Below the pieces are notes generated by a model. The model was not told where the DNA came from. It ran no database searches and worked only from the letters and a program-made list of their open reading frames with translations. Shown here piece by piece: positions 1-44,247 of a stretch of DNA of 44,247 nucleotides. The stretch covers positions 1 through 44,247 of the forward strand of contig JALSKD010000173.1 of assembly GCA_026989015.1 (NCBI GenBank), in the 5' to 3' direction. Made by a program: the position numbers and the translations under genes. Position 1 is the stretch's first letter, and every line of letters starts with the position of its first letter. This stretch comes from Gammaproteobacteria bacterium. GTDB taxonomy: Bacteria; Pseudomonadota; Gammaproteobacteria; GCA-001735895.

Positions 1-511
1 AACGTTCACGCGTCACATCATCTCCAAGCTCTCTGTTATACCTGAAACCAGGCGCATTCACTTCAGTATTTACAGACACCTTGCCGTCTTGTTTTCCTCC
101 TTTTATCAAAATCGTATGATATCCTTCATTAACCCCAGAATCAGATTTTGTATGAATCCTCATGAATTTAACGCCCTCAGTACAACCCCCACAATCAAAA
201 TCCCAACCATCAGGGAAATACACATTCACCTGATACCATACTTCATCGCCTTCAACCAGATCCGTCGGGAAATAAAACACCCCTCCCCAGCTTCCGAAAC
301 CGGTTCTCCCGGATCGAATTGATACGCTGGCAGCTTGATTGCCTTTTAATACCGGACCAGCCACATACCGGCTTGCACCCGCGTCGGAATGAAAAGCATC
401 TACAGTACTTTGGGCTTTTTCCCCGACGATGCCTGATTCAAAATCAGCCAGTATTGACCATGAAAATGCCTGCGTCGAAAACAACAATACCAAAAGACAG
501 ATATACTGCAT
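1..511 (-). CDS. Secreted beta-sandwich (polysaccharide-lyase-like) protein, partial
   Basis: The reverse strand is open from an ATG at 509-511 to the window edge (170 codons, no stop), so the C terminus lies outside. A GGAG ribosome site sits just upstream of the ATG. The first ~19 residues (MQYICLLVLLFSTQAFSWS) form a signal peptide. The mature part is rich in G, Y, W and D (for example GGVFYFPTDLVEGDEVWYQ and VNVYFPDGWDFDC), the style of secreted concanavalin-A/jelly-roll proteins such as heparin-lyase-I-like polysaccharide lyases. The next gene on the same strand has the same style, so the two may be a related pair. The region is much AT-richer than the rest of the window, suggesting transfer. 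The exact family and substrate are not established. Confidence 0.7.
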   Translation of the reverse strand, partial: MQYICLLVLLFSTQAFSWSILADFESGIVGEKAQSTVDAFHSDAGASRYVAGPVLKGNQAASVSIRSGRTGFGSWGGVFYFPTDLVEGDEVWYQVNVYFPDGWDFDCGGCTEGVKFMRIHTKSDSGVNEGYHTILIKGGKQDGKVSVNTEVNAPGFRYNRELGDDVTRER

Positions 512-785
512 TTTATTCTCCGAAGAAAACAATTATCGTTCAGAAGAAGCCAGTATTAAGCTTAAGTATTGACCACCGCGGCCAACGTGGACTTAACTCT
601 GCCGGTCATCACTATTGCCTTCACACCATTTTCAGACGAGAGATTCTCTGTGCGGCAATCCAGCCACTGTTTCTCCGCTTCATTGGGAATACTGTACCCC
701 TATGGAATAGAAATACACTTTTAGACTGTTCGATTTAAAAAGTTAATACCTTGCCCTATTTTTATCAGCCATTGACCATTCCTGC
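512..785. other. Intergenic, AT-rich, no recognised gene
   Basis: This 274-bp stretch lies between two same-strand secreted-protein genes. Short open frames exist on the plus strand but their translations are low-complexity and match nothing recognisable. A perfect 10-bp palindrome TTAAGCTTAA lies near 557. No convincing promoter or terminator hairpin was seen. Confidence 0.4.
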
Positions 786-1685
786 TCAATTCAGCTTTAT
801 GAATTTAACAGATTTTGGCGCCCTGATTAAAGATGTAGATGAAATTGTAAAATCATCCAATAGCCACTCAGTATCTTCACTATAAGAAGCGTTTGCCCAC
901 CCAAGAATATACCCTCTTTGGAATCCATTTGGACCATTTACAGGAACTTTTATTGGCAAATCTCTACCATCATGGAGGGTTTCCAAAACTGGCGAGTCGT
1001 CCCATTTACGAAAAGTCTGAATGACCCCATCAGAGCTACCCGGTGATGTTTCGGTTTTAACATGAATAATCAGTTTCATCCACCTGCCATGGTCATTTGT
1101 CGTAATGAATGGCTTGTGCTGTCTCATTGATGTACTGCTGGTGTACCCCCCTTTGCTGTAGGTGAAAGCAACACTTGCATTTACAGTATCTTTATCCCAC
1201 ATGGTCAACCAAATAGTCGAACCATCTCCGTGTTGGCTGTAGCCATCCATCCATAAAGAAAACAATTTGTTGGGGCCACCATCAGGTCCATAAGTAAAGT
1301 TCGTAGGTACTCTCAGCATAAAACTGATCCAAAGTTCTTTTAGAGGGGTGCCCAAATTGAATCGTTGCTCGGTCCACGCTTTACTTTCAGGGTAAAAAAA
1401 CCTAAGCGCATTATTGCCGCTATACGCATGCCAATCTTTATTTGGGTAGGGACCGCTGCATACGCTGCCACCATCGTAAAGTATCGTGGCGTCGCCAGAA
1501 CTCAAATTTCTGCATGAGGGCTCCATCGTAACCACAGATGTCCTGTTGGTCCCGCCCCACTCAAATCCATAATGATTGGTTTGACTCAAATCACCGCCTT
1601 CAAAACCATCAAAGAAAATCATTTCTGCCGAGGCCTCCGCCAAAATGACGAGCGCCAGAACAAGCTGAAACATTCGAGTTTTCAT
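786..1685 (-). CDS. Secreted concanavalin-A-like (polysaccharide lyase-like) protein
   Basis: The frame encodes 299 residues from the ATG at 1683-1685. An in-frame ATG 33 codons upstream is less likely because it would put 33 polar residues before the signal peptide. Residues 1-19 (MKTRMFQLVLALVILAEAS) are a signal peptide; the mature chain opens with FFDGFEGGDLSQ, a usual first strand of extracellular beta-sandwich enzymes. Further marks are the WHAYSGNNALRF segment, PNKLFSLWMDGY in the middle and the C-terminal strand WLLDDFTIS, typical of ConA-like lectin/glucanase or heparin-lyase-I-type folds. A role in cleaving or binding an extracellular polysaccharide is inferred. It lies in the AT-rich block with the partial gene before it; catalytic residues could not be assigned. 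Confidence 0.7.
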   Translation of the reverse strand: MKTRMFQLVLALVILAEASAEMIFFDGFEGGDLSQTNHYGFEWGGTNRTSVVTMEPSCRNLSSGDATILYDGGSVCSGPYPNKDWHAYSGNNALRFFYPESKAWTEQRFNLGTPLKELWISFMLRVPTNFTYGPDGGPNKLFSLWMDGYSQHGDGSTIWLTMWDKDTVNASVAFTYSKGGYTSSTSMRQHKPFITTNDHGRWMKLIIHVKTETSPGSSDGVIQTFRKWDDSPVLETLHDGRDLPIKVPVNGPNGFQRGYILGWANASYSEDTEWLLDDFTISSTSLIRAPKSVKFIKLN

Positions 1686-1808
1686 GGTTTGATACACAAA
1701 TAAAATCCAATTTATTGTTAGCAGTTTAACAGGCACCGGCCGCCCTAGAGAATCGGTGTTACCGCACCCCACAAACAGAGCCAACCTGAATGCGGGAAAA
1801 CGATCATA

Positions 1809-2170
1809 TCAGGCTGCCGCTTCCGAAAACAAGGCCAGCGATATCTTGCCAAAAGATCTATGCGGCCGGACATGGTTGTAGTGATTCCGTCAATCCTCGA
1901 TGATTGAACGCGCGTCATCCAGGCTGGCGACCTGTGCAGGTTCGACCTTTCCCCAGGAACTTGCCTATTGAAGCGTTCAATAAAAACGCGTTCTGGATCG
2001 GCTTTCCTGGCTGGATGAAATGCAGTTTCACAGGGGTTTCCGCTGACCAATGAAACATGGCCTTTCTTGTAAAAGTCAGGGCCTTTGTCACAGACAATCC
2101 AACTGGGTAACGCACGATGCGTGGCAATCTGGCGCAGCGCGCGAGCTACACGCTCATCGGAGAGCGAGAT
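1809..2170 (-). pseudogene. IS3-family transposase (OrfB) remnant
   Basis: The minus strand carries pieces of the DDE integrase domain of IS3-family OrfB, spread over more than one frame. Seen in order: [20 protein letters not shown], then WIVCDKGPDF (the DNGPEF block), then in another frame HFIQPGKPIQNAF, then FIERFNRQVPGE, and finally a C-terminal block LDDARSIIED-stop-RNHYNHVRPHRSFGK ending in SEAAA. In the last block an expected TGG tryptophan codon has become TGA, followed by the natural stop at 1809-1811. The N-terminal part of OrfB and OrfA are absent. It is a dead fragment; its 5' edge merges with a response-regulator fragment near 2165-2175. Confidence 0.8.
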
Positions 2171-2407
2171 ATCTACCGTCACCTCAAGGAGGTCGCCCAC
2201 ACCCGCGACATTCCGGTGATCTTCCTCACTGTCAAACGCGACATCGACGACGAAGTCCGCGGCTTCAACCTCGGCGCCGTCGATTACATCACCAAACCCA
2301 TGAGCCCGCCCATCGTCCGCGCCCGCGTACGCACCCACATCGAACTGGGGAGACTGCGGCAGCAACTGCGTGAGTGTCTGGAAAACTGCCCACAAAAGAA
2401 CGACTGA
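2170..2407 (+). pseudogene. Response-regulator receiver domain fragment
   Basis: The plus strand encodes the C-terminal half of a CheY-like receiver domain: [20 protein letters not shown], then [18 protein letters not shown] and [20 protein letters not shown]. The conserved Lys of the TKP motif and the strand-4 Thr are visible, but the phosphoacceptor Asp region and any output domain are missing. The open frame formally begins at an ATG at 2117, but those first ~18 codons are antisense to the transposase remnant, so the 5' end is a junction product. The wording resembles receivers of HD-GYP or GGDEF response regulators. It stops at 2405-2407 after a short tail. A relic is likely; expression is doubtful. 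Confidence 0.7.
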
Positions 2408-2480
2408 AGCCATAGTCCTCTCGGCCATTCAACGACGGAGGGAATGGCACCGCTGGTTCCGCCAGGGACCGCCGGTGGTT

Positions 2481-3366
2481 TCAGAGGTGAGAGCGCTCCA
2501 GAGCGTAGTAGACCACAGTGGCCTCGGCACCCGCGTCGCGGGTCTGCAGGTAGTTGCCGGCCTTGAAGTAGTTCTCGAAGGGCCAGCGCGCAAGACCGGG
2601 CGTTTCGATGAGGTGGCTGTCGCCATTCAGCGTGACCAAGATCCTCCCGGCACTCGCCTCGACGCGCAATTCAAAACTGCGCTCATCCACAGGTTCCGGA
2701 AAGACATAGGGCTCATCGTCAGTCCACGCCGCCTTGTGCAGGATGGTGTCCTCGTCTGCCCCAAGGTCGCGCAGTTTCTTGAACAGGAGACGCATCCGAC
2801 CGCGCTGCCAGTAGATCTTGAGCAACGGCGGTGCATCGCGCCCATCCGCCCCGATGCGCGCAGCCTGTTCATCGCTGAGCCGGCCGTGAATCTGCATGAT
2901 GATCGTGCGGTGTGGCTGTCCGTCCCCATCGTGTGAAATCGAGGGCACCGCAAGCCGCCCCTGCAGCCTGCCACCGTCATCGAGTGTCCAGTTGACATCG
3001 TCACGGCCGGGTTCCAGCTGTTCACGCAACTCGGTGCGCGAATAGTGGCTGTTGGGCGTGGTGTCCAGATGCCGGGTGAACAGAACCAGCGCACCCTCGT
3101 CGTCGTAGTAAAAATAGGGCACAAACTCACCACTGCGTGTCCGCTCCTCCAGTCCGGACGGACCGACATCGTCCAGATGGCCGTCGGGCAGCTGGAGTTT
3201 CCAGTGATCGAGCCGCGGCGATGCGGTTCCTCCCGTGGGGGGGGCCAAAGCCTGATCCGCTTGCCGTGCCGCCGGGTGTGCCCGCATCCTTCCTGACGGT
3301 GCCGTCACCACATCCGCCCAGCACGAGAACCAAAGCGACAAAAAGGCTGGCTGTAAACCTGTGCAT
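2481..3366 (-). pseudogene. PL7 alginate-lyase-like lipoprotein, frameshifted at a G8 tract
   Basis: Two overlapping frames together make one protein. The upstream frame starts at ATG 3364-3366 behind an AGGATG ribosome site and encodes a lipoprotein signal (MHRFTASLFVALVLVLGGC, lipobox LGGC) and a short linker. The downstream frame carries the catalytic domain: RLDHWKLQLPDG, SRTELREQL, the catalytic IMQIHG and the C-terminal YFKAGNYLQ, which are the diagnostic polysaccharide lyase family 7 motifs (R-T-E-L-R, Q-I-H, Y-F-K-A-G-x-Y). The frames meet at a run of eight G at 3237-3244; seven G would give one continuous ~295-residue lipoprotein. This is either sequencing error, a real inactivation, or slip-strand phase variation. 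It would cleave uronate polysaccharides such as alginate from the outer membrane. Confidence 0.8.
3237..3244. repeat. Homopolymer G8 tract at the PL7 frame break
   Basis: Eight consecutive G (C on the coding strand) lie exactly where the lipoprotein-signal frame must change to the catalytic frame. One base fewer restores the full reading frame, the classic arrangement of slip-strand switches but also the classic site of sequencing or assembly error. Confidence 0.85.
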
Positions 3367-3572
3367 CAATAAGACATCCTGTTTGTTATTAACCCTGGAC
3401 CCCGTACACCCCGTTTTCCAGACCTCTGGAGATCATGGCAAGACTGCGGGTGTATTCAGCCAAAGGGCTGGGCCACAGAATGCAGCAGGCAATGCGTCCA
3501 TTCAAGAAGGTGTCCTTTGGAGCAGCGGGAGCCGAAACCTTATTAACCCGGCAAGTATCTATATCGTATTCA

Positions 3573-3669
3573 GGGCTTCAAGAATGGGCCAGATCAAGGC
3601 GCGGTGCGCAGGCAAGGGTCATTCCCTTGGCAAGCGCCGCAACACCGAGCTGGCTCATTCTTGAAGCCC
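3573..3669. repeat. Inner hairpin 1 (20-bp arms) of the palindromic element
   Basis: GGGCTTCAAGAATGGGCCAG at 3573-3592 pairs with 3650-3669 with one mismatch. The 57-bp loop contains a second hairpin CAAGGG/CCCTTG with loop TCATT. Confidence 0.75.
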
Positions 3670-3696
3670 CTAACCTATTGAAAACACAAGAGTGAG

Positions 3697-3794
3697 GCCC
3701 GCTCGCGCTTGCCCGCGGACGGCGTTATCGGCGCTTGCTGCAGAATGACTGCAGCAGCGCACCGATGCCTTGCCGCGAACAAGCGCGAGCGGGC
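3697..3794. repeat. Inner hairpin 2 (15-bp perfect arms) of the palindromic element
   Basis: GCCCGCTCGCGCTTG at 3697-3711 is the exact reverse complement of 3780-3794. The inner part folds again around CTGCAG-AATGA-CTGCAG, giving a long imperfect cruciform reminiscent of REP/BIME repeats. Confidence 0.75.
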
Positions 3795-3841
3795 TGAACA
3801 CGATGTAGATACTTGCCGGGTTAATAATACCTCAGCCCAGA

Positions 3842-5224
3842 CTAGCATTCGATCACATTGACCGCCAGGCCGCCTTCGGCGGTTTCCTTGTATTTGCTTT
3901 GCATGTCGCGACCGGTTTCGCGCATGGTGGCGATGACCTTGTCGAGGGAGACGAAATGGCTGCCGTCGCCCTGCTGGGCCATGCGCTTGGCGTTGATGGC
4001 CTTGATCGCGGCCATGGCGTTGCGTTCGATGCAGGGCACCTGGACCAGCCCCTTGACCGGGTCGCAGGTGAGTCCGAGGTTGTGTTCCATGGCGATTTCG
4101 GCGGCGTTTTCCACCTGCTCGGGGGTGCAGCCCATGACCTCGGCGAGGCCGGCCGCGGCCATCGAGCAGGCGGAGCCGACTTCACCCTGGCAGCCCACTT
4201 CGGCGCCGGAAATGGAGGCGTTCTCCTTGTAGAGGATGCCGATGGCGCCGGCGGTGAGCAGAAAGCGCTGCACGCCCTCGTCGGAGGCATTGGGGGCAAA
4301 GCGGCGATAGTACTTGAGCACGGCGGGGATGATGCCGGCGGCACCGTTGGTCGGCGCGGTGACCACGCGGCCGCCGGCGGCATTTTCCTCATTGACGGCG
4401 ATGGCATAGAGGTTGACCCAGTCCATGGTGGTCAGCGGATCACAGAGGGCCGCTTCCTGCTGTTCGCGCAGCTTGCGGTAGAGGGCCGGGGCGCGACGCT
4501 GCACGAGGAGCCCGCCGGGCAATATGCCCTCATTACGGCAGCCGGCATCGATGCAGTCCTGCATCACCTGCCAGATGTGCATCAGCCCGTCGCGGATCTC
4601 CTGCTCGCTGCGCCAGGCCCGCTCGTTGGCCCACATAATGTCGCTGATCGCGCAGTTCCGTTCGCGGCACAGGGCCAGCAGTTCTTCCATGCTGCTGAAA
4701 GGGTGCGGCAGTTCAGTGTGGTCGGAAGCATGCAAGTGGTCGGAGCTGGCCTCGGATTCCTCGACCACGAAGCCGCCGCCGACGGAGTAGTACACCCGCT
4801 CCAGCAAGCTGCCTCCGCAGGCGTCGAAGGCCGAGAAGCGCAGGCCGTTGGGGTGCCAGGGCAGGGTTTCGTCACCCATAAAACGCAGCTGTTCCGCTTC
4901 ATTCCAGGGCACTACGCGCTGACCGAGCAGTGGCAGTTCGCCTCGCGAGCGGATGGTCTTCAACCGTTCGTCGATGGCGGCGGGGTCGATGCGATCGGGC
5001 CGTTCCCCGCACAGTCCCAGGATGACCGCCTTGTCGGAACCATGACCACGGCCGGTAGCGCCGAGCGAGCCGTAAAGCCGGCATTCCACCCGTTGCACAC
5101 GGTCCAGCAGGCCGTCCTGCCGCAAGTCTTCTGCAAAACGCAGGGCGGCGCGCATCGGTCCGACGGTGTGGGAGCTGGACGGTCCGATGCCGATCTTGAA
5201 CAGGTCGAAAACGCTGATGGCCAT
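3842..5224 (-). CDS. sdaA: L-serine ammonia-lyase, iron-sulfur dependent
   Basis: The 460-residue protein is the single-chain bacterial L-serine deaminase, which converts L-serine to pyruvate and ammonia in the cytoplasm. It opens with [21 protein letters not shown] (residues 3-23), the family signature. The three Cys expected to hold the oxygen-labile [4Fe-4S] cluster are C345 ([11 protein letters not shown]), C387 (LTCDPVKG) and C398 (VPCIERN), and the tail ends in Cys460, as in the E. coli enzyme. It is the last gene of the minus-strand glycine operon, 46 nt after glyA, and supplies the final step that channels glycine-derived serine into pyruvate. Length is normal for the family. The MITE-like repeats lie directly downstream. 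Confidence 0.96.
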
Positions 5225-5270
5225 GGGGTATGCCGATGCGGCGGCCGCTGGCCGCCACGCCGCTCAGGTA

Positions 5271-6530
5271 TCAGTCCACATACACCGGAAAGCGCGCGCA
5301 AAGGTCCAGCACCTTCTGCCGCGTTTCGGCGATGACCTGTTCGTTCTCCAGGTCGTCGATGACATCGCACATCCAGCCGGCCAGTTCACGGGATTCGGCC
5401 TCGCCCAGCCCGCGGGTGGTGATCGCCGGGGTACCGACGCGGATGCCGCTGGTGACGAAGGGCGACTGGGGATCGTTGGGCACCGCGTTCATATTGACGG
5501 TGATGTTGGCGGCACCGAGCGCGGCGTCCACCGCCTTGCCGGTGAGCCCGCTCTTGATGAAGCTGACCAGGAACAGGTGATCGTCGGTACCGCCGGAGAC
5601 GATATCGTAACCGCGGTCGATGAACACCTGGGCCATGGCCCGTGCGTTTTTCACCACCTGCTGCTGATAGGTTTTGAAGGCCGGATCGAGGGCTTCCTTG
5701 AAGGCCACCGCCTTGGCCGCGATGACATGCATCAGCGGGCCTCCCTGGATGCCGGGAAAGACGATGGAGTTGAATTTCTTTTCCAGATCGGGATTGGACT
5801 TGCAGACGATCAGCCCGCCGCGCGGACCGCGCAGCGTCTTGTGGGTGGTGGTGGTCACCACATCGGCGATCGGCACCGGGTTGGGGTAGACCCCGGCGGC
5901 GACCAGGCCGGCAATGTGGGCCATGTCCACGAACAGCCAGGCACCGACGCTGTCGGCGATGTCGCGGAAGCGCTGCCAGTCAACGATGCGTGAATAGGCG
6001 GAAAAACCGGCAACGATCATCTTCGGCCGGTGTTCCCTGGCCAGCGCCTCGACCTGGTCGTAGTCGATCTCGCCGGTTTCCTCGTCCAGACCGTACTGCA
6101 CAGCGTTGTAGATCTTGCCGGAGAAATTGGGCTTGGCGCCGTGGGTCAGGTGGCCACCGTGGGCCAGGCTCATGCCGAGGATGGTGTCGCCCGGCTGAAC
6201 CAGCGCGAAATAGACGGCGGCATTGGCCTGGGAGCCGGAATGCGGCTGCACATTGGCGTAGTCGGCGCCGAACAGCTGTTTGGCGCGCTCGATGGCGAGC
6301 CGCTCGGCCTCGTCCACATATTCGCAACCACCGTAGTAGCGCTTGCCGGGATAGCCTTCGGCGTACTTGTTGGTCAGTTGCGAGCCCTGGGCCTCCATCA
6401 CCCGCGGGCTGGTGTAGTTTTCCGAGGCGATGAGTTCGATGTGCTCTTCCTGACGGCGGTTCTCGGCCTGAATGGCGGCCCAGAGTGCGTCGTCATAGCC
6501 TTCGATACGGTCTTTGCTCTTGCTGAACAT
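5271..6530 (-). CDS. glyA: Serine hydroxymethyltransferase
   Basis: This 419-residue PLP enzyme interconverts glycine plus 5,10-methylene-THF with serine plus THF. The PLP lysine is K231 in the [14 protein letters not shown] motif; [20 protein letters not shown] (residues 31-50) and the YPGKRYYGG block are further hallmarks. Length is standard. It lies 28 nt after the gcvR-like gene and 46 nt before sdaA. In this operon it most likely uses the methylene-THF made by the glycine cleavage system to turn a second glycine into serine. It may be a catabolic second copy; whether another glyA exists elsewhere cannot be seen. Confidence 0.97.
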
Positions 6531-6558
6531 GATGCGGTCCTCCCGGGGATGCGGTGGG

Positions 6559-7055
6559 TCAGTCGAGTTCGATGTCGACGATCAATTCGTCGGCAATGGT
6601 TTCCAGGCGTTCGCGCAGTGCATCGACCGTCTGGCCATCGGCCAGACGCAACTCGATGCCCGCCTTGAACAGTTTCTCGCCGGACATCGAAGCCTCGACG
6701 ATTTCGGTTTCCATGTCTTCCACGCTGGCTCCGGAATGGGCCAGCTCGCGGGTCACACGATGAACGATGCCGGGGCGGTCCTGACCCAGCAATTGCAGAC
6801 GATAGCCCTGCTCCGCCACCGGTTCGCCGGTCTCGGCAATGTTGACCTGCAGCCCATCGAAGGCTTCCAGCGCCTGCTTCAGCGCATCGCGGCGTTCCGC
6901 CGGCAAGGCTATCCGCAGGATTCCGGCGAACTGGCCGCCCAGGTTGGCCATGCGGCTGTCGATCCATTCGCCCTGATGATCGAGAACGGCCTGGGCCAGG
7001 CGTTCAACGATACCGGGGCGGTCGGCGCCGACCAGGGTAATTACCAGATGCGCGT

Positions 7056-7059
<4 letters not shown>
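6559..7059 (-). CDS. gcvR: GcvR-like tandem ACT-domain regulator
   Basis: The 166-residue protein consists of two ACT domains: residues 1-80 begin [20 protein letters not shown], and the second half carries [19 protein letters not shown]. The DRPGIV motif in each is the ligand-binding loop typical of ACT domains. The arrangement and length match the glycine cleavage system repressor GcvR, which in E. coli senses glycine and antagonises GcvA. Its start overlaps the gcvP stop by 4 nt (ATGA), so translation is coupled. Finding it inside the gcv operon suggests glycine feedback on the operon, but no GcvA is visible nearby; the partner could instead be the XRE-cupin protein. Function is by homology only. 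Confidence 0.8.
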
Positions 7060-9938
<2,879 letters not shown>

Positions 9939-9950
9939 CGCGGTCGGCTC

Positions 9951-10322
9951 CTAGTCGAGAATCTGCTGGTAAGCGGCCTCGTCCATCAGGCTTTCCAGCT
10001 CCGACGGGTCCGACAGACGGATGACGCAGAACCAGCCGGCGCCCATGGCGTCCTCGTTGACAGTGCCCGGTTCGTCGTTGAGGGCCTCGTTGACCTCGAC
10101 CACTTCGCCGGATACCGGCGAGATCAGATCGCTGGCGGACTTGACCGACTCGATGACCGCGATGGCGTCACCCTGGGCCACTTCAGCGCCCACTTCGGGC
10201 AACTCGATGTAGACCAGCTCGCCGAGCTGATCCTGGGCATAATCGGTGATGCCGACGCGCACCTGGTCATCGCCTTCGGGAACCACCCACTCGTGGTCTT
10301 CGGTGAAACGGATATCGCTCAT
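9951..10322 (-). CDS. gcvH: Glycine cleavage system H protein
   Basis: The 123-residue lipoyl carrier protein shuttles the aminomethyl intermediate from P to T protein. The lipoylation site is K61 in AVIESVKSASDLISPVSGEV, and the N terminus has the family start RFTEDHEWV. An AGAGG ribosome site precedes the ATG. It sits 43 nt after gcvT and 12 nt before gcvP. Lipoamide dehydrogenase (L protein) is not in the operon and must be supplied from elsewhere. Very strong identification. Confidence 0.97.
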   Translation of the reverse strand: MSDIRFTEDHEWVVPEGDDQVRVGITDYAQDQLGELVYIELPEVGAEVAQGDAIAVIESVKSASDLISPVSGEVVEVNEALNDEPGTVNEDAMGAGWFCVIRLSDPSELESLMDEAAYQQILD

Positions 10323-10365
10323 GGGGAACTACCTCTTTTTCGGGTTCGGGTTGGATGATTGAAGA

Positions 10366-11499
10366 TCAGGCCGCGGGGCCGCGGTAATAGCGCTGCGGCA
10401 CGAAAGGCAGCTTGACGACACGGATCGGCACCTGCTTGCCGCGCACCAGCGCGCGCAATTCGGTTTCCGGTTTGGCACAGCTGGTTCGTACATAGCCCAT
10501 GGCCACCGGCCCCTCGACACTGGGGCCGAAGCCGCCACTGGTAACGATGCCGACCTCGTTGTCGTCCAGGTCGAAAAGCTTCGCACCCTCGCGTACCGGC
10601 ATCCGGCCCTCGGGTTTCAGGCCGACACGCTTGCGCTCGACGCCCTCGGCGATCTGCTTCATGATGACCTCGGCACCGGGGTAGCCGCCGGGACGCGCGC
10701 CATCGGCGCGGCGGGATTTCGACAGGGCCCACAACAGGCTGGCTTCCACCGGCGTGGTGTGCTCGTCGAGATCGTGTCCGTAGAGGCAGAGACCGGCTTC
10801 GAGGCGCAGGGAATCGCGCGCGCCGAGCCCCACCCATTCCACCTCGACCTGTGCCAGCAGGGTGCGCGCCAGCCGCTCGGCATTGTCGTTGTGCACGGAA
10901 ATCTCGAAACCGTCCTCGCCGGTATAGCCGCTGCGGGTGACGAAACAATCGATGCCGTCGATGTTCAGTTCGGCTGCGGTCATGAACACCCTATCACGGG
11001 TATCGGGCGCCAGGCGCGCCATCACCGCTCCGGCCTCCGGTCCCTGCAATGCCAGCAGGGCGTGGTCGTCCAGCGGTTCGATCGTACACGCGTCACCGAT
11101 CCCGGTGCGCATCAGTTCGGTGTCCTGTGCCTTGCAGGCGGCATTGACCACCACGAACAGGTGATCGCCGGCGTTGGTGATCATCAGATCGTCCAGTATG
11201 CCGCCACGCTCGTTGGTGAACAGGGCGTAGCGCTGCTTCATCGGCGGCAGATCGACCACATCCACCGGTACCAGACGCTCCATCGCCGCGGCGGCGCCCT
11301 CGCCTTTCAGCTTCAGCTGCCCCATGTGCGACACATCGAACAGGCCGGCGGAGCGGCGGGTATGCAGGTGCTCCTTGACGATGCCCATCGGGTACTGCAC
11401 CGGCATCGCATAGCCGGCAAAGGGCACCATTTTCGCGCCCGCCTCCAGATGCAGCTCATGAAGGGCAGTGTGTTGCAGGGATTCGTTGTGTTCGCTCAT
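10366..11499 (-). CDS. gcvT: Aminomethyltransferase, glycine cleavage T protein
   Basis: The 377-residue T protein releases ammonia from aminomethyl-lipoyl-GcvH and makes 5,10-methylene-THF. Visible signatures are HTALHELHLEAGAKMVPFAGY at the N terminus, the SAGLFDVSHMGQLKLKG block, the substrate/folate region GYTGEDGFEISV and the C-terminal RYYRGPAA. Length is close to the family norm (~365). Its ATG overlaps the stop of the regulator gene by 4 nt, placing the regulator in the same transcript. Confidence 0.96.
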   Translation of the reverse strand: MSEHNESLQHTALHELHLEAGAKMVPFAGYAMPVQYPMGIVKEHLHTRRSAGLFDVSHMGQLKLKGEGAAAAMERLVPVDVVDLPPMKQRYALFTNERGGILDDLMITNAGDHLFVVVNAACKAQDTELMRTGIGDACTIEPLDDHALLALQGPEAGAVMARLAPDTRDRVFMTAAELNIDGIDCFVTRSGYTGEDGFEISVHNDNAERLARTLLAQVEVEWVGLGARDSLRLEAGLCLYGHDLDEHTTPVEASLLWALSKSRRADGARPGGYPGAEVIMKQIAEGVERKRVGLKPEGRMPVREGAKLFDLDDNEVGIVTSGGFGPSVEGPVAMGYVRTSCAKPETELRALVRGKQVPIRVVKLPFVPQRYYRGPAA

Positions 11500-12191
11500 G
11501 GGGATGACTCCTCGGGGTTGCCGGCGGCAAACGGCCGGCCATTGGAACGGATCGAAAGGTCATCGGACGGCGTGCAGACCCAGAGGATCTCGGCATCCTG
11601 TTCGCTTTCGGAAACACAGACATGACCCATGCCCGCGTCGTAATAGATACTGTCGCCGACACCCAGCGATACCGGCTCGTAGAATTCGCTGTAGAAGACG
11701 ATGCGCCCCGACAGGACCAGCAGAAACTCCTCGCCGGAATGACGCACCCAGTCGGGGAAATCCTCGAAGCGCCGCGCATGCACCACCGACTTGAAGGGCA
11801 CCATGCGCTTGTGCGTCAGCTCGGTGGCCAGCAGCTCATGGTCATAGGTAGTGGTCGGGTGGGGCCGGCCCTCGCCGGCGCGTGTCACCGTGCGGCGACC
11901 GGAAGCCAGCGGCTCCTGGCTGGGCTGGAACAGCTGCGGAATATCGATGCCCAGACCGGCCGCCAGCTTCTGCACCACCTCGAAGGATGGCGACACCTGT
12001 TCGTTCTCGATCTTCGACAGGGTGGATTTGGCCAGCCCGGTACGGCGGCTGACATCGTCCAGCGTCAGGCCGTGGCTGCGCCGCAGCTCGCGCACCTTCT
12101 CGCCCAGCTTGAGCGGCTGGAACACCGTCTCGGACGGCTGCCCGGAGGCATCCGGCCGGTCGGACTGTTGATCGAAAGCGGGGCTGGACAT
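11496..12191 (-). CDS. XRE-family regulator with C-terminal cupin domain
   Basis: The 231-residue protein has an N-terminal helix-turn-helix (about residues 28-85: LGEKVRELRRSHGLTLDDVS, then TGLAKSTLSKIENEQVSP) and a C-terminal cupin_2 sensor (about 135-205, with HSGEEFLLVLSGRI and YYDAGMGHVCVS). Such XRE-cupin proteins control amino-acid, polyamine or osmolyte catabolism in proteobacteria and bind a small ligand in the cupin. It is the first gene of the glycine operon and overlaps gcvT by 4 nt, so it is probably the autoregulating operon-specific regulator, with glycine or a related metabolite as the likely signal (inference). GAAAC/GTTTC half-sites lie in its upstream region. Confidence 0.88.
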   Translation of the reverse strand: MSSPAFDQQSDRPDASGQPSETVFQPLKLGEKVRELRRSHGLTLDDVSRRTGLAKSTLSKIENEQVSPSFEVVQKLAAGLGIDIPQLFQPSQEPLASGRRTVTRAGEGRPHPTTTYDHELLATELTHKRMVPFKSVVHARRFEDFPDWVRHSGEEFLLVLSGRIVFYSEFYEPVSLGVGDSIYYDAGMGHVCVSESEQDAEILWVCTPSDDLSIRSNGRPFAAGNPEESSP

Positions 12192-12232
12192 GGCGGCATC
12201 GGTTGCGGCAGAAACCCGACTCTAGCGCAACA

Positions 12233-12255
12233 GTTCCTGAAATGAAACAAGTTTC
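12233..12255. promoter_or_regulatory. Candidate operator of the glycine operon
   Basis: Upstream of the XRE-cupin start codon are three related half-sites: GTTCC (12233-12237), GAAAC (12244-12248) and GTTTC (12251-12255). The last two form a perfect 12-bp palindrome GAAACAAGTTTC. Location 40-65 bp before the regulator start suits autoregulation. No confident -35/-10 pair or glycine riboswitch was recognised. Confidence 0.4.
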
Positions 12256-12285
12256 TTATAGGAAATATTTATAAGCGATACAGAA

Positions 12286-12312
12286 ATGAAAAAGGCGCCC
12301 GCAGGCGCCTTC
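12286..12312 (-). terminator. Rho-independent terminator after the PEP-CTERM gene
   Basis: On the minus strand AAGGCGCC (from 12311 to 12304) pairs with GGCGCCTT (12299-12292) around a 4-nt loop and is followed by a short T run, 20 nt beyond the stop codon. Good canonical intrinsic terminator. Confidence 0.85.
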
Positions 12313-12332
12313 TCCAGCGAATGGCGGGTGAC

Positions 12333-13274
12333 TCAGCCCCTGCCCACCCGGCGGCGCGCAATGGCCAGACCGAACAGGCCGGTGCCCATCAGCAACCACA
12401 GCCCCGGCTCGGGAACACTGACCGGCGAATGCTGGACATTGCCGGCAATCGGCGACCCCTGGACGCCGTTCGGATCGCCAAACTGGGAGTAGGCAGAAAC
12501 TCCGTCGTAGTACCCGCACTCACCCTCAACCTCAGCGATCTCCGAATAACAGCCGTCATCACCATAGCCGTCACCGTAGCCGCCGGCCTCCGGCGTAAAG
12601 ACGCCGGCGGCGGCGGTATAGATGTCATAGGTCAGCGTAAAACTCTCGCCGGCGGCAAACACACCAAGATCTAGCGTATCGCTCAGGCCATCCCAGGAAT
12701 AGTACTCGCCTCCCGTAAAGCTGCCCAGCACTTCACCCTCGGTGGTCAGCGTGGTGCCGGTATCATTGGTCAGCAGCCAGGCTGCGCTGCTGAAAAGATC
12801 CACTCCGTCGAGCGAGATACTGACCAGATTTCCGGCCCCGACGAACTCACCGGCATCCAGGGTATCTCCCCAAGGACCGTACGCGGAAAGCGAACCCTGC
12901 AGGATGGTAAAATCGAAGCTGTAGTTCTGATCGACACCCGTGTCGTTGGTAATGGTCAGCGACTGCTGAACATGGCTGACGGACTTGAAGGTATTGTCGC
13001 CACCGGCCGTAGTGTACATCCAGCCGTCCTGATTGGCAGCAGCAGTGGCCCAGGCATAGTTGGAGTTGTCATAGTCATTTGCATAGCCGGAGTAGATACT
13101 GCCACTGGTCACGGAAGTTTCACTGGCTGCAAGCTCGGCCAGGATGGGGTCGATATCCAGATCGGTATTGCCGATTTCAACGGCTGCGCCGGCGGTGAGG
13201 GTGGCGGCTTGCGCCGTCATGGAGGCCAGACCGAAGCCCGCGGCCAGGACGAGCTGTGTCATTTTCTGATTCAT
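12333..13274 (-). CDS. PEP-CTERM sorting-domain protein
   Basis: A 313-residue secreted protein. The start at 13272-13274 follows a GAAGGGAAG ribosome site; a longer frame to 13322 lacks one. Residues 1-24 (MNQKMTQLVLAAGFGLASMT, cut after AQA) form the signal peptide. The middle is acidic, rich in G, S, T, D and Y, with few Lys, and holds a short YGDGYGDDGCYSE stretch with Cys residues. The C-terminal ~25 residues are a textbook PEP-CTERM signal: VPEPGLWLLMGTGLFGLAIA followed by RRRVGRG, for processing by exosortase EpsH/XrtA. Such proteins are surface or floc-matrix components linked to exopolysaccharide. The gene is alone, with its own terminator and an apparent sigma-54 promoter. Exact function unknown. 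Confidence 0.92.
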   Translation of the reverse strand: MNQKMTQLVLAAGFGLASMTAQAATLTAGAAVEIGNTDLDIDPILAELAASETSVTSGSIYSGYANDYDNSNYAWATAAANQDGWMYTTAGGDNTFKSVSHVQQSLTITNDTGVDQNYSFDFTILQGSLSAYGPWGDTLDAGEFVGAGNLVSISLDGVDLFSSAAWLLTNDTGTTLTTEGEVLGSFTGGEYYSWDGLSDTLDLGVFAAGESFTLTYDIYTAAAGVFTPEAGGYGDGYGDDGCYSEIAEVEGECGYYDGVSAYSQFGDPNGVQGSPIAGNVQHSPVSVPEPGLWLLMGTGLFGLAIARRRVGRG

Positions 13275-13347
13275 GTGTCTTCCCTTCGTATTATGTGATG
13301 GAGCAGATACGCGACCTGACAAATCCGTCGCAACGTCCGATTATTCA

Positions 13348-13363
13348 AGCAATTCACAAGCCA
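13348..13363 (-). promoter_or_regulatory. Sigma-54 promoter of the PEP-CTERM gene
   Basis: The minus-strand sequence TGGCTTGTGAATTGCT matches the sigma-54 consensus TGGCACG-N4-TTGCW at all but two informative positions, with the invariant GG and GC at exact -24/-12 spacing. The predicted start of transcription near 13337 leaves a ~63-nt leader before the ATG. PEP-CTERM genes are known to be driven by RpoN with the PrsK/PrsR two-component system, which supports the call. Confidence 0.75.
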
Positions 13364-13415
13364 TAAGCACAAAACAGATAAATTTCAAGGCATTGCACCC
13401 AGATGTGCTTCGGTT

Positions 13416-13433
13416 TGTCAGATTTTATTGACG
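13416..13433. promoter_or_regulatory. Upstream palindrome 1, possible enhancer site
   Basis: TGTCAGATTTTATTGACG is a TGTC-N10-GACA-type palindrome (last base G). It is centred ~88 bp upstream of the predicted sigma-54 transcription start, a usual distance for a bacterial enhancer-binding protein. Confidence 0.6.
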
Positions 13434-13448
13434 GATTTCACACCGGGC

Positions 13449-13466
13449 TGTCCGGAAAATCTGACA
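13449..13466. promoter_or_regulatory. Upstream palindrome 2, possible enhancer site
   Basis: TGTCCGGAAAATCTGACA is a perfect TGTC-N10-GACA palindrome. Its centre is 33 bp from that of palindrome 1, about three helical turns, so both would face the same side of DNA. The two sites also overlap a 16-bp perfect inverted repeat (13411-13426 / 13456-13471). Confidence 0.65.
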
Positions 13467-13505
13467 AACCGGGTTTATGGGTCAATAAATCTTTCTGATT
13501 CACTA

Positions 13506-13534
13506 TTGCCCCGACCCACACTGTGGATTAGCAT
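13506..13534 (+). promoter_or_regulatory. Possible sigma-70 promoter of the ABC importer
   Basis: TTGCCC (13506-13511) and TAGCAT (13529-13534) are separated by 17 bp, about 35 bp before the binding-protein ATG. The match to consensus is moderate. Confidence 0.35.
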
Positions 13535-13568
13535 CCGGTCACCACGACAAAAACAAAGGAGGACGACC

Positions 13569-14909
13569 ATGAACACCCTACCCGGCCTGACACTGGGCCT
13601 TGCCCTGGCCCTGGGCGCAAGCTTTGCCGCCCCGGCCCAGGCGATCGAAAATACGCTGGTTGTGGTTACATCCTTTCCCAAGGATCTGACCCGCAAGTTC
13701 AAGACGGCCTTCGAGAAGAAATACCCCGGCACCCGGGTGGAGATGCTGAAGAAAAAGACCACCGCCGGCATCAAGTACATCCAGGAGACCGCGGGCAACA
13801 ATTCCTCGGACCTGTTCTGGGCCTCGGCGCCGGATGCCTTCGAGGTGCTCAAGGGCGACGGCCTGCTGGCGAAATACAGCCCGAACGCGCCGGGCATACC
13901 GGACAAGGTCGGCGCCTACCCGATCAATGATCCGGATGGCTACTACAGCGGCTTTGCCGCTGCCGGGTACGGCATCATGTGGAACACACGTTACCTGAAG
14001 GCGAAGAAACTGCCCGAGCCCAGAGAATGGGAAGACCTGGAAAAGGCGGTCTATCACGGCCATGTGGGCATGTCCGCGCCGTCGCGTTCCGGCACCACCC
14101 ACCTGACCGTGGAAACCCTGCTGCAGGGCGACGGCTGGGAGCAGGGCTGGGCCAAGTGGAAGTTCATCGCCGGCAACTTCAAGACCGTCACCGAGCGCAG
14201 CTTCGGCGTGCCCGACGGCGTCAACAGCGGTGACTTCGGTATCGGTATCGTCATCGACTTCTTCGGCCTGTCGTCCAAGGCCAGCGGCTTCCCGGTGGAA
14301 TTCATCTACCCGTCGGTGACCACGCTGGTACCGGCCAATGTCGGTGTCATCAACAATGCGCCGCATCCACAGGCGGCGCGGGCCTTCATCGATTTCCTGC
14401 TGTCGGACGAGGGACAGACCATCCTGCTCGACAAGAAGATCATGCGCCTGCCGGTCAACCCAAAGGTCTATGCCAAGGCACCGCCCGACTTCCCTAACCC
14501 GTTCAAGGACAGTTCCATCGGTTCGGCGGTGAAGTTCGATGTGTTGCTGTCCAAGGCGCGCTACAACCTGGTCAATTCGATGTTCGATGTGATGATCACC
14601 TACCGTCTGGATGACCTGCGCAACGCGGTCAAGGCCATCCAGGTCGCCGAGGCGAAGCTGGCCGGCAACGCCAACCCGAAGGCGCAGGCCCTGATCGACG
14701 AGGCCCGCGCGCTGGTCGCGGCGCTGCCGATCACCGAGGCCCAGGCGGCCGACCCGGCCTTCGCCGGCATCTTCAAGAAGAAGCGCAAGAAGGCCACCGA
14801 CACGGTCACCGGCCGTCAGGCCGAGGTCGAACAGCAGTGGGATGAGTTCGTCAAGGCCAACTACGCCAAGGCGCGAAAGCTGGCCGAGCAGGCCGCCTCC
14901 ATGCTCTGA
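13569..14909 (+). CDS. ABC importer periplasmic substrate-binding protein
   Basis: The ATG at 13569 follows a strong AAAGGAGG ribosome site; the longer upstream frame runs through the control region. Residues 1-25 form a signal peptide ending in AQA. The mature start NTLVVVTSFPKDLTRKFKTA and the NSSDLFWASAPDAFEVL segment are typical of family-1 solute-binding proteins of the ferric-iron/PgtC type (type II periplasmic fold). At 446 residues it is ~100 longer than usual: from about residue 345 onward the tail is helical, Ala/Lys-rich (KKKRKKATDTVTGRQAEVEQ). It leads a four-gene set with permease, ATPase and cytochrome c. The ligand (Fe3+, a phosphorylated organic acid or other) cannot be deduced. 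Confidence 0.85.
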   Translation: MNTLPGLTLGLALALGASFAAPAQAIENTLVVVTSFPKDLTRKFKTAFEKKYPGTRVEMLKKKTTAGIKYIQETAGNNSSDLFWASAPDAFEVLKGDGLLAKYSPNAPGIPDKVGAYPINDPDGYYSGFAAAGYGIMWNTRYLKAKKLPEPREWEDLEKAVYHGHVGMSAPSRSGTTHLTVETLLQGDGWEQGWAKWKFIAGNFKTVTERSFGVPDGVNSGDFGIGIVIDFFGLSSKASGFPVEFIYPSVTTLVPANVGVINNAPHPQAARAFIDFLLSDEGQTILLDKKIMRLPVNPKVYAKAPPDFPNPFKDSSIGSAVKFDVLLSKARYNLVNSMFDVMITYRLDDLRNAVKAIQVAEAKLAGNANPKAQALIDEARALVAALPITEAQAADPAFAGIFKKKRKKATDTVTGRQAEVEQQWDEFVKANYAKARKLAEQAASML

Positions 14910-14915
14910 TGCGTC

Positions 14916-14940
14916 GGCCCCCGGTCGCTGACCGGGGGCC
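14916..14940 (+). terminator. Intercistronic hairpin after the binding-protein gene
   Basis: GGCCCCCGGT (14916-14925) and ACCGGGGGCC (14931-14940) form a perfect 10-bp GC stem with a 5-nt loop, 7 nt past the stop codon. No T run follows, so it is more likely an mRNA-stabilising or partial-termination element that lets the binding protein be made in excess over the permease. Confidence 0.65.
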
Positions 14941-14967
14941 CAGCATTCCGTACTGCCGCCATACGCC

Positions 14968-16656
14968 ATGAGTGTCGCCCGCCACCCCGGCCAGAGCCTG
15001 CTGTTCTGGCTGATTGCCCTGTTCCTGTTGTCCTTCCTGGTGATCCCGGTGGTGCAGGTGTTCTTCGTGGCCTTCGTCGATGTCAACAGCGGCGGCTTCA
15101 CGCTGGTCAATTTCCTCGATTTTTTCCGTTCGTCGCTGTTCCGCGAGTCTTTCTACAACTCTTTCTATGTGGCGGCGATGTCGGTGCTGGTGGCCAGCGC
15201 CATTGCCCTGCCGCTGGCCTATTTCACCACCCGTTTCGAGTTCAAGGGCTCGGTGATCATCCAGAGCCTCGGCTTCGTGCCACTGATCATGCCGCCGTTC
15301 GTCGGCGCGGTGGCCATGCAGCTGCTGTTTGGCGAGAACGGCAGCATCAACCTGCTGCTCGACGAATACCTGGGCTTTACCGTACCGTTCATGAAAGGGC
15401 TCAATGGCGTCATCTTCGTGCAGAGCATCCATTACTTTCCGTTCATCCTGATCAACCTGTCGGCCTCACTGAACAACATCGACCGTTCGATGGAGGAATC
15501 GGCACAAAACCTGGGCAGCTACGGCATGCGCCTGTTCCGGCGCATCGTATTCCCGCTGGCGATGCCCGGCTATGTGGCCGGGGCCTCGCTGGTGTTCCTC
15601 AAGGTGTTCGACGATCTGGGCACGCCACTGCTGCTGAATGTCAACAACATGCTGGCGCCCCAGGCCTATCTGCGCATCTCGTCCATCGGCATCGACGACC
15701 CGATGGGCTATGTGATTGCGGTGATCCTGGTCGTGTTCTCGCTGTTTGCGATGTGGATCGCCTCGCTGGCGCTGCGCGGCAAGGATTACTCGATGATCCA
15801 GAAGGGCGGCGGCGGACTGGCCAAGCGACGCATGCGCCCCTGGGAGAAGGTCATCGCCTACGCCATCGTGCTGTTGATCCTGCTGCTGGTGCTGTCCCCC
15901 CATATCGGGCTGACCCTGCTCTCCTTCGGTACCATCTGGTCCTACAGCGTGCTGCCCGACGGCTTCACCACCGAGCATTATGCAGAGGTGTTCCGCGAAA
16001 CCCCGGAATACATGCTCAATACCCTGCTCTACGCCTCGCTGGCGGCCACCCTGGACATCATCCTCGGCACCGCCATCGCCTGGCTGGTCTTGCGCAGCAA
16101 GCTGCGCCTGCGCCACTGGCTGGACTACATCGCGATGGCGGCGCTGGCGGTGCCCGGTCTGGTGCTGGGCATCGGTTACCTGCGCAGTTTCCTCGGCGTC
16201 AACATCCCCTTCGGTGACCGACCGCTGGCCACCTGGTGGGTGATGCTGGTGATCGCACTGGCGATCCGCCGCCTGCCCTATGCCCTGCGCGCCTGCAACT
16301 CGGCGCTGCACCAGGTCAGCCGCGCACTGGAAGAGGCCGGCGAGAACCTGGGCGCCAGCCGCATGCGCACCATCTGGCGGGTCACCGTGCCGCTGATGGC
16401 CGGCGGCATCCTGGCCGGCTTCGTCACCAGCTTCGCCACCGCCGCGGTGGAGCTCTCGGCCACACTGATGCTGGTGTCCACCGAGTCGGATGCGCCGCTG
16501 TCCTATGGCATCTATGTCTTCATGCAGTCGGCGGCCGGGCGCGGGCCAGGCGCCGCCCTGGGCATGGTGGCGGTACTGATCGTCGCCACCGGCACCTACC
16601 TGTCGCACCGCATCATCGAAAAGAGCCGTCGTGAACGCAGCTTTGAAAGGGTCTGA
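14968..16656 (+). CDS. ABC importer permease, fused two-domain (FbpB type)
   Basis: This 562-residue inner-membrane protein contains two BPD_transp_1 domains in one chain, each about six membrane helices. The cytoplasmic EAA loops that touch the ATPase are visible in both halves: MEESAQNLGSYGMRLFRRIV near residue 173 and LEEAGENLGASRMRTIWRVT near 453. A polar linker (KGGGGLAKRRMRPWEK) separates the halves. The fused layout is usual for ferric-iron, thiamine and phosphonate-type importers. The ATPase gene starts 2 nt after the stop, so the two are co-translated. Confidence 0.92.
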   Translation: MSVARHPGQSLLFWLIALFLLSFLVIPVVQVFFVAFVDVNSGGFTLVNFLDFFRSSLFRESFYNSFYVAAMSVLVASAIALPLAYFTTRFEFKGSVIIQSLGFVPLIMPPFVGAVAMQLLFGENGSINLLLDEYLGFTVPFMKGLNGVIFVQSIHYFPFILINLSASLNNIDRSMEESAQNLGSYGMRLFRRIVFPLAMPGYVAGASLVFLKVFDDLGTPLLLNVNNMLAPQAYLRISSIGIDDPMGYVIAVILVVFSLFAMWIASLALRGKDYSMIQKGGGGLAKRRMRPWEKVIAYAIVLLILLLVLSPHIGLTLLSFGTIWSYSVLPDGFTTEHYAEVFRETPEYMLNTLLYASLAATLDIILGTAIAWLVLRSKLRLRHWLDYIAMAALAVPGLVLGIGYLRSFLGVNIPFGDRPLATWWVMLVIALAIRRLPYALRACNSALHQVSRALEEAGENLGASRMRTIWRVTVPLMAGGILAGFVTSFATAAVELSATLMLVSTESDAPLSYGIYVFMQSAAGRGPGAALGMVAVLIVATGTYLSHRIIEKSRRERSFERV

Positions 16657-16658
16657 CC

Positions 16659-17726
16659 ATGTCCGTACGCATCGAACTGAACAACATTGACCTCTCCTAC
16701 GGCACTACCCGCGTCATCAAGCAGGTCAGCCTGGTCATCGAACCGGGTGAATTCTTCGCCTTTCTCGGCCCGTCCGGCTGTGGGAAATCGACCCTGCTGC
16801 GGCTGATCGCCGGTTTCGAACAGTGCCAGCAGGGTGATGTGCTGATCGACGGCCGGCGCGTCAACGACCTGCCGCCCTGGCAGCGCGAGGTGGGCATGGT
16901 GTTCCAGAACTATGCCCTGTGGCCGCACATGACCATTCGTCGCAATGTCGCCTTCGGCCTGGAAGAGCGCCGTCTGCCGAAAGAGGAAATCAACCGCCGC
17001 GTCGATGCGGCGCTGGAGCGCGTCGGCCTGCTCGACTATGCCGAACGGCGGCCCAACCAGCTGTCCGGCGGCCAGCAGCAGCGGGTGGCGCTGGCGCGCA
17101 CGCTGGCCATCGAACCGAAGGTGTTGCTGCTCGACGAGCCGCTGTCGAACCTGGACGCCAAGTTGCGCATCCACATGCGTCAGGAGCTGCTCGCGCTGCA
17201 GCGCGAGCTGGATCTGACCACCATATTCGTTACCCACGACCAGGAGGAAGCCAACACCACTTCCGACCGCATTGCCGTGCTGGAAGACGGCGTGGTGCAA
17301 CAGGTAGGCGCGCCGATGGCACTCTACGACCGACCGGACAACCTGTTCGTGGCCCAGTTCCTGGGCAGCGCCAATGTAGTGCGCGGCCAGGTCAGTGAAT
17401 GCGATGGCCGTCCCTGTTTCGTCAGCGAAGGCGGGCTGGAACTGCCGCTGCCCGACGATCTCGGGAACCCCAACCGCGTACAGGCACTGGTGTTCCGCCC
17501 GCAAAACCTGTTGCGCTGCGACGAAAACGACCCGGCGGCCCTGTTCGCCGGCGAGGTGAAACTGCGCGAGTTCCTCGGCAACATCGTGCGCTATGAAATC
17601 GAGGTCCAAAGCGAACGCTTGCTGCTCGACGAACTCTACGGGCGCGGACTCGCCCCGGCTTCCCCGGGCGAGCGCATCGGACTGTCCATCGACCCGCGCG
17701 ACCTGCGGCCAATGACGAATGCCTGA
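16659..17726 (+). CDS. ABC importer ATP-binding protein
   Basis: The 355-residue ATPase has Walker A GPSGCGKSTLLRLIAG (near residue 38), Q-loop VFQNYALWPHM, signature LSGGQQQRVALARTLA, Walker B VLLLDEPLSNLDAKLR and the switch His in FVTHDQEEA. A C-terminal ~110-residue regulatory domain follows (TOBE-like region), as in FbpC/PotA-type importers. It energises uptake through the preceding permease. The cytochrome gene begins 79 nt downstream on the same strand. Confidence 0.93.
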   Translation: MSVRIELNNIDLSYGTTRVIKQVSLVIEPGEFFAFLGPSGCGKSTLLRLIAGFEQCQQGDVLIDGRRVNDLPPWQREVGMVFQNYALWPHMTIRRNVAFGLEERRLPKEEINRRVDAALERVGLLDYAERRPNQLSGGQQQRVALARTLAIEPKVLLLDEPLSNLDAKLRIHMRQELLALQRELDLTTIFVTHDQEEANTTSDRIAVLEDGVVQQVGAPMALYDRPDNLFVAQFLGSANVVRGQVSECDGRPCFVSEGGLELPLPDDLGNPNRVQALVFRPQNLLRCDENDPAALFAGEVKLREFLGNIVRYEIEVQSERLLLDELYGRGLAPASPGERIGLSIDPRDLRPMTNA

Positions 17727-17805
17727 AACCGCACACGACCGGGAACCTCTGCCGCCTACGAACACTCCTATCCCAAACCATCAACCACTGCCCTGAGGGA
17801 CCACC

Positions 17806-18489
17806 ATGAGCCGATTGCCCGTTGTACGACTGGCCCTGCTGGGCTTGGCCGTCTTTTCCACCGCCCAGGCCCAGAACCCGGACACCGGACGCTGGTACAG
17901 CGCCGAACAGCTGGAACGCGGCAAACAGGTGTTCGCTGAGAACTGCGCCGCCTGCCACGGCCCCGATGCAGCCTCCACGCCGGACTGGAAAAAGACCGAC
18001 GCCAACGGCAAGTACCCGCCGCCTCCGCTCGATGGCAGCGCCCATGCCTGGCACCACGACCTGGAGCTGCTGCGGCGCACGGTGCGCGAGGGCGGTGTGA
18101 AGATCGGTGGACAGATGCCGCCGTTCGAAGACCGTCTGTCGTCCGAGGACATCGATGCCGCGATCAGCTATTTCCAGTCCAAGTGGCCCGACGAGACCTA
18201 CCGCAAATGGGCCGGCCGTTTCCCGCCCGATGGACGCATGCCCTCGCTGGACGACATCGAGCGGCTGGCCCGCGGGGAAAATGCCCCCGGAGCGGCATCA
18301 GGCCCGCGGCTGGACTACCTGGAAAAACGGCTTGGACGCAGTGTACCCGGCCCGGCCGACAAGACCCGCCTGCCCGGCCTCTACCGGGTGGAGGTGGGCG
18401 GCAAGACCGTGTTCCTCAGCGAGGATGGCGAGGTTGCGATCATCGGCGACATGATCGACCTGAAACAAGGCCTGCGCATCGGACGCTGA
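17806..18489 (+). CDS. Periplasmic cytochrome c with C-terminal DsbC_N-like domain
   Basis: A 227-residue exported protein. The signal peptide (residues 1-22) ends in AQA. One heme-c site is present, C47-A-A-C50-H51, and the GGQMPPFEDRL segment supplies a likely axial Met104, so residues ~30-125 form a class-I monoheme cytochrome domain. The C terminus (about 185-227) reads LPGLYRVEVGGKTVFLSEDG and then VAIIGDMIDLKQGLRIGR, which resembles the N-terminal dimerisation domain of DsbC/DsbG disulfide isomerases, here without any thioredoxin domain. Directly downstream of the ABC importer, so it may act in the same periplasmic pathway. The cytochrome call is firm; the DsbC_N-like assignment is by eye. 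Confidence 0.88.
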   Translation: MSRLPVVRLALLGLAVFSTAQAQNPDTGRWYSAEQLERGKQVFAENCAACHGPDAASTPDWKKTDANGKYPPPPLDGSAHAWHHDLELLRRTVREGGVKIGGQMPPFEDRLSSEDIDAAISYFQSKWPDETYRKWAGRFPPDGRMPSLDDIERLARGENAPGAASGPRLDYLEKRLGRSVPGPADKTRLPGLYRVEVGGKTVFLSEDGEVAIIGDMIDLKQGLRIGR

Positions 18490-18530
18490 GCGGCGTTATA
18501 CTTGCCGGTTTCCGGCTGCTCCCCCTGCTC

Positions 18531-20066
18531 ATGAAACCCTGGTTCCGCCTGACCCACCTGCAGTTTTCGCTGATCCTCGTCACCGCCGTCTTCGCGGCGG
18601 CCAACGCGATCAACATCGACCGCCTGAGCCGCTGGTTCGAGGTCGGCGGACGACTGGATCTGCTGCCCCTGGTCGCGCTGCTCGTGTTCGGTCTGGGCTT
18701 TTCCATCGCCTTCTTCCTGCTGTTCTTCGCCCACCGGCTGCTGATCAAGCCAATGGCGATCGCCCTGGTCGCCACCAGTGCCATGGCCAGTTACTTCATC
18801 GCCAAGTACGATATTGCGGTGGACAGCACCATGGTGCTCAACACGCTGCACACGGATCCCACCGAGGTTTCCGGTCTGCTGTCCTGGCAGATGCTGCCCT
18901 GGGCGCTGCTGATGATCGCGTTGCCGGTAGCCCTCATCCTCAAGACCGAAATCCGCTTCGTCCGTGGCCCGCGCTACCTGCTGTCATCGGTGGCAGTGGC
19001 TGTCGTCGCGCTCGCTATCGGCATCGGCGGGGTCTATGCCCATTACGACAGCATCCACCGCGCCGGCAATGTCTCCAACAAGTACATCCTGCACCAGCTG
19101 ACCCCGGTCAATGTCCTGCGCAGCCTGGCCAGCGTGCTGCTGGCACAGGGCCAGCAGGTCTATGCCCGTTACCGCAAGCCGGTGGTCATCGAAGGGCGGA
19201 TCACCACGCCGGAAGACCTGCTGGTGGTGCTGGCCATCGGCGAATCCGCGCGGCAGAAGAATTTCAGCCTCTACGGTTACGACCGAGTCGAGACCAATCC
19301 CCTGCTGAAACAGGTTGAAGGCCTGCACGCACTCGATGGCAGGGCCGAGATCGGCACCACCCTGCTGGCCCTGAAGGAGATCCTGCGCAAGGGCGACTAC
19401 CGCCTGACCGCCATTACCGACACACTGGGCATCCCCACAACCTGTCTGGTCAACTTCACCCTCTACGACAACTGCGAGCCGGTACCCGAACTGCGCGCCA
19501 CGGACTGCGGGCACGGCGGCACATGCTATGACGAGGATGTTCTGCCGCTGTTCGATGCGTTTCTGCAGAAACATGCCGGCCGCCAGCGGCTGGCGGTACT
19601 CCATCTGGGGGGCGGCAGCCACGGCCCAATCTACCAGAAGCGTTTCCCTGCGGAGTTCCAGGTCTTCAAACCCCAGTGCCTGGATGCCGATGTCGGCAAT
19701 CTGTGCAACGAGGAGGAACTCTATAATTCCTACGACAACAGCATCCTCTATACCGATTTTGTATTGGCAAAACTGATCGAAAAGCTCGACACATCGGGAC
19801 AACCCTATGTGTTTATCTATGTTTCCGACCACGGAGAATCCCTGTTCGAGGAAGGGCGGGTGTTCCACGGCATGCCGCCCGGCATCGACCTGCCCGAGGA
19901 ACAGGCGCGGGTGCCACTGTTGGTGAAGGCGTCGATCCCGATCGACATCGAACCGAAGCCGTACTACACTCAGCCGGAGATCTTTGATACAGTGCTCGAA
20001 TTGTTGAATATCGATACGGATCCGAAGGATCCCGAAGGCGTGTTCATAAAGAAAAAACGACAATAA
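18531..20066 (+). CDS. EptA-like phosphoethanolamine transferase
   Basis: The 511-residue protein has an N-terminal membrane domain (about five helices, residues 10-165) and a C-terminal periplasmic alkaline-phosphatase-fold domain. Metal-site motifs are IGESARQKNFSLYGY (Glu near residue 239), LGGGSHGPIYQKRFP and VSDHGES near 433. The usual nucleophile motif with Cys before Gly-Thr is not kept; the equivalent seems to be EIGTTLLALKEI. The domain also holds several Cys (DNC, DCGHGGTCYD) likely in disulfides. Start chosen at the ATG at 18531 because the open frame upstream lies inside the cytochrome gene. Expected to move phosphoethanolamine from phosphatidylethanolamine to lipid A or another envelope glycan; the acceptor is unknown. 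Confidence 0.85.
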   Translation: MKPWFRLTHLQFSLILVTAVFAAANAINIDRLSRWFEVGGRLDLLPLVALLVFGLGFSIAFFLLFFAHRLLIKPMAIALVATSAMASYFIAKYDIAVDSTMVLNTLHTDPTEVSGLLSWQMLPWALLMIALPVALILKTEIRFVRGPRYLLSSVAVAVVALAIGIGGVYAHYDSIHRAGNVSNKYILHQLTPVNVLRSLASVLLAQGQQVYARYRKPVVIEGRITTPEDLLVVLAIGESARQKNFSLYGYDRVETNPLLKQVEGLHALDGRAEIGTTLLALKEILRKGDYRLTAITDTLGIPTTCLVNFTLYDNCEPVPELRATDCGHGGTCYDEDVLPLFDAFLQKHAGRQRLAVLHLGGGSHGPIYQKRFPAEFQVFKPQCLDADVGNLCNEEELYNSYDNSILYTDFVLAKLIEKLDTSGQPYVFIYVSDHGESLFEEGRVFHGMPPGIDLPEEQARVPLLVKASIPIDIEPKPYYTQPEIFDTVLELLNIDTDPKDPEGVFIKKKRQ

Positions 20067-20067
20067 A

Positions 20068-20094
20068 TCCGGCCTTGCTTCACCATCGGCCGGA
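20068..20094. repeat. Hairpin between EptA-like and PAP2 genes
   Basis: TCCGGCC (20068-20074) pairs with GGCCGGA (20088-20094). An A-run follows on the plus strand rather than a T-run, so it is not a canonical terminator; it may be an intercistronic stabiliser. Confidence 0.4.
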
Positions 20095-20120
20095 AAAAGA
20101 CAGGATTTTCGCTCCAGCCG

Positions 20121-20852
20121 ATGTTGCCCCGTTCCCTGCTCCAGCTTCTTCGCCGTTTCGATGTGCTCGCCTTCCTGCTGTGCGTGGCCGTGTTTCTGTC
20201 CTTTCCTGACATCGACCGTTACATCAGCGGCCTGTTCTACGACCCGCAAACCGGCTTCTACCTGAAACATCACCCGCTGGTTCAGGGTATCTACCACGCA
20301 ACCGGCTGGATCATGGGCGGACTTCTCATCGGCATGGTGCTGCTGTTTGCCGCCAGCTTCATTCCCCGTCTGCGCCCACGCCTGCCTTCGCGAAAGACAC
20401 TGGGCTTCCTGATCGCCGCTGCATTGCTCGGACCCGGACTGCTGGTCAACGCCACCTTCAAGGAACACTGGAAGCGCCCGCGCCCGGCCCAGATCGAGGA
20501 GTTCGGTGGTCAGTATGCGTTCTCCCCGGCGCTGATTCCCGGCAGCGAATGCAAGCGTTGCCTGTCCTTCGTCAGCGGACATGCCTCGGCCGGTTTCTAC
20601 CTGTTTACCTTCGCCCTGCTCGGCTGCCGCCGGCGCTGGCTGTGCATTCCGATCCTCGCCGGTACCGTCATAGGCGCGGCGCGCATTCTGCAGGGGGGGC
20701 ACTTCCTTGGCGATGTCGTGTTTTCCGGCTGGGTGGTCTGGTTCAGCAGCTGCCTGCTTTTCTGGCTGTTCTACGGCCGCGCCCCCTTTTCGCCGTCACT
20801 TCCTGCAACTGATCCGTATCAACCCCGGACCGCGACCAGCCTGATAGACTGA
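20121..20852 (+). CDS. PAP2-family membrane lipid phosphatase
   Basis: A 243-residue inner-membrane protein with about six helices. All three PAP2 acid phosphatase motifs are present: K114-E-H-W-K-R-P-R-P, the S152-G-H154-A-S block with the catalytic His, and R188-I-L-Q-G-G-H194-F-L-G-D with the nucleophile His. Such enzymes remove phosphate from undecaprenyl pyrophosphate, phosphatidylglycerol phosphate or lipid A (LpxE/LpxT-like). Adjacency to the EptA-like gene 54 nt upstream suggests that both remodel lipid A or recycle lipid by-products of the transferase reaction (inference). Confidence 0.9.
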   Translation: MLPRSLLQLLRRFDVLAFLLCVAVFLSFPDIDRYISGLFYDPQTGFYLKHHPLVQGIYHATGWIMGGLLIGMVLLFAASFIPRLRPRLPSRKTLGFLIAAALLGPGLLVNATFKEHWKRPRPAQIEEFGGQYAFSPALIPGSECKRCLSFVSGHASAGFYLFTFALLGCRRRWLCIPILAGTVIGAARILQGGHFLGDVVFSGWVVWFSSCLLFWLFYGRAPFSPSLPATDPYQPRTATSLID

Positions 20853-20879
20853 ACACCCCGTTCAACGGTCACGCCGGAC

Positions 20880-21611
20880 ATGAATCCTTTCCGGATCTTT
20901 CTTCACACCCTGCTGGACAGTCTGCGCGACCTGTTGCCGATCATTGCCGTGATCGGATTTTTCCAGCTGCTGGTACTGCAGCAGCCAATTCCGGATTTTC
21001 TCGAAATCTTTATCGGCGTCCTGTTCGTACTGATCGGACTCAGCCTGTTCGTGCTCGGACTGGACATGGGCCTGTTCCCGATCGGCGAGTCCATGGCCCA
21101 TGCCTTCGCCCGCAAGGGCAGCCTCGGTTGGCTGCTGATGTTTGCCTTTGCATTGGGTTTCGGCACCACGGTGGCGGAACCGGCACTGATCGCTGTGGCC
21201 GACGAAGCCGCTGCGGTGGCCGCCAACGGCCGCATGATCGAGGATGACCTCCAGTCGCGAGAGTCCTATGCCTTCGGCCTCAGGCTGACCGTCGCCGTTT
21301 CGGTCGGCCTGGCCATCGTCATCGGCGTGTTGCGCATCATCCGCGGCTGGCCAATCCAGTACCTGATCATCGGCGGCTATATCGGCGTGGTCGTCATGAC
21401 CCTGTTCGCGCCGAAGGAAATCATCGGCATTGCCTACGATTCCGGCGGGGTCACCACCTCCACCATCACCGTGCCGCTGGTCACCGCGCTCGGTGTCGGC
21501 CTGGCCCGCTCGATCAAGGGACGCAACCCGATGATCGACGGCTTCGGCCTGATCGCCTTCGCCTCGCTCACCCCGATGATCTTCGTCATGGGCTACGGAA
21601 TGCTGGTATGA
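20880..21611 (+). CDS. DUF1538 membrane protein, first subunit
   Basis: A 243-residue polytopic membrane protein of the DUF1538 family. Two blocks repeat in its partner: [16 protein letters not shown] near residue 97 and [20 protein letters not shown] near 187; these charged/polar segments between helices are probably the transport core. DUF1538 pairs have been reported in Halomonas as a two-component Na+(K+)/H+ antiporter (UmpAB); the same role is possible here. The stop overlaps the next start by 4 nt. Genes for a PII-like and a CBS protein follow, pointing to nucleotide-regulated transport. Confidence 0.82.
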
Positions 21612-22411
21612 ACGGCTTGTTCGGAGAGCTGGCCCGGGGCCTGTGGCACACCCTGCTCGACACGGTGTGGGATGTACTGCCGATCGCGATCATCATCTTC
21701 GGCTTCCAGATCCTTGTCCTGCGCAAGCCGATTCCCCAGCTGCGACGCATCATCGGCGGCTTCCTGCTGGTGCTGATCGGGCTGGCCTTCTTCCTCGAGG
21801 GGCTGGAGGCCGCGCTGTTTCCGCTCGGCAAGCTGATGGCATCCCAGCTCACCGCGCCGGAGTTTCTGGCCCCGGACGGCGACATGAGCCGGGTCAGCCA
21901 GTGGGACTACCACTGGGTGTACCTGTTTGCCTTCGCCATCGGCTTTTCCACCACCATCGCCGAACCCTCACTGCTGGCGGTGGCGATCAAGGCCAACCAG
22001 GTGTCCGCCGGCAGCATCGGCATCTGGGGCTTGCGCATCGCGGTGGCGCTGGGTGTGGCCATCGGCATCGCGCTCGGGGTGTTCCGTATCGTCACCGGCA
22101 CGCCGCTGTATTTCTACATCATCACCGGCTATGTATTCGTGCTGCTGCAGACACTGTTCGCGCCACGAATGATCGTCGCCCTGGCCTATGACTCGGGCGG
22201 CGTCACCACCTCCACCGTTACCGTACCCCTGGTGGCGGCACTGGGGCTGGGCCTGGCCAGTACCGTGCCCGGGCGCAGTCCGTTGCTCGACGGTTTCGGA
22301 CTGATTGCCTTTGCCAGCCTGTTCCCTATCATGTCGGTCATGGCCTATGCCCAGCTTTCCGAATGGATGGCCCGGCGCCGTGACCGCGTCCATCACACCG
22401 AAGAGGCCTGA
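21608..22411 (+). CDS. DUF1538 membrane protein, second subunit
   Basis: A 267-residue paralogue of the preceding protein, with the same two blocks: [17 protein letters not shown] and [20 protein letters not shown]. It has about seven predicted helices and a short basic cytoplasmic tail ([15 protein letters not shown]). The 4-nt overlap and shared motifs indicate a heteromeric membrane complex with the first subunit. Cation/proton exchange is the best guess from the reported UmpAB pair; the ion cannot be read from sequence. Confidence 0.82.
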
Positions 22412-22413
22412 AC

Positions 22414-22764
22414 ATGCACTTCAAACTGATCATTGCGCTGTCCGACGACAGCATCACCGACCGCATCGTGGAAGCGGCCCGTGAACGCGGTGCCACCGGC
22501 TCTACCGTGATCACCAGCGCCCGCGGCGAAGGCCTGAAAGCGAAGAAGACCTTCTTCGGGCTGGACCTCGAAACCCAGCGCGATGTGGTGCTGCTGCTGG
22601 TCGAGGAACACCTCAGCCGCGAGATTCTCGAAGCCATCGCCGAGGCCGGCGGCTTCGATGCCACACCTGGCACCGGGATCGCCTTCGTCATCGATGTCGA
22701 TGACGCGGTCGGGGTCAGTCACCAGGTCCAGCAACTCACCGAAATCGTGGAGAGCGAATTATGA
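22414..22764 (+). CDS. PII-like signalling protein
   Basis: A 116-residue protein with the ferredoxin-like PII fold: FKLIIALSDDSITDRIVEAA, a loop SARGEGLKAKKTFFGLDLET at the T-loop position, then VVLLLVEEHLSREILEAIAE and a C-terminal GTGIAFVIDVDDAVG. The Tyr51 uridylylation site and standard C-loop of GlnB/GlnK are absent, so it belongs to the wider PII-like group that binds other nucleotides or controls dedicated transporters. It sits 2 nt after the DUF1538 pair and overlaps the CBS gene, suggesting that it gates that transporter. Confidence 0.78.
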   Translation: MHFKLIIALSDDSITDRIVEAARERGATGSTVITSARGEGLKAKKTFFGLDLETQRDVVLLLVEEHLSREILEAIAEAGGFDATPGTGIAFVIDVDDAVGVSHQVQQLTEIVESEL

Positions 22765-23177
22765 ACGCCAACCGCCCGGTCGTGCGCGTGCGCGATGTCA
22801 TGAAAACCGACTTCGACCTGGTCGACGGTATCGACACCGTTGCCGATGCATTGCGCAAGTCGCAGCACCCCGAGAGCAAGTGCTTCATCGTCAACAAGCG
22901 TCACGCCGACGACGAATACGGCATCGTGTTGCTCTCCGATATCGCCAAGAAGGTGATCGCCCGTGACAAGTCGCCACAGCGGGTCAACATCTACGAGATC
23001 ATGACCAAGCCGGTGGTCGGGGTGGATCCGGCGATGGACATCCGCTACTGCAGCCGGCTGTTCGAGAACTTCGGCCTCAGCCGCGCGCCGGTCATTGCCG
23101 AGGGCCAGGTGATCGGCATCATCGGCTATACCGATATCGTGCTGCGTGGCCTCCGCGACGGACTCAAATCCTCATGA
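22761..23177 (+). CDS. Tandem CBS-domain protein
   Basis: A 138-residue soluble protein made of one Bateman module: CBS1 begins VRVRDVMKTDFDLVDGIDTV, CBS2 begins YEIMTKPVVGVDPAMDIRYC and ends GIIGYTDIVLRGL. CBS pairs bind adenine nucleotides or SAM and usually regulate channels, transporters or enzymes. It overlaps both neighbours by 4 nt. With the PII-like protein it gives the DUF1538 transporter two potential nucleotide sensors. Confidence 0.9.
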   Translation: MNANRPVVRVRDVMKTDFDLVDGIDTVADALRKSQHPESKCFIVNKRHADDEYGIVLLSDIAKKVIARDKSPQRVNIYEIMTKPVVGVDPAMDIRYCSRLFENFGLSRAPVIAEGQVIGIIGYTDIVLRGLRDGLKSS

Positions 23178-23740
23178 CACGCCTGCTCCTGCTGCTGCTC
23201 GTACCCGGCCTGGCCGTGGCCGGAGTCATCCGTGGCGAGGATGAAAACGGCCTGAAAAGCTGGGAAATGCAACAGGGCGCCCTGTCGCTGAAACTGATCC
23301 AGCGCCTGCCGGACCAGACCCGCGCCTTCTTTCTCGCACGCGGCTTCCCCAAGGCCGAAGCCGACCGCATCGCCACCGCCTGCGTGCTGCAAACCATCGG
23401 CCGCAACACCTCAAGCGCCGAACAGCCGGTGAGTCTGGAATACGACCTGCACGACTGGCGTTTGCGTTACAACGAACGACTCCGGGAAATCCGCTACAAG
23501 GAAGACTGGGCACGGGACTGGAACGACCGCAACGACTTTCCCGAAGCGGCGCGCATCGCCTTTCGCTGGGCCACTTTCCCGACCGCACAGCAATTCGAGC
23601 CCGGCGGAGACTACAACTGGGGCATGACCAGCTTTGGCCTGCCGCCCGGCAGCCGGTTTGACCTGAATGTGCGCTGGCGCGAGAATGGCCAGCCCCAAAG
23701 CGCCTGGATCGAGGACATCACATGCCCGCACGACCGCTGA
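23174..23740 (+). CDS. Exported protein of unknown function
   Basis: No family was recognised. The 188 residues start with a signal peptide (MTRLLLLLLVPGLAVAG). The mature part is polar, with a helical segment LIQRLPDQTRAFFLARGFPK, an isolated Cys in ATACVLQTIGRN, a Trp/Arg-rich stretch (HDWRLRYNERLREIRYKEDW) and a C-terminal Cys in EDITCPHDR. Two Cys in an exported protein could form a disulfide, and a TlpA-like thioredoxin gene overlaps the 3' end by 19 nt. The start overlaps the CBS gene by 4 nt, so it belongs to the DUF1538 operon. Confidence 0.75.
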   Translation: MTRLLLLLLVPGLAVAGVIRGEDENGLKSWEMQQGALSLKLIQRLPDQTRAFFLARGFPKAEADRIATACVLQTIGRNTSSAEQPVSLEYDLHDWRLRYNERLREIRYKEDWARDWNDRNDFPEAARIAFRWATFPTAQQFEPGGDYNWGMTSFGLPPGSRFDLNVRWRENGQPQSAWIEDITCPHDR

Positions 23741-24246
23741 CCCTGCTGTGGACCGCCCTGCTTGCCGGACTGCTGCTGGCCCTGCCCGCCTCGGCCGCGC
23801 GCCAGGACATGAAAGCCATCACTCCACGCATCATCGCCCCGCTCGTGCAGATGACCGACATGGATGGCGAGCCACAGAACCTCTCCGACCTGCGCGGCAA
23901 GGTTGTCATCGTCAACTTCTGGGCCACCTGGTGTCCTCCCTGCCGCGCGGAATTGCCCTCGATGAACCGCGCCTGGAAAAAGCTGGACCCCGACCGCTTC
24001 GCGATGTTGGCGATCAATGTCGGCGAGGACGAGGACACCATCTTCTCCTTCATGGGCGACTACCCGATCGACTTCCCGGTCTGGCTCGATCAGAGCGGCA
24101 AAGCCGCGCGCCAGTGGCCGCTGCGCGGCCTGCCCACCACCTATGTGCTCGACACGCGCGGCCGTATCGCCTACCGCGCCATTGGCGGCCGCGAATGGGA
24201 TGACGAGACCCTGCTGCAGAAGGTACGGGCGCTGGCCGACGAGTAA
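23722..24246 (+). CDS. TlpA/ResA-like periplasmic thioredoxin
   Basis: A 174-residue exported thioredoxin-fold protein. The signal peptide ends near ALPASAA (residue ~26). The active site is C71-P-P-C74 in VNFWATWCPPCRAELPSMN, and RGLPTTYVLDTRGRI carries the cis-Pro. CPPC proteins of the TlpA/ResA/CcmG type reduce specific periplasmic disulfides, for example during cytochrome c or copper-site maturation. It overlaps the unknown exported protein by 19 nt, suggesting that the latter or another envelope protein is its client. Confidence 0.9.
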   Translation: MPARPLTLLWTALLAGLLLALPASAARQDMKAITPRIIAPLVQMTDMDGEPQNLSDLRGKVVIVNFWATWCPPCRAELPSMNRAWKKLDPDRFAMLAINVGEDEDTIFSFMGDYPIDFPVWLDQSGKAARQWPLRGLPTTYVLDTRGRIAYRAIGGREWDDETLLQKVRALADE

Positions 24247-24333
24247 CCCGCCTGCGTCACGCGATTCCTGTACTAAACTTCGTGGATAACCCGCCGATAC
24301 GGTGGCTGTCTTTCCCCCTCTTGGAGAACCGCG

Positions 24334-25593
24334 ATGCTGTGGCGATCACGAAAACAGGTGACCCCTCCCGAAGAAGTCGAACGCCTGCGCAACGAGTTGA
24401 AACAGACCCGGCAGGAACTGGACAGCCTGAAGCAGCGCCATGAACAGGAACGCGACAGCTTCCGCTGGCTGCTGCAGCAGTTCGCCCACAAGACTTCGGA
24501 AGTCACGCATTTCGCCGACCTCGGCGAATCCCTGAACATGATCCGCAACAAGGCGGCCGACACTGCCGGCAATCTCGAGCAGGAACAATCCCGGCTGCGT
24601 GAAACGGCCAGCCTGTTCCAGCAGAGCACCATCATCCTGTCCAACATCACCCGCAACATCGACAGCCTCAATGCCACCACCAGCGGCAGCGTCGGCGCGG
24701 TGGACGAGCTGGAGACGGTGGCACGCAACATCGACCAGTTCACCCAGATCATCGCCGACATCTCCAATCAGACCAACCTGCTGGCCCTCAATGCCGCCAT
24801 CGAGGCGGCCCGCGCCGGCGAGCAGGGCCGCGGTTTCGCGGTGGTGGCCGACGAGGTGCGGCAACTGGCCACCAAGACCGCCGAGGCCACGGCACAGATC
24901 AAGGAACTGGTGCAGACCATCAATGCGCTGTCGGCCGAAACCCAGCAAAGCTTCGGCCGCATCGTCGAATCCAGCGACTCGATGAAGGATTCGGTACAGA
25001 CCGTCGCCGGCGTCATCGACGAAGTGGTCTCGCTGTCCGACAACATGACCCGGGTGATCAGCACCTCGTCAACGGAAGCCTTCATCGAAACCGTCAAGCT
25101 CGACCACCTGATGTACAAGGTGGATGTCTATCAGGTCATCTTCGGCATGAGCGACAAGGCCATCGACAGTTTTGCCAGCCACCATCAATGCCGTCTCGGC
25201 AAGTGGTATTACGAAGGCAAGGGCCGGGATCTGGCGCAACTGGACACCTACCGGCAACTGGAAGCGCCCCATCAGCAGGTACACGAACAAGGCATTCGCG
25301 CCCTGCAGGCCAAGCGCGAAGGACGCCATGAAGACTGTATCGCCGCCCTGCACCTGATGGAAAAGGCCAGTATCGAAGTCCTGCGTCTGCTCGACGACAT
25401 CGCCAACGATTACCGCAAGCTGATCCACGAGGAAACCCAGTCTCATGCCGAAGTCGTCGAATTTTCGGCCACGGACACGGCGCCCGCCGTTTCGGCAACC
25501 ATCCGGGGCGATACCGGACAGGATACCCCGCCGCCAGCCCCGGCCGCACAGGAAGACGCGTCCGACCTCGGCGACAATGTCGACCTGTTCTGA
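24334..25593 (+). CDS. Soluble methyl-accepting chemoreceptor with C-terminal CZB domain
   Basis: A 419-residue cytoplasmic chemoreceptor: there is no membrane segment. Residues 10-60 form a coiled coil ([20 protein letters not shown]). The signalling hairpin is at about 140-195, with [20 protein letters not shown] and [12 protein letters not shown]. From about 255 to 365 it carries a chemoreceptor zinc-binding (CZB) domain: conserved His in [22 protein letters not shown] near 285 and H-x3-H in [12 protein letters not shown] receptors sense zinc and, through the Cys-bound zinc, HOCl-type oxidants. The gene stands alone with its own TTGGAG ribosome site. Confidence 0.92.
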
Positions 25594-25596
25594 GCC

Positions 25597-25914
25597 ATGA
25601 ACGACGCCATCAGCGGTGAGGAACTGGCCCGCGCCAAGCTCAACAGCGAGACCGCGCGCATCCCCTGGAAGGAACTGCAACGGCATTTCGCCAGTGGTCA
25701 CACCCTGTACATCGATCCGGAGCTGGACCTGATCGAGGTCGGTTACCGCATGGAACGGGACGATGCGGAACGCATTGGGGCGTGGATGGACAGCGGACTG
25801 ATCCGAGCGGTGGAAAACGACGAAGCCCGGCGCTGGTACAACGACGATGCAGAACTCTGGTGCTGCGTGGTACGCCCCTGGGTGCTGTTGCAGCCGGTGG
25901 ACGAACCCGGCTGA
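25597..25914 (+). CDS. DUF2288 family protein
   Basis: A 105-residue soluble acidic protein; the C-terminal DAELWCCVVRPWVLLQPV block is the hallmark of DUF2288, found in gammaproteobacteria and cyanobacteria with no known function. The N terminus has LARAKLNSETARIPWKELQR. It follows the chemoreceptor gene by 3 nt, so it is probably co-transcribed. The downstream hydrolase gene is convergent with 2 nt between stops. Confidence 0.85.
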   Translation: MNDAISGEELARAKLNSETARIPWKELQRHFASGHTLYIDPELDLIEVGYRMERDDAERIGAWMDSGLIRAVENDEARRWYNDDAELWCCVVRPWVLLQPVDEPG

Positions 25915-25916
25915 CG

Positions 25917-26762
25917 CTACTCCTCCGGCGCTTTTGGCCGCTTGCGCAGTTCATCGACGATGTTCACCAGCGCATAGCCGTCGAGCAGGTTGAGGAAATG
26001 GGTGAAGCCCTGCACCACCCGCTTGGAACGCTCACCGATGGCAGGGACATTGGCCATGTCCTGACTGAAGCCAGGCACCACCGGATCCCCAAGAATGCCG
26101 TTGGGCGCGGTCCGCACCACCGAGTAGTAGGCGATATCCGGATGACGCCGCGTATTGAGCCAGTACAGCAGGCGACCCGGCACCGGCGGCAGGATGTCGC
26201 GCAGCATCCAGCGCGACTGGCGGACCACCCGGTACTCCTTGCCTTTGAAGAACTCCTTGATCATGCGCAGGAACCAGGGGTCATCGGTGGCCTCCAGACC
26301 TTCATAGGCCAGCCCGGTTCCCAGGTGCGGGCTGGCGATGGTAACCAGCGCCCAGACCCGATGCGCGCCACCACGCACCAGCGCCAGCCTCGCCACCACA
26401 CCGCCCAGGGAGTGGCCCACCAGAATGATGTCCTCATCCGGATAACGGTCCTGAATCCAGCGCAGAGCCGCGATCACCACATTGGACTGGGCGATCAGGG
26501 GCGCACGGGTATCCAGCTGCAGGAACACCAGCTTGTCCTCGGCTTCGGCGCCGGTCAGGGGTACCGGAATCAGCCCCTGTGGCGCACCCAGCAGCACCGC
26601 TGCCGGACGCCAGCCGAACTGCTGCAGCACCGGCACCACGCCGGACTGCTGCCAGGTCGCCACATTGGCCAGGTAGCCATGCACCAGCAGCATCACATCG
26701 CCGCGCGCCGTTGTGGAAAGCAGCCACAGCAGCACGGCAAGCGTCAATTGCCATCGTTTCAT
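25917..26762 (-). CDS. Exported alpha/beta-hydrolase (lipase/esterase-like)
   Basis: 281 residues from the ATG at 26760-26762; GGGAG lies at proper distance, and an upstream ATG adds only eight residues. The signal peptide is MKRWQLTLAVLLWLLSTTARG. The fold is shown by MLLVHGYLANVATWQ (strand 3/oxyanion) and the nucleophile elbow VGHSLGGVVARLAL near residue 115, with a possible His near the C terminus in GFTHFLNLLDG. It resembles PGAP1/LipA-type hydrolases that cleave ester bonds of lipids. Divergent from thioredoxin, convergent with DUF2288. Substrate unknown. Confidence 0.85.
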   Translation of the reverse strand: MKRWQLTLAVLLWLLSTTARGDVMLLVHGYLANVATWQQSGVVPVLQQFGWRPAAVLLGAPQGLIPVPLTGAEAEDKLVFLQLDTRAPLIAQSNVVIAALRWIQDRYPDEDIILVGHSLGGVVARLALVRGGAHRVWALVTIASPHLGTGLAYEGLEATDDPWFLRMIKEFFKGKEYRVVRQSRWMLRDILPPVPGRLLYWLNTRRHPDIAYYSVVRTAPNGILGDPVVPGFSQDMANVPAIGERSKRVVQGFTHFLNLLDGYALVNIVDELRKRPKAPEE

Positions 26763-26838
26763 CGGCATCCACTCCCGACTCGACATTATCGACAGATAGG
26801 ATACATTACGCCGTTTTCAATATAAGGAAAACCTGATA

Positions 26839-27186
26839 ATGACCGAATCCGAGTGGAGCTTCGATGTGAACCTGGACGATTTCGAACGACGCGTGCTGGA
26901 CTCCTCGAAACAGCACCCTGTGCTGGTCGACTTCTGGGCGGACTGGTGCGGCCCCTGCCATGCCATTGCCCCCATACTGGAGCAGGTGATCGACGACTAC
27001 GACGGAAAGGTACGGCTGGCCAAGCTCGAGGTGGACGAAGGCGACAACATGAAGCTGGCGGGCCGCTACCAGGTACGCGGCTTTCCGACGCTGATCCTGT
27101 TCAGAAACGGTGAACCGGTGGACCGTTTCAGCAGCGCCCGGCCGGCCGGTTACATCGAGGAATTCATCGACCGTCACCTCGACTGA
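26839..27186 (+). CDS. Thioredoxin
   Basis: A 115-residue cytoplasmic thioredoxin with active site C37-G-P-C40 in VDFWADWCGPCHAIAP, cis-Pro in VRGFPTLILFRNGEPV. No signal peptide. Slightly acidic N-terminal extension (MTESEWSFDVNLDDFERRVL) compared with E. coli TrxA. It reduces protein disulfides using thioredoxin reductase. Divergent from the hydrolase across a ~75-bp AT-rich promoter region. Confidence 0.93.
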   Translation: MTESEWSFDVNLDDFERRVLDSSKQHPVLVDFWADWCGPCHAIAPILEQVIDDYDGKVRLAKLEVDEGDNMKLAGRYQVRGFPTLILFRNGEPVDRFSSARPAGYIEEFIDRHLD

Positions 27187-27287
27187 CCGCCAGTCAGAAC
27201 GCCGGGTACCATCTGCCGTACGCGGAACCCGGAACTGGAGCGCGAGGAGGCCTACTGGCCATCAAGAGCCAGCTCCAGGCACCGGGA

Positions 27288-27301
27288 TTGATCTGAATCA
27301 C
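27288..27301 (+). promoter_or_regulatory. FNR/ANR-type box upstream of ppk2
   Basis: TTGATCTGAATCAC matches the TTGAT-N4-ATCAA consensus at nine of ten positions. Its centre (27294.5) lies about 33 bp before the centre of a TAGATT -10-like hexamer at 27325-27330, the geometry of a class II FNR-activated promoter (box near -41.5) with a start near 27336. It suggests induction of ppk2 under low oxygen. Confidence 0.55.
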
Positions 27302-27383
27302 TTCACAAAACCGCATCAGGGGACTAGATTTGAATGTTTATGGCCACGCTTGGCCCATCCCCAACCCGCAACAGGAAACCGCC

Positions 27384-28385
27384 ATGTCCGAGAAGACCGA
27401 AGACGCCCTCAATGTCAGCCTTGCCCACCCCGGCACCAACTACCTCGCGCCCCTGGAGGAGATCGAGAAGATGCCGAAGAACGCGATCTTCCCGACCGCC
27501 AACTACCCCTACAAGAAGAAAATGAACAAAAAGCAGTACGAAAAGGAGAAAACGCTGCTGCAGATCGAGCTGGCCAAGTTTCAGCGCTGGGTCAAGGAGA
27601 CCGGCCAGAAATACCTGATCATCTTCGAGGGCCGCGATGCCGCCGGCAAGGGTGGCACCATCAAGCGCTTCACCGAACACCTCAACCCCCGCGGCGCACC
27701 GGTGGTGGCGCTGGAGAAACCGGACATCCGCGAACAGGGACAATGGTACTTCCAGCGCTACATCCAGCACCTGCCGACCAAGGGTGAGATCGTCTTCCTC
27801 GACCGACCCTGGTACAACCGCGCCGGTGTGGAACGGGTGATGGGGTTCTGCACCCCGCAGGAATACCTGGAATTCATGCGCCAGTGCCCCGACCTGGAGC
27901 GCATGCTGACCCGTTCCGGGATCAACTTGGTGAAGTTCTGGTTCTCGATCAGCCGCAACGAGCAGTTCCGCCGCCTGCGCGCCCGCCAGGAAGACCCGCT
28001 CAAGCAGTGGAAGATCAGCGACATCGACATCGCCTCGCTGGACAAGTGGGAGAACTACACCGAGGCCAAGGAAGCCATGTTCTTCTACACCGACACCCGT
28101 GACGCGCCCTGGACCGTGGTCAAGTCAGACTGCAAGAAGCGCGCGCGACTCAACGCCATCCGCCATGTGCTGCACAACGCCGACTACCCGAACAAGGACC
28201 CGGAGGTTGCCTGCGCGCCCGATCCATTGATCGTCGGCTCCGCCGATACCATCTACGAATCCGGGGAACAATACCTGCAGCACCCGCCCTTCGACACCAG
28301 CGACGCCGCCATCGTGCAGGAAGGCCGCAAGAACAGCAAGAAGCCCTCTCGGCGCGACAACTCGGGGAAAAAATCCGGGTCCTGA
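27384..28385 (+). CDS. ppk2: Polyphosphate kinase 2
   Basis: 333 residues from the ATG at 27384, which follows ACAGGAAACC; the frame extends upstream 18 codons without a better start. The P-loop is FEGRDAAGKGGTIKRF (near residue 82), followed by the HLNPRGAPVVALEKP block, DRPWYNRAGVERVMGFC with the lid Asp/Arg residues, and the SRNEQFRRLRARQEDP motif. This is a one-domain PPK2, reversible transfer between polyphosphate and nucleoside diphosphates (GTP/ATP formation). The tail is Lys/Ser-rich. The gene stands alone with an FNR-like box in front and a hairpin behind. Confidence 0.95.
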   Translation: MSEKTEDALNVSLAHPGTNYLAPLEEIEKMPKNAIFPTANYPYKKKMNKKQYEKEKTLLQIELAKFQRWVKETGQKYLIIFEGRDAAGKGGTIKRFTEHLNPRGAPVVALEKPDIREQGQWYFQRYIQHLPTKGEIVFLDRPWYNRAGVERVMGFCTPQEYLEFMRQCPDLERMLTRSGINLVKFWFSISRNEQFRRLRARQEDPLKQWKISDIDIASLDKWENYTEAKEAMFFYTDTRDAPWTVVKSDCKKRARLNAIRHVLHNADYPNKDPEVACAPDPLIVGSADTIYESGEQYLQHPPFDTSDAAIVQEGRKNSKKPSRRDNSGKKSGS

Positions 28386-28393
28386 AGTCACAA

Positions 28394-28429
28394 GCGTTCG
28401 GGGTCTCGTTTCGTGCGTACCCCAAACGC
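28394..28429. terminator. Hairpin between convergent ppk2 and hoxI, possible bidirectional terminator
   Basis: GCGTTCGGGGT (28394-28404) pairs with ACCCCAAACGC (28419-28429) with one mismatch, lying in the 49-bp gap between the two convergent stops. T-tails are weak on both sides. Confidence 0.5.
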
Positions 28430-28434
28430 ATTCT

Positions 28435-28938
28435 TCAGAAGCGCCCCTTGCCTCCGTGGGTAATATAGTCCTGAAGCGCCATCTGCTGCCGCCCTATGTC
28501 GGCCAGCGTGTGGTGCACCCGCTTGATGACCGCGCGCATGAAGTCGAACATGACCCTGGGATGTTCTGTGATGAGCGGCCGGATATCGTCGGCCTTGAAG
28601 CTGAGCACACGCGCATCACCCAGCGCCATGACCGACGCAATATGAGGTGTATCGTCGATGAAGCTCAGCTCGCCGACCAAGTCACCCTTCTCGAGCACAT
28701 GGAGTATCCTCGGCTTTTCCCCTTTGCCTCTCTCCTTCACCACCGCCAGCCGGCCTTCGGCGACGATGTACAGACAGTGTTCCAGATCTCCTTGGTGGAA
28801 CAGGAACTCACCGTCCTTGAGCACACGTTCACAGCAGGCCCGTTCTGCCAGTATGCGCGCACCTTCCTTGCCAATGTAGTGGCCTATGGGGGCATCAAGA
28901 ATCAGTTTTTCGACATGTTCGATATCAGGTTTGTTCAT
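28435..28938 (-). CDS. hoxI: HoxI-like cyclic-nucleotide-binding-fold hydrogenase subunit
   Basis: A 167-residue protein with one cNMP-binding beta-roll (FLFHQGDLEHCLYIVAEGRL, LEKGDLVGELSFIDDTPHIA) and no helix-turn-helix, so it is not a transcription factor. It is the last gene of the hox operon, overlapping hoxW by 4 nt. The same order hoxFUYHWI occurs in Ralstonia eutropha, where HoxI is a CRP-like subunit bound as a dimer to the soluble hydrogenase and provides an NADPH-dependent activation site. Size and place match well. The residues that contact cAMP phosphate in CRP are not convincingly kept. Confidence 0.8.
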   Translation of the reverse strand: MNKPDIEHVEKLILDAPIGHYIGKEGARILAERACCERVLKDGEFLFHQGDLEHCLYIVAEGRLAVVKERGKGEKPRILHVLEKGDLVGELSFIDDTPHIASVMALGDARVLSFKADDIRPLITEHPRVMFDFMRAVIKRVHHTLADIGRQQMALQDYITHGGKGRF

Positions 28939-29462
28939 GCTTGACTCCGCTTCGATTCAAAAGGATGGGGTGAGCGCGGCGCAAGACAGGCCTGCGCCGC
29001 GCCAAGGTTCTTTTGCGCCCGGGGGGTGAGCCCCTGCTTCAGTTCCCAGGCATAGCCCCGCAGCACCAGCAGGCGCGCCTCGGGCAGGTAACCGAAGCAC
29101 TGCGCGCAGGTCGCCAGCAGGGCAGGAATGGACAGGGCGTGGGAGGTGAAGCTGAAATCCATCGCCGGACGCGGGCATTCGACGCGGAAGTCCGTCACCG
29201 ATGGGTCGCGGGTGGCGTCCACGAACAGCACCTTCCGCTGATGACGGAGCAGGTCGGCGTCCTCCAGCTGCAGCTGGTAGTGCCGCTGCCGGGCCGCCGA
29301 GGGACAGAGGCCCGCTTCTTCCAGCCAGTCGATGAAGGCCCAGCCCAGGCCGTCGTCCTGCCGCCCCACATTGCCGATGCCGTAGATCAGGCAATCCGCA
29401 TGATCGTAATCGGCCAGATCCAGCGGGGCCGATGCGGCCCGGGCTTCAGCGCAGGCGCTCAT
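28935..29462 (-). CDS. hoxW: Hydrogenase maturation endopeptidase HoxW
   Basis: 175 residues from the ATG at 29460-29462; an upstream ATG would add seven residues deep in hoxH. The N-terminal strand YGIGNVGRQDDGLGWAFIDW carries the GxGNxxRxDDG(L)G motif, whose Asp binds nickel; a second ligand region VLFVDATRDPSV and a His in SFTSHALSIPALLA follow, as in HycI/HoxW proteases. It cuts the C-terminal peptide from HoxH once nickel is inserted. It overlaps hoxH by 17 nt and hoxI by 4 nt. Confidence 0.9.
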   Translation of the reverse strand: MSACAEARAASAPLDLADYDHADCLIYGIGNVGRQDDGLGWAFIDWLEEAGLCPSAARQRHYQLQLEDADLLRHQRKVLFVDATRDPSVTDFRVECPRPAMDFSFTSHALSIPALLATCAQCFGYLPEARLLVLRGYAWELKQGLTPRAQKNLGAAQACLAPRSPHPFESKRSQA

Positions 29463-30918
29463 CGAGCACCCTCCCTTCGGCATCCTGCACGGTCACCTGC
29501 AACGGCATCTGGCCCATGGCGTGGGTGGCGCAGCTCAGGCAGGGGTCGTAGGCGCGGATGCCCACCTCGATGGCGTTCATCATGCCCTCGGTAATCTCCG
29601 CCCGGCCGCCCAGATAGGCCTCGGCCACCGAACGCACGGTGCGGTTCATCACGGCGTTGTTCTGGGTAGTGGCCACCACCAGGTTGGCGAAGGTGATGGC
29701 GCCCTGGGCGTCGGCGCGGTAATGGTGCAGCAGCGTGCCCCGCGGGGCTTCCACCACGCCGACGCCCTCGCCGGTCCAGGCGGCCTCGCCCGGCTCGATC
29801 ACCAGCGGCCCCTCCAGCAGGTCCGGATCCTCGAGCAGCTCGCGGATCAGCTCCGCCGAGTGCAGGATCTCGATGGCCCGCGCCCAGTTGGTGTGCAGGA
29901 TCATGTCGTTGGCCTTGCCGCCGGTGTAGTCATGGAAGCGCTCCAGTTCCGCCTGGGCCAGGGGCGCGTTGTCGCCATAGCTCCGGGTGACATTGACCCG
30001 GCCCAGGGGGCCCACCCGCAGGGCACCCGCCTCGCGCCCCAGTGACCTAAGATAGGGAAACTTCATGTAGCTCCACTCCTCGGTGGCCTCGGCGAAGTGT
30101 TCGAGGTAGTCGTGGTAGTCGAATTCGGCGACGGTGTCCCGATTGCCGTCGACGATGCGGATCCTGCCGTGGTAATAGTCTACATTGCCCTGTTCGTCCA
30201 CCAGCGACATGTTGAGCGCCGGCACCTTGGCGAAGCTGTCCACCTCCCTGCGGTGCTTTTCATGGAAATTGTGGAACAGGCGCACCCCCTCCAGGGCGTG
30301 TTCGATGACCTGATCCACGGAGAGCAGGCCCGGCTCGCCCTTGAGCAGCCGGTCCCGCTCCCGGGCATCGAGGCGCTTGTTGACGCCGCCCGGCACCGAG
30401 GCGATGCCGTGCATGCGCTTGCCAAAGACCGTCTTGATCACCTCTTGTCCCCATTTGCGCAGGGCCACCACGCGCTTGACCAGCTCCGGGTTGGCTTCCA
30501 CCAGCCCCAGCACATTGCGTTTCTCCGGCGGCGCGTCCATGCCGAACAGCATTTCCGGTACGATCAGGTAGAAATAGGCCGTGGTGTGGGACTGAAGCTG
30601 CTGCCCGTAGTGCCCCAGGCGGCGCAGCTTTTCCGGCGTCGGCAGCATCTCCACGCCGCTGGCGTAGCCGGCGCCGATGATGTCGTCCAGGGCCTTGGCG
30701 CCACACAGGTGGTGACTGACGAAACAGATGCCGCAGATGCGCTGCAACAGCATCGGGGCTTCCCAGAAGGGATGGCCGTGGACGAATTCCTCGAAACCGC
30801 GGAATTCCACCACATGCAGCCTGGCGTCGGTGACGCGGTTGTTCTCGTCCAGCTGGACGGTGACCTTGCCGTGCCCCTCGATGCGGGTCACGGGGTCGAT
30901 GACCAGTTTCCGGCTCAT
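29446..30918 (-). CDS. hoxH: NAD-reducing NiFe hydrogenase large subunit HoxH
   Basis: 490 residues from the ATG at 30916-30918; the open frame upstream belongs to hoxY sequence. N-terminal KLVIDPVTRIEGHGKVTVQL is universal in NiFe large subunits. Nickel ligands are C62 and C65 in QRICGICFVSHHLC and C460/C463 in DPCLSCATH. Cleavage after H466 would release a 24-residue tail (AMGQMPLQVTVQ...), the same tail length as Ralstonia HoxH. It forms the active site that splits or makes H2 as part of the cytoplasmic group 3d enzyme. The accessory hyp genes are not in the window. Confidence 0.96.
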   Translation of the reverse strand: MSRKLVIDPVTRIEGHGKVTVQLDENNRVTDARLHVVEFRGFEEFVHGHPFWEAPMLLQRICGICFVSHHLCGAKALDDIIGAGYASGVEMLPTPEKLRRLGHYGQQLQSHTTAYFYLIVPEMLFGMDAPPEKRNVLGLVEANPELVKRVVALRKWGQEVIKTVFGKRMHGIASVPGGVNKRLDARERDRLLKGEPGLLSVDQVIEHALEGVRLFHNFHEKHRREVDSFAKVPALNMSLVDEQGNVDYYHGRIRIVDGNRDTVAEFDYHDYLEHFAEATEEWSYMKFPYLRSLGREAGALRVGPLGRVNVTRSYGDNAPLAQAELERFHDYTGGKANDMILHTNWARAIEILHSAELIRELLEDPDLLEGPLVIEPGEAAWTGEGVGVVEAPRGTLLHHYRADAQGAITFANLVVATTQNNAVMNRTVRSVAEAYLGGRAEITEGMMNAIEVGIRAYDPCLSCATHAMGQMPLQVTVQDAEGRVLDERLR

Positions 30919-30931
30919 GACGCTTGCCTCC

Positions 30932-31561
30932 TCAATCGTAGCGATTGATCTGGGTGGGCAGATCCACTTCCCGCCCGTTGACCAGGTCGTCCAGCACCTT
31001 GAAGATGGCCTCGCCATCCGGCGGGCAGCCGGGTATGAAGTAATCCATCTTCACCACTTCGTGGCAGGGATAGACGCGGTCGGTGATGATCGGAATGTCC
31101 GGATGCCAGGGAATCCGCTTCGGCGCCCGCGGCTCGGTGGTGGGCACTTCCAGATAGGCCTCGCGGAAGCAGTCTTCCAGGGGCACCATGTTGCGCATCG
31201 CCGGCACGCCGCCCCAGACGGCGCAGGCGCCCACCGAGATGAGGATGTCGCAGTTCTCCCGGAAATGCTCCAAGGTCTCGATATTCTCGTCGTTGGCCAC
31301 GCCCCCCTCGACGAAGCCGATGGCGCAGCGGTGCGGGATGCGCTTGATGTCGGTCAGCGACGAGCGGGTGATGTTCACCTTCTCCAGCAGCCGGAGCAGG
31401 TTCTCGTCCATGTCCAGAAAGGACAGGGTGCAGCCCCAGCAGCCGCACAGGGCGATCATCGCCACCTGGATCTTTTCCTCGCGGGCGGCGCGGGTGGCCG
31501 CATCCAGCGGCGTGGCCGGCAGCTCGTGGGATGCGATTTCCCTGGGGTTCTTCGGTTTCAT
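30932..31561 (-). CDS. hoxY: NAD-reducing hydrogenase small subunit HoxY
   Basis: 209 residues from the ATG at 31559-31561, which overlaps the hoxU stop by 4 nt. The proximal [4Fe-4S] ligands include C39, C41 and C44 (IALCGCWGCTLSFLDMDE), Cys in ISVGACAVWGGVP, and the C-terminal DYFIPGCPPDGEAIF block. It is a short small subunit lacking a Tat signal, as expected for a cytoplasmic group 3d hydrogenase. It links the HoxH active site to HoxU/HoxF. The stop is 13 nt before hoxH. Confidence 0.95.
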   Translation of the reverse strand: MKPKNPREIASHELPATPLDAATRAAREEKIQVAMIALCGCWGCTLSFLDMDENLLRLLEKVNITRSSLTDIKRIPHRCAIGFVEGGVANDENIETLEHFRENCDILISVGACAVWGGVPAMRNMVPLEDCFREAYLEVPTTEPRAPKRIPWHPDIPIITDRVYPCHEVVKMDYFIPGCPPDGEAIFKVLDDLVNGREVDLPTQINRYD

Positions 31562-32256
31562 TGGCCTTCTCCTTCCAGCACCCGCTGCCGCAGCCTGCGG
31601 ACTTCGAAGCGCCGCCGGCCAATGGGATCGTTGTACCCCAGCCCCTTCTGCAGGATGCAGCCCACCGGGCAGAGCTCGGCCGCCTCGCGCACCTGCTGGT
31701 CGCTCATGCGGTCGGCCAGCGCCACATCCATGACGATGCGGGACCGGCTGCCCCGGTGATCGATGCTGAAGATCCGGCGCCCCGTCTCCCGGTCGCGCAC
31801 GAATTCCACGCAGCGCTGGCAGAAGATGCAGCGGTCGTTCTCCAGCCAAATCTTCTTCGGCCGGGTCTCCCGGTCGCGCAGGGGAAAACGGTAGGGGAAG
31901 CGGGAGACCATCATCCCCACTTCGTAGCCCACCACCTGCAGCTCGCAGCGGCCGCTCTTCTCGCAACTGGGGCAGTTGTGATTGCCCTCGGCGAACAGCA
32001 GCTCCACCAGCGCCTTGCGCATGTCCGCGGGATCGTTCACTTCCACTTCCATGCCGTCGGCCACCGGCACGGTGCAGGCGGCCATGACATTGCCGTTGAC
32101 CCGCACCGAGCAGACCCGGCAGGTGCCCAGGCAGGGCCGTCCCCGCTGATAGCACAGGGTGGGGATGTAGACGCCGTTGTCGGCGGCGACATCCACCAGG
32201 GTATCGCCTGCGTCGGCGCGGACCGCAAGGCCGTCGATGGTGATGTTCACGCTCAT
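31558..32256 (-). CDS. hoxU: NAD-reducing hydrogenase diaphorase subunit HoxU
   Basis: 232 residues, homologous to the N-terminal part of NuoG. A [2Fe-2S] plant-type site is formed by C35, C46, C49 and C61 (PTLCYQRGRPCLGTCRVC). The His-ligated [4Fe-4S] site is GNHNCPSCEKSGRCELQ (residues 91-107), and a further [4Fe-4S] set is CIFCQRCVEF with CPVGCI. It carries electrons between HoxY and HoxF. Four-nucleotide overlaps on both sides indicate coupled translation of hoxF-hoxU-hoxY. Confidence 0.96.
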   Translation of the reverse strand: MSVNITIDGLAVRADAGDTLVDVAADNGVYIPTLCYQRGRPCLGTCRVCSVRVNGNVMAACTVPVADGMEVEVNDPADMRKALVELLFAEGNHNCPSCEKSGRCELQVVGYEVGMMVSRFPYRFPLRDRETRPKKIWLENDRCIFCQRCVEFVRDRETGRRIFSIDHRGSRSRIVMDVALADRMSDQQVREAAELCPVGCILQKGLGYNDPIGRRRFEVRRLRQRVLEGEGQ

Positions 32257-34058
32257 GACGATGCATCCTCCGTCAGTATCCGGTGGGCATGGCGGTGGGC
32301 CTCCAGGGCCGCCTCCCGGTCGAAGGACGGCAGCAATGGCCCTTCGTCCGGCGCCAGCAGTGCTTCATAGCGTTCGGGAAACCTGTCCAGGGTGGTGAGC
32401 AGCGGCTTGGCGGCGGTGGTGCCCAGCCCGCAACGGCTGGTGGCGTGCATCAGGGCGCCCCACTGGCGGATGTCGTCCAGATCCCTGCGCGTCGCCCGCC
32501 CGGCGCGCACCAGGCGGATCTTGTGCAAGAGATCCACGCCGCCGGCCCGGCAGGGCACGCAGATGCCGCAGGACTCGTCCACGAAGAAACGGGTGAACTC
32601 CTCCACCACTTCGAGCAGATCGCGCTTCCGGTCGAAGATCATCAGTGAACCGTTGCATGAGAGGTCGCTGTAGCAGAAAACCCGTTCACCGTCCCTGGCC
32701 ACGGAGACGCATTCTCCGGAAGGGCCGCTGACCTGCACCGCCAAGGGATCCACGGCGCCCACCATCCTCAGCACCTTGTTCAGCGACACACCCCATTCGA
32801 TTTCGTAGATGCCGGGCCGGTCGCAGTCCCCGGAAACGCTGAGCAGGCGGGTGCCGGTGGATTCGGGCGCGCCCAAAGCCCGAAACCAGGACGCACCCTT
32901 TTCCAGGATGCGGCTGGCGGCAGCGAGGGTCTCGACATTATTGACGCAGGTGGGCATGCCCAGGTATCCCTCCTCGATGGGATAGGGGGGCTTGACCCTG
33001 GGCGTGCCCCGCTTTCCCTCGCAGGACTCGATGAGCGCGGTTTCATCACCGCAGACATAGGCGCCCGCACCCTTCTGGATGCGGATGTCGAATGCAAACC
33101 CCTGACCCAGAATGTCCGCTCCCAGCAATCGGGCCTGCTGCCACTCTTCCAGCAGCCTTTGCAATCTCGCCTGCAAGTACCCGTACTCCCAACGCAGATA
33201 GAGAATGCCGTGCCTCGCCCCCAGCGCCCAACCGGCCATGATCATGCCCAGCAGAACGTCTTCGGGAGATTCCATCAGCAGCACACGATCCTTGAAGGTG
33301 CCGGGCTCTCCCTCATCGGCATTACAGATCACATATTTTTCCGCGCCTTCCGCTTCACGGCCCAGGCGCCACTTGAGCCCCGTGGGAAAACCCGCGCCCC
33401 CTCTGCCGCGCAGGCCTGAATCCACCACCCTGGCAATCAGCTCCTCGGGCAGCAGGGTCACCAGCTTTTCGACGAGCGCGGGGTAATCGCGATCGGGGGA
33501 GAAAAACACCGGCCCCCGCTGCCGAATGGCACTGGACGCGAGTTGTGCCGCAAAATCAGAATCGGTCGGATCCCTATCCTTCACCGCGGCCAGCGATTGC
33601 GCGCTCCGTCCTGCCCGCAACCCCGTGACAATACGGCGTACCCTCTCTGGCGTGAGGCGGGTAAAGACCACATCATCCACCATCATGGCCGGCTCCTGAT
33701 CACTGAGTCCGATGCAGTTGGTATCGAAGAGACCAAAGCTTCCACTTGCATCGACCTGACCAAAGACACAGCCGCAGGCCTCTTCCAGCGCCTTGCGCAC
33801 CTCCTTGTATCCGTTCATCCGGGCGATCACCGTATCCGCCAGCCAGATAGTGTGCCTGCCCGGTGGCCGGTCGTGAATAAAGTGGTAGAAACTGATGGTT
33901 TCACGCACCTCGAGGGGGGAGAGATTGAGCCCTTCTGCGAGCCGCTGTATCGCCTGATCATCCACATACCCTGCTTCTCGCTGTATCTCCAGCAGCATAT
34001 CAATGAGCCGCGCACGGTCATTACCATGTCGTCGCATCAATTCCTGCAGACCGCTCAT
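32253..34058 (-). CDS. hoxF: NAD-reducing hydrogenase diaphorase subunit HoxF
   Basis: 601 residues from the ATG at 34056-34058, chosen because GAGGATG precedes it; an ATG 11 codons upstream has no such site. Residues 1-150 are a HoxE/NuoE-like thioredoxin-fold [2Fe-2S] domain (ISFYHFIHDRPPG; Cys in CGCVFG and FDTNCIGLSDQEPA). The NuoF part follows: FMN loop RGRGGAGFPTGLKW near 219, NADH-binding CNADEGEPGTFKDR and GAGAYVCGDETALIESCEG, and the N3 cluster SCGICVPCRAG (~494) with RCGLG (~543). It exchanges electrons with NAD+/NADH. It is first in the operon; length matches the Ralstonia protein. Confidence 0.96.
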   Translation of the reverse strand: MSGLQELMRRHGNDRARLIDMLLEIQREAGYVDDQAIQRLAEGLNLSPLEVRETISFYHFIHDRPPGRHTIWLADTVIARMNGYKEVRKALEEACGCVFGQVDASGSFGLFDTNCIGLSDQEPAMMVDDVVFTRLTPERVRRIVTGLRAGRSAQSLAAVKDRDPTDSDFAAQLASSAIRQRGPVFFSPDRDYPALVEKLVTLLPEELIARVVDSGLRGRGGAGFPTGLKWRLGREAEGAEKYVICNADEGEPGTFKDRVLLMESPEDVLLGMIMAGWALGARHGILYLRWEYGYLQARLQRLLEEWQQARLLGADILGQGFAFDIRIQKGAGAYVCGDETALIESCEGKRGTPRVKPPYPIEEGYLGMPTCVNNVETLAAASRILEKGASWFRALGAPESTGTRLLSVSGDCDRPGIYEIEWGVSLNKVLRMVGAVDPLAVQVSGPSGECVSVARDGERVFCYSDLSCNGSLMIFDRKRDLLEVVEEFTRFFVDESCGICVPCRAGGVDLLHKIRLVRAGRATRRDLDDIRQWGALMHATSRCGLGTTAAKPLLTTLDRFPERYEALLAPDEGPLLPSFDREAALEAHRHAHRILTEDASS

Positions 34059-34485
34059 GTTGGCATCCTCCATCTGAATAATACCCGACACCAGTCCATG
34101 TCACCCTCAGCCACCGCTGATTGAACTTCAAAAAGAACGGGACATAAGACAAAAACCAGCACTTTGTTGCGCTTCTTGCCAATGGAATCATCATTGCCTG
34201 CAAAGCACGCCGCGTTCTGATTTTTGTCTGACATCCTGATGGTTGCATGGATTGGTGCAGGGTTAACAGAAACAAGCAAGGTTCAAACCAGCATAAAGAA
34301 AGCCAATTGATTCCTGACGATTACTTTCCATGACGCGAGAAACGGCGGTACTCAACCAGGCAGTTTGCAAACCATAGTGCATACTTGGTAACCGAATCCA
34401 CTTCCTCCCGACAGCCCAGTAATCCATTGCCAACTCAAACAGAAGAAATTAAGGTAATGCACCCCAAGATGAATATCACCCTACC
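34059..34485. other. Divergent hox / metal-exporter control region
   Basis: A 427-bp AT-rich stretch without a recognisable gene, between divergent hoxF and the CDF exporter. It contains a sigma-54-like site at 34275-34290 on the minus strand. No clear metal-regulator (MerR or ArsR-type) operator or good sigma-70 promoter was identified for the exporter. Confidence 0.5.
34275..34290 (-). promoter_or_regulatory. Candidate sigma-54 promoter of hoxFUYHWI
   Basis: The minus strand reads TGGTTTGAACCTTGCT, with the invariant GG/GC at exact -24/-12 spacing and TTGCT intact, but three mismatches in the CAC part. It would start ~205 nt before hoxF. Ralstonia hox operons are transcribed by RpoN with HoxA, which makes the site credible. 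Confidence 0.5.
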
Positions 34486-35448
34486 ATGCCCGGACCTTCT
34501 CACCCAGATCCTCGCAACCACGACCACCCCCATGAAAGCTGTGACGGAGGGCTGTTCCATCACCACCATCACGAGGTCGCCGACTACAACCGTGCCTTCG
34601 CCGTCGGCACCGCGCTGAACATCGGTTTCGTCATCATCGAGGGCGGTTACGGCTGGATCGCCGGATCGATGGCGCTGATCGCCGATGCCGGCCACAACCT
34701 CAGCGATGTGCTCGGGCTGCTGCTGGCCTGGGGCGCGCACTGGCTGTCGAAAAAACCCCCTTCCGCGCGCAAGACCTACGGGCTTCGCCGCATTACCATC
34801 ATGGCTTCGCTGACCAGTGCGGTGTTGCTGCTGGCCGCGCTCGGCGCCATCGGCTGGGAAGCACTGCAGCGCCTGGCCGATCCGCAACCGGTGGAGGGCA
34901 TGATCGTCATCATCGTCGCCGCCATTGGCGTCGTCATCAACACCGCCACCGCGCTGCTGTTCGTGCGCGGCCAGCATGACCTCAACATCAAGGGCGCCTA
35001 CCTGCACATGGCCGCCGACGCGGCGGTCTCCCTCGGCGTGGTCATCGCCGGCGTAGCGATCCTGCTCACCGGCTGGCTGTGGCTGGACCCGGTACTCAGC
35101 CTGGTCATTGTCGCCATCGTGCTGATCGGCACCTGGCACCTGTTGCGTGACTCACTGAACCTGTCCATAGACGGGGTGCCGACCGGCATCGATGTTGAAG
35201 AAATCCGCCGTTTTCTCGAGCGCCAGCCGGGCGTTCAGGGCGTTCATGACCTCCATGTCTGGGCCCTGTCCACCACCGATACCGCACTGACCGTGCACCT
35301 GGTGATGTCGAAACCGGCCGGCAACCGCTTCCTCGAACGCGTGCAGAAGGAACTCCGGGAACACTACTCCATCGACCATGCCACCATCCAGATGGAGCGC
35401 GCCGAGGCGGGTTTCGTCTGCCCTCTGGACCGTCAGCACTGTGTCTGA
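34486..35448 (+). CDS. Cation diffusion facilitator, zinc/cobalt/cadmium exporter
   Basis: A 320-residue inner-membrane protein with six helices of the ZitB/CzcD type. It begins with a His-rich cytoplasmic tail (HPDPRNHDHPHESC, then HHHHHE at 25-30). Transport-site motifs are H70-N-L-S-D74 in helix 2 and H174-M-A-A-D178 in helix 5. The C-terminal domain (from ~225) is a ferredoxin-like metal sensor (VQGVHDLHVWALSTTDTALT) ending in a Cys/His pair (CPLDRQHCV). It exports Zn2+ or similar metals in exchange for protons. Divergent from hoxF; a functional link to NiFe hydrogenase metal supply is possible but unproven. Confidence 0.92.
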   Translation: MPGPSHPDPRNHDHPHESCDGGLFHHHHHEVADYNRAFAVGTALNIGFVIIEGGYGWIAGSMALIADAGHNLSDVLGLLLAWGAHWLSKKPPSARKTYGLRRITIMASLTSAVLLLAALGAIGWEALQRLADPQPVEGMIVIIVAAIGVVINTATALLFVRGQHDLNIKGAYLHMAADAAVSLGVVIAGVAILLTGWLWLDPVLSLVIVAIVLIGTWHLLRDSLNLSIDGVPTGIDVEEIRRFLERQPGVQGVHDLHVWALSTTDTALTVHLVMSKPAGNRFLERVQKELREHYSIDHATIQMERAEAGFVCPLDRQHCV

Positions 35449-35479
35449 CACGGGCATTTCGATATTCATTGAAAATATA

Positions 35480-35507
35480 TTGAATGCGCCGGGGATACTT
35501 GTAGAAT
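35480..35507 (+). promoter_or_regulatory. Possible cysB promoter
   Basis: TTGAAT (35480-35485) and TAGAAT (35502-35507) are 16 bp apart in a strongly AT-rich gap, 56 bp before the TTG start. GGGGA (35491-35495) and TCCCC bracket the -10 region and could be an operator. Confidence 0.35.
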
Positions 35508-35562
35508 CATTCCCCATATAACTAAAAAATATAGAAACCCCCATCAACAGACAGGTTAAACC

Positions 35563-36570
35563 TTGAAGCTACAGCAGCTGCGTTTTCTCGACGCCGTCGT
35601 CCGCAACAACCTGAATGTCTCCTCGGCGGCCGAGGAGCTCTATACCTCCCAGCCCGGGGTCAGCCACCAGATCAAGCTGCTCGAGGAAGAACTGGACATC
35701 AAGATCTTCGAGCGCTCCGGAAAGAAGCTGACCGGCATCTCACCCGCCGGCTACGCCATCCTCGAACATGTGGAAACAGTGCTCAACAGCGTGCGCAACA
35801 TCAAGCAGGCGGCGCGGGAGTACTCCAATGCCAACCGCGGCAGCCTGAGCATCGCCACCACCCATACCCAGACCCAGTTCATTCTGCCGCCGGTGCTGCA
35901 ACGCTACACGCAGAAATTCCCGCGTATCGACATGCACATCCATCAGGGCAACCCCAAGGCGATGTGCAAGCTCGCGGCCAACAATTCGGTGGATTTCGTC
36001 ATCGCCTCGGAAACCATCGACGAATTCGACGAGCTGATCACCATTCCCTGCTACCGCTGGAACCGCTACATCGTGGTACCCAAGGGCCACGGACTGACCC
36101 GCAAGAAGGAAATCACGCTGGCTGACCTGGCCGCCTACCCGATCCTCACCTACATGCTCGGACTGACCGGCCGTTCCAAGCTGGACAAGACCTTCCATGC
36201 CGCCAATCTGGAACCGAATGTGGTGTTCACCGCCACTGATTCCGATGTCATCAAGACCTATGTCAAGCTGGGCTTCGGCGTCGGCATCATTGCGGAGATG
36301 GCGAAGAGCGGCGATGCAGATCCGGAACTGGACTGCATCGACGCCAGCCACCTGTTCCCCGACAGCGTCATCAAGATCGGCTTCCGCCATTCACGGCACA
36401 TCGCCGCGCACCAGTACGAGTTCCTGCACATGCTTGCACCCTACCTCGATCTGGACACCATCAAGGAACTGGTGCACACCAAGGCGCTGAACGACCGCAA
36501 CGCCATCCTCGCCCGCCACCAGGTCCCCAGCTTCAAGGAACTCAAGGCGCGTTTTCTGCGGGAACGCTGA
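35563..36570 (+). CDS. cysB: CysB-type LysR regulator of sulfur assimilation
   Basis: A 335-residue LysR regulator starting with TTG at 35563 (no ATG fits; the first residues MKLQQLRF match E. coli CysB). The helix-turn-helix is NLNVSSAAEELYTSQPGVSH. The inducer-domain signatures ATTHTQTQFILPPVL, YRWNRYIVVPKGH and VFTATDSDVIKTYVKLGFGVG are almost those of CysB, including the TTHTQ sulfate/acetylserine loop. It activates sulfate and thiosulfate assimilation genes in response to N-acetylserine. It ends 5 nt before the convergent AOR-family gene. Confident call to CysB/Cbl subgroup. Confidence 0.93.
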   Translation: MKLQQLRFLDAVVRNNLNVSSAAEELYTSQPGVSHQIKLLEEELDIKIFERSGKKLTGISPAGYAILEHVETVLNSVRNIKQAAREYSNANRGSLSIATTHTQTQFILPPVLQRYTQKFPRIDMHIHQGNPKAMCKLAANNSVDFVIASETIDEFDELITIPCYRWNRYIVVPKGHGLTRKKEITLADLAAYPILTYMLGLTGRSKLDKTFHAANLEPNVVFTATDSDVIKTYVKLGFGVGIIAEMAKSGDADPELDCIDASHLFPDSVIKIGFRHSRHIAAHQYEFLHMLAPYLDLDTIKELVHTKALNDRNAILARHQVPSFKELKARFLRER

Positions 36571-36575
36571 CTACA

Positions 36576-38573
36576 CTACTGCCCCGCCCGTTCCCGGTAT
36601 TCCTTCGGTGTCGGCGCATCGGGCACCTGTTGCGGGCCGGCCTCGAAGGCCTTTTCCTGAGCCGCCAGTATCGATTGCCAGAAGGCCTGGGCGGTGAGCA
36701 GCGGATCGGCATGGTTCTGCCAGTGGAAGATGAAATCTTCCTCGGGACCGGTCTGCCGGCAGTATTCCAGATAGTTCATGAACAGTTCGGCCATGCGCTC
36801 GGTTTCCCAGGGCACGGCCTTGCCGCGTTCATGACGGTTGATCGCCTGGGCCAGTTCGAAGTGGTGCTGCTTGAAGTCGATGTTCAGCCCGAAACGGTCG
36901 TTGATGATGGTGTCCAGTAGCGGCTCGGACCACTGACGGTGAAAGCGGCAAACGCCACAGTTGTCGTTGATCAACTCGTACACCATGCGCTGCACATTCT
37001 TGCGGCCCAGTTCATCCGGGGTGATGAAACCACCGCCGTAGTAGACATAGTATTTGCCCATCACCGGCATCGGGCTGCCCATGCCGGGCACCCAGTACTG
37101 GTTGGGCACCATATGGCCCTCCTCCCCGTGTGACAGGAACACCGCCCGCTCCAGTGGCTGGGTGTCGGGATGGCGCTCGTTGAGCGCATACCCGGCAAGC
37201 CGGATGCCCTTGCGGAACAGGGCCGCGCGGTCGTCGAAGAGGATGGCGTCGATCAGTTTCATCGCATAGCGCGCATTGCGCATGCTGTCCTCGACCAGAT
37301 CGAATTCGGCGGTATCGGCGGTGAACTGCTGAAAGGTTATCTCCGAAGACGGAGGGAACCCGTAGCTCTCCGCGTCGATCAGTCCGTCGGCCACGCATTC
37401 CATGATCCAGGCCAGGGTACCGCCGATCTGGATGGCATCCAGGCCCATCGCGTCGGCATGGTCGTTGAGCAACTCTGCCGCTCGCTGATCGAACACACCG
37501 CATTGCGGACCCAGCGCGTGATAGGGCTCGTAATCCTTCTTGTACTTGCCGTTCTTGGCCTCGAGTTTCTTGCAGGCGGTGGCGCAGGGCTCGCCGCAAT
37601 GATCGAAAGCCTTGCTGGCGATGGTTTCCTCGTTGTACTGCTTGAGGTAGTGGTCGACGATGAAATCCTTGTGCTGGCGCAGGCGTTCCTCGCGGCTGGC
37701 CGAGGTACTGCGGTAGTTGAAGGTCATCAGCGTGTCGCCGATGTTGTGCATGTTGACGCCAAAGGTGCCGCCGGTGCCGATCTTGGGATCGTAGTAGTAC
37801 TTGGTGGTCGCCACCCGGTCCACCTTGACGCCCTTGTCGCCGAAATGCTCGACGAAATACACATCGGTGTCGCGCGCCTTGGGTGCATGGGGGTCGACCC
37901 AGTCGCCACCGAACAGGCAACCGAGCAGGTTGTGCTGCTGCAGCAACTGGCTGCCCATGCCGCCACGGCCACACCAGTCCACTACCGAGGTGAACTGTCC
38001 TTTCTTGACGGTATTGGAGCCGATGGTGCCTTCACGGGTCACCTCGGCGGCCGGGCCGACCACGAAAGCGCGCACCCGTTTCGGGTCATAGTCGCCGGCC
38101 CAGCGGTCGAATATGGCGTGCTGCAGCGCGTAGATCCCGATCACGGTCTCACCGTCACGGATCTCGTAGCCCTGCCAGATCTCGCGGTAGTCGGGCAGCG
38201 GTTCCAGCCGCAACGAAGGGCCGCTGCCGTCATTGCCCAGCACCAGCACCGACGGCTCGGCGGCCTTGCCGTGAAGGCTGACGAAATTGACCCCCACATG
38301 CTGGAAGGTATGGGCCGCGCCGCCCATGGAAGAGATGTAGAAGCTGTCCCATTGAGGGGAATGACCACAAAAGACCAGTCGCCGGGAGCCGGGGATCGCG
38401 CTGCTGGCAAGCAGGCCTTCACCGAAGGTCAGCACCTCTGGATCCTGCTGGTAGCGTTTCCAGCCGTAGTCCACAGGCCCGAGTATGCCTTCCTCCGGCG
38501 CGATGTCATTGACCTGCCAGTCTCCACTGTCGAGCTGCACGACCAGCTCCTTCTGAACGAACGGTACCGACAT
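36576..38573 (-). CDS. Aldehyde:ferredoxin oxidoreductase-family (tungsten/molybdenum) enzyme
   Basis: A 665-residue cytoplasmic protein of the AOR family. The N-terminal domain has SSAIPGSRRLVFCGHSPQWD and SSMGGAAHTFQHVGVNFVSL, equivalent to the pterin-binding beta-barrel. The cluster ligands appear as C326-x3-C330-x3-C334 (HCGEPCATACKK) and a fourth Cys near 539 (NCGVCRFHRQ); classical AORs have C-x2-C-x3-C, so the first spacing is one longer. Typical AORs oxidise aldehydes to acids with ferredoxin; the divergent sequence leaves the substrate open. No ferredoxin or pterin gene lies beside it. An FNR-like box lies ahead of the start. Convergent with cysB. Confidence 0.85.
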   Translation of the reverse strand: MSVPFVQKELVVQLDSGDWQVNDIAPEEGILGPVDYGWKRYQQDPEVLTFGEGLLASSAIPGSRRLVFCGHSPQWDSFYISSMGGAAHTFQHVGVNFVSLHGKAAEPSVLVLGNDGSGPSLRLEPLPDYREIWQGYEIRDGETVIGIYALQHAIFDRWAGDYDPKRVRAFVVGPAAEVTREGTIGSNTVKKGQFTSVVDWCGRGGMGSQLLQQHNLLGCLFGGDWVDPHAPKARDTDVYFVEHFGDKGVKVDRVATTKYYYDPKIGTGGTFGVNMHNIGDTLMTFNYRSTSASREERLRQHKDFIVDHYLKQYNEETIASKAFDHCGEPCATACKKLEAKNGKYKKDYEPYHALGPQCGVFDQRAAELLNDHADAMGLDAIQIGGTLAWIMECVADGLIDAESYGFPPSSEITFQQFTADTAEFDLVEDSMRNARYAMKLIDAILFDDRAALFRKGIRLAGYALNERHPDTQPLERAVFLSHGEEGHMVPNQYWVPGMGSPMPVMGKYYVYYGGGFITPDELGRKNVQRMVYELINDNCGVCRFHRQWSEPLLDTIINDRFGLNIDFKQHHFELAQAINRHERGKAVPWETERMAELFMNYLEYCRQTGPEEDFIFHWQNHADPLLTAQAFWQSILAAQEKAFEAGPQQVPDAPTPKEYRERAGQ

Positions 38574-38640
38574 GTTTCCCCCAAGGGTTTGAAAAAGGCG
38601 TTATATAGCCGAAGCAGCGCTGCCCCGGCAAGCCCCGGCG

Positions 38641-38654
38641 TTAATCCAGATCAA
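38641..38654 (-). promoter_or_regulatory. FNR/ANR-like box upstream of the AOR-family gene
   Basis: On the minus strand TTGATCTGGATTAA matches TTGAT-N4-ATCAA at nine of ten positions. A TATATAA -10-like element lies ~43 bp downstream (centre to centre), one helical turn further than the classic class II spacing, so functional use is uncertain. Confidence 0.4.
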
Positions 38655-38690
38655 CGATCGCCAGCACAATCGAACAACGCTTGACCTGCA

Positions 38691-39344
38691 TCAGCCCTTC
38701 TGGCGGAAACGGGGCAGATTGATCGCATAGCGCAGGGCGATCAGCCGCGACAGGAAGATCGCCGCGCCGGACAGTACCGCAGCCCAGGTGAGTTCCACCT
38801 GCTGCTGCAGCAACAGGATGAACAGCAACGAACCGGCCCAACAGGCGGTGGCGTAGAGCGGACTGTGGAACACCACCGGCGGCACATTGCACAGCACATC
38901 ACGGAACACCCCGCCCATGGTGCCGGTCATCACCCCCATGAAACTGGCCACCAGCCAGGGCGCACCGACCATCAGCGAGGCCAGCGTGCCGGCGATGCCA
39001 AAGGTGGCCAGGCCCGCCGCATCGGCAACCAGGAAAAAGCGCCGGGGCAGGCGCATCCAGCGCGCGGCCATGAAAATCACCAGGGCGCTGGCAATCGAAG
39101 CGATGAAAAACACCTGGTCGGCGATCCAGAACACCGGCCGGTCCAGCAGCATGTCACGCAATGAGCCGCCCCCCAGACCGGTGGCAATGGCAATGATCAC
39201 CACGCCGAACAGATCGAAACGCTGCTCGCCGGCCTTGAGCACGCCGGAGGCCGAGGACACGACCACCGCCAGCAGGGTGATCCAGTAGAGATTGCGCAGC
39301 AATTCGGGGGCGCCCCCCGGCAACAGATCCACCGCACTGTTCAC
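38691..39344 (-). CDS. TRIC/UPF0126 family membrane protein
   Basis: A 217-residue protein with seven predicted membrane helices and the paired glycine-rich signatures of UPF0126 (YicG-type) prokaryotic TRIC channels: ATGLGGGSLRDMLLDRPVFW and MTGTMGGVFRDVLCNVPPVV. Homologues form trimeric cation channels with a pore in each subunit; physiological ion and role in bacteria are unclear. It begins 15 nt after the Crp/Fnr gene and is the last member of the minus-strand run that starts at 43046. Confidence 0.9.
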   Translation of the reverse strand: MNSAVDLLPGGAPELLRNLYWITLLAVVVSSASGVLKAGEQRFDLFGVVIIAIATGLGGGSLRDMLLDRPVFWIADQVFFIASIASALVIFMAARWMRLPRRFFLVADAAGLATFGIAGTLASLMVGAPWLVASFMGVMTGTMGGVFRDVLCNVPPVVFHSPLYATACWAGSLLFILLLQQQVELTWAAVLSGAAIFLSRLIALRYAINLPRFRQKG

Positions 39345-39359
39345 CGGGCACCGCCCATG

Positions 39360-40139
39360 TCAGTAGAGACTGTAGGTGTGGATCAGCGAAGGGTCGAAGC
39401 CGCCCAGTTCGCCCAGCGCGTCGAGATCGTGGATCCGCAGCGTCTTCTGGGAGATCACCATCAGCCCCTGTTCACGCAAGGCCTTCAGCGTGCGGTTAAC
39501 ATGGATCTTGGTCAGCCCGGTGGCGTCACCTATGTCTTCCTGGGACAGGGGGAAAAAGATCTCGCTGGCTTCCGGCTGCTGATGGATACTGCGCACACGG
39601 TAGAACAGCTCGGTACAGAAGAAGGCGATACGCTCGATGGCCGACTGCTGGCCGATGGTCACCAGCCGGGTCTGGCAGATGTTCATGTCGCGGGCGTTCA
39701 GTTCGGTCAGCCGCTTGGCCACGCTGAGGTTGTTGCGCAGCAGGTCCGGCATGTTCTTGCGCGGAAAGGCACACAGCACCGCCTCGGTCAGCGCCACCGC
39801 GGAATGGGTCATCGACGCATTGAGGTTGGACTGGAAGCCGAGCATGTCGCCGGGCAGGGCAATGCGCAGGATCTGCCGTTTGCCGTTGCCCAGCGTCTTG
39901 TAGAAGGCGACCCAGCCGTGATAGAGAGTGAACATGAAATCACTGACATGCCCTTCGCGGTAGATCTCCTTGCGCGGTTGCACCTTGTACTGACTGCTGC
40001 GGTAGGCTTGGGTCCATTCCAGATCCTTCTCTTCAACGCCGTGGAACAGCGCCAGCCGGCGCACCGGACACTCGGTACAGACGGTCTGGTTGTGCTCGAC
40101 CGGAAACAGGTGGCTGTAATGGTCGGGTTTCTTGATCAT
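39360..40139 (-). CDS. Crp/Fnr-family transcriptional regulator
   Basis: 259 residues from the ATG at 40137-40139, whose ATGA overlaps the exonuclease stop; a longer start would add five residues. An N-terminal C-T-E-C motif (VCTECPVRRLALF) precedes a cNMP-type beta-roll (LPGDMLGFQSNL), a long dimer helix and the helix-turn-helix ISQEDIGDATGLTKIHVNRT-like segment (SQEDIGDATGLTKIHVNRTL). Only two of the N-terminal Cys are found and a clear third/fourth FNR ligand is missing, so an oxygen-labile [4Fe-4S] cluster is doubtful. Two FNR-like boxes occur in this window; whether this protein reads them is unknown. Confidence 0.85.
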   Translation of the reverse strand: MIKKPDHYSHLFPVEHNQTVCTECPVRRLALFHGVEEKDLEWTQAYRSSQYKVQPRKEIYREGHVSDFMFTLYHGWVAFYKTLGNGKRQILRIALPGDMLGFQSNLNASMTHSAVALTEAVLCAFPRKNMPDLLRNNLSVAKRLTELNARDMNICQTRLVTIGQQSAIERIAFFCTELFYRVRSIHQQPEASEIFFPLSQEDIGDATGLTKIHVNRTLKALREQGLMVISQKTLRIHDLDALGELGGFDPSLIHTYSLY

Positions 40140-40945
40140 CGCAATTCGATCCACACGGGCGCATGGTCGGAAGGCTTTTCCATGGCGCGGATGTCGTAAT
40201 CGATCCCGGCATCGACCACGCGTTCCTTCAGCGCGTCACTGACCAGCAGATGATCGATGCGCAAACCGCGCTTCGGATCCCGCTCGAAACCGCGACTGCG
40301 GTAATCGAACCAGCTGAACAGCGCGTCTTCCTGCGGATGCACCAGCCTGAAGCCATCATGATAGCCAAGCCCGAGCAGCTCGTGGAACCATTCCCGCTCC
40401 TCCGGCAGGAAGCTGGTTTTCCCGGTGCGCAACCAGCGCTTCATGTTGTCCGCACCGATGCCGATGTCCCGATCCTCGGGTGCGATATTGAAATCGCCCA
40501 TCACCACCACGCGGTCCCCGGGCGCGTGGTGATGGCGCAAAAAGGCAATCAGGTCCTGGTAGAACTTGCGCTTGGCGGGAAACTTGACCGGATGATCCCG
40601 CGACTCGCCCTGCGGGAAATAGCCGTTGTAGATGTACCAGCCCTCGCCATCGACCGCATAACGGCCGCCAATGAAACGCTTCTGCGAATCCTCGCCGTCC
40701 TCGGGAAAGCCGTACTGCGGCGCCTCACAGGGCAAACGCGACAGCAGCGCCACGCCGTAATGGGTCTTCTGCCCCATGAACAGGGCCTCGTACCCCATTG
40801 CCCGCAGCTCCTGCTGCGGAAACTCGTGATCCTGCACCTTGGTTTCCTGCAGGCCGATGAACAGCGGGTCGTGCTTGTCGATCACCGCCTGCAACTGGTG
40901 CATGCGCACGCGCAGGCTATTGACATTGAAGGACACGATTCTCAT
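40136..40945 (-). CDS. xthA: Exodeoxyribonuclease III
   Basis: A 269-residue AP endonuclease/3'-5' exonuclease (E. coli XthA 268). Catalytic motifs: N7 in VSFNVNSLR, E34 in LQETKVQD, D151/N153 in VMGDFNIAPEDRD, and H259 in EKPSDHAPVWIEL. It repairs abasic sites and 3'-blocked ends. It overlaps the YihY gene by 4 nt upstream and the Crp/Fnr gene by 4 nt downstream. Confidence 0.95.
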   Translation of the reverse strand: MRIVSFNVNSLRVRMHQLQAVIDKHDPLFIGLQETKVQDHEFPQQELRAMGYEALFMGQKTHYGVALLSRLPCEAPQYGFPEDGEDSQKRFIGGRYAVDGEGWYIYNGYFPQGESRDHPVKFPAKRKFYQDLIAFLRHHHAPGDRVVVMGDFNIAPEDRDIGIGADNMKRWLRTGKTSFLPEEREWFHELLGLGYHDGFRLVHPQEDALFSWFDYRSRGFERDPKRGLRIDHLLVSDALKERVVDAGIDYDIRAMEKPSDHAPVWIELR

Positions 40946-42246
40946 GACGATTCGATCCAGTCTTTGAGGGTTTTGCCTTCGAGTCCGGCCTCGATGCAGC
41001 CCTCCCAGGAGCGCTGCAAGGCGGCAACCGCATCGTCGGCGGGGTATCGCGCCAGCATAGCATGATCGGCGCCTTCACGGGCGACACGGAAGATGTCCGC
41101 CAGCCTGATGCGATCCAGCGCCCGCGTCGGGAGCCAGTGACCGGCTTCGGCACGCTGTATGAGTCCGCTGGTCTTCAGTTCGGCCAGCAACCTTCCGGTC
41201 AGTTCCCGGCCCAGGCCCAGCCGTTGCATCAGCGCCCCGTCGGCGGCCAGATGCGGATCACCGCGCAGAAAAGCCTGGGCGATGCTGCGCATCAGTTGCA
41301 GCATCAGCACCTCGCGCAGGCGGGGCGGGGGATCGGTCATCTCCTCCTCCCAGCGCAGCAATTCCGGATGCTGGTGGTAGTAGGCGATACTGGCACCGAT
41401 CAGCAGGATCAGCCAGCCGACATACAGCCAGATCATGAACAGGAGCAGTATGGCGAAACTTGAATAGATCGCGGTGTAACTGGTCGAGCGGGCCGCAAAA
41501 CCGGCAAACAGCAACCCGGCGGCGCGCCAGGACAGCCCGGCGATCACCCCTCCATAGAGCGCGGAACGGAAGTTCACCCGCGTATTCGGCACCAGCAGAT
41601 AGACGAATGTAAAGGCGCCGATGATCATGACGTATTGCATCACCACGCCAAAGACCCACAGCCCCTCACTGAGCCAGGGCAGGTTCTGCACCGCCTGGGA
41701 TTTCAGTGTCGCGGTCAGCGCCATCGCCGCGAACACCAGCACCGGCCCCACCAGCACCACACTGAGGTAATTGCTGAAACGCTGGCTCATCCGCCGCGCG
41801 CGATGAATACGCCAGGTGTAGTTGAAGGCCGCTTCGATCTTGTGGATCAGCGACATGACCGTATACAGCAGCAGGGCGACGCCCAGCGCGCCCAGTACGC
41901 GGATATTGACCTGCTCCACAAAGCCCACGATGCGCTGCGCGATCTCGGCGCCCTTGTCGCCCAGGGGTTGCAGCAGTTCCATCAGAAAAGGTTCGATCTG
42001 GTCATGGACCCCGAATCCCTTGAGCACCGAGAAGCTGACCGCCAGCAGCGGCACGAAGGACAACAATGTGGTATAGACCAGACTCATCGCACGCAGCGTG
42101 ATCATCCCGCGCGCCAGATCGCGACCCACCAGCAGCAGGATGCGCAGCAGAATGATCAGTTGCCGGCGCGGCCCTCGCAGGAGTTCGAGGTCATCTCGCC
42201 AGACCGCCTCGAAGGCGCGCTGCAGCGGCAGCGGCAACTTCATCAC
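40942..42246 (-). CDS. YihY/BrkB-family membrane protein
   Basis: 434 residues. The N-terminal ~300 residues hold six helices of the YihY family (formerly and wrongly called RNase BN), with TLRAMSLVYTTLLSFVPLLA and AAFNYTWRIHRARRMSQRFS as signatures. The C-terminal ~120 residues are soluble and look like a winged-helix domain (LRSIAQAFLRG, LGRELTGRLLAELKTSGLIQ). Membrane function is unknown in the family. It overlaps DUF924 and xthA genes by 4 nt on each side. Confidence 0.9.
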   Translation of the reverse strand: MMKLPLPLQRAFEAVWRDDLELLRGPRRQLIILLRILLLVGRDLARGMITLRAMSLVYTTLLSFVPLLAVSFSVLKGFGVHDQIEPFLMELLQPLGDKGAEIAQRIVGFVEQVNIRVLGALGVALLLYTVMSLIHKIEAAFNYTWRIHRARRMSQRFSNYLSVVLVGPVLVFAAMALTATLKSQAVQNLPWLSEGLWVFGVVMQYVMIIGAFTFVYLLVPNTRVNFRSALYGGVIAGLSWRAAGLLFAGFAARSTSYTAIYSSFAILLLFMIWLYVGWLILLIGASIAYYHQHPELLRWEEEMTDPPPRLREVLMLQLMRSIAQAFLRGDPHLAADGALMQRLGLGRELTGRLLAELKTSGLIQRAEAGHWLPTRALDRIRLADIFRVAREGADHAMLARYPADDAVAALQRSWEGCIEAGLEGKTLKDWIESS

Positions 42247-42794
42247 CAGCGCGCCTTCTTCAGGTACTCGCGCTCCTCGTCGGTGGACTGCCGCCCCAGC
42301 CCCTCGTTGCGATGGGGAAAGCGGCCGAAGCGCCGCACCACATCCCGATGATGCTCGGCGTAACGCAGGTTGTCGTCGAGCCCGGCGGCGCGAAACAACG
42401 CCACCGCCCTATCCTGGTCCTCCAGATTCTCGCTGTGCATGAAGGGCATGTACAGAAACACCTTCTGCTCGTCGGTCAGCCGCTGGTCGAACCCCTGTTC
42501 AATGGCATGGGCCGCCACCTCGCGCGCCCGCGCCTCGGTGGACCAGGAGCGGGCATCGCCACGGAACATGTTGAGCGGAAACTGATCGAGCAGGATCACC
42601 AGAGCCAGGGCCCCTTCCGGATCTTCCTCCCAGTAGTCATAGACGCCCGCCCGCGCCAGACCCCAGGCCTCTTCGAAGCGCTCGCGGATTTCACTGTCCA
42701 GCTCCGGCGTGGACTTGAACCACTGCGGCCGCAGCCGATTGGAAAACCAGAAATCGAGGATCTCCCGCATCAGGTCATCGTCTTTCTTCATCAT
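42243..42794 (-). CDS. DUF924 family protein
   Basis: A 183-residue soluble helical protein. EILDFWFSNRLRPQWFKSTP at the start, LALVILLDQFPLNMFRGDA in the middle and YMPFMHSENLEDQDRAVALF are the hallmarks of DUF924 (TPR-like fold); the family is common in proteobacteria and has no established function. It starts 6 nt after the small unknown gene and overlaps the YihY gene by 4 nt. An ATG two codons in could also be the start. Confidence 0.9.
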   Translation of the reverse strand: MMKKDDDLMREILDFWFSNRLRPQWFKSTPELDSEIRERFEEAWGLARAGVYDYWEEDPEGALALVILLDQFPLNMFRGDARSWSTEARAREVAAHAIEQGFDQRLTDEQKVFLYMPFMHSENLEDQDRAVALFRAAGLDDNLRYAEHHRDVVRRFGRFPHRNEGLGRQSTDEEREYLKKARW

Positions 42795-42800
42795 CCTGCC

Positions 42801-43046
42801 TCACTCATCCAGCCATTCGGCCAGGTAGTAGATGTATTGCCCCTCGGAGGACTTCGACGGGCCCATCACCCGCGCCGCGTAATACTTGCTGCCGGGATCC
42901 GCCTCGTTCAAGGCCTGCTCCGCGGATTCGACGACGCGCACGCAATTGGCCGCGAAGCGGCTGCGGCTGCGCCGGGGCACATAGACCACCGCATAGTGAT
43001 AACCGGATACGGCGGTCTCCGGATCGGGGGGAACAAAACCGCGCAT
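42801..43046 (-). CDS. Small conserved-looking hypothetical protein
   Basis: No family was recognised. The 81 residues are soluble and mixed in charge, with FVPPDPETAVSGYHYAVVYV, a basic RRSRSRF stretch, and a C-terminal aromatic segment GQYIYYLAEWLDE. Its place as the first gene of the minus-strand run and only 6 nt from DUF924 supports real translation. It begins 58 nt from the divergent SDR start. Confidence 0.65.
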   Translation of the reverse strand: MRGFVPPDPETAVSGYHYAVVYVPRRSRSRFAANCVRVVESAEQALNEADPGSKYYAARVMGPSKSSEGQYIYYLAEWLDE

Positions 43047-43087
43047 GATGGCTCTCAGATCAGAAGTGTTCGCCGCATTGTATCATC

Positions 43088-43093
43088 AGGAGG
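43088..43093 (+). promoter_or_regulatory. Ribosome binding site fixing the SDR start
   Basis: AGGAGG lies 12 nt before the ATG at 43105. The frame stays open 20 codons upstream to 43045, but that region is the divergent promoter and lacks such a site. Confidence 0.7.
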
Positions 43094-43104
43094 ATCAAGT
43101 ACGG

Positions 43105-43803
43105 ATGAAGCAGATTCTGATCACCGGCGCCAGCCGCGGCCTTGGTCTCGGCCTGGCGAAACACTATCTCGAGGCGGGCGCGGCGGTCTGCCACCTGGGG
43201 CGCAGTGCCTGCCCGCTCGAATCCCCCCGCTTGCGGCAGCAGCAGGTCGATCTGGCCAACCTCGATGCCATCGCCCCGGCCATGGACCGCCTTGATCCGG
43301 ATCGGCCTGATCTCGTCATCCTCAACGCCGGGATACTCGGTGAGATCCGCGATCTCGCCGAAACACCGATGGAGGATGCCCGTCGGCTGATGGACATCAA
43401 CCTGTGGGCCAACAAGGCGATCGTCGACTGGTTGATTCAACACGGCCACACGCCACGCCAGCTGATCTTTATCTCCTCCGGAGCCTCGGTCAATGGCAAC
43501 CGCGGCTGGAACGCCTACTCGATATCCAAGGCCGCCCTCAACATGATGGCAAAGCTCTATGCGGCCGAAATGCCTGACAGCCATGTGGTCGCCTATGCCC
43601 CCGGCCTGGTGCAGACCGGGATGCAGGATTACCTGTGCCGGCAAGTGGACGCCGAGCGCTTCCCCTCGATCCAGAGGCTGATCGATGCCTATGGCAGCGA
43701 GGACATGCCGGACCCGGAACGCGCCGCCGAGCGCATCGCTGCCAGCCTCGAACGCTGCCTGGACCACCCCAGCGGCAGTTTCGTCGATGTGCGCACACTC
43801 TGA
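43105..43803 (+). CDS. Short-chain dehydrogenase/reductase
   Basis: A 232-residue Rossmann-fold oxidoreductase. Nucleotide-binding TGASRGLG (residues 7-14), NAGIL at 74-78, the catalytic Ser in FISSGASVNG (124-128) and Y138-S-I-S-K142 are all intact. It resembles the sepiapterin-reductase/YciK-like small SDRs that use NADP(H). The substrate is unknown. Divergent from the small hypothetical gene. Confidence 0.92.
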   Translation: MKQILITGASRGLGLGLAKHYLEAGAAVCHLGRSACPLESPRLRQQQVDLANLDAIAPAMDRLDPDRPDLVILNAGILGEIRDLAETPMEDARRLMDINLWANKAIVDWLIQHGHTPRQLIFISSGASVNGNRGWNAYSISKAALNMMAKLYAAEMPDSHVVAYAPGLVQTGMQDYLCRQVDAERFPSIQRLIDAYGSEDMPDPERAAERIAASLERCLDHPSGSFVDVRTL

Positions 43804-43844
43804 ACGCCACTTGAATCGCCCGCTCCCGCCCCAATGTTTGCTGT

Positions 43845-44247
43845 ATGAAACGCTGGCTCGCTCCACTTCTGGTTCTGTTTGCTGCTACGGAGGCAATGGC
43901 CATGGACATGACGCTGACATCCCCCGCCTTTGCGCCCGGCACGGAAATACCTGCCCGCCATACCTGCGAAGGCGATGACCTCTCCCCTGCACTCTCCTGG
44001 AGCGGCCTGCCGGAAGGCACCCGCAGTCTGGCGCTGATCGTCGACGATCCGGACGCTCCGGACCCCGCCGCGCCGCGCATGACCTGGGTGCATTGGGTGC
44101 TGTACAACCTGCCCCCGGAACTTCAGGGCCTGCCCGAAGGCGTCACCCCCGAGCGCCTGCCGCCCGGCACCGTCGAGGGCATCAACGACTGGAAGCGCAC
44201 CGGTTACGGTGGCCCCTGCCCACCGGTCGGCCGCCACCGCTATTTCT
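43845..44247 (+). CDS. YbhB/YbcL-family PEBP protein, exported, partial
   Basis: Starts at ATG 43845, 41 nt after the SDR stop, and stays open for 134 codons to the window edge. Residues 1-20 (MKRWLAPLLVLFAATEAMAM) are a signal peptide. LTSPAFAPGTEIPARHTCEG, LSWSGLPEGTRSLALIVDDP-type sequence (DDPDAPDP) and TWVHWVLYNLPP are the ligand-site signatures of the phosphatidylethanolamine-binding/Raf-kinase-inhibitor-like family; GYGGPCPPVGRHRYF near the end is the conserved GxxPP block. The C-terminal third is outside the window. Bacterial roles are poorly known. Confidence 0.92.
   Translation, partial: MKRWLAPLLVLFAATEAMAMDMTLTSPAFAPGTEIPARHTCEGDDLSPALSWSGLPEGTRSLALIVDDPDAPDPAAPRMTWVHWVLYNLPPELQGLPEGVTPERLPPGTVEGINDWKRTGYGGPCPPVGRHRYF

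Follow-up and report, generated by a model that had tools for sequence, protein, structure and literature searches.

Disulfide isomerases depend on being held in the reduced state, a task that normally falls to DsbD. The isomerases DsbC and DsbG carry an N-terminal dimerisation domain (DsbC_N, PF10411; structures 1eej and 2iyj) along with a catalytic thioredoxin domain and its CxxC, and it is the dimerisation domain type that recurs in the protein described here, although without the catalytic domain or CxxC and on the C-terminal side of a cytochrome. With the class I cytochromes c (c6, c552 and the CcoP-type domain) our protein shares CxxCH, a probable Met ligand and the fold, but it differs from them in having an oligomerisation domain as well as the conserved motif HxWHH. 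A further parallel, at the level of function, applies only to longer relatives of the protein: the copper-sensitivity suppressor ScsC shows that a disulfide isomerase equipped with an oligomerisation module of its own can have a task in copper stress (PMC5524982, PMC8900818), but ScsC is heme-free and trimerises through an N-terminal helical region, whereas our protein has no isomerase domain. Those longer relatives, full cytochrome c–DsbC fusions from the same bacterial family, likewise have an exported cytochrome c followed by DsbC_N, but they continue into the DsbC thioredoxin fold with a CPYC motif, and several of them lie beside copper-resistance genes; our protein ends after DsbC_N and sits elsewhere. 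The cytochrome and DsbC_N domains are each already known. A limited search of the open-access literature found no description of a cytochrome c–DsbC fusion or of a "headless" form of one, an absence that is no proof of novelty.

The protein is encoded in the window (the whole stretch of 44,247 nucleotides that was analysed) by an open reading frame with an in-frame ATG and a Shine-Dalgarno-like GAGGGA. Its features are as follows.

17806..18489, + strand: cytochrome c–DsbC_N protein (the "short" form), 227 aa (ORF and translation, Pfam, AF2, Foldseek)
17806..17874, + strand: predicted Sec signal peptide, residues 1-23 (...STAQAQ), by eye from the translation
17944..17958, + strand: heme c attachment motif CAACH, residues 47-51 (translation; C47, C50 and H51 invariant across 21 aligned sequences)
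18043..18057, + strand: HAWHH motif, residues 80-84 (conservation)
18115..18117, + strand: Met104, probable axial heme ligand, in a GGxMP motif (invariant in the same 21 sequences)
18322..18471, + strand: DsbC_N dimerisation domain, residues 173-222 (PF10411; structural match to 1eej/2iyj; dN/dS 0.21)

The initial annotation had read from this sequence a CAACH heme site, a C-terminal DsbC/DsbG-type dimerisation domain and the absence of a thioredoxin domain, and all three readings hold. In Pfam searches the N-terminal part matches Cytochrome_CBB3 (PF13442, 2.2e-13, residues 35-122) and PF00034 (2.9e-11), and in an AlphaFold monomer model of the complete chain (built on an alignment with 20 relatives, mean pLDDT 80) Foldseek matches it to cytochromes c6 and c552 (c552 9vr0, c6 1ls9). 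By its CxxCH, distal ligand and fold, the protein is a class I (CBB3-type) cytochrome c. A linker separates the cytochrome from the tail, which in the whole protein matches DsbC_N at 2.0e-8 (residues 173-222; 34.1 bits versus a gathering score of 25) and reaches 37.6 bits when searched alone. The tail of the whole-protein model aligns with E. coli DsbC (1eej) over 51 columns with an rmsd of 1.7 Å and a probability of 1.00; a further match is the isolated DsbC dimer domain (2iyj). Modelled alone, the tail finds DsbC entries as its best matches, 1eej and 2iyj first, with a TM of 0.58 and weak E-values of 0.09-0.2, as expected for only 67 residues. The comparison with PF10411 by profile and structure that had been proposed for the tail thus identifies a DsbC_N domain by profile cut-off and fold match, with a resemblance far beyond chance. 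The protein stops five residues past this domain, at the domain edge; Pfam finds no match to a thioredoxin family within it, and the DNA behind it holds no DsbC catalytic domain. Lacking the catalytic domain and its CxxC, it is not a disulfide isomerase of the DsbC/DsbG kind.

The initial annotation did not recognise the wider family to which the protein belongs. Four related forms occur in the window genome and its relatives: the short form, the full fusion, a fusion with tandem DsbC_N domains and the stand-alone cytochrome. Short forms, consisting of cytochrome and DsbC_N only, are found in the window, G001, G002, G004 and G010, with two more in G008 and G016. Full fusions (about 365-390 residues) run from cytochrome c through DsbC_N to the thioredoxin fold with CPYC, and Pfam finds Cytochrom_C, DsbC_N and Thioredoxin_2 in a single chain. 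They are present in the window genome and in most members of its bacterial family, and outside it they were seen in G097, G233 (both of a second family) and G328 (of a third); a scan at 1e-50 of 399 genomes spread over the phylum gave no further full fusion. The copy in the window genome (contig G000:C16; L057:9816-10940, 374 aa) is 49% identical to the window protein over residues 26-224. Two tandem DsbC_N domains are found in the fusions at L048:9995-11374, L184 and L044:5005-6237, the last of which has lost the active-site CxxC, replaced by SSVSSRK. The stand-alone cytochromes (about 140-180 residues) are spread more widely in the class. Directly upstream of many full fusions and of one short form lies a small second cytochrome c with the motif KGPPLxHPFYKPSHHxD (L037, 123 aa; L036; L065; others), a possible electron partner.

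In a tree built from cytochrome plus DsbC_N, the five short forms that share a common gene block make up one clade (100/98) with full fusions around it, and in a cytochrome-only tree, which rests on few columns, short and full forms fall into one starred clade of 30 (96/94). The window protein thus shares the descent of both its domains with the full fusions, and since the five short forms are nested among these, the simplest history is that it arose from a fusion by loss of the catalytic part. The short forms of G008 and G016 may, with weak support, represent separate losses of that domain. We ruled out that the short gene is a frameshifted full fusion: at 1e-3 to 1e-4, no remains of the catalytic domain were found in any frame of the DNA around the five short genes. 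Remnants of the short gene in G012 and G014, and its loss in G006, might be taken to mean that the gene is itself decaying and without function. We disfavour this reading as very improbable, given that the gene is intact in five genomes of two genera and that dN/dS, comparing the window with G001 of the same genus, stays well under 1 in the cytochrome (0.12) and in DsbC_N (0.21), with 0.31 in the linker; the remaining DsbC_N tail is under purifying selection.

The explanation that we favour, with slightly better than even confidence, is that the window protein descends, in headless form, from a cytochrome c–DsbC fusion and most likely acts as a dimeric one-electron carrier in the periplasm. 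The chain would have been cut back to the edge of the dimerisation domain, with loss of the catalytic thioredoxin fold, and the gene stands in a different gene block. The short protein would be exported and take up one heme c of the His/Met type, its DsbC_N domain would either hold two hemes together or dock the cytochrome onto another DsbC_N protein, and it would have no disulfide-exchange activity of its own. In favour of this explanation are the recurrence in relatives of the same two domains followed by a CPYC catalytic domain, and the invariance of the heme ligands. Dimer formation is a reasonable expectation because the invariant glycine of the tail's GDxxDL motif aligns, in a profile alignment, with the glycine of IIQGPMYDV in E. 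coli DsbC, which we take to be critical for DsbC dimerisation. Also invariant among the 21 sequences, in fusions and stand-alone cytochromes, are H80, W82, H83 and H84 (H-x-W-H-H), which may form a second metal site. Counting against the headless-fusion explanation are the modest match of the isolated tail model to DsbC (TM 0.58, E 0.09) and the decay or loss of the gene in three relatives (G006, G012 and G014), where its function is therefore dispensable. We infer the dimerisation, the electron-carrier role and the partners of the short form, and its conserved neighbours do not single out any one protein as electron donor or acceptor.

Alternatively, the short form may act as a non-catalytic heme subunit in mixed dimers with the full fusion or with ordinary DsbC, drawing electrons from the isomerase or supplying it. 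The window genome does encode both candidate partners beside the short form (the full fusion on G000:C16 and a stand-alone DsbC on G000:C175), and the DsbC_N domain of the short form is 41% identical to that of its own DsbC. However, the full fusion was not found in the match lists of G002, G004 and G010 despite the presence of the short form there, so that only ordinary DsbC could be a general partner, and we regard mixed dimers as unlikely. More speculative still is the idea that one group of Gammaproteobacteria couples its periplasmic DsbC-type isomerases to heme c, and that the short form, as a non-catalytic heme subunit pairing with DsbC or the full fusion, would serve as an electron link between the thiol-disulfide pool and respiration.

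The surroundings of the short gene in the window include the following genes.

11496..12191, - strand: cupin-HTH regulator, divergent block boundary (comparison with relatives)
13569..14909, + strand: substrate-binding protein of an ABC importer (SBP_bac_6/8; Pfam/NCBIfam profiles)
14968..16656, + strand: fused double permease of the importer (profile matches)
16659..17726, + strand: ATPase of the importer, with TOBE_2 (profile matches)
18531..20066, + strand: EptA-like phosphoethanolamine transferase (Pfam, comparison with relatives)
20121..20852, + strand: LpxF-like PAP2 phosphatase, inserted with the EptA-like gene (Pfam, comparison with relatives)
20880..22411, + strand: pair of DUF1538 membrane proteins, UmpAB type (Pfam for the first; the second is paralogous)
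22414..23177, + strand: P-II-like protein and CBS protein (Pfam, relatives)
23174..24246, + strand: secreted 188-aa protein (23174-23740), then a TlpA-like thioredoxin (Pfam, relatives)

A better description of the locus is that of a shared block comprising cupin-HTH regulator, importer, cytochrome, UmpAB-type antiporter, PII, CBS and TlpA-like thioredoxin. In G004 and G010, glycine-cleavage genes and the cupin-HTH regulator occupy one strand, and the other carries the cytochrome, the two DUF1538 genes, PII, CBS, the 188-aa protein and the TlpA-like thioredoxin; G002 has the same order as far as the CBS gene. The DUF1538 pair directly follows the short cytochrome in these three genomes. The window corresponds to the G004/G010 frame into which two pieces have been inserted, the importer ahead of the cytochrome and the EptA-like/PAP2 pair behind it; the latter pair was not seen between cytochrome and DUF1538 in the compared relatives. 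No DUF1538 gene was found in the G001 genome. The conserved secreted 188-aa protein has no Pfam match and adjoins the TlpA-like thioredoxin in several genomes. The UmpAB-type DUF1538 pair followed by PII-like and CBS genes (20880-23177 in the window) is conserved across several families, and the combination suggests a regulated antiporter; UmpAB is a Na+(Li+,K+)/H+ antiporter in Halomonas (PMC5484666), a function that offers no obvious role for a heme protein. Elsewhere in the window are a PEP-CTERM protein (12333-13322, between the cupin-HTH regulator and the importer) and minus-strand [NiFe] hydrogenase genes with an aldehyde ferredoxin oxidoreductase-like gene (28935-34091 and 36576-38573).

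The complete same-strand ABC importer that the initial annotation placed upstream of the cytochrome is there, with binding protein, double permease and ATPase all present and a gap of 79 bases between ATPase and cytochrome. The pathway that it proposed for the two fares less well. A cytochrome serving the importer, by handling the redox state of a metal or sulfur compound as its ligand, would fit the position of the importer genes just ahead of the cytochrome in the window and in G001 (where permease, ATPase, cytochrome, 188-aa protein and thioredoxin follow in order), as well as the cytochrome remnants behind the importer in G012 and G014. However, each is found without the other in several relatives: the short cytochrome has no adjoining importer in G002, G004 and G010, and importer and DUF1538 block are present in G006, G012 and G014 with the cytochrome gene between them gone (G006) or reduced to remnants (G012 and G014, with an intact importer). 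G054, from another family, has a 69%-identical binding protein with permease and ATPase and no cytochrome alongside. The tree also nests the short cytochrome among proteins without an adjoining importer. Cytochrome and importer thus do not stay together in the neighbourhood survey, a result that comes close to refuting the pathway; their linkage is not conserved, and because it fails in both directions we rejected the importer as the main functional partner and regard this reading as improbable. The remnants in G012 and G014 imply that the two genes once neighboured more widely, and since importer-only and cytochrome-only loci both occur, the pair goes back to a common ancestral locus in two genera from which each was lost independently. 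We give the importer no ligand, its closest NCBIfam models (2-aminoethylphosphonate transport proteins) scoring far below their cut-offs. An OsmC-like gene (sub-threshold, E 0.02) lies between the importer ATPase and DUF1538 in G006, G012 and G014 (L133:6828-7244, L134, L135).

The full fusion of G000:C16 is a more interesting protein of the family than the short form. It belongs to a copper-resistance operon (L057:3682-13218) in which CopA multicopper oxidase, CopB, SHOCT-like, VTT-domain and CcdA-type (DsbD_TM) proteins come before it and, on its other side, a copper-exporting P-type ATPase follows. Copper markers (at least one of copper ATPase, CopA multicopper oxidase and CopB) accompany 8 of the 32 full fusions and 12 of the 32 stand-alone cytochromes versus 0 of 18 control loci (p = 0.039 for full fusions alone and p = 0.004 for fusions and stand-alone cytochromes together, with controls mostly from the same genomes, loci that are not phylogenetically independent and many short contigs). 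DUF411 or cupredoxin-like genes adjoin the fusion or cytochrome at further loci. No copper marker is present at any of the five short-form loci (a small sample; p = 0.31 versus the other forms), and neighbourhood places only part of the full fusions and stand-alone cytochromes in copper resistance. A MerR gene beside some stand-alone cytochromes was rejected as CueR, the CueR, ZntR and MerR models scoring alike and all below cut-off. One subgroup of full fusions (L180, L181, L182, L185, L189) lies outside any copper operon, in the order ftsK-lolA-rarA-(methyltransferase)-fusion-sdhCDAB, and its position between rarA and sdhCDAB means that copper is not the sole context.

The short form might nevertheless retain, from its different locus, what was presumably the ancestral function of the family in copper or thiol-oxidative stress of the periplasm. 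The copper markers near its longer and stand-alone relatives and the invariant HxWHH motif argue for such a role, but with no copper genes at its five loci, few as these are, we set it aside as the main reading and keep it as a rival of low probability. By likelihood, we rank mixed dimers with DsbC or the full fusion ahead of a retained copper-stress role, and the latter ahead of service to the importer.

Whatever the role of the short form, the fusion of a cytochrome to DsbC, sometimes beside a DsbD-like CcdA protein and a copper-exporting ATPase, suggests either another electron route or a dedicated unit for copper-stress repair, and in the headless form nature provides a way to see what the dimerisation domain does alone.
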